A program made the position numbers and the translations under genes. The notes beneath the pieces are model-generated. The model searched no databases. It saw nothing but the letters and a program-made list of their open reading frames with translations, and had not been told where the DNA came from. Of a DNA stretch of 64,000 bases, positions 1 to 64,000 are shown in pieces (the stretch's first letter is position 1; every line of letters begins with the position of its first letter). Source of the DNA: Thermosediminibacter oceani DSM 16646 (GTDB lineage: Bacteria; Bacillota; Thermosediminibacteria; Thermosediminibacterales; Thermosediminibacteraceae); the NCBI RefSeq assembly GCF_000144645.1, contig NC_014377.1:682001-746000 (forward strand), given 5' to 3'.

Positions 1-2612
1 AAAATGTGGAGGATAAATGGTACAGATTCTGGGAAGAACAGAATTTATTCCGCGCGGAAATTGATCCGGAGAAGGAACCCTTCACCATAGTTATTCCGCC
101 GCCAAATGTAACCGGTCACCTCCACATCGGGCACGCCCTCAACAACACCATCCAGGACATCCTGATAAGGTATAAGAGGATGCAGGGCTACCCGACGCTG
201 TGGTTACCCGGCACCGATCACGCGGGAATCGCCACAGAAGCCAAGGTGAAGGAGCAGCTGGCAGAAGAGGGGCTGTCCAAGTACGATCTCGGCAGGGAAA
301 AGTTCCTGGAAAGGGTGTGGGCCTGGAAGGAAAAGTACGGCGACACCATAGTGAACCAACTGAAAAAACTAGGCGCTTCCTGCGACTGGTCCAGGTTCAG
401 GTTCACCCTGGACGAGGGGCTCAGCCGCGCAGTGCGCGAAGTGTTCGTAAGGCTATACGAAAAGGGCCTCATATACCGCGGCGACTACATCGTGAACTGG
501 TGTCCGACGTGTAAGACGACCCTTTCGGACATAGAGGTAGAGCACGAGGAGAGAAATGATAAGATCTACCATGTGAGGTATCCCTTCAGCGACGGCTCGG
601 GCCACATAACCGTGGCGACCACCCGCCCCGAGACCATACTGGGCGATACGGCCGTGGCCGTGCACCCGGCGGATGAAAGGTACAAAGCATACATCGGCAA
701 GACCGTCGTTCTGCCGCTGGTGAACAGGGAAATCCCGATCATCGCCGACGACTACGTGGATATGGAATTCGGGACAGGCGCGGTGAAGGTAACTCCCGCC
801 CATGATCCCAACGATTTCGAGATGGGTCTGCGCCACGAACTCCCGATAATCAAGGTCATGGACGAAGAAGGGCGCATGAACGAAAACGCCGGAAAGTTTG
901 AAGGCCTCGACAGGTACGAGTGCCGGAAAGCCATAATTAAAGAACTGGAAGAAAAGGGTTTACTGGAAAAGATCGAAGACCTGACCCACAGCGTGGGCCA
1001 GTGCTACCGCTGCCACACCGTGGTGGAACCGATGGTCTCCAAGCAGTGGTTTGTCAGGATGAAGCCTCTGGCCGAGCCTGCCATTGAAGTGGTAAAGCAG
1101 GGCAGGGTGAAGTTCGTCCCCGACAGGTTCACCAAAATATATATAAACTGGCTGGAAAACATTCACGACTGGTGCATTTCGAGGCAGCTCTGGTGGGGCC
1201 ACCGGATTCCCGCGTGGTACTGCCAGGATTGCGGAGAGACCATCGTGGCGAGGGAAACGCCCGTAAAATGCTCAAAATGCGGCGGAAGTTCCCTGGAACA
1301 GGACCCGGACGTGCTCGATACCTGGTTCAGTTCGGCCCTCTGGCCTTTCTCGACGCTGGGCTGGCCCGACGACACAGAGGACCTCAGGTATTTTTATCCG
1401 ACTTCCGCGCTGGTTACCGGCTACGACATAATATTCTTCTGGGTAGCCCGCATGATATTCATGGCTATGGAGTTCATGAAGGAGGAGCCCTTCGAGTACG
1501 TGGCTATAACGGGCCTTGTCAGGGACGCCCAAGGCCGCAAGATGAGCAAATCTCTGGGCAACGGCATAGATCCCCTGGAGGTCATAGAAAAGTACGGCGC
1601 CGACACCCTCAGGTTTGCTCTGTGCACCGGCAACACTCCTGGAAACGATATAAGGTTCTCCTGGGAAAAGGCAGAGCACAGCCGCAACTTTGCGAACAAG
1701 ATATGGAACGCCTCCCGGTTCGTCATGATGAACCTGGAGGGCTTCGAGCCCGGAGAACCGGAATTGGAAAATCTATCGCTTAAAGACCGGTGGATCCTGT
1801 CCAGGCTAAACGATGTGACTTCAGAAGTTACGGAGTTCCTGGACAAATTTGAAGTGGGCATAGCGGCCCAGAAGGTCTACGACTTTTTCTGGAGCGAATT
1901 CTGCGACTGGTATATCGAAATGGCCAAGATAGACCTTTACGGGGACGACGAAAACGCGAAAAAGAGGACCCAGCGAGTCCTTTATACCGTGCTGGAGAGG
2001 GTTTTGAGGCTGCTGCACCCCTTCGTGCCGTTTATCACCGAAGAGATATGGCAGCACCTGCCCCACGAAGGCGAAAGTATAATGGTGTCGGCCTGGCCCG
2101 AATTCAGGCCCGAATGGAAGTTTGAAGATGCAGGCGACATGGAGATCCTCATGGAGGCCGTAAGGGGTATTAGAAACATCAGGGCTGAGATGAACGTACC
2201 GCCGGCTAAGAAAGCCAAGGCCGTGGTAAGAGCGGGGGATTCAGAGACGCTGAAACTTTTAAAGCAAAACATCGACATTATCCACACCCTTGCCAGGGTT
2301 TCGGAAACGGATTTCATTTCCGAGGAAGACCCCGCGCCCGGGAAAGCTATGAGCTGCGTCATAAGGGGAGCGGAAATCTTTATCCCAATGGAAGGCCTCG
2401 TGGACCTGGATTCGGAAATCGCAAGGCTTCAGAAAGAAAGGGCGTCTCTCGAGAAGGAGATTAGCACCGTCAGGAAAAAACTCGCAAACCACGGTTTCCT
2501 CTCAAAGGCTCCACGGGAAGTCGTCGAAAAGGAAAAGCAGAAGGAAAAGGATTACATCGAGATGCTGAAGCGGGTGGAGGAACGGCTGAAAACACTGACC
2601 GAACTTGGATAA
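1..2612 (+). CDS. valS: Valyl-tRNA synthetase, 5' end outside the window
   Basis: Cytoplasmic class I aminoacyl-tRNA synthetase that charges tRNA-Val. The frame is open at the left edge and reads N-V-E-D-K-W across bases 3-20, so the true start lies upstream; the GTG at 6 is internal. Counting from that GTG, the HIGH signature is at residues 40-43, KMSKS at 512-516, and the editing-domain block [15 protein letters not shown] near 201. Pairs of zinc-type cysteines (CPTC, CQDC, CSKC) are present. The last ~70 residues are charged and helical, the tRNA-binding coiled coil typical of ValS. The gene stops 39 bp before the folC start, so the two are probably co-transcribed. Confidence 0.97.
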
Positions 2613-2651
2613 TCTTTGTTATATAACGATATGGGAAGGGGAGCTAACCCT

Positions 2652-3956
2652 ATGCTGAGTTACCGTGAAGCTCTGGAGTTCATCCACGGTATGAACAGAT
2701 TCGGCATAAAGCTGGGGCTTCAAAAAATTACGAGGCTCCTGCAACTCCTGGGTAATCCCCATGAGGGTATCAAAATAATTCACGTGGCGGGCACCAACGG
2801 CAAGGGGTCCACCTGCGCCATGATAGATTCCATACTGAGGGCCGCCGGCTACAGGGTGGGTTTGTATACTTCGCCGTATCTGGAGGTGTTTAACGAGAGG
2901 ATAAGGGTGAACGGCCGGAATATACCCGACGAGGACATTGCCCGGCTCACCGAAAAGGTCCGTAAAGCAATTCGTGAAATGGAGGCCAGGGGATGGGGTG
3001 TACCCACCGAATTTGAGGTTGTGACCGCTCTCGGCTTTATGTACTTCAAAGAGCAGAACCTGGACTTTTTGGTGCTGGAAGTGGGCATGGGCGGCAGGTA
3101 CGACGCCACCAACGTGGTTACCCCTCTGGTCAGCGTAATTACTTCTATAAGCTACGACCACCAGCAGTACCTGGGGAATACCCTGGAAGAGATAGCTCGT
3201 GAAAAATGCGGCATAATCAAACAGGGGGTGCCGGTGGTCACCGCCCCACAGGAACCGGAAGCGATGCGGGTTATAGAGGACACCTGCCGTGAACAAAACT
3301 GCCCGCTGGTGAAGGTAGAAGAAAAAACGAGATACCGCCTTTTGGACTGGGGGCTTGAAGGTCAGGTTTTCAGCCTTCAGACGTCAAGAAACACTTACGA
3401 TAACCTGAAGATAAAACTGCTGGGAGACCACCAGCTAGATAACGCCGCAACGGCGGTGGCTTCAGTAGAAGCTCTTGAGCATTACGGTATAAATATAACT
3501 AGGCAAGCGGTAGAAAAAGGCCTTTTAGAAGCCCGCTGGCCCGGTAGGCTGGAAATCATGGGTCGGAACCCTGATGTGCTTATCGATGGCGCCCACAATC
3601 CTTCAGGGGTTGGTGTGCTTAAAAGCGCGATTTTAAAATATTTCCCGGGAAAAAGAGTGATTCTTGTAATAGGTATTTTAAAAGATAAGGATTACTTGAA
3701 GATGCTGGAAGAGATAATCCCGGTAGCGGATGCTGTGGTCGCCACCCGGCCCGACAGCCCCAGAGCACTGGAGCCGAATGAATTGGAAGGATCGATTAAA
3801 AGCTTGAATCTCGAAAAAATGCCCGAAATTTATGTCAGAGAAGAGGTAGAGGAGGCCATCGATACGGCCTATGAAATCGCCGGGGCCAGTGATGTGATAG
3901 TTTTCGCGGGCTCCCTGTATTTAATCGGAAAGGTCAGGAGTTTATTGAAAAAATAG
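2652..3956 (+). CDS. folC: Folylpolyglutamate synthase / dihydrofolate synthase
   Basis: ATP-dependent Mur-ligase-type enzyme that adds glutamate to folates (and usually makes dihydrofolate from dihydropteroate). The 434-residue protein has the P-loop GTNGKGST at 47-54, the folate-enzyme block YTSPYLEVFNERI, LEVGMGGRYDATNV, and the C-terminal DGAHNPSG motif. The ATG at 2652 is chosen because it follows AAGGGGAG with normal spacing and gives the usual family N-terminus (LSYREALEFIHG); an upstream in-frame start at 2616 would add an unrelated dozen residues. It follows valS, a common arrangement in Clostridia. Confidence 0.95.
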   Translation: MLSYREALEFIHGMNRFGIKLGLQKITRLLQLLGNPHEGIKIIHVAGTNGKGSTCAMIDSILRAAGYRVGLYTSPYLEVFNERIRVNGRNIPDEDIARLTEKVRKAIREMEARGWGVPTEFEVVTALGFMYFKEQNLDFLVLEVGMGGRYDATNVVTPLVSVITSISYDHQQYLGNTLEEIAREKCGIIKQGVPVVTAPQEPEAMRVIEDTCREQNCPLVKVEEKTRYRLLDWGLEGQVFSLQTSRNTYDNLKIKLLGDHQLDNAATAVASVEALEHYGINITRQAVEKGLLEARWPGRLEIMGRNPDVLIDGAHNPSGVGVLKSAILKYFPGKRVILVIGILKDKDYLKMLEEIIPVADAVVATRPDSPRALEPNELEGSIKSLNLEKMPEIYVREEVEEAIDTAYEIAGASDVIVFAGSLYLIGKVRSLLKK

Positions 3957-3966
3957 ATTAAAGTTT

Positions 3967-4005
3967 TGCCCCCTCTATTGAATATACATAAAATAGGAGG
4001 GGGCA
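3967..4005 (+). terminator. Hairpin after folC whose 3' arm contains the next gene's Shine-Dalgarno
   Basis: TGCCCCCTC (3967-3975) pairs with GAGGGGGCA (3997-4005) around a 21-nt AT-rich loop, followed by TTTTA. It can end folC transcription. The AGGAGG at 3995-4000 that serves the ATG at 4010 lies largely inside the 3' arm, so in read-through RNA the ribosome site would be paired. Confidence 0.5.
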
Positions 4006-4009
4006 TTTT

Positions 4010-4261
4010 ATGAAAAAAGGATTTAACGGCGGTTCCGCCGAACTGGAGCGAATTCTCCTCGAGGAAATCGAAAAGGCCAAACAGGAAATGCAGCTGGCTG
4101 AAAAAGCTTTTCAGTGGGTGCAAAACGACCCCGAGGAGGTAGATGCCGCCCTTTCGAGGATGGAAGCCGCCCTTGCCCGTTACAATTTTCTCATCAGACA
4201 GGCCAAAGCTATGAGGATAACAATTGACAAAATCACAATGTACAGTCAGCTGCTGCAATAG
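4010..4261 (+). CDS. Small YaaL/DUF2508-like protein
   Basis: An 83-residue, mostly helical, highly charged cytosolic protein with no signal peptide or membrane segment. The C-terminal part (ARYNFLIRQAKAMRI) resembles the DUF2508/YaaL family of small Firmicute proteins, whose function I do not know; the match is from memory of the pattern only. The start is well supported: AGGAGG lies 9 nt before the ATG, within the 3' arm of the preceding hairpin. Lys/Glu-rich amphipathic stretches could form a coiled coil. Confidence 0.6.
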   Translation: MKKGFNGGSAELERILLEEIEKAKQEMQLAEKAFQWVQNDPEEVDAALSRMEAALARYNFLIRQAKAMRITIDKITMYSQLLQ

Positions 4262-4298
4262 CAATTTATTAGAAGTCATTATTTTGTTTAAAAAAATA

Positions 4299-4327
4299 TT
4301 TATAGGGCGTCGATTTATTGATATAAT
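4299..4327 (+). promoter_or_regulatory. Possible sigma-A promoter for apbE
   Basis: A perfect TATAAT at 4322-4327 lies 17 nt after TTTATA (4299-4304, 4 of 6 to the -35 consensus). The region is AT-rich and the start of apbE is 54 nt downstream. Confidence 0.4.
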
Positions 4328-4357
4328 GAATGTAAGAAATTCGAAAGGGAGGTGGGG

Positions 4358-4373
4358 GCGGCAAATTTGCCGC
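4358..4373. repeat. 16-bp perfect palindrome between Shine-Dalgarno and start of apbE
   Basis: GCGGCAAATTTGCCGC is self-complementary and lies between the strong purine tract GGGAGGTGGGGG (4347-4358) and the ATG at 4381. The purine tract is about 22 nt from the ATG, too far for normal initiation unless the palindrome folds and shortens the distance. A weak AGGT at 4374-4377 is the only nearer site. Confidence 0.6.
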
Positions 4374-4380
4374 AGGTCAG

Positions 4381-5415
4381 ATGAAAAAACTTAAAATAAC
4401 AGTTTTTCTTTTTGCTGCTATTATCCTCCTTGCAGCTTGTAGCAGGAGTCAGGACAAGCCCGTTGTGAAAACAAATTTTATGCTGGATACGATGATAAAG
4501 ATATCAGCTTACGGAAGCGGCGCATCGGAAGCCATCGACGCGGCTTTCGACAGGATAAGCGAAATCGAGAAGAAAATGAATGCCAGCGCTGAAGACAGCG
4601 AGGTTACCGGTATAAATAAGGCGGCTGGCAGGGAATATTTCAAAGTTAGTCCTGACACCTTTTACGTTATAAAAAGAGGACTTTACTTTTCAGAGCTTTC
4701 CGGAGGAAGGTTCGATATAACCGTCGGGCCTCTTGTAAAACTGTGGGGTATAGGTACGGAAAATGCCCGGGTCCCCGAAGAACAAGAGATTAAAAGTGCT
4801 CTTTCGCTTATCAACTACAGGGACGTTTTACTGGATGAGGAAAATCATGGCGTGATGTTGAAAAGGCCCGGGATGAGAATAGACCTGGGAGCCATAGCCA
4901 AGGGTTACGCTGCCGACGAAGTTATTCGAATATTAAAGGAAAAAGGGGTAAGGAGCGCGGTTGCTGACCTTGGGGGTAACGTATACGTGCTCGGCAAAAA
5001 GCCGAACGGTGAGCCGTGGAAGATAGGTGTCCAGGATCCTTTTGCCGAGACAAGGGGTGATATATTTGCGACTGTGGAAGTTTGGGACAAGACCCTGGTT
5101 ACCTCCGGTGTATACGAAAGGTTTTTTGAGGAAGAAGGGAAAAGGTACCATCACATTCTCGATACATCTACGGGTTATCCCGTTGAAAATGGGCTAGTGA
5201 GTGTAACTATAATTTCCGATAGCTCGATTGACGCTGATGCCCTTTCCACCGCAGCTTTTTCACTGGGTTTGAAGGATGGAATGAGGCTGGTGGAAAACCT
5301 TCCTGGTATTGAGGCGATTTTTGTAACGGCCGACAGGGAAGTATACATTACCTCCGGGGTGGAAAAATATAATTTCCAGATAATCAACGAGGATTTTGTA
5401 TTAAAACAGCAGTAG
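4381..5415 (+). CDS. apbE: FAD:protein FMN transferase, lipoprotein
   Basis: Transfers FMN from FAD to a Ser/Thr of target proteins outside the membrane. The 344-residue protein has a lipoprotein signal: lysines at 3-6, a hydrophobic stretch, then the lipobox LLAAC with the cysteine at 20. Family motifs are present: FMLDTMIKI, RFDITVGPLVKLWG, DLGAIAKGYAADEV, ADLGGNVYVLG, and HHILDTSTGYP. The natural substrates in this window are RnfG and RnfD, both of which carry the flavinylation motif, so its place at the head of the hydrogenase/Rnf block makes sense. No other function needs to be invoked. Confidence 0.95.
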   Translation: MKKLKITVFLFAAIILLAACSRSQDKPVVKTNFMLDTMIKISAYGSGASEAIDAAFDRISEIEKKMNASAEDSEVTGINKAAGREYFKVSPDTFYVIKRGLYFSELSGGRFDITVGPLVKLWGIGTENARVPEEQEIKSALSLINYRDVLLDEENHGVMLKRPGMRIDLGAIAKGYAADEVIRILKEKGVRSAVADLGGNVYVLGKKPNGEPWKIGVQDPFAETRGDIFATVEVWDKTLVTSGVYERFFEEEGKRYHHILDTSTGYPVENGLVSVTIISDSSIDADALSTAAFSLGLKDGMRLVENLPGIEAIFVTADREVYITSGVEKYNFQIINEDFVLKQQ

Positions 5416-5456
5416 GCGAAAAGTTATTAAAAAAATTGCAAAAAAAATCAATAAAC

Positions 5457-5474
5457 ATGTGATTCTTTTCACTA
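5457..5474. promoter_or_regulatory. Rex-type operator before rex
   Basis: ATGTGAT-TCTT-TTCACTA resembles the Rex operator (TTGTGAA-N4-TTCACAA), agreeing at 11 of the 14 arm positions. It lies just upstream of the -35 of the rex promoter, which fits autoregulation. Matched by eye to the known consensus. Confidence 0.5.
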
Positions 5475-5481
5475 AAAAATA

Positions 5482-5511
5482 TTGAAAAAAATCTATTCAT
5501 CGTGCTAGAAT
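5482..5511 (+). promoter_or_regulatory. Sigma-A promoter of rex
   Basis: TTGAAA (5482-5487), 18-nt spacer, TAGAAT (5506-5511). Transcription would start near 5518, which rules out the GTG at 5502 as the rex start and supports the TTG at 5535. Confidence 0.7.
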
Positions 5512-5534
5512 CAATGTATAGGGAGTGGTTAAAT

Positions 5535-6167
5535 TTGTTCAAGAAGTTCAAAATACCTGAGGCCACTATCGGAAGGCTTACATCTTATTCGAGATTTCTG
5601 AAAGAAGCTGACGAAAAAGGAGTCACAACGGTCTCTTCCCAGCAGATAGCGAAGGCTACAGGTGTTACTCCCGCTCAGGTAAGAAAGGATCTGGCTTATT
5701 TCGGGGAGTTCGGTACCAGAGGTGTAGGATACAACCCTAGAGAATTATACAATTATATAATGAAGATACTGGGCCTCGATAGACGCTGGTCCGTTGCAAT
5801 AGTAGGTGCCGGGCATCTCGGAACCGCTCTTTCACTTTATAAGGGGTTTGCGGAGAGAGGTTTTGATATAACCTGTATTTTCGATGCGGATCCGGAGAAA
5901 ATCGGCAAAAAGATTGCCGGCCTGGAAGTGCGGTCAATGGAGGAACTCAGTGAAAAGGTAAAGGAATACAACATCGAGCTCGGGATAGTGGCGGTGCCGG
6001 CTGCTGCAGCCCAGGAAGTGATCGATTTGATGGTCAAAGCCGGCATAAAGGGCATTATAAATTTCGCACCGGTAAATGTAACGGTGCCTGAGGATGTGGT
6101 GCTCAGGCGTGTAGACCTGGCGTCCCAGCTTGAGTATCTGACGTATCATCTGGGGGAAACCAGATGA
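5535..6167 (+). CDS. rex: Redox-sensing transcriptional repressor Rex
   Basis: Dimeric repressor that senses the NADH/NAD+ ratio and controls fermentation and hydrogenase genes. Residues 1-75 form a winged helix (SSQQIAKATGVTPAQVRKDL, then FGEFGTRGVGYN); then a Rossmann domain with AIVGAGHLGTAL and a C-terminal swapped helix. Length (210 residues) is typical. The TTG at 5535 is chosen because it follows GGGAG by 9 nt and lies downstream of the promoter. The stop overlaps the next gene's ATG (ATGA), implying translational coupling. Rex-type sites precede rex itself and the hydrogenase operon. Confidence 0.95.
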   Translation: MFKKFKIPEATIGRLTSYSRFLKEADEKGVTTVSSQQIAKATGVTPAQVRKDLAYFGEFGTRGVGYNPRELYNYIMKILGLDRRWSVAIVGAGHLGTALSLYKGFAERGFDITCIFDADPEKIGKKIAGLEVRSMEELSEKVKEYNIELGIVAVPAAAAQEVIDLMVKAGIKGIINFAPVNVTVPEDVVLRRVDLASQLEYLTYHLGETR

Positions 6168-6577
6168 AGCTGAAAAAGATAAAGGAAATTCTCCGGGCCG
6201 AAGTGCTAATGGGAGATGACGGGGACCTTGAGGCGGAGGTGACTAACGCCTGCGGTGCTGACCTGATAAGTGATATTTTGGCGGATACCAAGAAGAACGC
6301 GGTTCTCCTCACCGGTCTCACTCATAAGCAGATAATACAGACAGCCAGTATGTCCGAATTTGCCGCTATAATTTTTGTAAGGGGCAAGTGCCCGACCCGG
6401 GACGTAATCGAGCTGGCGAGGGAAAATAGCCTTCGGCTCCTTCGCTCCGAATATCCCATTTACGAAAGCTGCGGTCTCTTGTACGAGGCCGGATTAAAAG
6501 CCGAAATGAATATAGTGATTCACGCCTACAGGGGGAAAATGTTTTTCAACATAACCCCTTCATATATAGAGGGGTGA
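6164..6577 (+). CDS. DRTGG-domain protein (first copy)
   Basis: A 137-residue cytosolic protein of the DRTGG-domain type often found next to iron-only hydrogenase genes and PHP phosphoesterases in Clostridia. It shares with the second copy at 7142 the pattern of a central hydrophobic strand (AAIIFVRG here, GIIVAEG there) and the ending S-E-x-P-I/V-Y-E-x-C-G-L/M-L-Y. The ligand is unknown; related domains occur in phosphotransacetylases and CBS proteins. Translation is coupled to rex by a 4-bp overlap. The reading frame is intact, but its usual downstream partners are decayed. Confidence 0.75.
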   Translation: MKLKKIKEILRAEVLMGDDGDLEAEVTNACGADLISDILADTKKNAVLLTGLTHKQIIQTASMSEFAAIIFVRGKCPTRDVIELARENSLRLLRSEYPIYESCGLLYEAGLKAEMNIVIHAYRGKMFFNITPSYIEG

Positions 6578-7126
6578 GAATACAGCCCTCGGGATCGGTA
6601 ATCTTCTAGCGGTTGATGGAATACACAATTGCATCGACGTCCTGGAAGAAATAGAATTGAACAAACTTTCTGATATAGATTATTTAGAACTACAAGCGTG
6701 CAGCGGTGGCTGCATAGGCGGAGCGCTGACCGTCGAAAACCGCTTTGTAGCAAAGGTTAAATTAAGGAAGCTCGTTGAAAAACTTGGAACTAATACCAGA
6801 ATCGATGAGACATCTGTGGTAAAATATTTTGTAAAGGGATATTACGATTTCGAAGAAGAGATAAGCCTACACCGTCTCTTAAACTCGACGAAGACATAGC
6901 CAAAGCCATCCAGAAGATGGAGATTCTCGAAAAAACGCTGAAAGAATTACCCGGGCTCGATTGCGGCAGCTGCGGGTGTCCTAACTGCAGATCTCTAGCA
7001 AAAGACATAGTGCAGGGACGGGCCAAAGAAACCGACTGTATATTCAAGCTCAGAGAAAAGGTCAGGCAGCTGGTGGAGGAAGTCCTGGATCTGATGCAGA
7101 AATTACCTCCTACAATGGAAGAGTGA
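6574..7126 (+). pseudogene. Remnant of a [Fe] hydrogenase-like iron-sulfur protein
   Basis: Only the C-terminal third remains. From about 6576 one frame reads LGIGNLLAVDGIHN... and ...YLELQACSGGCIGGALTVEN, the end of a hydrogenase large-subunit-like domain. Near 6860 the frame shifts, and the second part continues LDCGSCGCPNCRSLAKDIV, a four-cysteine iron-sulfur module, ending at 7126. No start codon or ferredoxin-like N-terminus is present; the missing part would lie exactly where the first DRTGG gene ends, so a deletion joined them. In related Clostridia such a gene sits between DRTGG genes as an intact ~450-residue protein (from memory). Confidence 0.75.
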
Positions 7127-7141
7127 GAGGGGTGAGGAAGC

Positions 7142-7492
7142 GTGACCTTGAGTGATCTGCAGAAGGAATTATCGCTAAAACTTGTAACTAGAGGGACAAC
7201 TCTAGATAGGCCCGTTGTAGGCGGTTATGCCTCGGATCTCTTGAGCTGGGTCATGGGCCATGCCACGGAAAATCAGGTATGGATTACCATACAGAGTCAT
7301 CCTAATATAGTTGCAGTGGCTTCACTCCTGGGACTTTCCGGGATTATCGTGGCAGAGGGCGCTGAGATAGAGGAAAATACCATAAAGAAAGCTGAAGAGG
7401 AAAATATACCCGTATTTTCTTCGGAGAAACCGGTATACGAAATATGTGGCATGTTATATAATTTACTGTCCAGGAGCAGGAAAAAATGCTGA
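7142..7492 (+). CDS. DRTGG-domain protein (second copy)
   Basis: A 116-residue soluble protein, paralogous to the one at 6164 and full length for a single DRTGG domain. GTG start supported by GGGGTGAGG about 4-12 nt upstream. Contains ASDLLSWVMGHA, GIIVAEGAEIEENTI and the ending PVYEICGMLYNLL. It overlaps the start of the degraded PHP gene by 7 bp, the typical DRTGG-PHP coupling. Biochemical role unknown; context suggests regulation or assembly connected with the hydrogenase. Confidence 0.75.
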   Translation: MTLSDLQKELSLKLVTRGTTLDRPVVGGYASDLLSWVMGHATENQVWITIQSHPNIVAVASLLGLSGIIVAEGAEIEENTIKKAEEENIPVFSSEKPVYEICGMLYNLLSRSRKKC

Positions 7493-8063
7493 AGGAATTT
7501 CCCGCAGACCTTCACGTGCATACATGCCTTTCGCCGTGCGCCGATCCGGAGATGGTTCCTCCCAACATCCTCAACATGGCAAAACTTTTGGGCACTAAGA
7601 TTATAGGTGCGCTATCTTCCAAATGAAAAAACGGCCGGAATATTTGCCACCAGCATGTGGTCGATTTCCGGGGAAACGTAACAGATGAAGTAGAAAAGCT
7701 ACTCTTAGCGTCAGTTACCCTCTCGGTAGATGAAATCTCAAAAAAGGTAATAGAGCTCGGAGGAATTTTCATACCCGCCCATGTGGATAGAAGAGCTTTC
7801 AGCATTTTTGGCCAGTTGGGGTTTATACCCGAATACCTTAAACCCGATGCTGTGGAATTTTCAAGGAACATTGCCCTTAAAGAAGAGAGAGTGAATTCCC
7901 CGGTGTATTTAGTAGATACCCGGTGATCTTTTCTTCCGATGCTCACTGTCTGAAGGATATGATTTTCCAAAAGACGTATTTCCTTTTGGAGAAGCCAACT
8001 TTTAAGGAAATAAAAAGAGCCTTTATGGGCATAGATGGTAGGAGGGTTGTCGCAAAGGAGTAG
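7486..8063 (+). pseudogene. Degraded PHP-domain phosphoesterase
   Basis: The ATG at 7486 begins a good PHP N-terminus (ADLHVHTCLSPCADPEMVPP) but the frame stops at TGA 7624-7626. An out-of-frame piece LPNEKTAGIF follows, then a third stretch from about 7655 (VDFRGNVTDEVEKLLL to GGIFIPAHVDR, ending 7926), then VIFSSDAHCLKDM in another frame to the TAG at 8061. Compared with intact members, about 50 residues are missing after residue 45 and at least two frameshifts are present. The metal-binding HxH, PAHVDR and SDAH motifs survive but in different frames, so the gene cannot make an active enzyme. Confidence 0.8.
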
Positions 8064-8082
8064 CTTTTTTAATATACAAAAC

Positions 8083-8100
8083 TTGTGAAATTTTTAACAA
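8083..8100. promoter_or_regulatory. Rex-type operator before the hydrogenase operon
   Basis: TTGTGAA-ATTT-TTAACAA agrees at 13 of 14 arm positions with a Rex operator of the form TTGTKAA-N4-TTMACAA. It lies 31 nt before the first hydrogenase gene and downstream of a weak -10-like TAATAT (8070-8075), where bound Rex would block transcription when NAD+ is high. Confidence 0.65.
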
Positions 8101-8130
8101 ATTCATTGTATCACGGGAGGGTTGGTCAAT

Positions 8131-8619
8131 ATGCAATTCGCTGTAAAAAAAGACCTAGAGTTTCAAGAAAAACTCCAGAAGGTCGATGAAATGTTGAAAA
8201 AATATAAAGGTCAGAAGGGAGTGCTGTTACAGGTCCTGCAGGAAGCTCAGAGGATTGTAGGATACCTCCCCCTCGAAGTGCAGATAAGGGTAGCCGAGGC
8301 TCTCGATGTCACGTTGAGCGAAGTTTACAGCACCATTACCTTTTACTCGTTCTTCAACCTGAAACCCCGGGGCAAATACCAGATAAGGGTATGTTTGGGT
8401 ACCGCGTGTTACGTAAAGGGGGCTGATAAGGTTCTTAACAGGATTGAGCAGGAGCTGAAGATAAAAGTCGGGGAAACGACCGAAGATTTGAAATTTTCTC
8501 TGGAAGCCTGCCGGTGCGTGGGCGCATGCGGTCTTGCTCCGGTAGTGATGATCAATGACGACGTTTACGGAAGGCTAACGCCGGACAGAGTACCGGAGAT
8601 ACTGAAAAACTACGAGTAA
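8131..8619 (+). CDS. hydC: Bifurcating hydrogenase gamma subunit, NuoE-like
   Basis: Thioredoxin-fold [2Fe-2S] subunit of the NAD-linked, ferredoxin-dependent hydrogenase (HydABC/Hnd type). The 162-residue protein has an N-terminal helical domain and the cluster ligands C88-x4-C93 and C129-x3-C133 (CRCVGAC). Start: ATG at 8131, 10 nt after GGGAGG; a TTG at 8122 lies too close to that site. First gene of an operon with the histidine-kinase-like ATPase, an HndB-like protein, hydB and hydA, and preceded by a Rex operator. Confidence 0.93.
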   Translation: MQFAVKKDLEFQEKLQKVDEMLKKYKGQKGVLLQVLQEAQRIVGYLPLEVQIRVAEALDVTLSEVYSTITFYSFFNLKPRGKYQIRVCLGTACYVKGADKVLNRIEQELKIKVGETTEDLKFSLEACRCVGACGLAPVVMINDDVYGRLTPDRVPEILKNYE

Positions 8620-8624
8620 CGGCC

Positions 8625-9185
8625 ATGAAGGAACTATCCCTGCATGTAATGGACATAGTAGAAAATTCCTTAAATGCCGGTGCAACGGTGGTTGAGATCA
8701 AGATAGTGGAAGACTCGAAAAAGGATCTTTTAGCAATCGAGATACGCGATAACGGCATGGGAATGGATGAAGAAACCGCAAAAAAAGCGTTAGACCCGTT
8801 TTTCACAAGCAGAACTACCAGAAAGGTGGGTCTCGGCCTTCCGCTGCTGGCTCAAGCCGCGAAAACCGCCGGAGGTGACGTGACAGTACATTCACGCCCC
8901 GGTGAGGGGACTGTGGTAAAGGCGTGGTTTAAAAAAAGCCATATAGACCTGCAGCCTCTTGGAAATATGGCCGGCACTGTGGCGTCACTGGTGGCGCTTC
9001 ATCCGGATGTTGATTTTATTTACAGGCACGTGATAGACGGTAGGTTGTTCCGGTTCCATTTAAGGGAAATAAGAAAAAGACTTCAAGACGTGCCGGTAAA
9101 TAACCCCCTGGTAGTTGACTGGATAAGAAAATTCATAAGCGACAATTTAAAGGAAATTAATGGAGGTGCCGAAGGATGGGGGTAA
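8625..9185 (+). CDS. HATPase-domain protein of the hydrogenase operon
   Basis: A 186-residue GHKL-fold ATP-binding protein resembling anti-sigma factors and histidine kinase catalytic domains. The N box (ENSLNAGA, 13-20), G1 box (IRDNGMGMD, near 41) and G2 box (GLGLPL, near 68) are clear; there is no phospho-accepting histidine domain or membrane segment. The C-terminal ~75 residues have no motif I recognise. This gene type is regularly found between the NuoE-like and NuoF-like hydrogenase genes in Clostridia; its target is unknown. It lies 5 bp after hydC and overlaps the next gene by 10 bp. Confidence 0.85.
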   Translation: MKELSLHVMDIVENSLNAGATVVEIKIVEDSKKDLLAIEIRDNGMGMDEETAKKALDPFFTSRTTRKVGLGLPLLAQAAKTAGGDVTVHSRPGEGTVVKAWFKKSHIDLQPLGNMAGTVASLVALHPDVDFIYRHVIDGRLFRFHLREIRKRLQDVPVNNPLVVDWIRKFISDNLKEINGGAEGWG

Positions 9186-9550
9186 TTAAGTCTATAGAAG
9201 AACTTGAAAAAATCCGCGAGCAGGCGCGCGAATTGATAAATTTAAGGAAAGAAAATGAAAACAAGACGCGAATCGTGGTAGGTATGGGCACCTGCGGTAT
9301 ATCAGCGGGAGCCCGTCAGGTGTTGCTGGCGATTCTTGATGAATTGAAGAAGCGCAATATTTCTGACGTAATAGTTACAGAGACCGGCTGTATAGGCATG
9401 TGCAGGTTCGAGCCGCTGGTGGATGTCATAAAGCCCAACCAGCCTAAGGTCACTTACGTTAACGTGGATGCCGACAAGGCCAGGCAGATTGTGGCAAGGC
9501 ATATTGTAAACAACCAGGTTATCGACGAATGGGTAATACCGAATATATAA
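9176..9550 (+). CDS. HndB-like [2Fe-2S] thioredoxin-fold subunit
   Basis: A 124-residue protein with a helical N-terminus and a thioredoxin-like [2Fe-2S] domain: GTCGISAGA near residue 39 and ETGCIGMC near 70. This equals the stand-alone second subunit (HndB) of NADP-reducing hydrogenases and is probably an electron-transfer or structural component. The ATG at 9176 follows GGAGG (9162-9166) within the preceding ATPase gene, so the two are translationally coupled. Tightly followed by hydB. Confidence 0.88.
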   Translation: MGVIKSIEELEKIREQARELINLRKENENKTRIVVGMGTCGISAGARQVLLAILDELKKRNISDVIVTETGCIGMCRFEPLVDVIKPNQPKVTYVNVDADKARQIVARHIVNNQVIDEWVIPNI

Positions 9551-9580
9551 TCTAACATTTAGCAGTTTGGAGGTGTAGAC

Positions 9581-11374
9581 ATGGAGATCTACAGGGCTCA
9601 TGTTCTAGTGTGCAGGGGAACGGGATGTACAGCCTCAGGCAGCGAATCAGTTATGGATGCTTTTGAAAAAGAAATAGAAAAACACGGCCTTTCCGGAGAG
9701 GTAAAGGTCCTGCTGACCGGCTGCCTCGGGCTATGCGAACTGGGGCCCAACATAATCATATACCCCGAGGGAACCTATTACTGCCGTGTCAAAGCCGAAG
9801 ATGTGCCGGAAATCGTGGAAGAACACCTGGTGAAGGGTCGCATCGTGGAAAGACTGCTTTACAAGGAACGTGATGTTGAAGAAAGGATGAGGGCCCTTAC
9901 CGACATCAAATTCTACAAGAGGCAGAAAAGAGTTGCTCTCAGAAATTGCGGTCTTATCAACCCTGAAAATATCGAGGAATACATCGCCAATGACGGTTAC
10001 AGGGCGCTGGCAAAGGTTCTCTCCGAAATGACCCCCCAGCAGGTGATCGACGAGGTAACCAGGTCGGGGCTGAGGGGCCGGGGAGGCGGAGGCTTCCCCA
10101 CCGGCAAGAAATGGCAGTTTGCCAAGGATGCGCCCGGTGACGTCAAGTATGTCGTCTGCAACGGCGACGAAGGGGATCCAGGCGCTTTCATGGACAGGAG
10201 CATTCTCGAGGGAGATCCTCATACGGTGCTAGAAGCGATGGCCATTGCCGGTTATGCTATAGGAGCAAAGGAAGGCTATATTTACGTTAGAGCCGAATAC
10301 CCGCTGGCGGTAAAAAGGCTAGAGATAGCAATAGAGCAGGCCAGGGAAAGGGGCCTTCTGGGGAAAAATATCCTGGGTACCGGCTTCGAGTTCGACATTT
10401 TCCTGCGCCTCAGATCGGGAGCTTTCGTATGCGGTGAGGAGACTGCATTACTGGCATCTATAGAAGGACGTAGAGGTGAACCGAGGCCCAGACCGCCATT
10501 CCCGGCAATTGAGGGATTGTGGGGCAAACCGACCCTGATCAACAACGTGGAGACCTTCGCCAATATCCCGCCGATTATCCTCAACGGAGCCGACTGGTTT
10601 GCCAGCATAGGGACCGAGAGGAGCAAGGGGACAAAAGTGTTCGCCGTCGGCGGTAAAATAAACAATACCGGTCTTGTGGAAATCCCGATGGGAACCACGC
10701 TCAGAGAGGTAATATACGATATCGGCGGGGGGATTCCTAACGGCAAAAAATTCAAGGCGGTACAGACCGGCGGCCCTTCGGGCGGGTGCATACCGGCGTC
10801 GCTGCTGGATATGCCCATAGAATACGATACGCTGACCCAGGCCGGTTCCATGATGGGCTCCGGTGGTATGATAGTCATGGACGAAGATACCTGCATGGTC
10901 GATATAGCTAAATTCTTCCTTACATTTACCCAGGACGAATCCTGCGGCAAGTGCCCGCCCTGCCGTATAGGTACAAAGAGGATGCTGGAAATCCTCGAGA
11001 GGATAACGAACGGCGAAGGCCGGGAGGGAGATATCGAGCTGTTGGAGACCTTGGCGAAAAATATTAAAGCTTCGGCCCTGTGCGGTCTGGGGCAGACGGC
11101 ACCGAACCCGGTGCTTTCCACGCTCCGTTATTTCAGGGATGAATACGAAGCTCATATCAGGGAAAAGAAATGTCCTGCGGGAGCATGCAAAGCTTTGATA
11201 ACCTACGAAATCACCGTGGATAAGTGCAAGGGCTGCGGATTGTGCGTAAAGGTATGCCCGGCCGGAGCAATTACCGGTGAGCGAAAACAGCCGCATGCAA
11301 TCAACAGGGAAAAATGCATTAAGTGCAACAGCTGTTTTGAAAGGTGTCGGTTTGGTGCTATAGAGAAGAAATAA
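9581..11374 (+). CDS. hydB: Bifurcating hydrogenase beta subunit, NuoF-like
   Basis: NADH/FMN-binding subunit that splits electrons between NAD(H) and ferredoxin. Order of domains in 597 residues: thioredoxin-like [2Fe-2S] (C11, C16, C48, C52); NuoF core with the glycine-rich [13 protein letters not shown] and [14 protein letters not shown] for NADH and FMN; SLBB-like segment; iron-sulfur motif [12 protein letters not shown]; and a C-terminal two-[4Fe-4S] ferredoxin ([23 protein letters not shown]). Strong Shine-Dalgarno GGAGGTG before the ATG. Lies 22 bp before hydA in the same operon. Confidence 0.95.
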
Positions 11375-11396
11375 AGGGTAGAGGGGGAGGATAAAT

Positions 11397-13172
11397 ATGG
11401 AGATGGTGACTTTGACGATAGACGGCGAAAAAGTTCAGGTTCCGAAAGGCACCACCATACTTGAGGCCGCCCGCAAGATTGGCAAAAAAATTCCCACCCT
11501 GTGTTTTCTGAAGGAGATAAACGAGATCGGGGCGTGCAGGATGTGTGTGGTAGAAGTGAAGGGCGCGAGAGCCCTCCAGGCTTCTTGTGTGTATCCCGTA
11601 TCGGAAGGTATGGAGGTATTCACCAACACCCCGGCCGTGAGGGAGTCCAGAAAAATTACGCTAGAACTTTTACTGTCCGATCATAACTTGGAATGCCCTA
11701 CCTGTATCAGGAACCTGAACTGTGAGCTCCAGAAGCTGGCCGAGGAACTGGGCATAAAGTCGATCCACTTTGAAGGCGAAAAACACCGGTCCATATACGA
11801 CGATTTTTCGCCATCGATAGTCAGGGACACTTCAAAATGCGTACTCTGCCGCCGCTGTGTGAGCACCTGCCACAAGGTGCAAGGTGTCGGCGTTATCTCG
11901 CCCAACCACCGGGGGTTTGAGACGATGGTAGCTCCAGTCTTTGACATGAGTTTAGCCGATGTGGCCTGCGTCAATTGCGGACAGTGCATACTGGCCTGCC
12001 CGGTAGGTGCCCTGAAGGAGAAGGACGATACCGACAGGGTGTGGAAGGCTCTGGCAGACCCCGAAAAACACGTCATCGTTCAAATTGCTCCGGCTGTGAG
12101 GGTATCCCTCGGCGAAGAGTTCGGCCTGGGGAGAGGCGCCATTGTGACAAAGAAAATACCTGCAGCCTTGAGGAGAATGGGGTTTGACAGGGTTTTCGAT
12201 ACCGATTTTTCAGCGGACCTTACCATAATGGAAGAAGGTCACGAATTCATTGAGAGGCTGCAGCACGGCGGTAAACTGCCGTTGATCACCTCCTGCAGCC
12301 CTGGCTGGATAAAGTTTTGCGAACACTATTATCCGGAATTCCTGGAGAACCTCTCCACGTGCAAATCACCGCAACAGATGTTCGGTGCTGTGGCCAAGAC
12401 ATACTACGCCCAGAAGGTCGGCATCGACCCGTCTAAAATTTTCGTAGTATCCATCATGCCCTGCACCGCCAAGAAGTACGAGTGCCAGCGGCCTGAAATG
12501 AGGTCCAGCGGTTACCAGGATGTGGACGTGGTATTGACCACCAGGGAATTGTCCAGGATGCTGAAGGAAGCGGGGATTAACCTCGCTGCAATGCCCGATG
12601 AGGATTTCGATGATCCGCTCGGAATTTCCACCGGTGCCGGCGCTATATTCGGTGCAACGGGTGGCGTGATGGAGGCTGCTCTCAGGACCGTATACGAGGT
12701 TATGACCGGCAGGGAGCTCAAAGATGTAGAATTCACTGAGGTGCGCGGTGTCGAAGGCATAAAAGAGGCCACCATAGACATTGACGGCGTGAAGGTTAAC
12801 GTGGCGGTTGCTCACGGTCTGGGCAATGCGAGGAAACTTTTGGACAGGATAAAGAGCGGGGAAGCCAGCTACCACTTTGTCGAGATCATGGGCTGCCCGG
12901 GCGGCTGCGTGGGCGGCGGTGGCCAGCCCATTCTGAGCGCCGGTGAGCGTTGGGAGCTGGACTACCGTGAGGTGCGCGGTAGCGCCATATATGAGGTAGA
13001 TCGCAGTATGCCGCTGAGGAAATCCCACGAGAACCCGGCTGTACAGCAGCTATACAGGGAATTCCTGGGCAAACCTCTAAGCGAGAAATCTCATGAATTG
13101 CTGCACACCCATTATACCAGGAGGTCCAAGTATCCCGAAGCCGAAAAAAAGCTTGACGGGGTTACCGCGTAA
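11397..13172 (+). CDS. hydA: [FeFe] hydrogenase catalytic subunit, bifurcating type
   Basis: Catalyses reversible H2 formation or oxidation. In 591 residues: N-terminal [2Fe-2S] domain (CFLKEINEIGACRMC), the His/Cys cluster motif HNLECPTC...C, two [4Fe-4S] motifs (CVLCRRCVSTC, CVNCGQCILACP), then the H-cluster domain with TSCSPGW, MPCTAKKYE and GCPGGCVGGGGQP. A small C-terminal tail follows (to 591). The first H-cluster motif has serine where many enzymes have a second cysteine. The ATG at 11397 follows GGGGGAGG. Last gene of the hydrogenase operon; 259 bp separate it from rnfC. Confidence 0.96.
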   Translation: MEMVTLTIDGEKVQVPKGTTILEAARKIGKKIPTLCFLKEINEIGACRMCVVEVKGARALQASCVYPVSEGMEVFTNTPAVRESRKITLELLLSDHNLECPTCIRNLNCELQKLAEELGIKSIHFEGEKHRSIYDDFSPSIVRDTSKCVLCRRCVSTCHKVQGVGVISPNHRGFETMVAPVFDMSLADVACVNCGQCILACPVGALKEKDDTDRVWKALADPEKHVIVQIAPAVRVSLGEEFGLGRGAIVTKKIPAALRRMGFDRVFDTDFSADLTIMEEGHEFIERLQHGGKLPLITSCSPGWIKFCEHYYPEFLENLSTCKSPQQMFGAVAKTYYAQKVGIDPSKIFVVSIMPCTAKKYECQRPEMRSSGYQDVDVVLTTRELSRMLKEAGINLAAMPDEDFDDPLGISTGAGAIFGATGGVMEAALRTVYEVMTGRELKDVEFTEVRGVEGIKEATIDIDGVKVNVAVAHGLGNARKLLDRIKSGEASYHFVEIMGCPGGCVGGGGQPILSAGERWELDYREVRGSAIYEVDRSMPLRKSHENPAVQQLYREFLGKPLSEKSHELLHTHYTRRSKYPEAEKKLDGVTA

Positions 13173-13185
13173 ATTTTCACAAAAA

Positions 13186-13208
13186 GTACCTTCCGGAGCT
13201 TGTACTTT
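13186..13208 (+). terminator. Possible weak terminator after hydA
   Basis: AAAGTAC and GTACTTT can pair around a 12-nt loop containing TCCGGA, soon after the hydA stop. There is no long T tract, so read-through into rnf is possible. Confidence 0.3.
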
Positions 13209-13280
13209 CAACCAACGATGGTTTTAATCTAAGTTACTTTTTAAGAAAATTAAGGTATATCAGTATTAACTTAACAGGTT

Positions 13281-13299
13281 ACAATAATATTATTATTGT
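13281..13299. promoter_or_regulatory. Perfect 19-bp palindrome upstream of rnfC
   Basis: ACAATAATA-T-TATTATTGT: 9-bp arms around one central base, in the 259-bp space between hydA and rnf. A TATAAT (13322-13327) follows 22 bp later, so it is placed like an operator overlapping the -35 region. It does not match the Rex consensus. The regulator is unknown. Confidence 0.5.
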
Positions 13300-13431
13300 A
13301 GAAAAAAGCAGATTTTTGTTGTATAATCGTATATGATAACCAGATATACAAACTAATATTTCCTTTATGCGTTAAAAAATTAGTTTTTGATCGGGTTTAA
13401 AGGTTTTTATACCGGAAGGAGAGGTGAAACA

Positions 13432-14748
13432 ATGCTAAAAACTTTTAAAGGAGGTATTCATCCTCCGTATAATAAAGAATTAACCAAACGCAAGCCGGTT
13501 GAAAGGGCAAAGCTGCCGAAGCTGGCCGTCATACCGATGAGCCAGCACGTGGGCGCGCCCTGCGAACCGGTGGTAAAAGTGGGGGACCATGTTAAGGTCG
13601 GCCAGAAGATCGGTGAGGCGAAGGCCTTTGTTTCGGCCCCCATCCACGCTAGTGTCTCAGGAAAGGTTGTTGCGGTCGAACCGAGGCCCCATTCATCCGG
13701 AACGCCGGTCATGTCTGTCGTCATAGAATCCGACGGCATGGATGAGGTATACGAAGGTGTAAAACCCCCGAAATCCCTCGATGAGATGACGCCTGATGAG
13801 ATAAAAAACCTCATAAGGGAAGCGGGGATTGTCGGAATGGGCGGCGCCGGATTCCCGACCCAGGTGAAACTTTCGCCGCCGGCCGGCAAGACCATTGATA
13901 CGATTATAGTCAACGGGGCCGAATGCGAACCCTACCTTACCGCCGACCACCGCCTTATGGTGGAAAGGCCCGACGATGTGGTGCTGGGCCTCAGAGCGAT
14001 AATGAAGGCCACGGGAGTGGAAAAGGCCTATATAGGCATCGAGGACAACAAACCCGATGCTATTAAAGCAATGAACGACGCGGTAAAGGGCTTTAAGGGC
14101 ATAGAAGTGGTTCCCCTGGCTACTAAGTACCCCCAGGGCGGCGAAAAACAGCTCATCTACGCCATAACCGGAAGAGAGGTGCCGTCCGGAGGACTTCCTA
14201 TGGACGTGCACGTGATCGTGGATAATGCCGGTACCTGCGCCGCAATTGCGAACGTGTTGAAAACCGGCATGCCTCTTATCGAGAGGATAACCACGGTCAC
14301 CGGTTCGGGGGTTAAGGAACCCAAGAACCTGATGGTAAGGATCGGTACCCCCGTTGGAGAACTCATCGAACAGTGCGGCGGATTCAACGGTGAACCCGGC
14401 AAGGTAATCATGGGCGGGCCGATGATGGGGGTTTCCCAGTCTCAGCTGGAGGTGCCGGTAATCAAGGGCACTTCAGGAGTACTGGTGCTTAAGAAATCGG
14501 AAGTAAAGCTGTTCGAACCGATGCCGTGCATAAGATGCGCAAGGTGCGTGGACGCCTGTCCCATTCACCTCCTGCCCACTTACCTGGGCAAGTTAGCGGA
14601 AAGGGGCATGTGGGTTGAGGCCGAACGGTATCACGCGCTGGACTGCATCGAGTGCGGCTGCTGCGCCTATGTTTGCCCGGCGAATATTCCGCTTACCCAG
14701 CTTATAAGGCTTGCCAAAAACCGAATAATGGCTTCTAGAAAGAAGTAA
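13432..14748 (+). CDS. rnfC: Rnf complex subunit C
   Basis: Peripheral NADH-oxidising subunit of the ion-pumping ferredoxin:NAD+ oxidoreductase. Features in 438 residues: the N-terminal RnfC motif FKGGIHPPYNK, a biotinyl-like region, the NuoF-like glycine-rich stretch GMGGAGFPT, GAECEPYLTADHR, and two C-terminal [4Fe-4S] motifs (CIRCARCVDACP, CIECGCCAYVCP). The ATG at 13432, after GGAGAGG, gives the expected N-terminus; an upstream in-frame ATG at 13387 is not needed. First gene of rnfCDGEAB. Confidence 0.95.
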   Translation: MLKTFKGGIHPPYNKELTKRKPVERAKLPKLAVIPMSQHVGAPCEPVVKVGDHVKVGQKIGEAKAFVSAPIHASVSGKVVAVEPRPHSSGTPVMSVVIESDGMDEVYEGVKPPKSLDEMTPDEIKNLIREAGIVGMGGAGFPTQVKLSPPAGKTIDTIIVNGAECEPYLTADHRLMVERPDDVVLGLRAIMKATGVEKAYIGIEDNKPDAIKAMNDAVKGFKGIEVVPLATKYPQGGEKQLIYAITGREVPSGGLPMDVHVIVDNAGTCAAIANVLKTGMPLIERITTVTGSGVKEPKNLMVRIGTPVGELIEQCGGFNGEPGKVIMGGPMMGVSQSQLEVPVIKGTSGVLVLKKSEVKLFEPMPCIRCARCVDACPIHLLPTYLGKLAERGMWVEAERYHALDCIECGCCAYVCPANIPLTQLIRLAKNRIMASRKK

Positions 14749-14839
14749 GTAGGAATATATAGTGTAATGCAAAGATTTAACGGCAATTTCGATCTAGGAT
14801 TGCGCATATAAAATAAGCTGGATTCAGGAGGTCTTTTCG

Positions 14840-15763
14840 ATGGGAGAATATAGATTCTTAACAGCGTCTTCCCCGCACATCCATTCGGGGGAAAGCGTGC
14901 AGAGGATAATGTTCAACGTGGCCGGAGCACTGCTCCTGCCCACGTTAGCGGGAGTTTACTTTTTCGGGCTACAAGCCCTGCTTCTTGTGGTAACCACTAC
15001 ACTGGCGGCGGTACTCACCGAAGCTATCTTCCAGAAACTGCGGGGCAGACCAATTACCGTATGGGATGGAAGTGCCGTTGTAACGGGTATCCTACTTGCT
15101 CTGAATCTTCCACCCGGCCTACCGCTCTGGATGGCTGTAGTCGGCTCCGTCGTATCTATAGCCCTCGGCAAGATGATTTACGGCGGGCTGGGCGCAAACC
15201 CATTCAACCCGGCTCTTATCGGGCGTGTATTCCTCATGGTGACCTTCCCCGTGGAGATGACCACCTGGATCAACCCGGTGGATGGCACCACGGGTGCAAC
15301 CCCTCTTGCTCTGATGAAGATGCAGGGGGTATCAACCGATTATGTTAAGCTTTTTATTGGTAATGTGGGCGGCAGCTTAGGCGAGACCTCCGCCCTGATG
15401 ATTCTGCTGGGCGGCCTTTACCTGATATACAGAGGGTATGTGGACTGGAGAATTCCCGCAAGCTATCTAGGCACTATTGCAGTGTTATCTCTGGTCCTCG
15501 GTAAGGACCCGATATTCCACCTCCTGGCCGGAGGGTTGATGCTGGGAGCTTTCTTCATGGCTACCGATATGGTGACGACTCCCGTGACAAGGCTCGGGAG
15601 AATAATATTCGGCATCGGTGCAGGTATTTTCGTGGTACTCATAAGGTTTTATGGAGGATATCCCGAGGGTGTATCGTTCTCGATCCTGCTGATGAATGCC
15701 TTTACTCCTATAATAAACAGGCTTACAGTTCCCAGGATTTACGGGGAGGTGAAGACCAGATGA
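14840..15763 (+). CDS. rnfD: Rnf complex subunit D
   Basis: Integral membrane subunit (307 residues, about nine hydrophobic segments) that carries covalent FMN. The flavinylation motif is DGTTGATPL near residue 155, with threonine as acceptor, a target for the ApbE encoded at 4381. Conserved FNPALIGRVF and the start-proximal SSPHIHS are present. AGGAGG precedes the ATG by 8 nt. Its stop overlaps rnfG (ATGA). Confidence 0.95.
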   Translation: MGEYRFLTASSPHIHSGESVQRIMFNVAGALLLPTLAGVYFFGLQALLLVVTTTLAAVLTEAIFQKLRGRPITVWDGSAVVTGILLALNLPPGLPLWMAVVGSVVSIALGKMIYGGLGANPFNPALIGRVFLMVTFPVEMTTWINPVDGTTGATPLALMKMQGVSTDYVKLFIGNVGGSLGETSALMILLGGLYLIYRGYVDWRIPASYLGTIAVLSLVLGKDPIFHLLAGGLMLGAFFMATDMVTTPVTRLGRIIFGIGAGIFVVLIRFYGGYPEGVSFSILLMNAFTPIINRLTVPRIYGEVKTR

Positions 15764-16302
15764 ACCAGTATGTAAGAATGATAGTAGTACTGTTCATTTT
15801 TTCAGTGCTGTCCGGTGCGGTGCTGGCATTTTCTTACGAGGTAACCATTCCCAAAATTCAGGAACAGGCCCAAAAAGACCTGGAAGCTTCTATAAAAAAT
15901 GTGATTCCAGGTATAACTAGGTACGAACAGGTAGAAAAAGAAGGTATGACTTTTTATATCGGCCTTGACGATCAGGGCAATAAAAAAGGGATTGCCTTTA
16001 AATCCACCGGTCAGGGGTTCGGTGGTCCTATCGAGATGATGGTGGGATATGACCCCAAAGAAGGCAAGCTGACCGGCCTGCAAATCCTTTCAATGGCTGA
16101 AACTCCGGGCCTCGGCGCTAGGATACAGGAACCGGCGTTTACGGATCAGTTCAAAGGGAAGTCCGTAAATGACCCGTTTGTACCCAAAGAGGACGTTCAG
16201 GTAATTACCGGTGCAACCATATCCCCGGCGGGAGTGGCCAACGGCATAAAAACCGCTCTGGAAAAGGTCACTAAAATATACCCGGTCGGAGGTGACTATT
16301 GA
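15760..16302 (+). CDS. rnfG: Rnf complex subunit G
   Basis: FMN-carrying subunit with one N-terminal membrane anchor (residues ~7-26) and an extracytoplasmic FMN-binding domain; 180 residues. The flavinylation motif is ITGATISPAGV near residue 149, with Thr as the acceptor. ETPGLGARI is the second conserved block. Coupled to rnfD by a 4-bp overlap and to rnfE by sharing one base. Confidence 0.94.
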   Translation: MNQYVRMIVVLFIFSVLSGAVLAFSYEVTIPKIQEQAQKDLEASIKNVIPGITRYEQVEKEGMTFYIGLDDQGNKKGIAFKSTGQGFGGPIEMMVGYDPKEGKLTGLQILSMAETPGLGARIQEPAFTDQFKGKSVNDPFVPKEDVQVITGATISPAGVANGIKTALEKVTKIYPVGGDY

Positions 16303-16916
16303 TGTACCAGCTGGTTAAAGACTTTCTGAACGGGCTATGGAACGAAAACCCCACATTCAGGATGATAATAGGTATGTGCCCTACGCTGGCGGTAACCACC
16401 GCCGCTATGAACGGCATAGCCATGGGGCTTGCTACGACTTTTGTGCTAGTATTTTCAAGTCTTCTGATTTCGTTGCTCAGGAATATTATCCCGGCTAAGG
16501 TTAGGATACCGTGTTATATAATCGTGATAGCCACTTTTGTAACCGTAGTAGATCTTTTTATGTCTGGCTATTTTCCGGCGATGTATAAAATCCTGGGACT
16601 TTATATACCGCTGATTGTAGTGAACTGTATAATAATGGCAAGGGCTGAGGCTTTTGCGTCAAAGGTATCAGCGCTCAGGGCTATAGCTGACGCCTTGGGT
16701 ATGGGTATCGGTTTCACCTGGGCTATTACCATGATAGGGGCCGTAAGGGAACTTATGGGGTCCGGTACAGTCTTCGGCTATCATGTGCTGAGCGAAAATG
16801 CAACTCGTTGGGTTATAATGCTTCTGCCACCGGGCGCCTTCTTCACCATGGGTATTTTGCTCGGAATAATGAATGTAATTACGCGCAAAAGCGTAAAGAA
16901 TACCCAATGCCATTGA
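16302..16916 (+). CDS. rnfE: Rnf complex subunit E
   Basis: Six-helix membrane subunit homologous to RnfA, helping form the membrane core that carries electrons and ions. About 204 residues. The ATG at 16302 (one base overlap with the rnfG stop) is preferred over the TTG at 16299 because GGAGGTGA lies at the right distance. Conserved PTLAVTTAAMNGIAMG and the paired segment YIPLIVVNCIIMARAEAFA are visible. Confidence 0.94.
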   Translation: MYQLVKDFLNGLWNENPTFRMIIGMCPTLAVTTAAMNGIAMGLATTFVLVFSSLLISLLRNIIPAKVRIPCYIIVIATFVTVVDLFMSGYFPAMYKILGLYIPLIVVNCIIMARAEAFASKVSALRAIADALGMGIGFTWAITMIGAVRELMGSGTVFGYHVLSENATRWVIMLLPPGAFFTMGILLGIMNVITRKSVKNTQCH

Positions 16917-16931
16917 TAGGGGGTGAGTCGG

Positions 16932-17516
16932 GTGAAGGAACTGTTTTTTATAATTGCCGGGTCTGTCTTAGTTAATAATTTTGTGTTATCGAGGTTCCTC
17001 GGAGAGTGCCCGTTTCTGGGCGTTTCTAGAAAGCTGGAAACCGCTATCAGCATGGGTGTTGCCACTACCTTCGTGCTAACGATGACCTCGGTGGCAACCT
17101 ATTTCATACAGTTTTATATTCTGGAACCTTTCGGATTATCCAGGTTTTTACAGATCGTATCTTTCATTCTGGTAATAGCGGCACTGGTGCAGCTGGTGGA
17201 AATGGTAATACTGAAGACAAGCCCCGCTCTGTACAAGGCTCTGGGAATTTACCTGCCACTTATCACCACTAACTGCGCGGTGCTGGGCCTTGCGCTGTTG
17301 ATCGCTATAAAGCGTTACAACCTCATACAGAGCGTTGCTTTTGGTCTCGGGGCCGGTATCGGCTTTACGCTGGCCATGGCCTTGATGGCGGGTATCAGGG
17401 AAGAAATGGAGTTCGGCGATATCCCCGAAGCTTTACAGGGAACAGCCATAGTACTGATTACAGCTGGACTTCTATCAATGGCGTTCCTCGGATTTTCCGG
17501 ATTAATTCCGATGTAG
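16932..17516 (+). CDS. rnfA: Rnf complex subunit A
   Basis: Membrane subunit with six predicted helices, paralogous to RnfE; 194 residues. The hallmark VNNFVLSRFLGECPFLGVS is at residues ~14-32, and the second half has LPLITTNCAVLG. The GTG at 16932 gives the family N-terminus and is served by GGGGGTGAG; the in-frame GTG at 16923 would lie inside that ribosome site. Confidence 0.93.
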   Translation: MKELFFIIAGSVLVNNFVLSRFLGECPFLGVSRKLETAISMGVATTFVLTMTSVATYFIQFYILEPFGLSRFLQIVSFILVIAALVQLVEMVILKTSPALYKALGIYLPLITTNCAVLGLALLIAIKRYNLIQSVAFGLGAGIGFTLAMALMAGIREEMEFGDIPEALQGTAIVLITAGLLSMAFLGFSGLIPM

Positions 17517-17540
17517 TTAATGCGTTGAGGAGGTGAAATC

Positions 17541-18578
17541 ATGGCTAACGTAATACTGATTTCGCTGATGAGCATGGGAGGCTTGAGCCTCCTGCTTGGT
17601 GCCGGGCTTGCCTATGCGTCAAAGAAATTTGCTGTAGAAACGGATCCCAGGGTTGATGCCATTAATGAGGCGCTACCGGGAGCAAACTGCGGTGCCTGCG
17701 GTTATCCCGGTTGTTCGGGTCTTGCGGGAGCGATAGTGGAAGGAAAAGCGCCGGTCAATGCCTGTTTGGTAGGCGGCCCTGCTGTGGCAAAAAAAATTGC
17801 TGAAATAATGGGAGTCTCGGATACAGGTGAATCCGCGGAGAGAAAAATTGCCCGGGTCCTGTGCCAGGGAGGTAAAAACGAGGCTAAACTAAAAGCCGAG
17901 TATCACGGCGTAAAATCCTGCAGAGCCGCGTCCATGGTGAACGGCGGACCGAAGGGGTGTACCTTCGGATGTATCGGGTTCGGCGACTGCGCAAAGGTGT
18001 GCCCTGTGGGTGCCATTACCATGAGTGAGAACGGCCTGCCTGTAATAGACGAAGAAAAATGCACCGGCTGCGGGCTTTGCGCAAAGGAATGCCCCAAACA
18101 GGTGATAGCGCTCACTTCGGCGAAAAACGAAGTGCACGTGCGCTGCAGAGCCACTTTGAAGGCTAAGGACACCAGAGACGTGTGTAAAGTAGGTTGCATA
18201 GCCTGCAAGCAGTGCGAAAAGGCATGCCCCTTTGACGCCATCCACGTGGTGAACAACGTGGCGATAATAGATTACGAAAAGTGCCGCAACTGCATGAAGT
18301 GCGTCGAGAAGTGCCCGACTAAGGCCATTACCTCGGCTTTCGCCGAGAGGAAGAAGGCAGTCATCAATGACAACTGCATCGGATGCACCATCTGCGCCAA
18401 AAACTGCCCGGTGAACGCCATATCGGGCGAGGTTAAGAAAAAACACGAGGTTAATGCGGAGCTCTGCATAGGCTGCAGCATCTGCGAGGAAAAGTGCCCC
18501 AAGGGCGCAATAACGATGGTTCGGGGTGAAGGCGACAGAAAAACCAGTAACTGTGACGCGTGCGCTGCGGTAAAATAG
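17541..18578 (+). CDS. rnfB: Rnf complex subunit B, polyferredoxin
   Basis: Ferredoxin-oxidising subunit with an N-terminal membrane helix (residues ~4-24), the four-cysteine module CGACGYPGCSG near 52, and a long C-terminal polyferredoxin with about six CxxCxxC-type motifs (CAKVCP, CTGCGLCAKECP, CIACKQCEKACP, CRNCMKCVEKCP, CIGCTICAKNCP, CIGCSICEEKCP). At 345 residues it is a long clostridial-type RnfB. GAGGAGGTG precedes the ATG. The operon's terminator, 8 bp downstream, is the hairpin duplicated by the insertion sequence. Confidence 0.95.
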   Translation: MANVILISLMSMGGLSLLLGAGLAYASKKFAVETDPRVDAINEALPGANCGACGYPGCSGLAGAIVEGKAPVNACLVGGPAVAKKIAEIMGVSDTGESAERKIARVLCQGGKNEAKLKAEYHGVKSCRAASMVNGGPKGCTFGCIGFGDCAKVCPVGAITMSENGLPVIDEEKCTGCGLCAKECPKQVIALTSAKNEVHVRCRATLKAKDTRDVCKVGCIACKQCEKACPFDAIHVVNNVAIIDYEKCRNCMKCVEKCPTKAITSAFAERKKAVINDNCIGCTICAKNCPVNAISGEVKKKHEVNAELCIGCSICEEKCPKGAITMVRGEGDRKTSNCDACAAVK

Positions 18579-18586
18579 TTTTTAAA

Positions 18587-18611
18587 AAGCGGGAGGATAA
18601 ACCTCCCGCTT
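18587..18611. terminator. rnf terminator hairpin; left target duplication of IS copy 1
   Basis: AAGCGGGAGG-ATAAA-CCTCCCGCTT, a 10-bp stem and 5-nt loop, directly after rnfB. The identical 25 bp recur at 20206-20230 on the other side of the element, where they are followed by TTTTG. Confidence 0.9.
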
Positions 18612-20205
18612 CAGCTTGTAGACAAAGCCGCTTTTAGGATGCATAACCTAAAAGCGGCTTTTTGTTGAAGGCGAAGAAAATTTTTAAGAAAAACGAATGT
18701 AAAGCGGGGACTGTTGGCGGAAACGTTCCCCGTCTTTTCTTCCATAAAGCCAGCTTTTTTAAATTCATGCATGCGAAAAGAAGGTGAGGTAATGTCCAAC
18801 TTTCCTCAAGCCTCGTAGATTTGTATAGCGCATGCCATGCTTTTCCTTCGCATCGGCAAATACCCGCTCGATGGTCTGGCCGCGCATTTTGTATAGTTCT
18901 TTACCCCATTGGGTGTGTCTTATATCTTCCGCTATTTCTATGTAATGCTCCCATATATGCCGAGTTATGATTTTTGTGTAATTTTTACTTTTGGTGCACT
19001 GTAGGCGCATGGGACATTTACAGCATATTTGGGGGTTGCTCCTATATTCCCGGTATCCCGCCCGGTTGGTGGTGCTGTATTCTAATATTTGGTTGTTGGG
19101 GCATATGTAACAATCATAATATTCGTCATAGACGTATTCGCGTTTTTTAAAGTAACCATCTTTGGTCATCGGCCTCTTGTAGGGCATAACGGGAAGCGCT
19201 CCTGCCTCAATGATTTCTCTGCATATCCCGGGGGTTTTGTAGCCTGCATCAACCACTACCGCCTCTATTTTAGAAAATTTATCGTTTACTTCTTGAAATA
19301 AATCGGAGAATACCTGGCTGTCATGAACATTTCCAGGTGCTATTTTGACACCAAGGACAAAGTTGTTCCGGTCACAGGCTACAGAAGCTGTGTAGGCAAA
19401 GCAGCGCTCTTTTTCCCCTTTTTGAAACATCCCACTTTCAGGATCTGTGGTGCTTACCCTGACTTTTTTAGAGCTATTTTCTCCTTTGTTGTTATCGTCA
19501 TCATCATCTTCTTCTTCAAAGGGCTTTTTACCGTTTGCTTCCCGTTCGGCGTTGATTTCTTTTAAAAGTTCTTCCTTATATTTTTGAGTCCGTTGCTTAG
19601 CGACTTTCTCGATATATTTATTCTTATTGGCACTGGCTTTTATGTGAGTAGCATCGATAAATACTGCATCTGTTTTAACAAACCCGCATTCTATTGCTTC
19701 CATCAACACCCGCTCGAATATCTTTTCAAATAGATCACTTTCCTTAAACCGCCGTTCATAGTTTTTTCCAAAAGTTGAAAAGTGAGGTATTTTTTCTTGT
19801 AATCCATAGCCTAAAAACCAACGGTAAGCTACATTGACTTCTACTTCTCTGATGGTTTGGCGCATGGAGCGGATTCCATACAATGCTTGGAGCATGAGTA
19901 GCTTAATTAACACTACCGGGTCAATACTAGGTCTTCCTGTATTTTCGCTATATAGGTCTTTTACTTCATCATAAATGAAATTAAAGTCGATGCTTTCTTC
20001 TACTGCCCTAAGGAGATGGTCTTGAGGTACTAAGCTATCGATGCTTACTAATTCTACCTGCTCTATTATTTCTCGATTTTTCTTCGTTAACATTTCATCG
20101 CCCCACAATATTTTTGTATCTTCTTTAATTTTACTAAAAAGCTGATGATTTTTGTACTAGCTTTTGCAAAAAAAGACTGTCGACAGTTACTTTGTCGACA
20201 GTCTG
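18612..20205 (-). mobile_element. IS1182-like insertion sequence, copy 1
   Basis: 1594 bp, inverted relative to the other copies and one base shorter. Ends are CAGCTTGTAGACAAAG here and the complement of CAGACTGTCGACAAAG at the far end (13 of 16 matching). It is flanked by a 25-bp direct repeat that is the rnf terminator. The missing base is a C near 18783 (a G on the coding strand), inside the transposase gene. It separates rnfB from a methyltransferase remnant that points towards it. Confidence 0.93.
18765..20093 (-). pseudogene. IS1182-like transposase, copy 1, C-terminally frameshifted
   Basis: Same protein as the intact copy at 61287 up to about residue 437 (VGHYLT), where a one-base deletion near 18783 replaces the last ~50 residues by FFSHA and a stop. 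The DUF772 N-terminal domain and all three presumed catalytic acids (see 61287) lie before the break, so partial activity cannot be excluded. Sequence is otherwise that of copies 3 and 4. Confidence 0.85.
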
Positions 20206-20230
20206 AAGCGGGAGGATAAACCTCCCGCTT
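20206..20230. terminator. Right target duplication of IS copy 1 (terminator hairpin)
   Basis: Exact repeat of 18587-18611. It is followed by TTTTG on the plus strand and would also end minus-strand transcripts arriving from the methyltransferase remnant. Confidence 0.9.
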
Positions 20231-20357
20231 TTGTTTTCCAGAGCCTTTTCCTCCACTTCCTCAAGGTATGCCCGAAAAGGCCTTCCACTACCAGATCATA
20301 AAAGGGAACGATCCTTTCAAATCTGTGCTTTATAGATTCCGTCCGCGACCTGTCCAT
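20231..20357 (-). pseudogene. 5' fragment of a SAM-dependent methyltransferase gene
   Basis: On the minus strand an ATG at 20357, preceded by AAAGGGAG, opens a frame reading MDRSRTESIKHRFER, then IVPFYDLVVEGLF. This resembles the N-terminus of UbiE/class I methyltransferases. The frame runs into the terminator hairpin at 20230 after ~42 residues, with no SAM-binding motif, so the rest was lost before or with the IS insertion. Without the IS the frame would read on through the hairpin towards rnfB, so the truncation predates the IS. Confidence 0.5.
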
Positions 20358-20439
20358 CGAAAAAACTCCCTTTATGTTCCCGGTTTTTAATATTCACAAT
20401 TGATTATAAAACTATCTTTTTTGGGGTCAATATATCCGC

Positions 20440-20468
20440 TTGACAAAAAAAATGCGTTTTTATATCAT
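20440..20468 (+). promoter_or_regulatory. Sigma-A promoter of the corrinoid operon
   Basis: TTGACA (20440-20445), 17-nt spacer, TATCAT (20463-20468); transcription would start about 45 nt before the first gene. Confidence 0.7.
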
Positions 20469-20521
20469 AATAGTAAAGTCTACAAATCGTATCGAAATAC
20501 TAGGAATTAGGGGGGTTTTTC

Positions 20522-21184
20522 TTGGATTCCGGAAAATTATTAAAAGCCGTTGCCGACAGCGTTTTGAACATGGATGAAGAAGGCGCAGCCAAATATTCAA
20601 AAGAAGCGCTGGACGCCGGCATAGATCCGATGGCGATAATCAACGAAGGTCTAATAGTTGGTATGAACCAGGCCGGGAAGCTTTTCGAAGAAAACCAGTA
20701 TTTCGTGCCCGAATTGCTGCTTTGTTCCGACGCCATGTACGCGGGGCTCAATGTGGTAACTCCGCACATTAAAAAAGAGGAAAATCTATACCTCGGGTCT
20801 GTCGTGATCGGTGTTGTGGAAGGAGATACCCATGATATAGGGAAAAACCTGGTGAAAGTGATGCTCGAGGCGTCGGGATTTCGCGTGTACGATCTGGGCA
20901 GAGATGTGCCGGCGAAGGCTTTTGTAGATAAGGTTAGGGAAGTTAAAGCCGACCTTCTGTGCCTTTCTACCCTCATGACGAGCACCATGGATGAAATGAA
21001 AAAAGTTATCGACCTTTTGGAAAAAGAAAACATGAGGGAAAGAGTAAAGGTTCTGGTGGGCGGCGGGCCCATTTCCTCGAGTTTTGCACGCTCCATAGGT
21101 GCCGACGGATACGGCGAAAATGCCACCGGCGCCGTAAGGATGGCAAAAAAGCTGCTGGGTATAATGCAGGCCAAGTCGTTATAA
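20522..21184 (+). CDS. Corrinoid (methyl-carrier) protein of a methyltransferase system
   Basis: MtaC/MtbC-type protein that carries the methyl group on cobalamin between two methyltransferases. The 220 residues comprise an N-terminal helical cap domain (1-~88) and a B12-binding Rossmann domain with the base-off motif D102-x-H104-x-x-G107 and the later GGGPISSSFA. The TTG start follows GGGGGG at a suitable distance. It heads an operon with three UroD/MtaA-family genes and a corrinoid activator. Its methyl donor is not evident from the sequence. Confidence 0.9.
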   Translation: MDSGKLLKAVADSVLNMDEEGAAKYSKEALDAGIDPMAIINEGLIVGMNQAGKLFEENQYFVPELLLCSDAMYAGLNVVTPHIKKEENLYLGSVVIGVVEGDTHDIGKNLVKVMLEASGFRVYDLGRDVPAKAFVDKVREVKADLLCLSTLMTSTMDEMKKVIDLLEKENMRERVKVLVGGGPISSSFARSIGADGYGENATGAVRMAKKLLGIMQAKSL

Positions 21185-21195
21185 GGGGGAGAACG

Positions 21196-22218
21196 ATGAC
21201 TAACAGCGAAAAGACGAGGCTCATAAACGTGCTGGAAGGCAAACCGGTAGACCGGGTGCCCGTGATATGCCCCGGGGGTATGATGAATATGGCGGTTCGG
21301 GAGGTAATGACGGCCACAGGGCGCACTTGGCCACGGGCCCATATCGACCCGAAAGATATGGCCATGCTTTCTCTGGGCGTGAAGCACCTGGGGGGAATTG
21401 AAAATGTGGGCGTGCCTTTTTGTATGACGGTAGAGGCCGAGGCCCTTGGCGCCGGAGTCTTTATAGGCACCGAGTCTACCGAACCGCGAGTGGCAGAATA
21501 CCCGCTGAAAAGAGTTGAAGAATGGGAGAACCTCCCATCAATCACCGAAGACCATTACCGGGTTTCGATCGTTCTGGAGGCAATAAGGATATTGAAAGAA
21601 AAATGCCCCGAGACCCCGGTTATTGGGAATATCACCGGCCCCATAAGCCTTGCCACTTCCCTTATCGAGCCCATGGATTTTTACAGAGCCCTAAGGCGAA
21701 AGCCGGACACTGCTTTGAGGTTTCTCGATTTTGTCACCGACAACCTGATATTTTTCGCCAAGGCAATGCTGAAAGCGGGAGCGGATATAATCAACATAGC
21801 CGATCCTAGCGGTACCGGTGAGATCCTGGGGCCCTGGGCTTTTTCGAAAGTGGCCGTACCGTATATCAACAAAATAACGGATGCGGTGGAGGCTTCTTCG
21901 GGGTATGCCATGGTGCACATCTGCGGCAGGCTGGGATCGGTGCTGGCTGAACTCGGTAAATTGAAATCGCCCGTTATCAGCATCGATGCTCTTACTGGCC
22001 TTCGAAAGGTGAAGGAAAGCCTGCCCGATAAGGTCATTATGGGCAACGTGAGCACCTTCCTGCTTGAAAAGGGGACTCCGGAAAAGGTGGCGATAGCTGC
22101 GGTGACCTCCATTAAACAGGGTGCCGGGATACTAGCCCCTGCTTGCGGCATAAGTCCGAGGACACCTCTTGAAAACATACGGGCAATGGTTCGAGCGGCG
22201 AAGGGAGAGAGGGATTGA
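21196..22218 (+). CDS. MtaA/UroD-family cobamide methyltransferase (first)
   Basis: 340-residue TIM-barrel protein of the uroporphyrinogen decarboxylase superfamily, here of the zinc methyltransferase branch: the HxC...C zinc ligands are present as H241, C243 and C317 (HICG, PACGISP). Such enzymes move a methyl group between a corrinoid protein and a thiol or other acceptor. True heme-pathway UroD is unlikely since those lack these cysteines and no heme gene is nearby. Twelve bp after the corrinoid gene. Confidence 0.85.
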   Translation: MTNSEKTRLINVLEGKPVDRVPVICPGGMMNMAVREVMTATGRTWPRAHIDPKDMAMLSLGVKHLGGIENVGVPFCMTVEAEALGAGVFIGTESTEPRVAEYPLKRVEEWENLPSITEDHYRVSIVLEAIRILKEKCPETPVIGNITGPISLATSLIEPMDFYRALRRKPDTALRFLDFVTDNLIFFAKAMLKAGADIINIADPSGTGEILGPWAFSKVAVPYINKITDAVEASSGYAMVHICGRLGSVLAELGKLKSPVISIDALTGLRKVKESLPDKVIMGNVSTFLLEKGTPEKVAIAAVTSIKQGAGILAPACGISPRTPLENIRAMVRAAKGERD

Positions 22219-23103
22219 TTGAAAAGAAAGGACAGGGTAACGGCCGCGCTTGAAGGAAGAATTCTGGACAGACCCCCCTGCGGTGAGATGACGCTCCCGG
22301 GTTTATCCCAGGAAGACAAAAGGAGATTTCTCCGGCTCCTCGGGGCCGACCTGGTGGTGGTGCATCTAAATCCCGATTTTTCGGGAAATGATGGACTATC
22401 TTCCGGTTTTGATGAACTGAGGTATTTTCAAGGATCGGATTATTTCGTAATAGCAGGTATACCGGGAGTATTCTGGCAGAGCGTCGCAGAACTCACCCTT
22501 GAAGTGGCCGCCCGGATGATTAAAAAGGAGCCGGAAAAATACCGCCGGGTTCTTCAAGAGATAAGAAAAAGGCGCGAATCCCTTTTGGAGCGGCTTAAGG
22601 AATTTGAGGTAGACGGTATATTTATTCTGGATGACCTGGCAGGAAAGAACGGGCCCCTGTTTTCCCCTCAAGCTTTAAGGGAATTTATATTTCCCGAACT
22701 TAAAGTGCTTGTAAATATTATAAAACAGCTGGGGAAACCGGTTTTTTTTCACTCGGACGGATTAATAAAACCCATTCTGCCGGATTTGCTTGACCTGGAA
22801 GTAGACGTCCTTCACGGATTTGACGGTTTGGACTTTGAATCTCTGAAGGAGATAAAAGAGATTATCCACGGCAGAGCAGCCTTTATGGGCAATTTTAATC
22901 TCCATTTTAAAGCCAATAACGCAAAATCCGTGTTGGCAAACCTGAGGAGTGTCATGGAACTTTTTGTAGAAAGCGGTTATATATTCTCCAGCGACGGCGG
23001 CTTTACCCCAGATTCCATTGAAAATTTGGTTGCCCTGTATCAGTATTTTCACCAGTTCTGGGAGGGAGAAAATGTCAGAAGTCACGATAACTTTACGGCC
23101 TGA
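22219..23103 (+). CDS. UroD-superfamily protein lacking the zinc cysteines (second)
   Basis: 294-residue UroD-like barrel. At the place of the HxC motif it has HSDG (FFHSDGLIKP), and the C-terminal cysteine is replaced by SSDGG, so a zinc-thiolate site of the MtaA kind cannot form. It may be the substrate-side methyltransferase or use another chemistry; I cannot assign the substrate. The TTG start directly abuts the preceding stop, and GGGAGAGGG lies just upstream. Its 3' end overlaps the activator gene by 32 bp. Confidence 0.75.
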   Translation: MKRKDRVTAALEGRILDRPPCGEMTLPGLSQEDKRRFLRLLGADLVVVHLNPDFSGNDGLSSGFDELRYFQGSDYFVIAGIPGVFWQSVAELTLEVAARMIKKEPEKYRRVLQEIRKRRESLLERLKEFEVDGIFILDDLAGKNGPLFSPQALREFIFPELKVLVNIIKQLGKPVFFHSDGLIKPILPDLLDLEVDVLHGFDGLDFESLKEIKEIIHGRAAFMGNFNLHFKANNAKSVLANLRSVMELFVESGYIFSSDGGFTPDSIENLVALYQYFHQFWEGENVRSHDNFTA

Positions 23104-24916
23104 CGGCAGGATAATAAAGGCGAAAACCGGAGTAAATCTGATGGAAGTGTTGCGAAGAGCCGGAATAAGAATGGATTTTCCCTGCGGAGGCTGCGGCGCC
23201 TGCGGCAAATGCAGGGTAAAAATAACATCTGAGGTCCAGCCCCCAAAAGAGGAAGAGATAAAGCTAATCCCGGAAAGAGAATTAAAGGAAGGCGTTCGCC
23301 TGGCCTGCCTTTATACGGTGGCCTCCGATATGGAAATAGAAGTGGTATTCAAAAATGAGGAAGCTAGAGTGCTGGAACGGGGTATCATGGGCAGCTTTAC
23401 CATGGATCCGCCGGTAAAAAAGCGGCGGTTTTTCGCAAAGGATTCGAAGGATGCCCTGTCTTTGGAAGAACGGCTGACTCTGGCGGTTGGCTGTCCAGTA
23501 GATCCGGAGTGCAGGCTGGAGCTACTCCGGTCGATATCCCGGGGCCTGCCTGAGGAAGGGACCGCAGTAATCAGAGATAACATGATAGCCGGTATTGAAG
23601 AAGGCGATACAACCGGGAAAATTTACGGAGCCGCCCTCGATATAGGTACAACGACAGTGGTGCTGTCTTTAGTAAATATGGTAAGCGGAAAGGAAGAGGC
23701 GGTGGTTTCCGCCTTAAACCCACAGAAAGAATTCGGTCAGGATGTACTGTCCCGCATTTCCCATGCTAAAAAGGGGGAGCAGTTTCTTTCCGAACTTCAG
23801 AAATCCATAGTGAACTCTATAAACGACCTTCTCGAAAAAGCCGTTAAGAAGGCGGGTATCGACAAAAAAGACATCTACGAAATGACGGTTGCCGCAAACA
23901 CCACTATGACCCACCTGTTTCTTGGCATAAATCCCGAATCCATAGGTTCCGCCCCGTATTACCCGGTGCTCAAAAGAGGTATCGACATAAAAGCGCAAGA
24001 GTTGGGAATCTCTATCTCTCCCTTCGGTAGGGTTTACTGCCTGCCCGCAATTTCCGGGTATGTGGGCGGGGATATAGTTGCCGGGATTCTTGCCACCGGG
24101 TTTTACAAGAAAGATGATACCGCGCTGTTCATAGACATAGGTACCAACGGGGAGATAGTCTTTTTTGACGGTCGCGAAATGGTTGCATGTTCATGCGCTG
24201 CAGGACCGGCCCTGGAGGGTGTCAACATCAGCTGCGGTATGAGAGCAGCCGATGGTGCCGTCGAAGAGGTCAGGATAAGTGAAGATGTATTTATCAGGAC
24301 GATAGGCGATGACAAGCCCAAGGGAGTATGCGGAAGCGGCATAGTGGACCTGGTGGCAGAGCTTTTAAAGATAGGTTTTGTAGAGCCCAGCGGCAGAATG
24401 GTATTCCCCGATAAAGCGCGGCAAATCGCCAGCCCGAACCTGGCGGCCCGCCTGGTTGAAAAAGAAAGATCGACCGCTTTTATCATAGCCTACGGCGGGG
24501 AACAGGAGGACGATGTTTTTATAACATCCCGAGATATTCGCCAGGTGCAGCTGGCTAAAGGGGCCATCTGGGCCGGTATCAGGGCTTTGCTCAGGGAAAA
24601 AGGAATTTCTCCAAAAGATGTACGCCGGGTCTACGTGGCAGGGGCTTTCGGAGCACACTTGCGCCCTGAAAGCCTTTCGAGGATAGGTATGATAGCCGGG
24701 GAATGGACAGAACGCCTCACATTCGCGGGAAATACCTCTATAGCCGGAGCTACGATGTGCCTGCTTTCCGGAGCGAAGAGAAAAGAAGCCGAGAATATAG
24801 CGGGAATGGTGAGGTACCTGGAGCTTTCTACAATGGAAGGTTTTGACCGCTTGTTTGCGGAAAGTTTGAAATTTCCGGAAGGAGATAGGTCATGGAAGGA
24901 AAACAGCGGGTTTTAA
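23072..24916 (+). CDS. Reductive activator of corrinoid proteins (RACo-type)
   Basis: ATP-dependent activator that re-reduces inactive cob(II)alamin. In 614 residues: N-terminal plant-type [2Fe-2S] domain (CGGCGACGKC at 38-47, fourth cysteine near 79), a linker, and an actin-like ASKHA ATPase domain with GAALDIGTTT, FIDIGTNGE and VAGAFGAH. ATG at 23072 is served by GGGAGG; longer in-frame starts upstream lie inside the previous gene and lack a ribosome site. Its presence shows the operon is a working corrinoid methyltransferase system. Confidence 0.92.
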   Translation: MSEVTITLRPDGRIIKAKTGVNLMEVLRRAGIRMDFPCGGCGACGKCRVKITSEVQPPKEEEIKLIPERELKEGVRLACLYTVASDMEIEVVFKNEEARVLERGIMGSFTMDPPVKKRRFFAKDSKDALSLEERLTLAVGCPVDPECRLELLRSISRGLPEEGTAVIRDNMIAGIEEGDTTGKIYGAALDIGTTTVVLSLVNMVSGKEEAVVSALNPQKEFGQDVLSRISHAKKGEQFLSELQKSIVNSINDLLEKAVKKAGIDKKDIYEMTVAANTTMTHLFLGINPESIGSAPYYPVLKRGIDIKAQELGISISPFGRVYCLPAISGYVGGDIVAGILATGFYKKDDTALFIDIGTNGEIVFFDGREMVACSCAAGPALEGVNISCGMRAADGAVEEVRISEDVFIRTIGDDKPKGVCGSGIVDLVAELLKIGFVEPSGRMVFPDKARQIASPNLAARLVEKERSTAFIIAYGGEQEDDVFITSRDIRQVQLAKGAIWAGIRALLREKGISPKDVRRVYVAGAFGAHLRPESLSRIGMIAGEWTERLTFAGNTSIAGATMCLLSGAKRKEAENIAGMVRYLELSTMEGFDRLFAESLKFPEGDRSWKENSGF

Positions 24917-25956
24917 AGATGTTAAAGGGCGAACCGGTTCGGGCCTGTTCCGTTTTCGCCACCGAGTTCTGGGCTTTAAATCGAAGAGGATATACCATAG
25001 AAAAGTTTCTGGAAGACCCTGAAGGGCTGCTGTCCGTTATTGCTGAAGAAGTGCAAAAAATCGATTCGGATATATTTTTCTTTCTGGCAGGCCTTACTAG
25101 TGTGCCTTTGATGGTTCTGGGGGCAATGTATAAATTCCCCGAAAAGGGACCACCAGTTGCTGAAATGCCTCTCGTTAGAAGTAGGGAAGAACTTAAGAAT
25201 CTGGACCTTAAGAAAATATCCGGTGATGTGAGGGTGAAAAAACTCTGGCAGGCGTCGGCGGAGTTAACCCTGGCTTTAAAGGACAGGACGTTGGTGGCTG
25301 TAAATATAAGGGCGCCTTTTACTCAGGCTGCCCAGATGGTGGGTCCTGAAAATTTTTTGAGGCTTTTGTATAGGGACGAAAGATTTGTACTCGAGCTTCT
25401 TGAAATTTCTACGGAAATATTCTTGGAGTACGGGCTTCCCTTTATAGAAAGCGGTGCGGAAATGATCTATATTTCCGATCCCACGGCTTCCGGTGACCTC
25501 ATATCCCGGAAACATTTCGAAAAATACGTTTACCCATGCCTTAAAAAGATCGTTACGGAGATCAAGGGGCTTGGAATTCCGGTTTTACTCCACATCTGCG
25601 GGGATACCATTGATCGCCTTGATCTTATCAGGGAAATCGACCCGGACATAATGTCGGTCGACCACAAGGTGGATTTAGAAAAAGCCGGAGAAGTTTTAGG
25701 CGAGAAGATTTGCCTCGCCGGCAATGTGGACCCGTCGGAGGTAATGGAATACGGGAGCAGGGAAGAAGTTGAAAGGAAGGCTCTGGAGTGTCTGGAGAAA
25801 GCCGGTAACCGCAAGTTCTTATTGATGCCCGGCTGCGAGATATCGCCGGATACACCTCTCGAAAATATAAAGACATTCCTGGCCGTCGGGCACGGCGCCT
25901 TCGAAAAATTGGAAAATAGAGGAGGCAAGAAAAATGGCGGGACCGATAGTCGATGA
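24892..25956 (+). CDS. MtaA/UroD-family cobamide methyltransferase (third)
   Basis: 354-residue UroD-superfamily methyltransferase with zinc ligands H234, C236 and C315 (LLHICGDTI, MPGCEISPDTP). Only distantly similar to the protein at 21196, so the two probably handle different acceptors or donors. GGAAGGAG precedes the ATG. It overlaps the activator by 25 bp and cysK by 23 bp, so all are read from one transcript. Confidence 0.85.
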   Translation: MEGKQRVLKMLKGEPVRACSVFATEFWALNRRGYTIEKFLEDPEGLLSVIAEEVQKIDSDIFFFLAGLTSVPLMVLGAMYKFPEKGPPVAEMPLVRSREELKNLDLKKISGDVRVKKLWQASAELTLALKDRTLVAVNIRAPFTQAAQMVGPENFLRLLYRDERFVLELLEISTEIFLEYGLPFIESGAEMIYISDPTASGDLISRKHFEKYVYPCLKKIVTEIKGLGIPVLLHICGDTIDRLDLIREIDPDIMSVDHKVDLEKAGEVLGEKICLAGNVDPSEVMEYGSREEVERKALECLEKAGNRKFLLMPGCEISPDTPLENIKTFLAVGHGAFEKLENRGGKKNGGTDSR

Positions 25957-26863
25957 TATAAAACAGCTTATAGGAAATACTCCGATCTTGAAAATAACCC
26001 GCTTTCCAATGCCGGAAGGTGTTAACGTATACGCCAAACTGGAGTATTTTAATCCGGGTGGAAGTGTGAAGGACCGGATAGGCATCTTTATGCTGGACGA
26101 AGCTGAAAAGGCGGGGCTTTTAAAACCCGGGGGCACTATAATAGAACCTACGGCAGGCAACACCGGTATTGGTCTTGCAATGGCCGCGCTGGAAAGGGGT
26201 TACAGGGTTATATTAGTGGTGCCGAAAAAATTCTCCGTGGAAAAGCAGGAGCTTATGAAAGCCCTGGGGGCGGAAATTGTTCACACGCCTACTGAGGCGG
26301 GCATGGAAGGCGCCATTGAGAAAGCCCTGGAACTGGGCCGGAAAATAGATGGAGCCTTTATACCAAACCAATTCGAAAACCGGGCAAACCCCATGGCTCA
26401 CTACAAAACAACGGGCCCGGAAATTTATGAGCAGCTGGGAGGGAAGATAGACTATTTCGTGGCCGGGGTAGGGAGCGGCGGCACCTTTTCCGGTGTGGCC
26501 CGGTACCTCAAAGAGAAAAACCCGGAGGTAAAAGCCGTAGCTGTAGAGCCCGAGGGTTCTATCCTAGGTGGAGGTCCAAAAGGACCGCATAAGACCGAGG
26601 GAATCGGTGTGGAATTTATACCAAAAACACTCGATGTGAACTTAATCGATGAAGTGGTCACCGTAATGGACGAAGATGCCTTTGAAATGGTGAGGGAACT
26701 TGCCCGGAGGGAAGGAGTGCTGGTGGGCAGTTCCTCGGGGGCAGCCTTTTTTGCGGCGTATCAGATCGCGAAAAAAATAAAAGGTCCAGCTAATATCGTT
26801 ACGATCTTTCCCGATGGCAGCGAGAGGTACCTGAGCAAGAAAATTTACGAGGGGGGAATTTAA
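25934..26863 (+). CDS. cysK: Cysteine synthase (O-acetylserine sulfhydrylase)
   Basis: PLP enzyme making cysteine from O-acetylserine and sulfide. The 309 residues contain the PLP lysine K46 in GGSVKDR, EPTAGNTGIG, the GVGSGGTFSG phosphate loop and GSSSGAAFF. The start overlaps the end of the third methyltransferase gene and is served by GGAGG. A second, divergent cysteine synthase is at 41440-42381. Linkage to methyltransferases suggests it may trap sulfide released from a methylated sulfur compound (inference). Confidence 0.93.
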   Translation: MAGPIVDDIKQLIGNTPILKITRFPMPEGVNVYAKLEYFNPGGSVKDRIGIFMLDEAEKAGLLKPGGTIIEPTAGNTGIGLAMAALERGYRVILVVPKKFSVEKQELMKALGAEIVHTPTEAGMEGAIEKALELGRKIDGAFIPNQFENRANPMAHYKTTGPEIYEQLGGKIDYFVAGVGSGGTFSGVARYLKEKNPEVKAVAVEPEGSILGGGPKGPHKTEGIGVEFIPKTLDVNLIDEVVTVMDEDAFEMVRELARREGVLVGSSSGAAFFAAYQIAKKIKGPANIVTIFPDGSERYLSKKIYEGGI

Positions 26864-26865
26864 CC

Positions 26866-27999
26866 GTGAAGCCCGATACAAAAGTTCTCCATACGGGTTT
26901 TGAAATGGATGAAAGGACCGGGGCTGTAAGCTTTCCGATTTATCAGACCTCAACTTACAGGCAGGAAGGTCCGGGGGTACACCTGGGGTACGAGTATTCC
27001 CGCACAGGGAATCCGACCCGAGAGGCTCTGGAAAACATAATAGCGAGCCTGGAGGAAGGTATGAGGGGATTTGCCTTTTCTTCAGGAATGGCCGCCATTT
27101 CAGCGGTACTGTCGCTTTTTTCCGCAGGAGATCACCTGGTGGTCTCGGAGGACGTCTATGGAGGGACCTACCGGGTGTTGAGCAAAGTCTTTTCCAGATC
27201 GGGCCTTGAGGTTTCCTACGTCGATACCTCGGATGTATTAAATATAGAAAAAGCAATCAAGAAAAATACCCGGGCTGTATTTATTGAAACGCCTACCAAT
27301 CCCCTTCTCAGGATAACCGACATAAAAGCTGTGGCCCAATTGTGCAAAGACCGGGGGCTTCTGCTCGTCGTCGACAACACCTTCATGACGCCTTATTGGC
27401 AGAAGCCGCTGGTGCTGGGGGCCGATATTGTGGTCCACAGCGCCACAAAATATCTTGGCGGGCACAGCGACGTAGTGGCAGGCCTTGTGGCAGTGAAGGA
27501 CCCTGACCTGGCGGAGAAGCTTCACTTTATCCAAAATTCCACCGGTGGCGTTTTAGGCCCCTTCGATTCGTGGCTGTTGATGAGGGGGATAAAGACGCTG
27601 GGAGTCCGGATGGAACGCCACGAGCGAAATGCAAACGAACTCGCCCGCTGGCTTGGTACCCTACCGCAAGTGAAAAAAGTTTATTACCCGGGCCTTCCCG
27701 AGCATCCGGGCCATGAAATTCACAAAAATCAGGCCGGTGGGTTCGGCGGTATGATTTCCTTCGAGATGGAGTCGGGGGAAATGGCCGAACGGATGGTGCG
27801 CAAGTTGAAGCTCATAACCCTGGCAGAAAGTCTGGGAGCAGTGGAAAGCCTTATTAGTATACCTTCCCTCATGACCCATGCTTCCATACCCGAGGAGGAG
27901 CGCATAAAACGGGGCATAAAAAACAGCCTGGTGCGACTTTCCGTGGGTATAGAGAATGTAGAGGACTTAAAAGAAGATATCCTGTCGGCGATACAATAA
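26866..27999 (+). CDS. Cystathionine gamma-lyase / gamma-synthase family PLP enzyme
   Basis: 377-residue Cys/Met-metabolism PLP enzyme (fold type I). Landmarks: YSRTGNPTREALE, FSSGMAAISA, ETPTNPLLRI, DNTFMTPYWQ and the PLP lysine K195 in SATKYLGGHSD. Sequence alone does not separate gamma-lyase, gamma-synthase or methionine gamma-lyase. Starts with GTG 2 bp after cysK, preceded by GAGGGGGG. Last gene of the corrinoid-sulfur operon; no clear terminator follows. Confidence 0.88.
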   Translation: MKPDTKVLHTGFEMDERTGAVSFPIYQTSTYRQEGPGVHLGYEYSRTGNPTREALENIIASLEEGMRGFAFSSGMAAISAVLSLFSAGDHLVVSEDVYGGTYRVLSKVFSRSGLEVSYVDTSDVLNIEKAIKKNTRAVFIETPTNPLLRITDIKAVAQLCKDRGLLLVVDNTFMTPYWQKPLVLGADIVVHSATKYLGGHSDVVAGLVAVKDPDLAEKLHFIQNSTGGVLGPFDSWLLMRGIKTLGVRMERHERNANELARWLGTLPQVKKVYYPGLPEHPGHEIHKNQAGGFGGMISFEMESGEMAERMVRKLKLITLAESLGAVESLISIPSLMTHASIPEEERIKRGIKNSLVRLSVGIENVEDLKEDILSAIQ

Positions 28000-28042
28000 G
28001 CCGGAGATTTGTGAGGATTTTATGAAAATGCTCTAAAAGCAA

Positions 28043-28072
28043 TTGACTTTTAAGGTTTTTTTAAACTAAAAT
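28043..28072 (+). promoter_or_regulatory. Sigma-A promoter of the copper/CcdA operon
   Basis: TTGACT (28043-28048), 18-nt spacer, TAAAAT (28067-28072). A CsoR-like palindrome follows 19 bp later. Confidence 0.6.
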
Positions 28073-28091
28073 ATATACAGAAATAACCTAA

Positions 28092-28104
28092 ACCCCGTAG
28101 GGGT
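28092..28104. promoter_or_regulatory. CsoR-like copper operator (shortened)
   Basis: ACCCC-GTA-GGGGT, the core of the fuller palindromes at 33390 and 33869, without the outer AT/TA pair on the left. Located just after the predicted transcription start. Confidence 0.5.
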
Positions 28105-28124
28105 ATGTGAAAGTTGGTGGTTTT

Positions 28125-28379
28125 ATGAACAAAAATAATCGGGGTCTGCTTCACGCTTTAATGATGTCGTTGTGCTGCGTTCTTATGCTCGTAGCGGTTG
28201 CACTTTTGGCAAGGAAGTTCGGCGCATCCGGAAATATTTTCAGTTATGCATTTATATTGCTGTGTCCGCTGATGCACGTATTCATGATGATGGGCATCCT
28301 CGGCGGGCATGACCGTTCGTGCCACGAGGGCGGAAAATCAAACAGTGATAAAGTGGGGGGGCTGAAGGAAGATGCGTAA
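28125..28379 (+). CDS. Small membrane protein, DUF2933-like
   Basis: 84 residues with two hydrophobic segments (about 8-28 and 36-56), then a short polar tail. The second segment contains LLCPLMHVFMMMG followed by GGHDRSCHEGG; a Cys-x2-Met-His-x3-Met membrane segment with a His-rich tail is characteristic of DUF2933 proteins associated with copper genes. ATG at 28125 follows GGTGG; a GTG at 28107 is less likely. Coupled to the next gene by an 8-bp overlap. Confidence 0.6.
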   Translation: MNKNNRGLLHALMMSLCCVLMLVAVALLARKFGASGNIFSYAFILLCPLMHVFMMMGILGGHDRSCHEGGKSNSDKVGGLKEDA

Positions 28380-28932
28380 ATACGGCACCTGGCTAGTGGT
28401 CTTAGCTGTGATTCTTGCGGCATTAGCTTTTTTTTATATTAAAAATGGATTAACCGAATCAAAACCCTCACCCAAAGAATTAACCGAATCAGACCCCTTA
28501 CCCGAAGAATTAACCGAATCAAAACCCTTACCCGAAGAAGATCCGTTGGAGGGTATATCCGAGAGTCAGCTCTTTACCATAACCCGGCGCACCGAAGGAG
28601 GCGCCGTGACCGTCGATGTGGCTTTCCTGAACATACTGAAACCCGATGAGAAGGATCTTCTATTTTACGTCGCTTTAAATACTCACACCGTAGATCTGAC
28701 TTCTTACGAAATTGAAAAACTGTCTGTACTGACCAACGGTAAGATAACTGTAGAAAATGGATTTAAATGGGAGCCCATTGAGGAGAACGGACATCACCGG
28801 AGCGGAATTTTAAGGGTTAAAAACAACGGCATCTTTGACAAAAATACCGATTATATTGAGTTGAACCTCAGAGGCATTGCTGCAGTCCCGGACAGGAAGT
28901 ACCGGTGGGATAAAACAGACTGGGGAAGGTAG
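28372..28932 (+). CDS. Membrane-anchored protein with a threefold ELTES repeat; function unknown
   Basis: 186 residues: one N-terminal membrane helix (about 5-23), an acidic proline-rich linker of three 10-residue repeats (LTESxPxPxE), and an extracytoplasmic domain of ~130 residues with no motif I recognise. The topology suggests a spacer that holds the folded domain away from the membrane. It sits between the DUF2933-like gene and ccdA, so a role in metal or thiol handling at the surface is possible but unproven. Confidence 0.6.
   Translation: MRKYGTWLVVLAVILAALAFFYIKNGLTESKPSPKELTESDPLPEELTESKPLPEEDPLEGISESQLFTITRRTEGGAVTVDVAFLNILKPDEKDLLFYVALNTHTVDLTSYEIEKLSVLTNGKITVENGFKWEPIEENGHHRSGILRVKNNGIFDKNTDYIELNLRGIAAVPDRKYRWDKTDWGR
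28450..28539 (+). repeat. Three tandem 30-bp repeats within a coding region
   Basis: Contiguous in-frame units each starting TTAACCGAATCA at 28450, 28480 and 28510, differing by a few bases. The units encode the LTESxPxPxE linker. Not a CRISPR: no spacers. Confidence 0.9.
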
Positions 28933-28940
28933 AGTACCAC

Positions 28941-29681
28941 ATGAGTTCGCTGATTACTTTATACGGCCTGTCCTTTCTGGGAGGTCTTTTATCCTTCTTT
29001 TCCCCGTGCCTGATCCCCATGGTGACCGTATATTTTTCGATTATTACCGGGATGAGCGTAGAAGAACTGAAATCGGTTCATCCTAGGCATCTGAAGAAAA
29101 AAATATTAACAAACACCCTCTTTTTTGTGGCCGCCTTTACGCTGGTGTTTACCCTGGCCGGTGGGGCATCTGGTACAATCGGGAGTTTGATAAAGGAAAA
29201 TATAAGAGTCTTAAATATTTTGGGCGGTGCGTTTATAGTTTTAGTGGGTCTTAGAATGCTCGGCTCGACGAATATGCCGTCCTTTCATATCAACCCCAAA
29301 CTCTTAAACCTGAAACTACCACCCCTGGGCTATTTGCGGGCATTCCTGGTGGGAATATTTTTTGCCGTAGCCTGTTCCCACTGTATAGGACCAACTCTTT
29401 ATTCGTTTCTGATGCTGGCGGGAACTATGACCGCCGCCGGACAGGGAATGATGCTGATGTTTATCTTTTCCATAGGACTTGCAATACCATATCTTGTCCT
29501 GGCTCTGGCCTTTGAAAAATACTTTGATAAATTGAAGGGTTTTATGAAGACCAGAATTCCGCAGATGGTACTGGGAGTTACAATGGCAGTTTTAGGAATT
29601 GCCATATTGACCGGTAACTTTACAAAGATAACGGGGATTTTATACAAGATTCTGCCGTTCAGGTTGCCTGTGGGCATGTGA
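28941..29681 (+). CDS. ccdA: CcdA/DsbD-type thiol-disulfide membrane transporter
   Basis: 246-residue polytopic membrane protein that passes reducing equivalents across the membrane. About six or seven hydrophobic segments; the redox cysteines are C23 in FFSPCLIP and C145 in VACSHC (a further cysteine at C148). The family is usually linked to cytochrome c maturation, but no cytochrome genes are here; in this metal island it more likely keeps thiols of surface metal-binding proteins reduced (inference). Lies 8 bp after the preceding gene. Confidence 0.85.
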   Translation: MSSLITLYGLSFLGGLLSFFSPCLIPMVTVYFSIITGMSVEELKSVHPRHLKKKILTNTLFFVAAFTLVFTLAGGASGTIGSLIKENIRVLNILGGAFIVLVGLRMLGSTNMPSFHINPKLLNLKLPPLGYLRAFLVGIFFAVACSHCIGPTLYSFLMLAGTMTAAGQGMMLMFIFSIGLAIPYLVLALAFEKYFDKLKGFMKTRIPQMVLGVTMAVLGIAILTGNFTKITGILYKILPFRLPVGM

Positions 29682-29695
29682 AAAGAGGGAGATAA

Positions 29696-30421
29696 ATGGG
29701 AGTACTTTTCAGAATAGGCCCCTTTAACATCTATAAATTGGGATTTTTTACAGCTCTGGGCCTTCTGGCGGGGTTATATATAGCTATGAGAGAGGCCCGT
29801 AGAAAGGGGATAAAAGAAGACGAAATAATAAACTTTGTCCAGGTAATAGTCATTGCAGGATTTGTGGGTGCCAGGCTCCTTTTCGTGTTGCTGGACTTGC
29901 CATATTATATAAAAAATCCGAGCATGATTTGGCATATATCCGAAGGGGGGCTTTCTTTTCACGGAGCAGTACTCGGTGGGTTGCTGGCTGGGATAATATA
30001 CGCCCGATACAAAAAGGTGTCCTTTTTTAAGCTGTCTGACGTGGTTTCTCCCGGCCTGGCTCTCGGGTATTCCATAGGACGTATAGGATGCGATATCTAT
30101 GGAAAGGCTGCAAAAGTACCATGGGCGGTGACGGTGGACGGGATACCCAGGCATCCGGTACAGTTTTATTCCGCATTATCCGCCTTAATCATTTTTTATA
30201 TTCTCTGGAAGCGCCGAAAAATGATTCGATACGATGGGGAACTGTTTTTGAATTTCATGCTGCTGTATTCCGTTTACCGGTTCTTTATAGAATTCTTCAG
30301 GGAGAGTATAATGATTGGTCCCCTGTCCATCGCCCAGTGGGTTAGTTTGATTCTTATATTGGGCAGCTCTTTGGTTAGCCATTTTATAAGTGCCGGGAAG
30401 TTGACGAAGAATGCATCATAA
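29696..30421 (+). CDS. lgt: Prolipoprotein diacylglyceryl transferase
   Basis: Membrane enzyme that adds diacylglycerol to the lipobox cysteine of lipoproteins. 241 residues, about seven hydrophobic segments, with SEGGLSFHGAVLGG (catalytic histidine region), GRIGCDIYGK in place of the usual GRxGNF signature, and PVQFYSA. The signature differs (Cys-Asp for Gly-Asn), so this is probably a specialised or second copy. AGAGGGAG precedes the ATG. In the same operon as ccdA and a YHS protein. Confidence 0.85.
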   Translation: MGVLFRIGPFNIYKLGFFTALGLLAGLYIAMREARRKGIKEDEIINFVQVIVIAGFVGARLLFVLLDLPYYIKNPSMIWHISEGGLSFHGAVLGGLLAGIIYARYKKVSFFKLSDVVSPGLALGYSIGRIGCDIYGKAAKVPWAVTVDGIPRHPVQFYSALSALIIFYILWKRRKMIRYDGELFLNFMLLYSVYRFFIEFFRESIMIGPLSIAQWVSLILILGSSLVSHFISAGKLTKNAS

Positions 30422-30442
30422 ATGGCGAAAGGAGAGATTAAT

Positions 30443-30712
30443 TTGGATTTTTCGGATATTATATTGCTGTTGATCGGAGCAGCTCTGCTTTTTTTCATGA
30501 TAAGAAGAGGCGGGTGCTGCGGAGGCCATGGCGGGCACGGAGGTTACTATGCCGGTGGTCATAACCATCACAGGACAGATGGTAATGGCGAATATGCCGT
30601 AGACCCTGTTTGCGGTATGAGAGTATCGAAAAAGAACGCCATCACCAGGCAGATAAACGGAAAAACTTATTATTTTTGCTGTGAAGAGTGTGCCAATTCT
30701 TTCAGAGGGTAG
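30443..30712 (+). CDS. Membrane-anchored YHS-domain protein with Gly/His/Cys linker
   Basis: About 89 residues: an N-terminal membrane helix, the metal-binding-looking linker RGGCCGGHGGHGG, and a C-terminal YHS domain (DPVCGMRVSKKNA, then TYYFCCEECANSF). YHS domains commonly accompany copper ATPases and CsoR. The TTG at 30443 is preferred because GGAGAG lies 7 nt upstream; the ATG at 30422, directly after lgt's stop, would lack a ribosome site and puts that site inside the gene. Ends 7 bp before a strong terminator. Confidence 0.7.
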   Translation: MDFSDIILLLIGAALLFFMIRRGGCCGGHGGHGGYYAGGHNHHRTDGNGEYAVDPVCGMRVSKKNAITRQINGKTYYFCCEECANSFRG

Positions 30713-30719
30713 ACAAAAT

Positions 30720-30742
30720 GGAGGCTGTTAAGCCTCCTTTTT
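30720..30742 (+). terminator. Rho-independent terminator of the ccdA-lgt-YHS operon
   Basis: GGAGGCT-GTTA-AGCCTCC followed by TTTTTC; 7-bp stem. Confidence 0.9.
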
Positions 30743-30774
30743 CTTAATGTCTGATAAGAAAGCAGGAGGAGATT

Positions 30775-30858
30775 ATGCGCTTAAGAGGGATTAAGTTCGG
30801 ACTCACACCTGGATTTTGGCGTATAAAAGAAGAAAAGCATGTAAATCCCTGGGATTAG
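30775..30858 (+). CDS. Possible 27-residue small protein
   Basis: ATG at 30775 follows a very strong AGGAGGAG with 5-nt spacing, opening 27 codons (MRLRGIKFGLTPGF, then basic and polar residues, ending NPWD). It stands alone between two terminator-bounded units. I do not recognise it. The perfect ribosome site is the main support. Confidence 0.45.
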   Translation: MRLRGIKFGLTPGFWRIKEEKHVNPWD

Positions 30859-30980
30859 CTTAGATAATTCCACAACATATTTATCATGTATATTAGGGAA
30901 TAATAATCCTGAGTCAAAATGTACTTCATTTTTATCTTAAATCTTTTTGCTCTATTTCGAACGGAAGCGAGGTAGCATAA

Positions 30981-31238
30981 ATGATGCACTGGTTTTACCC
31001 CGGCTGGGGTTACGATGGAGGCTTGATAATGTATCTGGGGATGTTCCTGTGGGTATTGTTTTGTGCGGCAGTGATATACTTTATATTCAGATTAATAAAG
31101 TTAATTCCCATCAATGGGGCATCGGAAAAGCGAAATTTCACTGAAACACCGCTGGACATCCTCAAAAAACGCTATGCCGCGGGAGAAATAACGAAAGAGG
31201 AATTTGAAAAGATAAAGGAAGATCTGAACAAGACCTGA
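30981..31238 (+). CDS. SHOCT-domain small membrane protein
   Basis: 85 residues: aromatic N-terminus (MMHWFYPGWGY), one membrane helix (about 15-36), and a C-terminal SHOCT helix pair (DILKKRYAAGEITKEEFEKIKEDL). Such proteins are frequent next to copper ATPases and heavy-metal operons; function unknown. GCGAGGT lies before the ATG. Followed by its own terminator. Confidence 0.8.
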   Translation: MMHWFYPGWGYDGGLIMYLGMFLWVLFCAAVIYFIFRLIKLIPINGASEKRNFTETPLDILKKRYAAGEITKEEFEKIKEDLNKT

Positions 31239-31255
31239 TTTTATGGAGAACGATT

Positions 31256-31285
31256 AAAGAGGCGCCTTTTTTGAGGCGCCTCTTT
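31256..31285 (+). terminator. Rho-independent terminator after the SHOCT gene
   Basis: AAAGAGGCGCC - 8-nt loop - GGCGCCTCTTT, 11-bp stem; works on both strands and also lies just past the minus-strand copper-storage remnant ending at 31290. Confidence 0.85.
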
Positions 31286-31289
31286 GTTA

Positions 31290-31405
31290 TTACATATTCG
31301 CTAAATTTTTGCATTCTTGAGCACATTGGCGGCAGGTATCAGCACACTGCTGACAGTGGGCATCTTTAAACATTTTGCACTCTCTGGCGCAGGCATTTTT
31401 TTGAG
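31290..31405 (-). pseudogene. C-terminal fragment of a Cys-rich copper-storage-like (DUF326) protein
   Basis: On the minus strand the frame ending at 31290 reads ACARECKMFKDAHC, then QQCADTCRQCAQEC before the stop. Repeated Cys-x3-Cys and Cys-x2-Cys along helices is the pattern of four-helix-bundle copper-storage proteins. No start codon or first helices are found upstream; the frame runs into the hairpin and IS at 31415. So only the last helix pair survives. Confidence 0.6.
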
Positions 31406-31414
31406 TTAAAAAAT

Positions 31415-31435
31415 AAGCACCTAGAATCGGTGCTT
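31415..31435. terminator. Hairpin terminator; left target duplication of IS copy 2
   Basis: AAGCACC-TAGAATC-GGTGCTT; repeated exactly at 33031-33051. With flanking A and T tracts it terminates in both directions; before insertion it served the minus-strand YHS gene at 33186. Confidence 0.85.
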
Positions 31436-33030
31436 CAGACTGTCGACAAAGTAACTGTCGACAGTCTTTTTTTGCAAAAGCTAGTACAAAAATCATCAGC
31501 TTTTTAGTAAAATTAAAGAAGATACAAAAATATTGTGGGGCGATGAAATGTTAACGAAGAAAAATCGAGAAATAATAGAGCAGGTAGAATTAGTAAGCAT
31601 CGATAGCTTAGTACCTCAAGACCATCTCCTTAGGGCAGTAGAAGAAAGCATCGATTTTAATTTCATTTATGATGAAGTAAAAGACCTATATAGCGAAAAT
31701 ACAGGAAGACCTAGTATTGACCCGGTAGTGTTAATTAAGCTACTCATGCTCCAAGCATTGTATGGAATCCGCTCCATGCGCCAAACCATCAGAGAAGTAG
31801 AAGTCAATGTAGCTTACCGTTGGTTTTTAGGCTATGGATTACAAGAAAAAATACCTCACTTTTCAACTTTTGGAAAAAACTATGAACGGCGGTTTAAGGA
31901 AAGTGATCTATTTGAAAAGATATTCGAGCGGGTGTTGATGGAAGCAATAGAATGCGGGTTTGTTAAAACAGATGCAGTATTTATCGATGCTACTCACATA
32001 AAAGCCAGTGCCAATAAGAATAAATATATCGAGAAAGTCGCTAAGCAACGGACTCAAAAATATAAGGAAGAACTTTTAAAAGAAATCAACGCCGAACGGG
32101 AAGCAAACGGTAAAAAGCCCTTTGAAGAAGAAGATGATGATGACGATAACAACAAAGGAGAAAATAGCTCTAAAAAAGTCAGGGTAAGCACCACAGATCC
32201 TGAAAGTGGGATGTTTCAAAAAGGGGAAAAAGAGCGCTGCTTTGCCTACACAGCTTCTGTAGCCTGTGACCGGAACAACTTTGTCCTTGGTGTCAAAATA
32301 GCACCTGGAAATGTTCATGACAGCCAGGTATTCTCCGATTTATTTCAAGAAGTAAACGATAAATTTTCTAAAATAGAGGCGGTAGTGGTTGATGCAGGCT
32401 ACAAAACCCCCGGGATATGCAGAGAAATCATTGAGGCAGGAGCGCTTCCCGTTATGCCCTACAAGAGGCCGATGACCAAAGATGGCTACTTTAAAAAACG
32501 CGAATACGTCTATGACGAATATTATGATTGTTACATATGCCCCAACAACCAAATATTAGAATACAGCACCACCAACCGGGCGGGATACCGGGAATATAGG
32601 AGCAACCCCCAAATATGCTGTAAATGTCCCATGCGCCTACAGTGCACCAAAAGTAAAAATTACACAAAAATCATAACTCGGCATATATGGGAGCATTACA
32701 TAGAAATAGCGGAAGATATAAGACACACCCAATGGGGTAAAGAACTATACAAAATGCGCGGCCAGACCATCGAGCGGGTATTTGCCGATGCGAAGGAAAA
32801 GCATGGCATGCGCTATACAAATCTACGAGGCTTGAGGAAAGTTGGACATTACCTCACGCTTCTTTTCGCATGCATGAATTTAAAAAAGCTGGCTTTATGG
32901 AAGAAAAGACGGGGAACGTTTCCGCCAACAGTCCCCGCTTTACATTCGTTTTTCTTAAAAATTTTCTTCGCCTTCAACAAAAAGCCGCTTTTAGGTTATG
33001 CATCCTAAAAGCGGCTTTGTCTACAAGCTG
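31436..33030 (+). mobile_element. IS1182-like insertion sequence, copy 2
   Basis: 1595 bp with a 21-bp direct repeat. Left end: CAG followed by a 12-bp-stem hairpin (31437-31448 with 31456-31467) and a T tract. Right end: a 15-bp-stem hairpin whose arm contains the transposase stop codon, then GTCTACAAGCTG. It differs from the other copies by at least two substitutions (GATTTTAAT for GACTTTAAT at 31652-31660; GGCTAC for GGTTAC near 32486). Confidence 0.95.
31548..33008 (+). CDS. IS1182-like transposase, intact (copy 2)
   Basis: Intact 486-residue transposase, the same protein as at 61287 (details there). ATG at 31548 follows GTGGGGCG; an in-frame TTG at 31533 would overlap that ribosome site. 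The stop codon is formed within the right-end hairpin. Confidence 0.93.
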   Translation: MLTKKNREIIEQVELVSIDSLVPQDHLLRAVEESIDFNFIYDEVKDLYSENTGRPSIDPVVLIKLLMLQALYGIRSMRQTIREVEVNVAYRWFLGYGLQEKIPHFSTFGKNYERRFKESDLFEKIFERVLMEAIECGFVKTDAVFIDATHIKASANKNKYIEKVAKQRTQKYKEELLKEINAEREANGKKPFEEEDDDDDNNKGENSSKKVRVSTTDPESGMFQKGEKERCFAYTASVACDRNNFVLGVKIAPGNVHDSQVFSDLFQEVNDKFSKIEAVVVDAGYKTPGICREIIEAGALPVMPYKRPMTKDGYFKKREYVYDEYYDCYICPNNQILEYSTTNRAGYREYRSNPQICCKCPMRLQCTKSKNYTKIITRHIWEHYIEIAEDIRHTQWGKELYKMRGQTIERVFADAKEKHGMRYTNLRGLRKVGHYLTLLFACMNLKKLALWKKRRGTFPPTVPALHSFFLKIFFAFNKKPLLGYAS

Positions 33031-33051
33031 AAGCACCTAGAATCGGTGCTT
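33031..33051. terminator. Right target duplication of IS copy 2 (terminator hairpin)
   Basis: Exact repeat of 31415-31435, followed by ATTTTTTT. The next 130 bp up to the YHS gene hold no gene; a short GGCAA/TTGCC inverted repeat is at 33096-33110. Confidence 0.85.
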
Positions 33052-33185
33052 ATTTTTTTGGTGCTTATTTTATTAGGAACAAAGTTCATCAATGGCAACT
33101 ATTTGCCATAAAGTTGTGCCCATCACATAGCCGGTCGTCTGTGTATTTTTCACATTCCGTCTATTCTCATCGATTATCACTAAAA

Positions 33186-33365
33186 CTAACAACAGCAGTG
33201 ATGATGACCTTTATCTTCTTTGTTTTTCAGATATTTTTCAGGATTCTTGTCAAAAGCTATTTGGCAGTGTTTGGAGCAGAAATAGTAGGTTTGGCCATTG
33301 TAAGTAGATGTGGCAACAGCATCATTCTCATTTACATTCATACCGCATACCGGATCGATAGCCAT
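33186..33365 (-). CDS. YHS-domain protein, cytosolic
   Basis: 59 residues, missed by size filters: DPVCGMNVNENDA, TYYFCSKHCQIAF, and a C-terminal KGHHHCCC tail, a striking metal-binding end. No membrane segment. Strong AGGAGGTG precedes the ATG. Divergent from copA, and its promoter is covered by a full CsoR-like palindrome, which supports copper-controlled expression. Paralogue of the YHS domain at 30443. Confidence 0.88.
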   Translation of the reverse strand: MAIDPVCGMNVNENDAVATSTYNGQTYYFCSKHCQIAFDKNPEKYLKNKEDKGHHHCCC

Positions 33366-33389
33366 ATTTTCACCTCCTTCACGAGTAAA

Positions 33390-33408
33390 TATACCCCTAT
33401 GGGGTATA
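33390..33408. promoter_or_regulatory. CsoR-like operator of the YHS gene
   Basis: TATACCCC-TAT-GGGGTATA, perfect 8-bp arms. It lies 12 bp downstream of the minus-strand -10 and 24 bp before the YHS start, covering the expected transcription start. Confidence 0.75.
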
Positions 33409-33419
33409 ACGTCTTTTTT

Positions 33420-33448
33420 ACTTTATCATTTTTGTCTCTATGTGTCAA
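33420..33448 (-). promoter_or_regulatory. Sigma-A promoter of the minus-strand YHS gene
   Basis: Minus strand: TTGACA (33448-33443), 17-nt spacer, TAAAGT (33425-33420). Confidence 0.75.
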
Positions 33449-33556
33449 TATCCTGTTAAAAAGACCCCCGACAAAAATGTTATGAAGTCTGTGTTTTCCA
33501 GGTATCCTCGGGGAATCCTTTTATTTTAAGCTGGCAATTATAGCTTTAATCTTGAT

Positions 33557-33786
33557 CCCATCGGTTTTCCTATGGGCATTTTCTTCCTAGCGGGAATAGA
33601 AAGGGTCCGGCAGTTGGTAAACCTTCATTAAAACCGTTGATGTGGGGGATAAACGGCGTTGCTTCATTGTTGGGTTCTACCTCAGCTATTGGAATTGCGG
33701 GGCTTTTCGGTTTTACTTATTCTTTTTTATTAAGCGCTACCGCTTATTTTCTATTAACTTTCTTCATCCGGGATATATGGATGTGA
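33557..33786 (+). pseudogene. Remnant of a spermidine-synthase-like membrane protein
   Basis: Two out-of-register pieces: PIGFPMGIFFLAGIERV in one frame (33557-33631) and MWGINGVASLLGS...LLTFFIRDIWM in another (33640-33786). These resemble the last membrane segments of proteins fusing MFS-like helices with a spermidine synthase domain. No N-terminal part is found in the AT-rich sequence back to 33449, which holds nothing else I can support. Confidence 0.5.
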
Positions 33787-33830
33787 CGGGAGCATTACTT
33801 TCTTTAATCAGCAGATACTATAAATAAATG

Positions 33831-33859
33831 TTGACATTTTATTCACTGAAGAATATAAT
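33831..33859 (+). promoter_or_regulatory. Consensus sigma-A promoter of copA
   Basis: TTGACA (33831-33836), 17-nt spacer, TATAAT (33854-33859): perfect match in both boxes, so strong control by a repressor is expected. Confidence 0.9.
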
Positions 33860-33868
33860 GGAATTATG

Positions 33869-33885
33869 ATACCCCTATGGGGTAT
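33869..33885. promoter_or_regulatory. CsoR-like operator of copA
   Basis: ATACCCC-TAT-GGGGTAT directly after the -10, covering the transcription start. Same core as at 33390. No csoR gene lies in this window. Confidence 0.8.
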
Positions 33886-33916
33886 ATTATTCAAGGAAGT
33901 GAGGAGGGGATAAAAT

Positions 33917-36328
33917 ATGGCGGAAGCTATTGAGAAAGCAGCGCAAAATATAGCGCTAACTATAAAAGGGATGACTTGTGCTTCCTGCGCAGCCCGTATT
34001 GAAAAAGCCCTTTCAAAGATGGATGGAGTGCAGGAAGTAAATATAAACTTTGCGACTGAAAAGGCGAGCATCACCTATGATCACGGAGAGGTTTCGATTG
34101 CGGACTTTGTACAGAAAATAAGGGATTTGGGCTATGACGTCATAGCCGACAGAGTGGAACTGGGGCTGAAGAATATGACCTGTGCTTCTTGCGCAGCCCG
34201 CATCGAAAAGGTACTATCCCGGGCTCCGGGAGTTTTGAAAGCATCGGTGAATTTCGCAGCCGAGACCGCTACGATCGAGTATTTAAGCAGTTTGACCGAT
34301 GTAAAAAACCTCATCAAAGTTATTCGGGACATAGGTTACGACGCCTACGAAAAGACAGAAATGGATGTGGATAGGGAAAAACAGGAAAGAGAGAAAGAGA
34401 TTCGGTCTTTAGGCAGGCTGGTGGTAATTTCGGCTATTCTTACGACCCCCCTACTCATGACGATGATTTTCAGCGTCATGGGCTTGCATGGAGGTATCCT
34501 TGCAAATCCATGGTTACAAGTAGTGCTTGCTACCCCCGTGCAGTTTATAATAGGCTACAGGTATTATAGGGGGGCTTATCATAATCTGAAGAACGGGTCC
34601 GCAAATATGGATGTGCTGATAGCCATGGGCACTACGGCAGCTTATTTTTACAGCTTGTATAATGTTTTTACCCTTCCCATGGAAATGATTCACAACTACC
34701 TTTACTTTGAGGGGTCGGCGGTTATCATCACTCTCATTACCCTGGGCAAATACCTGGAGGCCGTAGCCAAAGGCAGAACGTCGGAGGCCATCAGAAAATT
34801 ACTGGGCCTGCAGGCCAAGACTGCCCGGGTGATAAGAAACGGCGAAGAAATGGAGATACCCGTGGAACAGGTGGAAGTAGGGGATATCGTAGTGGTAAGG
34901 CCCGGTGAGAAGATACCGGTGGACGGTGTTATCATAGAAGGTTATTCTTCTGTGGATGAATCCATGCTCACAGGCGAAAGTATCCCCGTGGAGAAAAGGG
35001 TAGGGGACGAAGTAATAGGTGCTACCATAAATAAAACGGGCACCTTCAAGTTTAAAGCCACTAAAGTTGGCAAGGACACCGTGCTTGCCCAGATCGTGAA
35101 ATTGGTGGAGGAAGCCCAGGGGTCGAAAGCACCGATTCAAAAACTTGCTGACCGGATATCGGGGGTTTTCGTTCCCGCCGTTATCGCCATTGCCCTTATC
35201 ACTTTTGCGGTCTGGTATTTTGTATTTGACAACTTTACTGCAGGACTCATAAACGCAGTAGCGGTGCTTGTAATAGCGTGTCCCTGTGCGTTGGGGCTTG
35301 CGACGCCCACTTCAGTTATGGTGGGAACTGGAAAGGGCGCCGAACTCGGGGTGCTTATAAAGGGCGGTGAACATCTGGAGAGGGCCCATAGGATCAGGGC
35401 GATCGTACTCGACAAGACGGGAACCATTACCAAAGGAAAACCGGAAGTAACCGATATTATTCCGGCCGGAAATTTAGGGGAAGAGGAAATCTTAAGTTTT
35501 GCGGCTATAGCAGAGAAAAATTCCGAACATCCTCTGGGTGAGGCCATCGTAAATAAAGCCAAAGAAAGCGGGCTTGAACTTTCCGATCCTGAAAGTTTCG
35601 AGGCTATACCCGGCCACGGCATATATGCCAAAATAAAAGGTAGGCAAGTTATCCTGGGTAACCGCAGGCTCCTGAAAACCAAAAATATTCCGACGGAAGG
35701 CATAGAGGACCTGCTGTCGAAGCTTGAAAACGAAGGCAAGACCGCGATGATAATGGCCATGGATGGGGTTCTCGAGGGCATCGTGGCAGTAGCCGATACT
35801 GTAAAGGAAAATTCTAGAGAAGCCATCGACGAGTTGAAGAAAATGGGTATCGAAGTTTGGATGATAACCGGCGACAACGAGCGCACCGCCAAGGCCATAG
35901 CCCGGCAGGTGGGAATAGAAAATGTCCTGGCCGAGGTACTTCCCGAGCATAAAGCAGAAGAGGTGGAAAAGCTAAAGAAGCAAGGTAAAATCACCGCCAT
36001 GGTTGGGGACGGCATCAACGACGCCCCGGCGCTTGCGGCTGCTGATGTCGGAATAGCCATCGGCACAGGCACCGACGTGGCTATCGAGGCGGCGGATATA
36101 ACGCTCATGAGCGGTGATTTGAAAGGGATAGTGACTGCCATAAAACTCAGCCGAGCCACCATGAGAAATATAAAACAAAACCTGTTCTGGGCTTTTATCT
36201 ATAACACTGTTGGTATCCCGTTTGCTGCTCTCGGGTATTTAAGCCCCGCAATAGCGGGAGCCGCCATGGCTTTCAGCTCGGTTTCGGTGGTGACCAACGC
36301 CCTGAGGTTGAAGAGATTTAAACCTTGA
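33917..36328 (+). CDS. copA: Copper-translocating P-type ATPase
   Basis: P1B-type ATPase exporting Cu(I). 803 residues: two N-terminal HMA domains each with MTCASC (C21/C24 and a second near residue 90), membrane segments, the TGES actuator motif, the ion-binding CPC at 455-457, the phosphorylated aspartate D499 in DKTGT, SEHPLG, and [10 protein letters not shown]. The last membrane pair has YNTVGIP and [11 protein letters not shown] as in Cu(I) pumps. Strong promoter and CsoR-like operator upstream. GAGGAGGGG precedes the ATG. Followed by a small Cys-Cys protein in the same transcript. Confidence 0.97.
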
Positions 36329-36342
36329 AAGAGGGTGTTATA

Positions 36343-36486
36343 ATGGCTGGATGGCTTAAAAGGTTTCTGGAGAATTTAGCTAAGGTCAATGAAAAAGAAT
36401 TTGGCGGTAAAAAGATGGATTGCTGTGAATTACACCGAACTCAGGAAAAACGCCCGGTGAATAATAATAAGAAGAATACAAAATGA
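36343..36486 (+). CDS. Small DCC-motif putative metal-binding protein
   Basis: 47 residues: WLKRFLENLAKVNEKEFGG, then MDCCEL, then a basic Asn/Lys-rich tail. It resembles the small 'LDCC motif' proteins seen beside metal genes in Clostridia (from memory). GAGGGTG lies before the ATG, 14 bp after copA, so the two are co-transcribed; the adjacent cysteines could bind copper. The following 53 bp to the hairpin hold no gene. Confidence 0.7.
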   Translation: MAGWLKRFLENLAKVNEKEFGGKKMDCCELHRTQEKRPVNNNKKNTK

Positions 36487-36539
36487 CTTACATTGTATTG
36501 GAGCTGTAAGTTATAAAAAATTTTTTACGACGTGTAAAA

Positions 36540-36567
36540 GAGCCTCTTTTACCAAAAAAAGAGGCTC
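36540..36567. terminator. copA terminator hairpin; left target duplication of IS copy 3
   Basis: GAGCCTCTTTT-ACCAAA-AAAAGAGGCTC, 11-bp stem, 28 bp in all; repeated exactly at 38164-38191. Confidence 0.9.
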
Positions 36568-38163
36568 CAGACTGTCGACAAAGTAACTGTCGACAGTCTT
36601 TTTTTGCAAAAGCTAGTACAAAAATCATCAGCTTTTTAGTAAAATTAAAGAAGATACAAAAATATTGTGGGGCGATGAAATGTTAACGAAGAAAAATCGA
36701 GAAATAATAGAGCAGGTAGAATTAGTAAGCATCGATAGCTTAGTACCTCAAGACCATCTCCTTAGGGCAGTAGAAGAAAGCATCGACTTTAATTTCATTT
36801 ATGATGAAGTAAAAGACCTATATAGCGAAAATACAGGAAGACCTAGTATTGACCCGGTAGTGTTAATTAAGCTACTCATGCTCCAAGCATTGTATGGAAT
36901 CCGCTCCATGCGCCAAACCATCAGAGAAGTAGAAGTCAATGTAGCTTACCGTTGGTTTTTAGGCTATGGATTACAAGAAAAAATACCTCACTTTTCAACT
37001 TTTGGAAAAAACTATGAACGGCGGTTTAAGGAAAGTGATCTATTTGAAAAGATATTCGAGCGGGTGTTGATGGAAGCAATAGAATGCGGGTTTGTTAAAA
37101 CAGATGCAGTATTTATCGATGCTACTCACATAAAAGCCAGTGCCAATAAGAATAAATATATCGAGAAAGTCGCTAAGCAACGGACTCAAAAATATAAGGA
37201 AGAACTTTTAAAAGAAATCAACGCCGAACGGGAAGCAAACGGTAAAAAGCCCTTTGAAGAAGAAGATGATGATGACGATAACAACAAAGGAGAAAATAGC
37301 TCTAAAAAAGTCAGGGTAAGCACCACAGATCCTGAAAGTGGGATGTTTCAAAAAGGGGAAAAAGAGCGCTGCTTTGCCTACACAGCTTCTGTAGCCTGTG
37401 ACCGGAACAACTTTTGTCCTTGGTGTCAAAATAGCACCTGGAAATGTTCATGACAGCCAGGTATTCTCCGATTTATTTCAAGAAGTAAACGATAAATTTT
37501 CTAAAATAGAGGCGGTAGTGGTTGATGCAGGCTACAAAACCCCCGGGATATGCAGAGAAATCATTGAGGCAGGAGCGCTTCCCGTTATGCCCTACAAGAG
37601 GCCGATGACCAAAGATGGTTACTTTAAAAAACGCGAATACGTCTATGACGAATATTATGATTGTTACATATGCCCCAACAACCAAATATTAGAATACAGC
37701 ACCACCAACCGGGCGGGATACCGGGAATATAGGAGCAACCCCCAAATATGCTGTAAATGTCCCATGCGCCTACAGTGCACCAAAAGTAAAAATTACACAA
37801 AAATCATAACTCGGCATATATGGGAGCATTACATAGAAATAGCGGAAGATATAAGACACACCCAATGGGGTAAAGAACTATACAAAATGCGCGGCCAGAC
37901 CATCGAGCGGGTATTTGCCGATGCGAAGGAAAAGCATGGCATGCGCTATACAAATCTACGAGGCTTGAGGAAAGTTGGACATTACCTCACGCTTCTTTTC
38001 GCATGCATGAATTTAAAAAAGCTGGCTTTATGGAAGAAAAGACGGGGAACGTTTCCGCCAACAGTCCCCGCTTTACATTCGTTTTTCTTAAAAATTTTCT
38101 TCGCCTTCAACAAAAAGCCGCTTTTAGGTTATGCATCCTAAAAGCGGCTTTGTCTACAAGCTG
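36568..38163 (+). mobile_element. IS1182-like insertion sequence, copy 3
   Basis: 1596 bp, one base longer than the intact copies because of an extra T in the run at 37411-37414. Flanked by the 28-bp terminator repeat of copA. Ends identical to the other copies. Same orientation as the terminated transcript. Confidence 0.94.
36680..38141 (+). pseudogene. IS1182-like transposase, copy 3, frameshifted in the middle
   Basis: The first frame (36680-37453) covers residues 1-~244, then shifts at AACAACTTTTG where the other copies have AACAACTTTG; the rest continues in the next frame to 38141. The break falls between the first and second presumed catalytic aspartates, so no active protein is expected unless ribosomes shift. 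The other three copies lack the extra T, so it is a private mutation. Confidence 0.88.
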
Positions 38164-38191
38164 GAGCCTCTTTTACCAAAAAAAGAGGCTC
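38164..38191. terminator. Right target duplication of IS copy 3 (terminator hairpin)
   Basis: Exact repeat of 36540-36567, followed by TTTTTT; a complete terminator remains on this side. Confidence 0.9.
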
Positions 38192-38272
38192 TTTTTTGTG
38201 TCTGTTATAAGAGATACATGGTCTGTATATCAAGAATCCTAGCTGGATAAAATAGGAACGGGAGGTATGAAT

Positions 38273-38626
38273 ATGAAAAATAACGTTTTTGCATTACTTT
38301 TCAAGCTGGCTATGAATATAGTGCTTGCATGGGTAGCCTTCGGGATTATAGGGAGGAACCCTCTGACTTACGTTATTATCCTGGGAATTGCAACCACGGT
38401 GATCAATCTGGTCTTGGGGGACCTTTTTGTGTTGCCGAAATACGGTAACACGGTAGCTTCGGTGGGGGACGGCTTTTTAGGGGTACTGACGGCGCTGGTT
38501 ATGGACCAACTGGTGCTGGAATTTACAACAAGCCCCATGACTCTCCTGATTTACGGTTTCACAATACTGGTGGGAGAATTCATGTTTCACAGCTATCTAC
38601 AGAATTTAAGACTGATAACGAGATAG
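38273..38626 (+). CDS. DUF2512 (YndM-like) membrane protein
   Basis: 117 residues with four hydrophobic segments (about 7-27, 31-54, 62-82, 87-105). Pattern matches the DUF2512/YndM family of Firmicutes, function unknown. The ATG at 38273 is chosen because GGGAGGT ends 6 nt before it; the ATG at 38267 directly abuts that site. Stands alone, ended by a bidirectional terminator. Confidence 0.8.
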   Translation: MKNNVFALLFKLAMNIVLAWVAFGIIGRNPLTYVIILGIATTVINLVLGDLFVLPKYGNTVASVGDGFLGVLTALVMDQLVLEFTTSPMTLLIYGFTILVGEFMFHSYLQNLRLITR

Positions 38627-38631
38627 GCATT

Positions 38632-38669
38632 AAAAAATGACCTCTTTTTGGCAAAAGAGGTCATTTTTT
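38632..38669. terminator. Bidirectional terminator between DUF2512 gene and cotJC
   Basis: Perfect 17-bp stem with a TGGC loop (core ATGACCTC/GAGGTCAT) and A/T tracts on both sides, between convergent genes. Not occupied by the insertion sequence. Confidence 0.9.
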
Positions 38670-38682
38670 ATAAAAGTGAGTG

Positions 38683-39258
38683 TTAGTAAAAGATGTGTTT
38701 ATGCTCATAGTGTTCCTTGACCAGCATCAATGCCTCGCCGAACCTCTGGAAGTGAACTACCTCCCGTTCCCTGAGGAAGGAGAGCGTTGCAATGACTCCG
38801 TCGTCGTCGGTGAGGGAAATGAGATGTTCGTATGTGGTGCGGGCTTTCTGTTCGGCCGCCATATTTTCGTGGAGGTCGGTTATGGGATCGCCGGTAGCCT
38901 GGATATAGGCTGCGGTCCAGGGCACTCCGGCAGCATCGTGGGGGTACAGAGCTTTGTCATGTTGAGCGAAATGATCCCCCAGTCCGGCTTCCCTCATCTG
39001 CTCGGGTGTGGCGTCTTCGGTCAGTTTATATATGAGCGTACCGATAATTTCCCAGTGGGCCATTTCCTCGGTACCGATGTCGGTCAGGAGTGCCTTGGCC
39101 TGAGGTATGGGCATCGTATAACGCTGGGTGAGATATCTCACCGCAGCGGAAAGTTCGCTGTCCGGACCGCCGTACTGTGCAAACAGGTATTTTGCCATGC
39201 CTAAATCGCAGCCCCTTACATTAGCAGGGTACTGAAGTTTTTTCTCGTAAAACCACAT
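38683..39258 (-). CDS. cotJC: Spore coat protein CotJC, manganese-catalase family
   Basis: 191-residue four-helix ferritin-like protein. Metal-ligand glutamates and histidines lie in GTEEMAHWEIIG and FLREREVVHFQRF. In spore formers CotJC is an inner coat component; catalase activity is possible but not assured. Third gene of the cotJABC operon (minus strand), 18 bp after cotJB, preceded by GGGAGGTGG. Confidence 0.93.
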   Translation of the reverse strand: MWFYEKKLQYPANVRGCDLGMAKYLFAQYGGPDSELSAAVRYLTQRYTMPIPQAKALLTDIGTEEMAHWEIIGTLIYKLTEDATPEQMREAGLGDHFAQHDKALYPHDAAGVPWTAAYIQATGDPITDLHENMAAEQKARTTYEHLISLTDDDGVIATLSFLREREVVHFQRFGEALMLVKEHYEHKHIFY

Positions 39259-39276
39259 CTTTTTTCCACCTCCCGC

Positions 39277-39537
39277 TTAATAGTGGATTTCCCAAGGCCA
39301 CGGGTCGTTGATGTAGCGATAGGGGAATTGAGATTCGAAGGAGTCAAGGCGAAGCGGCCCGTATCTATCCTCAAACACCTTTCTCAACTGGCTTAACCTG
39401 TTCACCAGTTTGTTGCGGTCTTCCAGGGCCCTCCTATCACAGGGATGGGTGTCAAGGAAAAGGGCCAGGTCATAAACAGCAAACTCCAATGCCTGGATCT
39501 CTCTTAACATATCAACCATCGATGCGTAATCATGCAT
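39277..39537 (-). CDS. cotJB: Spore coat protein CotJB
   Basis: 86 residues: helical N-terminus (MLREIQALEFAVYDLALFLDTHP) and the typical C-terminal YINDPWPWE. Structural partner of CotJC in the spore coat. The GAGGTGAT before the ATG lies between cotJA and cotJB. Confidence 0.93.
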   Translation of the reverse strand: MHDYASMVDMLREIQALEFAVYDLALFLDTHPCDRRALEDRNKLVNRLSQLRKVFEDRYGPLRLDSFESQFPYRYINDPWPWEIHY

Positions 39538-39562
39538 CGCATATCACCTCGCCGAAATATTC

Positions 39563-39739
39563 TTACTTATGAGATTTTCCGTGTTTAGGACGATACGGCC
39601 TATATAATTCAGGAAATATGGTTCCGTACATAAGGGCTGTTCTCGGGTCGAAAGTTTCCCCGTAGGTCTGCATGGGTATATAAGCCTCTGCAAGCCTCAT
39701 GCCATCACAGCCTTTTGACATATTTTCGGGTCTTGTCAT
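39563..39739 (-). CDS. cotJA: Spore coat-associated protein CotJA
   Basis: 58 residues with LAEAYIPMQTYGETFDP and ALMYGTIFPELYRPY, the CotJA signature. First gene of cotJABC. GGGGGG lies before the ATG. Expression in the mother cell is expected from the family, but I could not pick out a convincing sigma-E promoter. Confidence 0.9.
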   Translation of the reverse strand: MTRPENMSKGCDGMRLAEAYIPMQTYGETFDPRTALMYGTIFPELYRPYRPKHGKSHK

Positions 39740-39832
39740 TTATTATTACCCCCCAGGGAGAATTTTTCAATTCGTTAAATGTCTCAGTAATATACTATGA
39801 AAACTAGTTTATTTCAGTTACATATTAAAAAT

Positions 39833-39857
39833 AAAAAGCCGTGCGCAAGGCACGGCT
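39833..39857 (-). terminator. Terminator of the 43-residue gene
   Basis: AGCCGTGC-GCAAG-GCACGGCT; on the minus strand it is followed by TTTTTATTTTT. It starts AGC and ends GCT like the hairpins hit by the IS, yet is empty. Confidence 0.85.
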
Positions 39858-39865
39858 CTAAGGCT

Positions 39866-39997
39866 TTAACACCAGTCGCTCAGCAGGAGAAGTATTAATA
39901 TCAGAAATACGATAAAAGCCTTGCGGTCGCGGCGGCAATCACGGTCACGATCATGTTCACCGCCGAAGAAGCCGCCGCCTCCGGTTACATCGCTCAT
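39866..39997 (-). CDS. Small Gly-rich membrane protein, 43 residues
   Basis: MSDVTGGGGFFGG, then a charged stretch HDRDRDCRRDRK and a C-terminal membrane helix (FIVFLILILLLL) ending DWC. Perfect AAGGAGGG before the ATG and a terminator right after the stop make it a real gene. Similar tiny Gly-rich tail-anchored proteins occur in spore formers; function unknown. Upstream of cotJABC on the same strand. Confidence 0.8.
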   Translation of the reverse strand: MSDVTGGGGFFGGEHDRDRDCRRDRKAFIVFLILILLLLSDWC

Positions 39998-40076
39998 TCA
40001 AATCCCTCCTTATCGCCATTCTCAATACCAGTATATGTAGACAATATTTAACGGGTTACAACAAATAATAATAACA

Positions 40077-40164
40077 GCCCCATTTTTTATCAATACTATT
40101 ATTCAGAAAGGTTTTTACGGAAAATTAGCTCAGCCCCGTATTTAATTTTTATGATAAAAGGGGC
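40077..40164 (+). promoter_or_regulatory. Leader of the MFS gene with competing pairings
   Basis: TGATAAAAGGGGC (40152-40164) can pair either with GCCCC...TTTTATCA at 40077-40092 or with the nearer GCCCC at 40133-40137; the near pairing is followed by GTTTGTTTT. This looks like an attenuator but is unproven. Confidence 0.3.
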
Positions 40165-40191
40165 GTTTGTTTTGAAAGGAGCGGAGGAAAA

Positions 40192-41412
40192 GTGAAAAAG
40201 AGTACCGGCATCCAGCTTGCCCTTTTATGTCTCGTTCCTTTTATAATGGTTCTCGGTAATTCCATGTTGATTCCGGTATTACCGGCCATAAAAGAAGCCG
40301 TAGGTATTAACCAGTTTCAGGTGGGCCTTTTTATAACGGCTTTTTCAATACCAGCAGGCCTTGTGATCCCCTTTGCGGGAATGCTTTCCGACCAGATAGG
40401 CCGAAAAAAAGTGATGGCTCCTGCCCTGATAATTTACGGTATAGGCGGGATAGTGGCGGGGCTGAGTTCAATTTTGCTTAAAAATCCCTATTGGGGAATC
40501 CTTGCAGGAAGGATAATTCAGGGAGTGGGTGCCGGGGGTACCTACCAGTTGGCCATGGCCATAGTCGGTGATACCTTCAGTTCTGAAGAGCGGAGCAAGG
40601 CTCTCGGCCTGCTGGAAGCGTCCAACGGGTTGGGCAAGGTGGTAAGCCCCATCCTCGGTGCCAGCATAGCAATGATTATCTGGTACTTTCCCTTTTTCGC
40701 CTACGGTATCCTTGCCATACCGGTCGGCATTATCCTCTATTTTTTTGTTAAAGAAAAGGCCGAATTCAAAAAGCAGTCCTTACAAAACTACATCAGCGCA
40801 GTGAAGGCAATCTTCGATAAAAAAGCTGCAGGCCTCTTTACCAGTTTTTTTGCCGGAATGACGGCTTTGTTTTCGCTTTTTGGCATTCTTTCCCTTTACT
40901 CGGATATACTTGAAATGAATTTTGATGCGGTGGGTTTTAAAAAAGGCCTGATTATTGCTGGCCCGGTGCTCGTTATGGCTTCGTTTTCCTATGCACTGGG
41001 TATACTGCTTGAAAAGCGGAAAAACAAAGGCTTAAAAATCTTTATACTGGCGGGGCTTATATTGATAGTATCGGGACACATACAGTTTTCGCTCGTCAAG
41101 GAGTTCTGGCCGCTGTTTTTTTCCGTCTTAATCCTTGGGGCCGGCGTCGGCCTTATAATGACCCCCGTAAATGCTCTGGTAACGGGTTCGTGCAGTGTCC
41201 AGCGAAGGGGCATAATTACATGCATCTACGGTAGCCTCAGATTTTTTGGCGTGGCGGTAGGCCCTCCCATTTATGCGTTTTCCGAAAGATACGGTATTTT
41301 ACCGGTAGTGCTGGCAGCGGGTTCGTTGAGCCTGATAGCCCTTATTATTGCCATGTTCCTCCTGGTGCCCGAGAAAATACTTTCGGATAAAGAAAACAAA
41401 AAAGAGGGATAA
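40192..41412 (+). CDS. MFS drug-type efflux transporter
   Basis: 406 residues, about 12 hydrophobic segments. Motif A is GMLSDQIGRKKV between helices 2 and 3, and the motif-C-like glycine/proline stretch LEASNGLGKVVSPILGA is in helix 5, marking a drug:proton antiporter. Substrate unknown. GTG start with GGAGCGGAGG upstream. Monocistronic, ended by a strong bidirectional terminator that contains its stop codon. Confidence 0.88.
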   Translation: MKKSTGIQLALLCLVPFIMVLGNSMLIPVLPAIKEAVGINQFQVGLFITAFSIPAGLVIPFAGMLSDQIGRKKVMAPALIIYGIGGIVAGLSSILLKNPYWGILAGRIIQGVGAGGTYQLAMAIVGDTFSSEERSKALGLLEASNGLGKVVSPILGASIAMIIWYFPFFAYGILAIPVGIILYFFVKEKAEFKKQSLQNYISAVKAIFDKKAAGLFTSFFAGMTALFSLFGILSLYSDILEMNFDAVGFKKGLIIAGPVLVMASFSYALGILLEKRKNKGLKIFILAGLILIVSGHIQFSLVKEFWPLFFSVLILGAGVGLIMTPVNALVTGSCSVQRRGIITCIYGSLRFFGVAVGPPIYAFSERYGILPVVLAAGSLSLIALIIAMFLLVPEKILSDKENKKEG

Positions 41413-41427
41413 CGTCCCTCTTTTTTT
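41398..41427. terminator. Bidirectional terminator between MFS gene and cysteine synthase 2
   Basis: AAAAAAGAGGGA-TAACG-TCCCTCTTTTTT, 12-bp stem with T tracts in both directions; unoccupied by the IS. Confidence 0.9.
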
Positions 41428-41439
41428 GCTGAATAATTT

Positions 41440-42381
41440 TTATTCCGAAGGGAACAAGCCCTCCACACTCAAGTAGCGCTCGCCGGTATCCGGGAGCACC
41501 GTTACCACAAGGTTTTCTGGGTTTAAGGTTTTTGCCACCTTCCGGGCAGCAAACACCGCGGCTCCGGAAGATATGCCGGCGAGGATTCCCTCTTTTGTGG
41601 AAAGCTCACGGGCTGTAGAAAAAGCGTCTTCGTTGCTTACCGTTATTATTTCATCTATCAAATTGAGGTCCAGCACTCTTGGTATGAAGCCGGCACCGAT
41701 ACCCTGGATTTTATGAAGCCCCGGTTTACCGCCGGACAGCACGGGAGACGCTGCCGGCTCCACGGCCATTATTTTGACGTGAGGCATTTCCTTCTTCAAT
41801 ACCCTGGCGACGCCGGTTATGGTTCCGCCGGTGCCGACCCCGGCCACAAAGGCGTCGAGCTTGCCTCCGGTTTGCTCTAGTATCTCAATAGCCGTAGTTT
41901 TTTCGTGGATTTCCGGATTGGCCGGATTTTCAAACTGCTGGGGCATAAAAGAGTCCTTTATTTCCCTCGTGAGTTCCAAAGCCTTTTCTACTGCTCCTTT
42001 CATGCCCAGCTCCGGAGGAGTTAAAACGAATTCAGCACCGTATGCCTTTAAAAGCCTGCGCCGTTCTATGCTCATTGAGGCCGGCATGACAAGTATCAGG
42101 CGGTATCCTTTTACGGCACATACCATGGCAAGACCTATACCGGTGTTGCCGCTAGTTGGTTCCACTATAGTTGAACCAGGCCTCAGGATTCCCCTCTTTT
42201 CGGCGTCCAGGATCATGCTGTAGGATATGCGGTCCTTTACGCTGCCTCCGGGATTAAAAGATTCGAGCTTTGCCGCGATGGCGGCGCCGCCTTCGGGTGA
42301 GAGCCTGGACAGGCGGACCATCGGGGTCATACCTATCAGATCGAGAATGGAATCATTTATGCGGGAAATTTTGTTTTCCAT
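41440..42381 (-). CDS. cysK: Second cysteine synthase-family PLP enzyme
   Basis: 313 residues with PLP lysine K49 in [27 protein letters not shown] and GISSGAAVF. Clearly paralogous to the protein at 25934 but divergent. It lies 17 bp after the ThiF-like gene on the same strand; such pairings occur where sulfur is delivered by a carrier protein (CysM-type), so the sulfur donor may not be free sulfide. ATG at 42381 follows GGGG; the in-frame start at 42402 overlaps the upstream gene. Confidence 0.88.
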
Positions 42382-42398
42382 GACATCAATCCCCTTTC

Positions 42399-43802
42399 TC
42401 ACAGATTATTTTCTTTTCTTTCACAGACAAAATCGTATTCACCGCTAAGGCCTCTTATGGATGGACTTTGGCCGCACACGGGACAGCCAGGATCCTTCTT
42501 TAAATCGGGCAGCTTGAAATCCAGCTCCATTGCATCAAAGATTAAGAGTCTTCCGCTCAAAAGCTTACCGCGCCCGGTCAGGATTTTGGCCGCTTCGGCC
42601 GCCTCTATGGACCCCATGACTCCGGGGACGGGACCGAGTACGCCCGTTTCGGAGCAGGAGGGAGTACTGCCCGGTGGTGGCATTTTGGGGAAAACGCAGC
42701 GGTAACAGGGACCTTCGCCGGGAACTACCGTCATACCCAGGCCTTCGAACCGGAGTACACCGGCTTCGGCCAGCGGTTTTCCGGCCAGGACGCAAGCGTC
42801 GTTTAAGAGATAGCGGGTAGGTAGGTTGTCCACGCCGTCTATTATCACGTCGTAGTCCTTGATTATTTCTAAAGCGTTTTCCCTGTCGAATCTGGTGTGG
42901 TATTTTACAACATTCACTTCTGGGTTTATTTTTTTCAAGAAAATCTCTGCCGATTCAACTTTAGGCATACCGATTCTGGAAGTGGTATGCAGAATCTGCC
43001 TGTTTAAATTACTTATTTCCACGGTGTCGATGTCCACGAGTCCGATGGTTCCCACGCCGGCCAGGGTAAGAGCCAGCGCTGCAAGAGAGCCGAGACCTCC
43101 GGTTCCGACTATTAGCACTTTGGAGCGCGAAAGCTTCTCTTTTTCCAGCGGGTGTTCCGGAATATCGGCTTTTATAAATTCGTTCCAAGATACACCGGTT
43201 TTAAACTCCATATCGTCAAGGTCAAAGTACAGAGGACTCTCGAGCAGACGGCCCATATTCAGGCACAGCTTTACGGCTTCTATGGCGCATAATGTTCCGG
43301 CGAGGCAGCGGGAAAAGGCGGCTCCGGCTGAACCACGCTCTGAATAATCACCATCTATCGTTTCGGGTAATGTATCGTCGAGGAGGTCCGCTCTTTTAAC
43401 CGTCCTCATGTACCCCTTCCACGGCCGCGTTGCTGCCAAGATTGCGGGAATTTCTTTTAAGTACTTTGCAGCCTTAAAATTGTTGATAAAAACTGCGAAG
43501 TCGAGTTTTTCTCCGGTTGGTAAGGCGGTTGCGTCCTCTAGAAACTCTATTTTTAAGTCCGGGTTTAAGTCCTCGAGGTTCTCCTTTAAATATAAAAATT
43601 CTTGATTAAATTTTTCCGCAGCAACGTAAATACGTCCTATGCCCGCAGCCGTGAGGTAGTAAAGCAAGGGCAAAGCGCAATCAAGAGACGAAGAAATTAC
43701 AAGACCCGTGGATTCGATGAGTTTTTTCTGGCCGGGCCCGCTGATCTCGGGCATTATTATGTGCCTGAGGTACCTGTATAGCTGTTCTTTAGGCAGGATC
43801 AA
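42399..43802 (-). CDS. ThiF/MoeB-type E1-like enzyme with a degenerate first module
   Basis: 467 residues. Residues ~1-215 look like a ThiF module without a nucleotide loop: [19 protein letters not shown] is intact, but the glycine-rich loop is [12 protein letters not shown]. Residues ~220-467 form a complete module: [24 protein letters not shown]...CPVC zinc ligands, and a [12 protein letters not shown] crossover. It should adenylate the C-terminus of a ThiS/MoaD-like sulfur carrier. TTG start after GGGGTGA. Operon with cysteine synthase 2; no carrier gene is visible nearby. Confidence 0.85.
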
Positions 43803-43891
43803 CCGAACTCACCCCTTCCCGGGCTAATTCCTTGTATACAAATAGGATTATGATACTTTGATTTTACACTTCGAAACCGGCCGTGTCAATT

Positions 43892-43920
43892 AAAAAAACA
43901 GAACCCTTTATGGGTCCTTT
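43892..43920. terminator. Terminator after bioY
   Basis: GAACCC-TTTAT-GGGTCC with one wobble pair, A-rich on the left and T-rich on the right, so active on the minus strand (TGTTTTTTT) and possibly both. Confidence 0.65.
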
Positions 43921-43934
43921 TTCTAGGGGGGGAA

Positions 43935-44489
43935 TCACATCGAGGAAATTTTCCACTGAAGCGCCTTTCTGAGCGACAGTGCCAGTACCGAGGAGACGAC
44001 TGCTTTCAGAAGATCACCCGGAATGAACGGCAGTGCTCCGGCCATTATAGCGGCGGTTAAGGTCATATTGGTCATATATGCCAAATATGAAACGCCAACG
44101 GCATATACAATTACTATACCACCCAGGATATTTACAAGTAAAAGCGTAGCAAGATTGGGATTTACTTTTTTCAGGATTAAAGCTATTAGGTAACTAGCTA
44201 CGGGCCAGCTCATGAGATAGCCTCCCGTGGGGCCGAACAGGATCCCGAGACCGCTGGTACCACCGCTGAATACGGGTAACCCTATAGCTCCCATAAAGAG
44301 GAACACAGTCATGCTCCAAAATGCAGCCTTGGGGGTTAACACACTTCCCGCCAGCATGACAGCAAGGGTCTGCAACGTGATGGGTACGGGGCTGAAGGGT
44401 AGAGGAATACTAATGTAGCCGAAAAGAGCTGTAATCGAGGCAAATAGCGCTATGGAGGCGATTTCTCTGACGTCGAGGTTTTTGTTCAT
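43935..44489 (-). CDS. bioY: Biotin transporter S component BioY
   Basis: 184 residues, six hydrophobic segments. Substrate-binding unit of an ECF-type biotin transporter; hallmarks are PLPFSPVPITLQTLAVMLAG and GILFGPTGGYL. No ECF ATPase genes are adjacent, so it probably shares the common energising module or acts alone. AAAGGAG precedes the ATG; good promoter upstream, terminator downstream. Confidence 0.93.
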   Translation of the reverse strand: MNKNLDVREIASIALFASITALFGYISIPLPFSPVPITLQTLAVMLAGSVLTPKAAFWSMTVFLFMGAIGLPVFSGGTSGLGILFGPTGGYLMSWPVASYLIALILKKVNPNLATLLLVNILGGIVIVYAVGVSYLAYMTNMTLTAAIMAGALPFIPGDLLKAVVSSVLALSLRKALQWKISSM

Positions 44490-44527
44490 AAACTGACTCC
44501 TTTCGCAGGTGAATATTGCTAAGTGCT

Positions 44528-44556
44528 ATTTTAAAGCAACCGGGATTGAATGTCAA
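44528..44556 (-). promoter_or_regulatory. Sigma-A promoter of bioY
   Basis: Minus strand: TTGACA (44556-44551), 17-nt spacer, TAAAAT (44533-44528). No clear BirA palindrome was seen. Confidence 0.75.
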
Positions 44557-44599
44557 CCATAAATATAAAAGAAGTTTACAATTCCGTTCGGTTGTTTTA

Positions 44600-44628
44600 T
44601 TGACTGGCTTTATAAAATTTTATAAAAT
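44600..44628 (+). promoter_or_regulatory. Sigma-A promoter of the CopZ-like gene
   Basis: TTGACT (44600-44605), 17-nt spacer, TAAAAT (44623-44628). No CsoR-like palindrome here, unlike copA. Confidence 0.75.
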
Positions 44629-44687
44629 AAGATAGAATAGAAAAGGAAGCTTTTTGTAGTTTATAAATTTTTTTTGGAGGGATGTAG

Positions 44688-44927
44688 ATGCCTCACTGCT
44701 GTAATCACGGGCCGGGGAGATCTGATATCACGCTAAAGGTATCGGGCATGTCGTGCTCCCACTGCAAGCACGCGGTAGAATCCGCGGTAAAGGCTCTGCC
44801 GGGCATTGAGAAGGTGGATGCAAGGGTTGAGGATGGCAAGGTGGATGTGTCCTTCGACCCTTCTAAGGTATCTCTTGAGCAGATCACGAGAGCTATTGAA
44901 GATGCCGGTTACGAGGTGCAAAGGTAA
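44688..44927 (+). CDS. CopZ-like heavy-metal-binding chaperone
   Basis: 79 residues, one HMA domain with GMSCSHC at ~20-26 and the ferredoxin-like fold pattern ending IEDAGYEV. An extra N-terminal CCNHGPG could add metal ligands. It would hand copper (or another soft metal) to CopA. Strong GGAGGG before the ATG; own promoter and terminator. Confidence 0.88.
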   Translation: MPHCCNHGPGRSDITLKVSGMSCSHCKHAVESAVKALPGIEKVDARVEDGKVDVSFDPSKVSLEQITRAIEDAGYEVQR

Positions 44928-44933
44928 AATTAA

Positions 44934-44984
44934 AGATTTTATGCGGGTCTTGGTCTGAAAAAGGCCCCATAAAATCTTTTTTTT
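44934..44984 (+). terminator. Terminator after the CopZ-like gene
   Basis: AGATTTTATG pairs with CATAAAATCT (10 bp) enclosing an inner GGTCTT...AAGGCC-type stem; followed by seven T. Confidence 0.8.
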
Positions 44985-45065
44985 GTCTTTTGAGTAGAGG
45001 GATTTTCCACTTGTCTTGACCTAAATAAAATGGTACACTAAATATTGTTAGGGAAGGCGATTTTT

Positions 45066-45449
45066 ATGCTGACAAGAGGGGACAAGATTTTAATTGCATC
45101 AGTACTAGTGTTTGCCGTCGCGATTTTTACCGGTTTTCAGATTTATGGGTTCGGCGGCGGCAGGACTTATGCCGTGATAGAGGTGGACGGCAGACAGTAT
45201 CAGAAGATTTCCCTCGGCAGCGATGGACCGAAACTTCAGCTGAAGGTGCCGGGAGTGCTGGGAGAACTTATCATAGAAGTTGACAGGGACAGGGTCAGGG
45301 TAGTTTCCGCCGACTGTCCCGATAAGGATTGCATAAGACAGGGGTGGGCGTCCCGGCCCGGGCAGATGCTCGTGTGCCTTCCGAACCGGGTTGTAGTTAA
45401 GATAGAAAGCGAAAAGTCGCCGGAAGGACCGGATGTCGTGAGTTTCTGA
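45066..45449 (+). CDS. NusG domain II (DUF)-containing membrane-anchored protein
   Basis: 127 residues: N-terminal membrane helix (about 8-28), then a beta-rich extracytoplasmic NusG-II-like domain with SADCPDKDCIRQGW and CLPNRVVVKI. This family typically precedes the Gx transporter gene, as here, and often occurs near apbE/FMN-binding genes. Function unknown; the paired cysteines suggest a redox role. ATG at 45066 follows AGGGAAGG; the in-frame TTG at 45045 is less likely. Confidence 0.85.
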   Translation: MLTRGDKILIASVLVFAVAIFTGFQIYGFGGGRTYAVIEVDGRQYQKISLGSDGPKLQLKVPGVLGELIIEVDRDRVRVVSADCPDKDCIRQGWASRPGQMLVCLPNRVVVKIESEKSPEGPDVVSF

Positions 45450-45475
45450 GGCTGATTTTTTGAGGATGATGTATT

Positions 45476-46006
45476 ATGACTAAAAACAGGAAAATGATAT
45501 ACTTGTCACTGCTTGTGGCCGGCGGCGTGGCGCTTCACCTAGTGGAGAGCCTGATCCCCATACCTTTTCCCGTTCCCGGGGCAAAGCTTGGTCTTGCCAA
45601 CATCGTATCTCTTCTGGCGATAGCTCTGTACGGCACGAGAGAAGGTCTTGAGGTAAATATCCTGCGCTGCCTCATAGGGTCTCTGCTGGGCGGTTCCATG
45701 TCAAGCCTGCTTTACAGCTTGTCGGGAGCCGTTTCCAGCACTATCATGATGGGAATCGCTTACACGTATTTTAAAAACGCTTTCAGCCTCGTTGGTATCA
45801 GTATCATCGGAGGAGTAACTCACAACATCGCCCAGGTGACGGTGGCGAGCTTAATTCTTTCTACTTTCGGTCTTTTTTCCTACCTGCCTTTCCTTATGGT
45901 AGTCGGCCTGCTGACTGGAGTTTTTACCGGATTCGCGGCCGGTTTTGCCAGGAATAACCTGGCGATCAATCTTGGCCAGCTTGAGACGACCGGAAAAAGG
46001 AGATGA
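45476..46006 (+). CDS. Gx transporter family protein (heptaprenyl diphosphate synthase component I-like)
   Basis: 176 residues, about five hydrophobic segments, with PIPFPVPGAKLGLANIVSL and a GGVTHNIAQ stretch typical of the family long annotated as HepPP synthase component I but resembling an ECF-type small transporter. Substrate unknown. 26 bp after the NusG-II gene and 4 bp before DUF4321, in a conserved order. Confidence 0.85.
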   Translation: MTKNRKMIYLSLLVAGGVALHLVESLIPIPFPVPGAKLGLANIVSLLAIALYGTREGLEVNILRCLIGSLLGGSMSSLLYSLSGAVSSTIMMGIAYTYFKNAFSLVGISIIGGVTHNIAQVTVASLILSTFGLFSYLPFLMVVGLLTGVFTGFAAGFARNNLAINLGQLETTGKRR

Positions 46007-46010
46007 AACC

Positions 46011-46259
46011 ATGAAGAAGCGCACCCGCAGTACGGCGCTGCTAATAATACTGCTGTTAGCCGGGGCTATTGTGGGGAGCGTTCTGGGCGAAGCCCTGAAA
46101 AGCGTGGTTCCTCTGCTTTCGTATGGTAAAAAGCTGGGCTTAGATATGATAAGTCTCGACATGGGCGTAGCAGGCCTTACTTTCGGTTTTTATTTGAACC
46201 TCAATCTGGCGGCAGTCCTTGGGGTATCACTTGCAGCCCTTTTATACCAGAGGATGTAA
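46011..46259 (+). CDS. DUF4321 membrane protein
   Basis: 82 residues with two hydrophobic segments (about 8-28 and 50-78), the family usually found just before maf. AAAAGGAG lies 10 nt before the ATG at 46011; the longer in-frame start at 45945 overlaps the preceding gene and is not needed. Function unknown. Confidence 0.8.
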   Translation: MKKRTRSTALLIILLLAGAIVGSVLGEALKSVVPLLSYGKKLGLDMISLDMGVAGLTFGFYLNLNLAAVLGVSLAALLYQRM

Positions 46260-46271
46260 CGGGGGATAAAG

Positions 46272-46850
46272 ATGGCTCAAAAGTTAATCCTGGCCTCGGC
46301 TTCACCAAGGAGGCGGGAACTCCTGGCGCAGTTGGGGCTTGATTTTAAAGTGATTCCCAGCGGCATCGACGAGACATCACTGACCGCAGGACCGCCTGAG
46401 CTTGTAGCTGTCCGCCTCGCCGAGCAGAAAGCGGCGGATGTGGCTATGCGTGCGGGCGAAGGCATTGTTATAGGTGCCGACACCATAGTCGTGGTGGACG
46501 ACAGTATACTGGGAAAACCGAAGGACGAAAACGACGCGAGAAAGATGCTCACCCGGTTGAGCGGCAGGTGGCACCGTGTCTATACCGGCATTGCCGTTAT
46601 ACATACCGCTTCGGGGGGAAAAATTTCGGATTACGAGGAAAGCCGGGTGAAGTTTAAAAAGCTTTCGCCGCGTGAAATTGAAAATTATATAAAAACAGGA
46701 GAGCCCATGGATAAAGCCGGTGGTTACGGCATACAGGGCAAAGGGGCTTTGCTTGTAGAGAAAATAGAAGGATGTTATTATAATATTGTGGGTTTACCCC
46801 TGTTTAAACTGGGCGCCATGCTTTCACACTTTGGTGTCGAAGTGCTGTGA
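46272..46850 (+). CDS. maf: Maf-like nucleotide pyrophosphatase
   Basis: 192-residue house-cleaning nucleoside triphosphate pyrophosphatase. Motifs ASASPRRRELL (8-18), GADTIVVVDD, and KAGGYGIQGKGA are present. Precedes radC as in many Firmicutes; the stop lies 17 bp before the radC start. Confidence 0.95.
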   Translation: MAQKLILASASPRRRELLAQLGLDFKVIPSGIDETSLTAGPPELVAVRLAEQKAADVAMRAGEGIVIGADTIVVVDDSILGKPKDENDARKMLTRLSGRWHRVYTGIAVIHTASGGKISDYEESRVKFKKLSPREIENYIKTGEPMDKAGGYGIQGKGALLVEKIEGCYYNIVGLPLFKLGAMLSHFGVEVL

Positions 46851-46867
46851 TCGGGGAGGATATTGCG

Positions 46868-47560
46868 GTGTCATCTTTGACGATTAAGGATTTGCCAAGG
46901 GAAGAAAGGCCTAGAGAACGCTTCCAGCGCTACGGGGCCGAGGTGCTCAGCGATGCTGAACTCCTGGCCCTTTTAATAAGGACCGGTACAGTTTCCGAAT
47001 CGGCTCTGGTGCTGGCTCACAGGATCTTAAAGGGCGATGGCGGCAAAGCGGGACTGGAATTTGTGGCCCGGGCCGGCGTAGAAGAGCTGTCAAAAATAAA
47101 GGGCATTGGTCTGGCAAAAGCGGTACAGATCAAGGCAGCAGTTGAGCTAGGGCGCCGGATTTCCGCCTATTGCAGAAATGATGACATCGTAATATCGTCA
47201 CCGGCCGATGTGAAAAAATTATTAATGGAAGAAATGCGATTTCTGGAAAAGGAGCACTTTAAGGTCATCCTGCTCAACGTGAAAAATCGAGTAATATCAG
47301 TAGAGGATATTTCCATCGGTAGCCTCAACTCTTCTATTGTCCACCCAAGGGAGGTTTTTAAACCTGCCATTAAAAGGAGCAGTGCTGCAATAATACTGGT
47401 ACATAACCATCCGAGCGGCGATCCAACACCGAGCAGGGAGGATATAGAAATCACAAGGAGACTGGTGGAGGCAGGGAGGATCCTCGGGATAGATGTCTTA
47501 GATCACGTAATTATCGGAAATCCGTCTTACGTTAGCTTCAAAGAAAAAGGACTGTTATGA
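46868..47560 (+). CDS. radC: RadC/YsbX-type JAMM-domain protein
   Basis: 230 residues: N-terminal helix-hairpin-helix part (LSDAELLALLIRTGT, KIKGIGLAKAVQIKA) and C-terminal JAMM metal site LVHNHPSGDPTPS. Once linked to repair, its biochemical role is unsettled. GTG at 46868 follows GGGGAGG by 9 nt; a GTG at 46847 would overlap maf. Confidence 0.93.
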   Translation: MSSLTIKDLPREERPRERFQRYGAEVLSDAELLALLIRTGTVSESALVLAHRILKGDGGKAGLEFVARAGVEELSKIKGIGLAKAVQIKAAVELGRRISAYCRNDDIVISSPADVKKLLMEEMRFLEKEHFKVILLNVKNRVISVEDISIGSLNSSIVHPREVFKPAIKRSSAAIILVHNHPSGDPTPSREDIEITRRLVEAGRILGIDVLDHVIIGNPSYVSFKEKGLL

Positions 47561-47598
47561 ATAGATAAATTCAACAACAAAAGGAAAGGAGTACTTTC

Positions 47599-48633
47599 AT
47601 GTTAGGGCTTTTCAGGGCGCTGTCGAAAGATATAGGAATAGATTTGGGCACGGCAAACACTCTTGTGCACGTTAAGGGAAAGGGAATAGTACTTAGAGAA
47701 CCTTCGGTGGTGGCTATTCAGAGGGATACGGGGGATATTCTCGCCGTAGGGGAAGAGGCCAAACACATGATAGGCCGCACTCCGGGGAACATAGTTGCCA
47801 TTAGACCGCTGAAGGATGGGGTAATCGCCGATTTCGACGTAACCCAGACGATGCTTAAGCACTTCATATCAAAAGCTTTAAAGACCCGGTCTTTCGTGAA
47901 GCCTCGCGTTGTCGTCGGCATCCCTTCGGGCGTCACCGAAGTAGAAAAGAGGGCGGTTATAGATGCGACCCTTCAGGCCGGAGCCAGAGAGGCCTACCTT
48001 ATAGAGGAGCCCATGGCGGCGGCCATAGGCGCGGGGCTTGAAGTACAGGAACCCACCGGCAATATGGTCGTGGATATAGGCGGCGGTACTACCGAAGTGG
48101 CTATCATTTCTCTCGGAGGGATAGTGACGAGCAAATCTATCCGCATAGGCGGTGACGAGTTCGACGAAGCAATAGTAAATTACATTAAAAAAGAGTACAA
48201 TCTCATGATCGGTGAACGCACGGCGGAAGAAATCAAGATCGCTATAGGGTCTGCTTTTCCAAAGCCCAAAGAGGAGGCGATGGATGTAAGGGGTAGGGAC
48301 CTGGTAACGGGCCTGCCGAAGACCATAAAGGTGACTTCCGAAGAGATAAGGGAAGCTCTCATGGAACCGGTCAGCAGCATCTTAGATGCGATAAAATTCA
48401 CGCTGGAAAAAACTCCTCCGGAGCTGGCCGCAGATATAATGGATCGGGGTATAGTAATGATCGGTGGCGGCGCTCTGCTTTACGGGCTTGATAAACTGGT
48501 AAACCAGGAGACGGGAATGCCGGTCCATATAGCCGAAAACCCGATGGACTGCGTCGTGCTCGGGACCGGTAAAGTCCTTGAAGAACTGGATCTTTTAAAG
48601 CGCGTGCAGGTATCATCCAAAAAAGTCGTTTAA
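47599..48633 (+). CDS. mreB: Rod-shape actin homologue MreB
   Basis: 344-residue actin-like protein guiding lateral wall synthesis. [24 protein letters not shown] and the C-terminal [10 protein letters not shown] nucleotide-binding motifs are all present. GGAAAGGAG precedes the ATG. Head of mreBCD-pbp2. Confidence 0.96.
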
Positions 48634-48648
48634 AGGACGTGGTGATTT

Positions 48649-49497
48649 TTGCTGCGTCTTGGGCGTTATAAAAAAAGCTTTTTGTTGGTATTGGTGGTGG
48701 CTGCTCTGGGCTTTACCGCAAATATTACGGCCCGGAACAGCCTGTTATTTAACAAAATCGAAAGTCCCGCCATCTCATTGCTGAAACCCGCCCAGGAGTT
48801 ATTTTCCTGGATATCCGGCGGTGTGAGGAATGGTATTGAATCGGTTGCTGAAGTGTTTTACCTGAAGAGGGAGAACGAGGCCTTGAAAAAACAGCTGGCG
48901 GAGCTTGAGGAATACAGGCACAAATTTCTGGAATATAGAGATGAAAACGCCAGGCTTCGCCGGATGCTGGAATTTAAGGAAAAAAATCCCCAGTACGACC
49001 TGGTGGCTGCCGAAGTAATCGGCAGAGACCCGGGCAACTGGTTTAACGTAATAATAATAAATAAAGGAAAGAATAGCGGTATCACGAAGGATATGGCGGT
49101 CGTCACCGAACGAGGATTGGTGGGTTATACCGTAGATGTGGGAAACAACTGGGCTAAGGTGCTTATGCTCCTGGATAACAGGATGTCGGTAAGCGCCATG
49201 ATACAAAGGACCAGGGATAACGGCATCCTTAAGGGGAATATAGCTCCGGCGCCGCCGGGCCACGCCAAAATGGTATTTTTGCCCGCTGATGCATCCATAG
49301 TTAAGGGAGATGTGGTGATAACTTCCGGGATGGGGGGCATAGTTCCCAAGGGAATAATCATAGGTGAGGTAGTCGAAGTGAAAAAGGAAACGGATAATCT
49401 GACCCAGTACGCAATAGTGAAGCCAGCTGTGGATTTTCACAAACTGGAAGAAGTTTTCGTTATAAAAAATGCAAACGCTGACCCGGGGAGGGAATAG
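48649..49497 (+). CDS. mreC: Rod-shape protein MreC
   Basis: 282 residues: short cytosolic start, one membrane helix (about 10-28), a coiled coil (RENEALKKQLAELEEYRHKF), and an extracellular beta domain with VIGRDPGNWFN. TTG start, 15 bp after mreB. Confidence 0.95.
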   Translation: MLRLGRYKKSFLLVLVVAALGFTANITARNSLLFNKIESPAISLLKPAQELFSWISGGVRNGIESVAEVFYLKRENEALKKQLAELEEYRHKFLEYRDENARLRRMLEFKEKNPQYDLVAAEVIGRDPGNWFNVIIINKGKNSGITKDMAVVTERGLVGYTVDVGNNWAKVLMLLDNRMSVSAMIQRTRDNGILKGNIAPAPPGHAKMVFLPADASIVKGDVVITSGMGGIVPKGIIIGEVVEVKKETDNLTQYAIVKPAVDFHKLEEVFVIKNANADPGRE

Positions 49498-49500
49498 TCT

Positions 49501-50001
49501 TTGAGGCTGTTTATCTATTTGATGATCGTAACTTTATTGATCATCGTGCAGTCCACCCTGGGAGTGCTTTTTAAAATAGGGAGCGTAAAGCCCGATTTCG
49601 TGCTGACGTTTGTAATGTGTGTGGCATTAATAAAAGGCGAGAATTTGGGAGCCGCCTATGGTTTGATTAGCGGGCTTATAGAGGATATAGTTTACGGTAA
49701 ATTTCTGGGATTCAGCGCGCTCGTAAAGTTCCTCACCGGGTATATTGTAGGTTATGGGACCAGGGACTTATTCAAGGGTCCAATTATGTTTACCATAGGA
49801 TTTGTTTTCGCGGGAACGCTGCTTTACAACCTTATATTTTTTATGACTGCGCTGGTACTTACTCCCGAATACAAGATAGGATTTTTTGTGCCCGTAGTCG
49901 TATATTCAGCGCTTTACAATGCGGTTATAGGCCCTGTGATGTACAGCGCTATTTTGAGGCTGGAAAAATTCCTTGATTATTATTTCGCCATCAAATATTA
50001 A
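49501..50001 (+). CDS. mreD: Rod-shape protein MreD
   Basis: 166-residue membrane protein with about five hydrophobic segments and the typical KPDFVLTFVMCVAL and GLISGLIEDIVYG. TTG start 3 bp after mreC. Confidence 0.92.
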   Translation: MRLFIYLMIVTLLIIVQSTLGVLFKIGSVKPDFVLTFVMCVALIKGENLGAAYGLISGLIEDIVYGKFLGFSALVKFLTGYIVGYGTRDLFKGPIMFTIGFVFAGTLLYNLIFFMTALVLTPEYKIGFFVPVVVYSALYNAVIGPVMYSAILRLEKFLDYYFAIKY

Positions 50002-50019
50002 CTCTAGAGGAGAATACCC

Positions 50020-52107
50020 GTGAATGCCAGGAAAATGGAAAGAAGACTCCATATCTATACGTGGATAACGGTTGGCATATTTGTTTTTCTAAGTATAGGG
50101 CTTTTTATGCTCCAGATAGTCAACGGCGCTGAATACGAAAGGCTTGCCCAGGAAAATCGAATAAGGATCATCCCGGTGACGGCTCCCCGGGGTGTTTTTA
50201 AAGACAGAAATGGTAAGGAACTGGTGAACAGCAAGCCGAGTTATACGGTTTCGTACATGAACGTGAACTCCTCTTATGAAGAGCAGGAAAAGGTCTTCAA
50301 GACTTTGAGCCAGATCCTAAACATGCCCGAAGTAACCCATGTGGTTAAGGAAAGGTACACGGTAAACGAAAAGGGCGAGGTGTTCCTTGAAAAGCCGCCG
50401 TTATACGACGTGGACGCCGATGGAAAAGTGGATTCCGGTGATATCCAGGTAGTCCATGAAAAGACCGGAGAGGCGCTTGAAATAAAAACCGTTGACGGTA
50501 ACACCGGGAAAATTATAGTAGATGCTCCCGCTGACACTCCGGTTCTCGTATCCTATGCATTTCACACCTTTCGAAACAAGATTAGGGACCAGGGATATAA
50601 AAAATACATGCCCGTCAGGTTGAAAACCAATGTGGACATGGAGACGGTGGCTAAAATCGAAGAGCGCCGCCTTCCGGGTGTATATATCGAGGTAGAGCCT
50701 ATAAGGAATTATATCTACGGCAGCATGGCAGCTCACATATTCGGGTACGTAGGTGAGATAAACCAGCAAGAGCTCGAAATTCTTAGAGACAAGGGCTACC
50801 GGCCGGGAGACCTTGTGGGCAAAATGGGCCTGGAAAAAGTGCTGGAACCTTACCTGAAGGGCCAAGACGGCGGCAAACAGGTGGAGGTTACCGCAACTGG
50901 GAAGCCTATCCGGACCCTGGGAGAAAAGCCGGCGATACCGGGGGCTACCGTGAATCTAACTATCGACGCCGAACTGCAGCAGGTGGCAGAACAGGCCCTC
51001 CAGGAACAGCTGCATAAGCTGCAGACCGACAGGAGAAACCCTTTTCCCAATGCCAAGCGGGGAGCTGTGGTGGTGCTCAACGTAAAGACCGGGGAAGTGC
51101 TGGCCATGGCGAACGTTCCCAGCTTCGACCCCAACATGTTCGCCCGGGGAATTACCCAAAAGGAGTGGGAAAGCCTGGCCAATAACCCGCTGAAACCGAT
51201 GGTCAACATAGCCATATCGGAAGCATATCCGCCCGGTTCCGTGTTCAAAATGGTCACGGCTACGGCTGCCCTGGAGGAAAAGGTTACCGATGAAAAGGAA
51301 AAAATTCGCGACCCAGGGGTCTACTGGACCATAGCCCGGAAAAAGGATTGGAAGCCGGGCGGCCACGGTGTTGTCGATGTGGTTAAGGCCATTGCGGAGT
51401 CCTGCAATATATACTTTTATGAAATGGGCAGGCGCCTCGGTATAGATGCTATTGAAAAATACGCCCGCATGTACGGCCTTGGAAACATTACCGGGATCGA
51501 GCTGCCCGGAGAACGAGAAGGTAATGTGGCAAGCAGGGAATACAAGGCCAGAATTTTCAAGAGGCCGGAGGATAAGATATGGTACCCGGCGGAAACCCTC
51601 GATGCGGCAATAGGGCAGGGTTACCATCAGTATACCCCTCTGCAGATCGCAAGCTATATATCCGCCATAGCCAATGAAGGGCGCTGGATGAAGCCGTATC
51701 TTGTCAAGAGTATCGTTGATGCCGAAGGACGGGTGATTTATGAAAGAAAACCCGAGGTTGCCGGCGAGGTCCCGGTCTCTAAAAAAACCTTCGAGATTAT
51801 AAAAGAAGGCATGAGGGGGGTTGTCTCCCCCGGGGGTACCGCTTACTCAGTCTTTTCCGACTTTCCGGTTTCCCTGGGGGCCAAAACCGGAACGGCTCAG
51901 TGGGACTTGAAAAAAACACCGCACGGCTGGTTTGTGGCCTTTGCACCTTTTGAAGATCCGGAAGTGGCTGTAGTGGTGTTCATAGAGCAGGCCGGGTCCG
52001 GCGGAGCCACCGGCGGGCCAGTGGCTAAGGCCATACTGAGCGCTTACTTTAACATAGAAGAAAATACCGAAGAGTCAAACCAAAACTCCCTTGAAATAAC
52101 GGATTGA
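50020..52107 (+). CDS. mrdA: Penicillin-binding protein 2 with an EF-hand-like insert
   Basis: 695-residue class B transpeptidase for cell elongation: cytosolic start, one membrane helix (~12-34), a dimerisation domain, and the transpeptidase with the serine in PGSVFKM, SCN (SCNIYFY) and KTGTAQ. Unusual: residues 130-141 read DVDADGKVDSGD, a perfect calcium-binding EF-hand/dockerin-type loop, in an extra extracellular segment (about 115-180). GTG start after AGAGGAG. Follows mreD and ends at a strong terminator. Confidence 0.93.
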   Translation: MNARKMERRLHIYTWITVGIFVFLSIGLFMLQIVNGAEYERLAQENRIRIIPVTAPRGVFKDRNGKELVNSKPSYTVSYMNVNSSYEEQEKVFKTLSQILNMPEVTHVVKERYTVNEKGEVFLEKPPLYDVDADGKVDSGDIQVVHEKTGEALEIKTVDGNTGKIIVDAPADTPVLVSYAFHTFRNKIRDQGYKKYMPVRLKTNVDMETVAKIEERRLPGVYIEVEPIRNYIYGSMAAHIFGYVGEINQQELEILRDKGYRPGDLVGKMGLEKVLEPYLKGQDGGKQVEVTATGKPIRTLGEKPAIPGATVNLTIDAELQQVAEQALQEQLHKLQTDRRNPFPNAKRGAVVVLNVKTGEVLAMANVPSFDPNMFARGITQKEWESLANNPLKPMVNIAISEAYPPGSVFKMVTATAALEEKVTDEKEKIRDPGVYWTIARKKDWKPGGHGVVDVVKAIAESCNIYFYEMGRRLGIDAIEKYARMYGLGNITGIELPGEREGNVASREYKARIFKRPEDKIWYPAETLDAAIGQGYHQYTPLQIASYISAIANEGRWMKPYLVKSIVDAEGRVIYERKPEVAGEVPVSKKTFEIIKEGMRGVVSPGGTAYSVFSDFPVSLGAKTGTAQWDLKKTPHGWFVAFAPFEDPEVAVVVFIEQAGSGGATGGPVAKAILSAYFNIEENTEESNQNSLEITD

Positions 52108-52112
52108 TCGCG

Positions 52113-52142
52113 AACCAGAATCTTACAGATTCTGGTTTTTTT
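52113..52142 (+). terminator. Terminator between pbp2 and minC
   Basis: AACCAGAATC-TTACA-GATTCTGGTT, 10-bp stem followed by a T run. Confidence 0.92.
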
Positions 52143-52214
52143 TATTTCGGGAAGAAGGAATCGGCTTTTTTTTGAAGAATATTGATAAAAGACGAGGCTT
52201 CGGAGGGAACATAC

Positions 52215-52823
52215 ATGAATCAAGAACCGGTGGTAATAAAGGGCACAAGAGACGGCATATCTATAATTTTACACCACCAATCAAACTTTGAAGTGATAAA
52301 AAACACGATCTTCGAAAAACTTCAAAGGGGCGGAGGTTTTTTTAAGGGTGGCCAGGCACGCCTGCTTGTCAAAGATGGAAATATAAGCCAGGACGAATTC
52401 GAGCAGTTGGAAACAATTCTGCGGGATTTTGGTTTGCACCTCAGAAAGGATAAACCCGTGCGCACCATCCCTTTTCCCAGCCCACCACAACCGGATACCC
52501 TTATCCTTAAAAAGACACTGCGTTCCGGACAGAGGATCGCGTATAGCGGAAATGTAGTAGTTGTGGGTGACGTCAATCCTGGGAGCGAAATAATAGCAAA
52601 AGGAGACATACTCGTTTTTGGGGCTTTACGGGGTATGGCTCATGCGGGAGCCGAAGGCGACGAGAATTCGATAGTGGTAGCTTTCAGACTGCAACCTACC
52701 CAGCTCAGAATAGCCCATGTTATATCGAGACCTCCCGAAGAAAAAAGCGACATACCTCAGGTCCCGGAAATGGCCCGTTTGAAAGATGGGATCATAATTA
52801 TCGAACCTTATTTCTTAATCTAA
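52215..52823 (+). CDS. minC: Septum site-determining protein MinC
   Basis: 202 residues: N-terminal domain and C-terminal beta-helix with SGNVVVVGDVNPGSEIIAKGDILVFGALRG. Inhibits FtsZ assembly away from midcell. The ATG at 52215 follows GGAGGG by 7 nt; the longer in-frame start at 52182 is unnecessary. Confidence 0.95.
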   Translation: MNQEPVVIKGTRDGISIILHHQSNFEVIKNTIFEKLQRGGGFFKGGQARLLVKDGNISQDEFEQLETILRDFGLHLRKDKPVRTIPFPSPPQPDTLILKKTLRSGQRIAYSGNVVVVGDVNPGSEIIAKGDILVFGALRGMAHAGAEGDENSIVVAFRLQPTQLRIAHVISRPPEEKSDIPQVPEMARLKDGIIIIEPYFLI

Positions 52824-52856
52824 CGACGTTATAATAAGATGACAGGAGGGGTACCA

Positions 52857-53663
52857 ATGGGTCAGGTAATCGTTATTACTTCCGGAAAGGGAGGAGTGGG
52901 AAAAACCACCACTACCGCCAACATCGGAACGGGTCTTTCGCTTTTAAAACACAGGAAGGTGGTCATGATAGATGCCGATATCGGCCTCAGAAATCTCGAT
53001 GTGGTGATGGGCCTGGAAAATCGCATCGTATACGATCTGGTTGACGTAGTACAGGGTGTATGCAGGCTCAAACAGGCTCTGATAAGGGACAAGCGCTTTG
53101 AAAACCTATACCTTTTGCCGGCAGCCCAGACCAAGGACAAAAACGCGGTATCCCCCGAACAGATGAAAGAACTATGCGACCAGCTGAGAGAGGAGTTTGA
53201 TTACGTGCTGGTAGACTGCCCGGCCGGTATTGAGCAGGGATTCAAAAACGCCATAGCCGGCGCCGATAAAGCGATAATCGTATCGACACCCGAGGTTTCC
53301 GCCGTACGAGATGCCGACAGGGTCATAGGGCTCCTGGAAGCCGCCGGCTTCGAAGAGCCTAAGCTAATTATAAACAGGATAAGGCCCGACATGGTCAAGC
53401 GCGGCGATATGATGGATATAGACGATATTATAGATATACTGGCTATCGACCTGTTAGGCGTCATCCCCGAGGATGAAAGGATAGTAATATCCACCAACAG
53501 GGGAGAACCGGCGGTGGCCGATGAAAATTCCAAAGCAGGGCAGGCTTACAGAAACGTGACCCGCAGAATAGAGGGAGAAGATGTACCCATAATGTCCTTA
53601 GACGTGGAGCCGACCCTGATGGAAAGACTGAAAATGCTATTCGGACTAAAACCCAGAAGGTAA
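52857..53663 (+). CDS. minD: Septum site-determining ATPase MinD
   Basis: 268 residues with the deviant Walker A motif KGGVGKT at 11-17, switch DADIGLRNLD, DCPAGIEQG, and a C-terminal amphipathic membrane-targeting helix (MERLKMLFGLKPRR). AGGAGGGG precedes the ATG. Co-transcribed with minC and minE. Confidence 0.96.
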   Translation: MGQVIVITSGKGGVGKTTTTANIGTGLSLLKHRKVVMIDADIGLRNLDVVMGLENRIVYDLVDVVQGVCRLKQALIRDKRFENLYLLPAAQTKDKNAVSPEQMKELCDQLREEFDYVLVDCPAGIEQGFKNAIAGADKAIIVSTPEVSAVRDADRVIGLLEAAGFEEPKLIINRIRPDMVKRGDMMDIDDIIDILAIDLLGVIPEDERIVISTNRGEPAVADENSKAGQAYRNVTRRIEGEDVPIMSLDVEPTLMERLKMLFGLKPRR

Positions 53664-53676
53664 GGGGGGCTTAAAT

Positions 53677-53958
53677 ATGGATTTTCTGAAACTTTTCGGC
53701 CGGGAGGATGTATCCAGCAAGGATATAGCCAAAGAGAGGCTGAGGCTCATTCTCGTCCATGATAGGGCCAACGTTTCTCCGCAGTTTCTAGAAATGATAA
53801 AGAGCCAGATAATAAATATAATTTCCGACTACGTAGACATCGAACAAGAGGGGCTTGAAGTAAAACTTACCAGGATGAAAAAAGACGAAGAAATAACGGT
53901 GCCCGCTTTGGTGGCCAATATACCGATTAGAAGGATCAAGCACGTTGCTCGGGTATGA
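53677..53958 (+). CDS. minE: Cell division topological specificity factor MinE
   Basis: 93 residues: N-terminal MDFLKLFG membrane-binding part, AKERLRLILVHDR, and the dimerisation beta domain. Its presence implies an oscillating Min system rather than the DivIVA/MinJ type of Bacillus. Confidence 0.94.
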   Translation: MDFLKLFGREDVSSKDIAKERLRLILVHDRANVSPQFLEMIKSQIINIISDYVDIEQEGLEVKLTRMKKDEEITVPALVANIPIRRIKHVARV

Positions 53959-54037
53959 AAAGGAGTAAATGCTGGTTAACGGAAAAATGTTCCTGGAAAA
54001 GCCTTTTAAAAAAAACATTATAGAAGCCGTCAAAGTA

Positions 54038-54046
54038 TGGTATAAT
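54038..54046 (+). promoter_or_regulatory. Extended -10 promoter of rodA
   Basis: TGG-TATAAT (54038-54046), with a weak TTATAG at -35 (54018-54023). Gives a start about 20 nt before the rodA gene. Confidence 0.55.
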
Positions 54047-54072
54047 GGTTACGGATTTTCGGGAGGTTTTTT

Positions 54073-55170
54073 ATGGAGCCGAAGCTTTTAAAAAATCTTG
54101 AATACCAAATAATAATCGTAATTGTGCTGATAGCCGCTCTGAGCATACTCACAATAAGCAGCGCCACCCATGCTACCGCCCCCGGAGGAAGTTTCCATTA
54201 TACCAAGATGCAGTTTATCTGGTTTCTCCTGGGTCTTTTGATGATGGCGGCAGTACTGATGATGGACTATCATACTATAGCCATGCTTTCTAACGCTATA
54301 TATATAGTCAATCTGGTCATGCTTTTAGTGGTATTATTCATGGGCAAGACCACAATGGGAGCTCAGCGCTGGATTCCGATAGGCCCTTTTAGTTTTCAGC
54401 CTTCGGAATTCAGCAAACTTGCCGTCATCATAACACTGGCGAAGTACCTGGATAAGAAAAAGACGATTAACTCTTTAAAGGACCTGATACTGGTATTCGT
54501 CCATGTGGGAACACCCATGCTGCTTATCATGAAACAGCCGGACCTGGGCACATCCTTGGTATTGCTGGCTATAATGTTCGGCATGATTTTTGTGGCAGGA
54601 ACAAACCCAAGGTTGCTGTTAGGAACCATAGCAGCTGGAGTGGCGTCCTTACCGGTATTGTGGCAGTTTCTTCACGATTATCAGGAGATGAGAATTCTTA
54701 TATTTTTGAACCCCAATCTTGATCCACTCGGGTACGGTTATCACGTGATCCAGTCCAAGATTGCCATCGGTTCCGGCAGGTTCCTCGGAAAAGGCCTTTT
54801 TCAGGGCACCCAGAACCAGCTGGACTTTATTCCCGAGCAGCAGACCGACTTTATATTTGCCGTCTTGGGCGAAGAGCTGGGATTTATCGGCGGTATGTTT
54901 CTGCTTATACTCTTTTTCACCCTGATATACCGCACTATTCGGATAGCTTTCAGGTCACGGGACGTCCTGGGCACTTATATGGCAACCGGGGTTGCGTCGA
55001 TGTGGGCGTTTCAGGTACTTGTAAACGTAGGCATGACCATGGGGCTTATGCCCGTTACGGGTATCCCCCTGCCGTTCATGAGTTACGGAGGTAGTTCGTT
55101 ATTAATGAACATGATGGCCGTAGGCCTGGTACTGAATATAGGGATGCGAAGACAAAAAATATTGTTTTGA
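54073..55170 (+). CDS. rodA: Rod-shape SEDS glycosyltransferase RodA
   Basis: 365 residues, about ten membrane segments; polymerises lipid II with PBP2. SEDS features: PIGPFSFQPSEFSKLA, KQPDLGTSLV, GKGLFQGTQNQLDFIPEQQTDFIFAVLGEE, and PLPFMSYGGSS. CGGGAGG before the ATG. Own promoter and terminator. Confidence 0.95.
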   Translation: MEPKLLKNLEYQIIIVIVLIAALSILTISSATHATAPGGSFHYTKMQFIWFLLGLLMMAAVLMMDYHTIAMLSNAIYIVNLVMLLVVLFMGKTTMGAQRWIPIGPFSFQPSEFSKLAVIITLAKYLDKKKTINSLKDLILVFVHVGTPMLLIMKQPDLGTSLVLLAIMFGMIFVAGTNPRLLLGTIAAGVASLPVLWQFLHDYQEMRILIFLNPNLDPLGYGYHVIQSKIAIGSGRFLGKGLFQGTQNQLDFIPEQQTDFIFAVLGEELGFIGGMFLLILFFTLIYRTIRIAFRSRDVLGTYMATGVASMWAFQVLVNVGMTMGLMPVTGIPLPFMSYGGSSLLMNMMAVGLVLNIGMRRQKILF

Positions 55171-55174
55171 TTTT

Positions 55175-55207
55175 GCCAGGGGCATAAGATTTAGTATAGC
55201 CCCTGGC
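55175..55207 (+). terminator. Terminator after rodA
   Basis: GCCAGGGGC - 15-nt loop - GCCCCTGGC, 9-bp stem, followed by TATTTATTTG. Confidence 0.85.
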
Positions 55208-55297
55208 TATTTATTTGTTATAGCTGAATATTATGTAATAAACGAGCCCTCCCTAAAATAGATATATACCAAGGATTTTTTCGGGAGGGGTCATTTC

Positions 55298-56011
55298 ATG
55301 TGGTGGCACAGGCAGGATACGGATCCCTACTACACGTATTATACCGGTTCTAATGAAAAAAGGGACTTTAGCCGTTTTATGAGCCTGAATAAGGTGTTAA
55401 TTTCGTTAATAATACTATGCGTGATACTTTTCATTAAAAAGGCTGATTTTCCCATGGCTTCTGCCGCACTTTCCAGAGTAAATCAAGTCATAAGTTACGA
55501 GTGGGATTTAAACAAACTGGGGGACGGCCTGCATAAACTCTCTTTTTTAAATCAGCAGGTCCCGGTTTTTAAGAGTCTTCTAAGGGAAGGGGAATCTCCC
55601 CCGGTACGTTCCGGAGCTCTAATTGCTCCCGTTAACGGAAGGGTGACCTCGGGATTTGGGAGAAGGTTCCACCCCCTCCTGAAGGTAGAACGGATGCATA
55701 ACGGTATAGATATAGAACAGGTTGAGGGCAGTCCGGTAAAAGCTGCAGGGGACGGTACGGTGATGCTGGCAGCAGAAGACGCGGAAATGGGCCGCCTGAT
55801 CAAGATAAGGCATGAAGGTGACCTGGTTACGCTTTACGCCCACCTCAAAGACGTCTACGTAAAAGCAGGCGATAAGGTCAGGAAGGGGCAGATTATCGGC
55901 ACGGTTGGAAAAACCGGCCTTGCGGAAAATCCACACCTACATTTTGAGGTCTGGGAAAAGGGAGCAGCAACAGACCCCGAGCGCTGGATAAAAATTCCCG
56001 AAAAGCCCTAG
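55298..56011 (+). CDS. spoIVFA: SpoIVFA-like M23 (LytM) protein
   Basis: 237 residues: one membrane helix (about 33-50), then a LytM/M23 domain with HNGIDIE and HLHFEVWE. In spore formers SpoIVFA holds and inhibits the SpoIVFB protease; position directly upstream of a SpoIVFB-like gene supports this. Unlike the degenerate Bacillus protein, the zinc ligands HxxxD and HxH look intact, so it could also be an active endopeptidase. GGGAGGGG before the ATG. Confidence 0.88.
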   Translation: MWWHRQDTDPYYTYYTGSNEKRDFSRFMSLNKVLISLIILCVILFIKKADFPMASAALSRVNQVISYEWDLNKLGDGLHKLSFLNQQVPVFKSLLREGESPPVRSGALIAPVNGRVTSGFGRRFHPLLKVERMHNGIDIEQVEGSPVKAAGDGTVMLAAEDAEMGRLIKIRHEGDLVTLYAHLKDVYVKAGDKVRKGQIIGTVGKTGLAENPHLHFEVWEKGAATDPERWIKIPEKP

Positions 56012-56021
56012 GGGGAGACCT

Positions 56022-56888
56022 ATGGCCTTTTTGATTTGGGGGATTAAAGTAAAATTGCATTTTTTATTTCTCCTTGTTGTTACAGCGGGTATACTTTCGG
56101 GTTTTTTCGCGGAAGTTGCAGCTGCCCTCCTGGCTTTGGCGGTACATGAAGCCTCTCACATCTTCACCGCCCGAATGCTCGGCATTGCCGTGGATGAGCT
56201 GGAATTACTGCCCTTCGGCGGCCGGATGAAGTTGAAATATTTTTACTATTCCACCTGCGAGGAGGAAATAATGATCATTCTCGCAGGCCCCATGGGCAAC
56301 CTGGCTTTTGCGGCACTCTTTATTTCCATGATATTTCAGAACATTATCCCCCGGGAAACGGGGTACCTGTTTATCAAATACCATCTGGCCCTGGGGCTTT
56401 TTAACTTACTCCCCGCCCTACCGTTGGATGGAGGAAGGATATTCATGCTCTGGCTCAGCCAAATGGTGAGCTTTATTTCGGCAGTAAGGATTGCGGCCAG
56501 AGCGGGTAAAGCGCTGGCGCTTTTTTTGTTGTCGTTATTTGTTGCAACCGCCTTTGAAGCCAGATACAATTTAAGTTTCCTTGTCGCCGGAATTTTTCTT
56601 TTTCTCTCCGCTGCCGGGGAAGAAAAGCATGCTTCCATATTATTTATCAGTCATATCGCACGAAAAAAGGAGAATCTGCTGAAAAGGGGACTGCTGCCGA
56701 TGCAAGCGCTGGTGGCGCTGGCGGGAGTGCCCGTAAAGCAGATCCTGTATCGCTTCAACCCGCAGAATTTTTATCTCGTATATGTGGTGGACAACAGGTG
56801 GAAGCTAAAAAAATGCTTGACCGAAACGGAAATATTTGACACTATTATAGACAAGGGATTGGATATTAAGGTGGAAGACCTGTTATAA
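56022..56888 (+). CDS. spoIVFB: SpoIVFB-like site-2 (M50) intramembrane protease
   Basis: 288 residues, about five or six membrane segments. Zinc site HEASH (near residue 44) and LPALPLDGGRIF complete the S2P active site; the C-terminal ~75 residues form a CBS-like regulatory domain. In sporulation it cleaves pro-sigma-K. Ten bp after spoIVFA. Confidence 0.9.
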   Translation: MAFLIWGIKVKLHFLFLLVVTAGILSGFFAEVAAALLALAVHEASHIFTARMLGIAVDELELLPFGGRMKLKYFYYSTCEEEIMIILAGPMGNLAFAALFISMIFQNIIPRETGYLFIKYHLALGLFNLLPALPLDGGRIFMLWLSQMVSFISAVRIAARAGKALALFLLSLFVATAFEARYNLSFLVAGIFLFLSAAGEEKHASILFISHIARKKENLLKRGLLPMQALVALAGVPVKQILYRFNPQNFYLVYVVDNRWKLKKCLTETEIFDTIIDKGLDIKVEDLL

Positions 56889-56924
56889 TATAAAGGGTAT
56901 AAGAAAAACAGGGAGGCAAAAGAC

Positions 56925-58781
56925 TTGGAAATAAAACAAATCCTGGATGAAGTTCTGCCGCAAGTCTCAAAACCGACGCGTTACACAGGCAATGAGCTAA
57001 ACAGCGTACAGAAGGACAAGAGTAAAGTTAAAGTTCGCATCGCTCTGGCGTTCCCCGATGTATACGAGGTCGGGATGTCCCATTTGGGGCTCAGAATACT
57101 CTACCACCTCTTGAACGAGCGGGAAGACGTCTACGCCGAGAGGGTGTTTGCACCGTGGGTTGATTTTGAGGAAATTATGCGCGAAAGGGGGATACCGCTC
57201 TTCAGCCTGGAGAGCAAGAGTCCCCTTTCTGAATTTGATTTTGTGGGTTTTTCCCTGCAGTATGAGATGAGTTACAGCAATGTGACGAACATGCTGGATC
57301 TGGCCGGTATACCGCTTTTTTCAAAAGATCGCACCGACCGGGATCCCATCGTTATAGCCGGCGGCCCGTGCGCTTATAATCCGGAACCCCTGGCAGAAAT
57401 TATCGACCTTTTCGTCATAGGCGAGGCCGAAGAGGTAATCTTGGAGCTGGTGAACCTTTACCTTGACCACAAAAAAAGTTCAAAGGGCAGGATAGAATTT
57501 CTGGAAAGGGCGGCCCGAATTCCGGGGGTCTATGTACCGGCCTTTTACCGGGTAAATTACAATGAGGACGGCACCGTAAAGGAAATCCTTCCTGTAAAAC
57601 CGGGAATACCCGAAAGGGTTCAAAAGCGGATTATAAGAGACCTCGACAGGGTGTATTATCCTACGAAACTTATAGTTCCCTATATGGACATAGTTCACGA
57701 CAGGGCTGTGCTGGAGATATTCAGGGGCTGCACCAGGGGTTGCCGCTTCTGCCAGGCGGGCATGATATACAGGCCGGTGAGGGAAAAATCGGTGGACAAG
57801 TTGACAAACATTGCCCGGGAAATGATAAAGTCGACCGGGTATGAAGAAATATCCCTTGCTTCTCTCAGCACCAGCGATTACTCGGCTTTAAAGCAGCTTG
57901 TAGAAATCCTGACCGATGAGTTCAGGCAGTGCATGGTGGGCCTTTCGCTTCCGTCGCTCAGGATCGATTCCTTCACGCTGGATCTGGCCCGTAAGATCCA
58001 GGAGATAAAAAAGAGCGGTCTCACCTTTGCTCCCGAGGCTGGTACCCAGAGGCTCCGCGATGTGATAAACAAAGGGGTCACGGAAGAGGACCTCCTGAAT
58101 TCAGTGAAGGGAGCTTTTGAGGCCGGGTGGAATACGGTAAAACTTTATTTTATGATAGGTCTGCCGTCGGAAACCTACGAAGACCTGGAGGGAATCGCGA
58201 GGCTGGCGTACAGGGTGGTCGATGCATATAGGGAAGTGCGGGGCAATACAAAGGGCCTAAAGGTCACCGTCAGTACATCGACCTTCGTGCCAAAACCCTT
58301 CACCCCATTTCAGTGGGAAGCCCAAATACCTCTTGATGAGATCAAAGAGCGCCAGCGGTTCCTGAAGAAAAAGCTCAAAGGCCCGAACATCTCATATAAC
58401 TGGCACGACGGGAAGTTGAGCTTCCTGGAAGCGGTGTTTTCAAGAGGCGACAGAAAGCTCAATTCGGTGCTCAAAAAAGCCCGCGAGAGGGGATGCAGGT
58501 TTGACGGATGGAGCGATATGTTTTCCTTCGACAAATGGATGGAGGCTTTCAGGGAGGCAGGAGTTAACCCCGAGTTTTACGCCAACCGTTCCCGGCCTGA
58601 GGACGAGGTTTTTCCGTGGGAGGTAATCGACCCCGGGGTTGAGAAGAGTTTTCTTATCACGGAACTAAAAAAAGCCAGGGAGGCCAAGCCCACCCCCGAT
58701 TGCCGTTTCAATAGGTGTCATGGCTGCGGAATTATGAAGTTAAAAGGCGGGATCATTTGTGATAGTAAGAATGAAGATTAA
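56925..58781 (+). CDS. B12-binding/radical SAM protein, TIGR03960 type
   Basis: 618 residues: N-terminal B12-binding-like domain (DVYEVGMSHLGLRIL), then radical SAM domain with CTRGCRFCQAG near residue 269, and a C-terminal part with CRFNRCHGCG. Function not established; the family is nearly always beside a DUF2344 gene, as here, and near rng, hinting at a translation- or RNA-related modification. TTG start after GGGAGG. Overlaps the next gene by 23 bp. Confidence 0.88.
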   Translation: MEIKQILDEVLPQVSKPTRYTGNELNSVQKDKSKVKVRIALAFPDVYEVGMSHLGLRILYHLLNEREDVYAERVFAPWVDFEEIMRERGIPLFSLESKSPLSEFDFVGFSLQYEMSYSNVTNMLDLAGIPLFSKDRTDRDPIVIAGGPCAYNPEPLAEIIDLFVIGEAEEVILELVNLYLDHKKSSKGRIEFLERAARIPGVYVPAFYRVNYNEDGTVKEILPVKPGIPERVQKRIIRDLDRVYYPTKLIVPYMDIVHDRAVLEIFRGCTRGCRFCQAGMIYRPVREKSVDKLTNIAREMIKSTGYEEISLASLSTSDYSALKQLVEILTDEFRQCMVGLSLPSLRIDSFTLDLARKIQEIKKSGLTFAPEAGTQRLRDVINKGVTEEDLLNSVKGAFEAGWNTVKLYFMIGLPSETYEDLEGIARLAYRVVDAYREVRGNTKGLKVTVSTSTFVPKPFTPFQWEAQIPLDEIKERQRFLKKKLKGPNISYNWHDGKLSFLEAVFSRGDRKLNSVLKKARERGCRFDGWSDMFSFDKWMEAFREAGVNPEFYANRSRPEDEVFPWEVIDPGVEKSFLITELKKAREAKPTPDCRFNRCHGCGIMKLKGGIICDSKNED

Positions 58782-59433
58782 AAAAGGAGAGGAAGTTAAA
58801 TTTATTTCACAGCTTGATTTGATGAGGGCGGTAGAGCGGGCTATGAGGAGAGCCGAACTGCCCGTTAAATTTACCGAGGGCTTCAATCCCCGACCCAGGA
58901 TCTCCTTTGCACCAGCGCTTCCAGTGGGAATTACCAGTGATGCCGAATACATGGACGTGGAATTCGAAAGTGTCCTGCCCCTGGATCGGATTCTTGCCCG
59001 GTTAAACTCACACCTTCCCCCGGGGATTTCCGTATTAAAGATAGATACTGCTGAAGGCAAGATTCCCCTTTCATCGGTTAACAGGGCTGTTTACACGGTG
59101 GTGGTCGATACCGGGAGCGATATAGAGCCGGAACTACTGGATAAGGCTGTAACTGAGATGCTTTCCCGCCCGGAGATAACGGTTCCAAAGACGTCCAAGG
59201 GTAAGGTGAAAAATGTCAATATCGCGCCGCTGATTCACGGGATAAAAATAACGGGCGTCGAGGGAAGTCGTGCCGAGATCAGGATGGAACTTTCCGCAGG
59301 GCAGGAAGGGAATGTTACGCCGCCGTTGGTTATCAAGGCTCTCCAGGAGCACATCCCGTCTATTACAGTGCGCCGCATGAACCGGGATGAACTTTTCATG
59401 GTTCGCGAGGGAAAGAGGACCGATCCTATTTAA
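58759..59433 (+). CDS. DUF2344 (TIGR03936) protein
   Basis: 224 residues starting KKGEEVKFISQLDLMRAVERAMRRA and FNPRPRISFAPALPVG, the family signature. Partner of the preceding radical SAM protein; sometimes fused to it in other genomes. Function unknown. GTG start inside the previous gene's end, GGCGGG upstream. Confidence 0.88.
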   Translation: MIVRMKIKKGEEVKFISQLDLMRAVERAMRRAELPVKFTEGFNPRPRISFAPALPVGITSDAEYMDVEFESVLPLDRILARLNSHLPPGISVLKIDTAEGKIPLSSVNRAVYTVVVDTGSDIEPELLDKAVTEMLSRPEITVPKTSKGKVKNVNIAPLIHGIKITGVEGSRAEIRMELSAGQEGNVTPPLVIKALQEHIPSITVRRMNRDELFMVREGKRTDPI

Positions 59434-59458
59434 CGGTTTTAAGGGAGCTGGAGTACTA

Positions 59459-61150
59459 ATGTCAAAAGAAATTATAGCCGACGTAGGGCGAGATCAGGTA
59501 AGGGTGGGAATTTTAGAGGACAGGGAGCTCGTGGAATTTTTTATCGAAAAGAATTTCGAGGAGCGGGTGGCGGGAAATATTTATAAGGGCAGGGTGACCA
59601 ACGTACTTCCGGGCATGCAGGCTGCCTTTGTGGACATCGGTCTTGAGAAAAATGCTTTTTTGTACGTGGGCGATATAAATATTGACTCGGTAGGGCCGGA
59701 GGAGAAGGACCTCCTGGAGGGTTTGAGGAAACTTTCGATTAAGGATATTTTAAGGGTCGGCCAGGAGGTACTGGTCCAGGTGGTCAAGGAACCCATGGGG
59801 TCAAAAGGTGCGCGGGTCTCGACCAACATAACCCTGCCCGGCAGGTACCTGGTTCTTATGCCGCGAGTTGATTATGTGGGAATCTCCCGGAGGATTGAAA
59901 AGGAAGAAGAGAGAAATCGCCTGAAGGCCCTTGCAGAGGAATTGCGACCGCCTCGCATGGGAGTGATAGTGCGGACAGCCGCCGAGGGGAGAGGTAGAGA
60001 TGAACTGAAGGCGGATATTGATTACCTTAAAAAGCTCTGGGAGGACATTCAGCTCAGGCAGAGGGGAGGCAACGCCCCGAGGCTCATTTACAAAGATATG
60101 AACCTCCTGGCCAGAATAGTAAGGGACGTATTCACTCCCGAAGTCAGCCGGTTTTATATAAACAGCCCTTCGGGTTATGAGAAATTACTGGAACTCGTAT
60201 CGATGATATCCCCTTCTTTAAAGGACAGGATAAGCCTATATAGGGGACAGGAAGAAATATTCGAGTACTTTAACATTGAACAGGAAATAGAAAGGGCACT
60301 GCGCCGCAAGGTATGGCTGAGGTCGGGGGGATATATCGTTATCGATCGCACCGAAGCCCTGACCGCGATCGATGTAAATACAGGTAAGTTTGTGGGCAGC
60401 ATAGATCTGGAAGACACAGTTTTGAAAACCAACCTGGAAGCTGCCAGGGAAATCGCAAAACAGGTGAGATTGAGAGATATCGGCGGAATCATAATTATCG
60501 ATTTTATAGATATGAATTCCCCAGAACACAGGAAGATGGTGCTCGATGCGCTCGAGTCCGAACTGAAAAAGGACAGGACCAGGACCCATATACTTGGCAT
60601 AACTTCCCTCGGGCTTGTGGAGATGACCAGAAAAAAGGTCAGGCAAAGCCTTGACGAAGTTATGGAAAAAGTCTGCCCGTACTGTGAAGGCAAAGGCAGG
60701 ATCTTATCAGAAGAGGCCATGGCAAAGAGAGTAGAGCGGGAACTTTCGCGGATTTTCAGGAACAACCGGGGGGAAGCGGTGCTGATTGAGGTCCACCCGT
60801 CGGTGGCATCGTCGGTGATCGGAGCGGGGGGCAGCAGGCTTTCGCTGCTGGAACAGCGGTACGAAAAGTATATTTTCATAAAGGGTAATGCCTCCCTTCA
60901 CCCGGAAGAAATAAAGGTAAGAGCCGTCGGCAGCAAAGCCAAACTCGAAAACCTAGCGGTACCGGTAAGGGAGGGGCAGGTTATAGAAGTTGTAATAGAG
61001 GAAACCCATGCCACTTTACCTGACCACGGAATAGCGCGGGTAGACGGATATGTTATAGATATAGAGGATGGGGCGAACTTTCTCGGTGAAAAAGTGAAAG
61101 TACAAATATATAAGACCCACCGCACCTATGCAAAAGCCCGCCCAATATAA
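59459..61150 (+). CDS. rng: Ribonuclease E/G family endoribonuclease
   Basis: 563 residues: S1-like domain at the start (NIYKGRVTNVLPGMQAAFVDIG), catalytic DNase I-like domain (VIDRTEALTAIDVNTG, IIIIDFIDM) and the zinc-link CPYCEGKG; a C-terminal KH-like/TRAM-like extension follows. ATG at 59459 after AGGGAGC; the long in-frame start at 59387 overlaps DUF2344. The stop TAA at 61148-61150 touches the terminator hairpin. In many Clostridia rplU-rpmA follow; here an IS and minus-strand genes do. Confidence 0.94.
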   Translation: MSKEIIADVGRDQVRVGILEDRELVEFFIEKNFEERVAGNIYKGRVTNVLPGMQAAFVDIGLEKNAFLYVGDINIDSVGPEEKDLLEGLRKLSIKDILRVGQEVLVQVVKEPMGSKGARVSTNITLPGRYLVLMPRVDYVGISRRIEKEEERNRLKALAEELRPPRMGVIVRTAAEGRGRDELKADIDYLKKLWEDIQLRQRGGNAPRLIYKDMNLLARIVRDVFTPEVSRFYINSPSGYEKLLELVSMISPSLKDRISLYRGQEEIFEYFNIEQEIERALRRKVWLRSGGYIVIDRTEALTAIDVNTGKFVGSIDLEDTVLKTNLEAAREIAKQVRLRDIGGIIIIDFIDMNSPEHRKMVLDALESELKKDRTRTHILGITSLGLVEMTRKKVRQSLDEVMEKVCPYCEGKGRILSEEAMAKRVERELSRIFRNNRGEAVLIEVHPSVASSVIGAGGSRLSLLEQRYEKYIFIKGNASLHPEEIKVRAVGSKAKLENLAVPVREGQVIEVVIEETHATLPDHGIARVDGYVIDIEDGANFLGEKVKVQIYKTHRTYAKARPI

Positions 61151-61174
61151 AAGCCGTGCAAAAAGCACGGCTTT
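61150..61174. terminator. rng terminator hairpin; left target duplication of IS copy 4
   Basis: AAAGCCGTGC-AAAAA-GCACGGCTTT, 10-bp stem, starting on the last base of the rng stop codon; repeated exactly at 62770-62794. Confidence 0.9.
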
Positions 61175-62769
61175 CAGACTGTCGACAAAGTAACTGTCGA
61201 CAGTCTTTTTTTGCAAAAGCTAGTACAAAAATCATCAGCTTTTTAGTAAAATTAAAGAAGATACAAAAATATTGTGGGGCGATGAAATGTTAACGAAGAA
61301 AAATCGAGAAATAATAGAGCAGGTAGAATTAGTAAGCATCGATAGCTTAGTACCTCAAGACCATCTCCTTAGGGCAGTAGAAGAAAGCATCGACTTTAAT
61401 TTCATTTATGATGAAGTAAAAGACCTATATAGCGAAAATACAGGAAGACCTAGTATTGACCCGGTAGTGTTAATTAAGCTACTCATGCTCCAAGCATTGT
61501 ATGGAATCCGCTCCATGCGCCAAACCATCAGAGAAGTAGAAGTCAATGTAGCTTACCGTTGGTTTTTAGGCTATGGATTACAAGAAAAAATACCTCACTT
61601 TTCAACTTTTGGAAAAAACTATGAACGGCGGTTTAAGGAAAGTGATCTATTTGAAAAGATATTCGAGCGGGTGTTGATGGAAGCAATAGAATGCGGGTTT
61701 GTTAAAACAGATGCAGTATTTATCGATGCTACTCACATAAAAGCCAGTGCCAATAAGAATAAATATATCGAGAAAGTCGCTAAGCAACGGACTCAAAAAT
61801 ATAAGGAAGAACTTTTAAAAGAAATCAACGCCGAACGGGAAGCAAACGGTAAAAAGCCCTTTGAAGAAGAAGATGATGATGACGATAACAACAAAGGAGA
61901 AAATAGCTCTAAAAAAGTCAGGGTAAGCACCACAGATCCTGAAAGTGGGATGTTTCAAAAAGGGGAAAAAGAGCGCTGCTTTGCCTACACAGCTTCTGTA
62001 GCCTGTGACCGGAACAACTTTGTCCTTGGTGTCAAAATAGCACCTGGAAATGTTCATGACAGCCAGGTATTCTCCGATTTATTTCAAGAAGTAAACGATA
62101 AATTTTCTAAAATAGAGGCGGTAGTGGTTGATGCAGGCTACAAAACCCCCGGGATATGCAGAGAAATCATTGAGGCAGGAGCGCTTCCCGTTATGCCCTA
62201 CAAGAGGCCGATGACCAAAGATGGTTACTTTAAAAAACGCGAATACGTCTATGACGAATATTATGATTGTTACATATGCCCCAACAACCAAATATTAGAA
62301 TACAGCACCACCAACCGGGCGGGATACCGGGAATATAGGAGCAACCCCCAAATATGCTGTAAATGTCCCATGCGCCTACAGTGCACCAAAAGTAAAAATT
62401 ACACAAAAATCATAACTCGGCATATATGGGAGCATTACATAGAAATAGCGGAAGATATAAGACACACCCAATGGGGTAAAGAACTATACAAAATGCGCGG
62501 CCAGACCATCGAGCGGGTATTTGCCGATGCGAAGGAAAAGCATGGCATGCGCTATACAAATCTACGAGGCTTGAGGAAAGTTGGACATTACCTCACGCTT
62601 CTTTTCGCATGCATGAATTTAAAAAAGCTGGCTTTATGGAAGAAAAGACGGGGAACGTTTCCGCCAACAGTCCCCGCTTTACATTCGTTTTTCTTAAAAA
62701 TTTTCTTCGCCTTCAACAAAAAGCCGCTTTTAGGTTATGCATCCTAAAAGCGGCTTTGTCTACAAGCTG
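61175..62769 (+). mobile_element. IS1182-like insertion sequence, copy 4 (reference copy)
   Basis: 1595 bp. Terminal inverted repeats CAGACTGTCGACAAAG and CAGCTTGTAGACAAAG (13 of 16). Left end hairpin AGACTGTCGACA-N7-TGTCGACAGTCT plus T tract, then a second AAAAGCT/AGCTTTT inverted repeat before the gene; right end hairpin AAAGCCGCTTTTAGG-N8-CCTAAAAGCGGCTTT. One intact transposase gene. Flanking repeat is the rng terminator. Confidence 0.96.
61287..62747 (+). CDS. IS1182-like transposase, intact
   Basis: 486 residues from the ATG at 61287 (GTGGGGCG upstream). N-terminal DUF772-type domain (about 5-115, with NTGRPSIDPVVLIKLL and GIRSMRQTIREVEVN), then a DDE domain: presumed acids D147 (VFIDATHIK), D282 (VVVDAGYKT) and E409 (TIERVFADAKEKHG). 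An Asp-rich insert (FEEEDDDDDNNKGEN, ~192-206) and a cysteine cluster (CPNN...CCKCPMRLQC, ~331-366) occur between and after. This domain order and element size fit the IS1182 family. Its stop codon is inside the right-end hairpin. Confidence 0.95.
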   Translation: MLTKKNREIIEQVELVSIDSLVPQDHLLRAVEESIDFNFIYDEVKDLYSENTGRPSIDPVVLIKLLMLQALYGIRSMRQTIREVEVNVAYRWFLGYGLQEKIPHFSTFGKNYERRFKESDLFEKIFERVLMEAIECGFVKTDAVFIDATHIKASANKNKYIEKVAKQRTQKYKEELLKEINAEREANGKKPFEEEDDDDDNNKGENSSKKVRVSTTDPESGMFQKGEKERCFAYTASVACDRNNFVLGVKIAPGNVHDSQVFSDLFQEVNDKFSKIEAVVVDAGYKTPGICREIIEAGALPVMPYKRPMTKDGYFKKREYVYDEYYDCYICPNNQILEYSTTNRAGYREYRSNPQICCKCPMRLQCTKSKNYTKIITRHIWEHYIEIAEDIRHTQWGKELYKMRGQTIERVFADAKEKHGMRYTNLRGLRKVGHYLTLLFACMNLKKLALWKKRRGTFPPTVPALHSFFLKIFFAFNKKPLLGYAS

Positions 62770-62794
62770 AAAGCCGTGCAAAAAGCACGGCTTT
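62770..62794. terminator. Right target duplication of IS copy 4 (terminator hairpin)
   Basis: Exact repeat of 61150-61174. It overlaps the stop codon of the minus-strand gene at 62793 and would terminate that transcript as well. Confidence 0.9.
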
Positions 62795-63167
62795 AAGTAT
62801 GTTTTGCTTTTTCATCACCACTTTTACCGCCTTTGGCCTCCGAAGGTGAACCTTCGCCGGAAGAAAAGGTTTTAACCAGGTTTAACAGCGTTGCAGGATT
62901 TATCTTCTTATCGGAGGAGCCTCCGAGCGCTCCCAGGAGGCTTGCTGCCAGTTCTTTAATGTCCGAGGACCCCAATTTAGAGGGGGAAGAGACTTTTATA
63001 TCGTTTTTTAATTCCTGCGAATTCAGATACGTAATTATCCCCAGGATATTGCTCAAAGCGAGAAGGCTGATGAGTTCGTTGAAATTATTTCCCCGCCTCC
63101 CCTGGATTACATCTACTACCATTTCCATCAAACCAAAGTCAGGCCTGCCGTTGTTTCCGTCAGACAA
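62793..63167 (-). CDS. Unknown 124-residue protein, spore-former type
   Basis: Helical, with a hydrophobic stretch FNELISLLALSNILGIITYL (not clearly membrane-spanning), a Ser/Gly-rich region SSDIKELAASLLGALGGSSDKK and a charged Gly/Lys tail. I do not recognise the family. TTG at 63167 is preferred because GGAGG lies 8 nt before it; a GTG at 63173 is too close to that site. Last of three minus-strand genes; its stop abuts the hairpin used by IS copy 4. Confidence 0.55.
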   Translation of the reverse strand: MSDGNNGRPDFGLMEMVVDVIQGRRGNNFNELISLLALSNILGIITYLNSQELKNDIKVSSPSKLGSSDIKELAASLLGALGGSSDKKINPATLLNLVKTFSSGEGSPSEAKGGKSGDEKAKHT

Positions 63168-63251
63168 TTGCACCGCCTCCTTTAGAACTTCCGGATAATC
63201 ACCAGCTGTTTTCGTTAATTTAATATATGCTCGTGAGAAGTAAAAAAGAAT

Positions 63252-63276
63252 AAAAAACAGGGCCTTTCAGCCCCGT
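63252..63276 (-). terminator. Terminator between the two unknown minus-strand genes
   Basis: Minus strand: ACGGGGC-N6-GCCCTGT with one wobble, followed by TTTTTTA. Confidence 0.7.
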
Positions 63277-63297
63277 TGCTCATCAGGTGACTCTCTT

Positions 63298-63636
63298 TTA
63301 AGCGTCTTTTTCCTTATCGGCCAGTATGTTTAAAAGATTTTCCAGCTCCTGAGATTTGTCGGGCATTGTTGAGCTGTTTTCCTGTTCGGTTTTATCCTCT
63401 TCGGTATTATCCTTTTCGCTTTCGCTTTCGTTCTTTTCAGTTTCCTGCGGTTCGGCGACTATTGAAAGCAGCGTGCTCAGCGCTTCGATATTAATTTTTT
63501 GTTCCGGGTCCTGCGGGCGAAAAACATCGACGACCGTTGAGAAAAGTTCTACTATTTCCTGCCCTCTTATGCTCAGGAAGGGTTTCAACGCGTTTAAAAG
63601 TCTTAAATCGTTGTCGGATACTGAAAGCAGTCTCAC
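63298..63636 (-). CDS. Unknown 112-residue acidic protein
   Basis: N-terminal half is hydrophobic-helical (LRLLNALKPFLSIRGQEIVELF, and IEALSTLLSIV), the C-terminal half a low-complexity Glu/Asp/Ser/Lys tail (residues ~65-95), ending in another helix ELENLLNILADK. The first part shows the same kind of helix pattern as the gene at 62793, so the two may be related. GTG start after GGGAGGGAGG. Overlaps the upstream gene by 4 bp. Confidence 0.6.
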   Translation of the reverse strand: MRLLSVSDNDLRLLNALKPFLSIRGQEIVELFSTVVDVFRPQDPEQKINIEALSTLLSIVAEPQETEKNESESEKDNTEEDKTEQENSSTMPDKSQELENLLNILADKEKDA

Positions 63637-63842
63637 GATGCCTCCCTCCCGTTGCTCTTTTTTCTAGATAATGCCGACGCTTCAGAGGACTTGATGAGTA
63701 AAATTAATATAAGGAAAAGTGTAAAGGGGTTAAAGGAGGTTCTTCTGACGTCATTTTTTTTGTTTTCATTCTTTTTGTTTTCATTCTTTTTGTTTTCATT
63801 TTCTTTGTTATCGTGTTTTTTGTTGTCGTCATAGCCGGTCAT
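63633..63842 (-). CDS. Unknown 69-residue protein with NENKK repeats
   Basis: Starts MTGYDDNKKHDNKE, continues with three NENKK pentapeptides, then a hydrophobic segment (FTLFLILILLI, ~42-52) and a basic end. Probably a small membrane-associated protein. GGGTGATGG precedes the ATG. First gene of the minus-strand group and coupled to the next by a 4-bp overlap. Confidence 0.55.
   Translation of the reverse strand: MTGYDDNKKHDNKENENKKNENKKNENKKNDVRRTSFNPFTLFLILILLIKSSEASALSRKKSNGREAS
63757..63801. repeat. Three tandem 15-bp repeats encoding NENKK
   Basis: Units TTTTTGTTTTCATTC at 63757, 63772 and 63787 (last base of the third differs). In-frame, so copy number can change without breaking the gene. 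Confidence 0.85.
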
Positions 63843-63974
63843 TGTCCATCACCCTGCTTTTCATAAATTTTTCTAGATTATTATATGACTCATCTCTTCC
63901 GGGAGTGCAGGAATAAGGTGTATGAAAATCAGTAAAACTAAAAATGATCAATAAATGTAAAAGGTGGTGGTGCT

Positions 63975-64000
63975 GTGGACAGATTTGTTAGAAACGTACG
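63975..64000 (+). CDS. Start of a gene cut by the window edge
   Basis: GTG at 63975 after AAAGGTGGTGG opens M-D-R-F-V-R-N-V and stays open to the end. Too short to identify. The preceding 130 bp hold no other gene. Confidence 0.4.

Follow-up and report, generated by a model that had tools for sequence, protein, structure and literature searches.

MoeB, ThiF and TtuC are single-domain E1-like enzymes that form symmetric homodimers, and R14 of MoeB acts across the dimer. The E1-like superfamily was reportedly the subject of a study by Burroughs in 2009. In Thermus, a single E1, TtuC, serves TtuB, MoaD and ThiS (PMC3980101, in excerpt). The eukaryotic E1s (UBA1, UBA6, UBA7, SAE1-SAE2 and APPBP1-UBA3) combine an inactive (IAD) with an active adenylation domain (AAD) in a pseudo-symmetric arrangement. 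Arg57 of UBA1 holds the gamma-phosphate site together with Arg515, and the same is the case in MoeB (PMC12355090, in excerpt). The step from the homodimeric MoeB to the asymmetric ubiquitin E1 is usually argued from the end points alone. A pseudodimeric bacterial E1 in a single chain is already known: BilD, an E1 of phage defence, has an N-terminal IAD and a C-terminal AAD in one chain (PMC11354881, in excerpt).

The protein described here has a comparable arrangement. It is encoded in the window (the whole 64,000-nt stretch of DNA that was analysed), which comes from a heat-loving bacterium with a genome of one 2.28 Mb contig, 99.99% complete. An earlier note had proposed an ORF for a tandem ThiF protein, and this ORF is present with the following features:

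42399..43802, minus strand: tandem ThiF/MoeB-type E1-like protein (ORF call; 467 aa, TTG start)
43188..43802, minus strand: N-half, ~residues 1-205, pseudo (inactive) adenylation domain of predicted ThiF fold (profile and structure comparison)
42468..43142, minus strand: C-half, residues 221-445, predicted active adenylation domain (Pfam, NCBIfam, MoeB alignment)
43761..43775, minus strand: arm motif RYLRH (residues 10-14), with R10 opposite MoeB R11 and R13 opposite MoeB R14 in the alignment
43089..43106, minus strand: nucleotide loop GTGGLG, residues 233-238 (sequence motif, MoeB alignment)
42654..42656, minus strand: C383, aligned with MoeB C187 and the crossover-loop cysteine of Uba4
42474..42707, minus strand: zinc-site cysteines C366, C369, C440 and C443 (27/27 in the MoeB alignment)

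The tandem protein is the sole E1-like enzyme of the genome: a Pfam profile search of the complete genome gives one PF00899 match, and this is it. With a probability of about 0.75, it is a pseudo-heterodimeric E1 for thiocarboxylated carriers of the MoaD and TtuB types. Its task is likely the activation of sulfur carriers for tungsten/molybdenum pterin and for tRNA thiolation.

Two unequal halves in one chain

Pfam recognizes ThiF in the tandem protein at residues 221-442 only (267.9 bits), and residues 1-205 match no Pfam family; the NCBIfam model PRK05690 scores 280.6 bits (cut-off 266). The two halves are the product of a duplication. Comparison of their profiles gives a probability of 97.4 and an E-value of 1.2e-11 over 175 columns. 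As the earlier note had said, the N-half keeps a 16-residue opening of the ThiF/MoeB type and is without GxGGLG, a motif that occurs once in the protein, at residue 233, and the second half is complete, with all its adenylation residues and zinc cysteines. The note had made fold prediction of the N-half the decisive trial of its proposal. The proposal withstands this trial because a model of the N-half by itself (mean pLDDT 81.7, pTM 0.81) matches ThiF in Foldseek (1e-12) and MoeB in VIA (Z 18.1, rmsd 3.2, 185 residues). The list of matches of this model also includes the inactive E1 subunits APPBP1 and SAE1.

The model of the complete protein (mean pLDDT 83.1, pTM 0.88) superposes with both halves on UBA1-type E1s over ~370-410 residues. 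Its best structural match among the matches listed is BilD of a bacterial E1-E2-Ubl complex (8tz0_A in VIA: Z 32.7, rmsd 3.2, 383 residues, 14% identity, model residues 12-451). PDB entries 8tz0 and 8tyz are presumably BilD, going by their titles. This match, to an enzyme with IAD plus AAD in one chain (PMC11354881, in excerpt), could mean that the tandem protein acts as E1 in a protein-conjugation pathway like that of BilABCD. Such a role is highly improbable. BilD has an inserted cysteine domain, whereas the tandem protein has no added cysteine domain of ~80 residues, and every C-half is co-linear with MoeB. The neighbours of the tandem gene belong to sulfur metabolism, and no E2, JAB or Bil-type neighbour is seen in the listed neighbourhoods, in which most ORFs were judged by eye. 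Searched against the PDB sequences, the N-half profile finds E. coli ThiF (1e-14) as well as Uba4 and MoeB; chains of BilD or UBA1 are missing from its matches up to an E-value of 10.

The E1-like architecture of the tandem protein, which the earlier note had compared with that of the eukaryotic enzymes, holds up in sequence and in predicted fold, as the whole model aligns with BilD and UBA1 and residues are lost reciprocally from the two halves. Good support for an inactive N-half combined with an active C-half, in the pseudo-symmetry of E1s, comes from the sequence, the predicted structure, the reciprocal loss of residues and a two-gene version that occurs in nature.

The reciprocal loss is seen when 27 N-halves and 27 C-halves, taken from 26 tandem proteins and one split pair, are compared with E. 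coli MoeB; genomes G002 and G005 carry further tandem genes, outside the 26. The positions of MoeB R11 and R14 are occupied by arginine in 27/27 N-halves, of which 26 had been picked by a pattern requiring the arm (RHIIMPEI was one of the six seeds used to scan the database). The N-halves keep MoeB G38 in 5/27 cases, and G40 and G41 in 0/27; R73 and K86 fall at gaps in all 27, single columns being uncertain in so diverged a half. The C-halves keep G38, G40, G41, G43, D62, N70, R73, K86, D130 and the four zinc cysteines in 27/27 cases and MoeB R14 in 0/27, the arm being absent. Because the selection demanded the arm, the informative parts are the loss of the arm from the C-half and of the loop from the N-half. 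Judged by these residues, each half has decayed where the other is intact, with the arm arginines preserved in the N-half and the adenylation and zinc sites in the C-half. The distance between arm and loop is 214-257 residues in 26/26 tandem proteins and 25-27 residues in 30/30 rows of single-domain enzymes (27 distinct, 3 duplicates).

The following division of labour would account for the chain. The C-half would bind ATP and adenylate the Gly-Gly end of a carrier, and the N-half, binding no nucleotide, would serve as its fixed dimer partner. The arm arginine of the N-half would be lent to the active site of the C-half, in the manner of the inactive half in eukaryotic E1s. From motif and numbering, UBA1 Arg57 appears to match R13 of the tandem protein. 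As residues 1-20, the arm included, have pLDDT <50 in the model of the complete protein, the case for an arginine acting in trans is one of sequence match.

It might also be that the N-half is a decayed passenger without a role and that the C-half is an ordinary homodimer. The N-half is fast evolving, as its long branches indicate, and has lost the nucleotide-binding positions, but R10, R13, H14 to I20, G22, G24 and Q25 are invariant in 18/18 rows of alignment A1 (L040 and L043, incomplete at contig ends, were omitted). Furthermore, the C-half's own arm is gone in 27/27 cases, and a C-half homodimer would therefore be without the arm arginine. A passenger N-half is very unlikely.

In its catalytic and zinc residues, the C-half is the same as MoeB, ThiF and TtuC; the presumed substrates are alike, and the tandem gene co-occurs with carriers and with aldehyde:ferredoxin oxidoreductase (AOR). 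Those enzymes, however, are homodimers of one kind of domain, whereas the tandem protein has two unequal domains with active site and arm apart. With Uba4 and MoeZ it shares the adenylation domain, the crossover cysteine and, presumably, sulfur-carrier activation. The role of the crossover-loop cysteine of Uba4 is described in PMC7527816; the corresponding position, C383, is Cys in 23/27 C-halves and is missing in 4/27. Uba4 and MoeZ have a rhodanese domain, whereas the tandem protein has none, its chain continuing for just 24 residues beyond the last zinc cysteine; some of its relatives have a fused or adjacent IscU-like protein instead. The tail cysteine C460 was at first assumed to be a sulfur relay residue, and this claim was dropped; it is present in 19/26 tandem proteins.

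Descent and a two-gene version

In a tree of 81 rows, from which BilD and the eukaryotic E1s were left out, one branch (100/99) separates the N-halves from all other rows, and the 26 fused C-halves group as a single clade (100/100) within the single-domain E1s of the Bacillota. This nesting also argues against an E1 of protein conjugation. The N-halves are long-branched and fast evolving, so that their exact root is unsure. The split C-half (G025, locus L155) falls into the same unresolved area of the tree as the fused C-halves. The nested position of the C-halves, together with the N-half profile search, suggests that the tandem E1 arose independently of BilD and of the eukaryotic E1s, which have cysteine domains and a ubiquitin-fold domain, whereas the tandem protein has neither. 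Descent would have led from a Bacillota homodimer of the MoeB/ThiF type through duplication to a division of labour.

In G025, each half has its own gene; the two genes overlap by ATGA, and the second has a ribosome site of its own, AAGGAG. An origin of these genes by frameshift was rejected on account of this site and of the second frame, which opens one codon before its ATG. The two-gene version is seen in one genome, a draft assembly. It parallels the eukaryotic heterodimers SAE1-SAE2 and APPBP1-UBA3, and the retention of the split pair with a separate ribosome site is a further argument against a passenger N-half.

Among 398 sampled genomes of the phylum, 15 have N-half matches of >115 bits. 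Ten of these belong to the family and order of the present genome (itself included), and the others are G258, G390, G281, G157 and G308. A bacterial lineage seems to have repeated the step from MoeB to E1 inside sulfur metabolism and without a cysteine domain. Living relatives display the two-gene and the fused stages, which makes the step testable. The use of a pseudodimeric E1 for sulfur carriers, its two-gene stage and its link to IscU appear to be unreported: a literature search, mostly of papers outside subscription, found no tandem or inactive ThiF in a sulfur-carrier setting and no ThiF with NifU.

Carriers, cysteine synthase and the source of sulfur

The surroundings of the tandem gene contain the following elements:

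41398..41426, minus strand: terminator-like hairpin after cysK (sequence inspection)
41440..42402, minus strand: cysK, cysteine synthase A; overlap with the tandem gene of 4 bases as called
43861..43889, minus strand: promoter-like TTGACA-17-TAAAAT upstream of the tandem gene (11/12 consensus bases; kept in L032)
43900..43918, minus strand: terminator-like hairpin after bioY (sequence inspection)
43935..44489, minus strand: bioY, neighbour of the tandem gene (Pfam); probably outside the unit

With a promoter-like site of their own, a hairpin before them and a hairpin after cysK, the tandem gene and cysK look like a two-gene unit. The bioY gene is probably on a separate transcript because a terminator-like hairpin lies between it and the tandem gene. 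A regulator common to both was considered because the hexamers of the two promoters are identical, and it was rejected, since spacers and leaders differ. A leader block (TTTACCCGGAATTATT-like; window 43820-43850) lies ~35 bases before the tandem gene and is a possible operator. The window and L032-L037 have this block (...TTTACCCGGAATTATT...) in similar form, and L038 and L039 do not; one search pattern gave no second copy in the window, and no regulator was identified for it. No Rfam family is found within window 36000-50000. Some of the loci and genomes named here coincide (for example, L032 is G001, L038 is G013 and L039 is G009).

The earlier note was right that no ThiS-like gene is nearby, as the window holds no ThiS-family match. 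The genome search for Gly-Gly carriers that it had called for finds two ThiS-family proteins elsewhere, both ending in SGG. Carrier 1 (L081:9748-9996; 82 aa, ending in AASGG) lies directly 3' of an AOR gene, and carrier 2 (L082:9027-9224; 65 aa, ending in AISGG) directly 5' of a TtuA-like gene; the AOR domains, PF02597 and the TtuA LIM domain at these loci all score over their cut-offs. Neither carrier scores high enough for a named NCBIfam equivalog, and "MoaD-type" and "TtuB-type" are therefore labels taken from the neighbourhood. The likely substrates of the tandem protein would be the MoaD-type carrier beside AOR, for the tungsten/molybdenum pterin, and the TtuB-type carrier beside TtuA, for tRNA 2-thiolation.

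Co-occurrence of E1, carriers and AOR is seen across a set of 24 related genomes, of which 17 have a tandem or split E1, two (G022, G024) a single MoeB/ThiF-type E1, and five (G010, G011, G014, G015, G023) no such E1. Four of these five have a PF00899 match for which TcdA is the best NCBIfam model, with a score below the TcdA cut-off; in G023, the PF00899 match is partial. Carriers, counted as ThiS-family matches over cut-off in frames of <=150 aa (longer frames were dropped), are present in 16/17 genomes with tandem or split E1 and in 2/2 with a single E1 (18/19 E1 genomes), and in 0/5 without. The figures for AOR are 15/17, 2/2 (17/19) and 0/5. The Fisher p-values are 0.00014 for carriers and 0.0005 for AOR, with the 24 genomes of one lineage treated as if unrelated. 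G019 has the tandem gene, and neither carrier nor AOR is found in its assembly (88% complete); in G008 (81% complete), a carrier is present and no AOR is found. At L194, the tandem gene stands at the 3' end of a cluster of AOR (by Pfam) and NuoE/F/G-like genes (named by eye). G024 has the genes for CysK, the single-domain E1, a cysteine desulfurase, TtuB and TtuA together on a stretch of 8.3 kb. G102 (L136) and G104 (L141) have, in addition to the tandem gene, a single-domain E1 of ~230 aa directly 3' of an AOR-carrier pair, the AOR fragments being named by eye. As this E1 stands beside the AOR-MoaD pair, the tandem protein of these two genomes must do something else or something extra.

The gene downstream of the tandem gene codes for CysK (461.8 bits, cysK cut-off 351; 326.8 bits, cysM cut-off 394). 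It is, as the earlier note had it, a second cysteine synthase, being one of two CysK over cut-off in the genome; the other lies in the window as well:

25961..26848, plus strand: the genome's other cysK match (over cut-off, genome profile search)

In mycobacteria, CysO, CysM and Mec make cysteine from a thiocarboxylated carrier. The earlier note had suggested a carrier-protein route to cysteine, in which the E1 would charge a ThiS-like carrier, CysK would take the thiocarboxylate sulfur, and a JAB peptidase would free the cysteine. The gene order speaks for such a route, as cysK is next 3' of the tandem gene in 9/9 loci (the window and L032-L039) and also in L157, L159 and L161. Neighbourhoods of E1 and cysteine synthase genes are known, and in 2006 they were interpreted as a link between sulfur transfer and the supply of cysteine (PMC1779556, in excerpt). 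The CysO-CysM-Mec system, however, has a JAB peptidase (Mec), a CysM-type synthase and a carrier gene with the synthase. The present genome has no JAB peptidase over cut-off, the synthase beside the tandem gene scores below the cysM cut-off, and the window has no carrier gene. The synthase is of the CysK type, and both carriers adjoin other systems, AOR and TtuA. CysE is found in 9/9 genomes searched, with 263.6 bits in the present one. A JAB peptidase scores over cut-off in 1/10 genomes searched, G003, where it adjoins a large E1-like protein with the look of phage defence (L206); the sole match in the present genome is below cut-off (window 47249-47497) and lies inside a RadC-like ORF (46847-47560). 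The suggested route is therefore unlikely, and the results for CysE, CysK and JAB point to ordinary cysteine synthesis. More plausibly, CysK supplies the cysteine whose sulfur loads the carriers.

On the reading of the tandem protein as a sulfur-carrier E1, the carrier adenylate would be converted to a thiocarboxylate with sulfur from cysteine, delivered via a cysteine desulfurase. The crossover-loop cysteine C383 is probably involved in the sulfur step, and CysK, presumably co-transcribed, would make the cysteine that serves as the source of sulfur.

An IscU variant linked to the tandem gene

The candidate ligands of IscU are Cys37, Cys63, Cys106, Asp39 and His105 (PMC4243993, in excerpt). 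The IscU cysteines accept sulfur from IscS, and loss of any one of the three does not abolish the transfer (PMC2854127, in excerpt). At six loci of other Bacillota (L041, L043, L044, L045, L046 and L050), a NifU_N gene lies directly 5' of the tandem gene (confirmed by Pfam on 2/6), and at L049 and L193, a NifU_N protein is fused to the tandem protein. The present genome has an unlinked NifU_N paralogue of the same type (L103:8992-9375). In the linked, fused and own-genome variants, Asp replaces IscU Cys37 and His105 is absent; unlike these two ligands of the IscU/NifU scaffold, Asp39, Cys63 and Cys106 are kept. The NCBIfam NifU scaffold model scores 191.6 bits on the variant (cut-off 187.9) and would label it an Fe-S scaffold despite the loss of 2/5 usual ligand residues. 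The simplest reading, a guess, is that the variant carries persulfide and has given up cluster assembly.

NifU_N was looked for in 27 genomes with a tandem or split gene (17 + 5 + 5 by their loci). The variant is present in 14 of these, nine have only NifU_N without Asp37, and four have no NifU_N match. Among 33 genomes without the tandem gene, 28 have NifU_N, and Asp37 occurs in none of those read (one has Leu, one a gap at this position). The association of variant and tandem gene has a Fisher p-value of 6e-7, relatedness being ignored. Since nine of the tandem or split genomes have only NifU_N without Asp37, a role of the variant as persulfide donor is not general.

Tentatively, and well short of even odds, the tandem protein may represent a third independent pseudo-heterodimeric E1, with homodimer, two-gene and fused stages, for which the IscU paralogue without Cys37 and His105, fused in two relatives, is a dedicated persulfide donor in place of the rhodanese of Uba4 and MoeZ. 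If this is true, ubiquitin-like carriers would have, in the IscU variant, a sulfur donor of a new kind.

Some minor observations may be added. The variant NifU_N paralogue occurs in the present genome and seven relatives of the family (L103:8992-9375; L096-L102, L259). An odd NifU_N with Leu at 37 and Glu at 105 is found at L246 of G071, a genome with a single-domain E1. At L103:1271-1489, an ORF translation repeats FQSLIGRLKT, a pattern suggestive of a CRISPR repeat array read as protein. In the window, a transposase-like gene at 36665-38141 is split over two overlapping frames, and a copy with identical first and last residues is a single ORF of 491 aa at L104:1846-3321.
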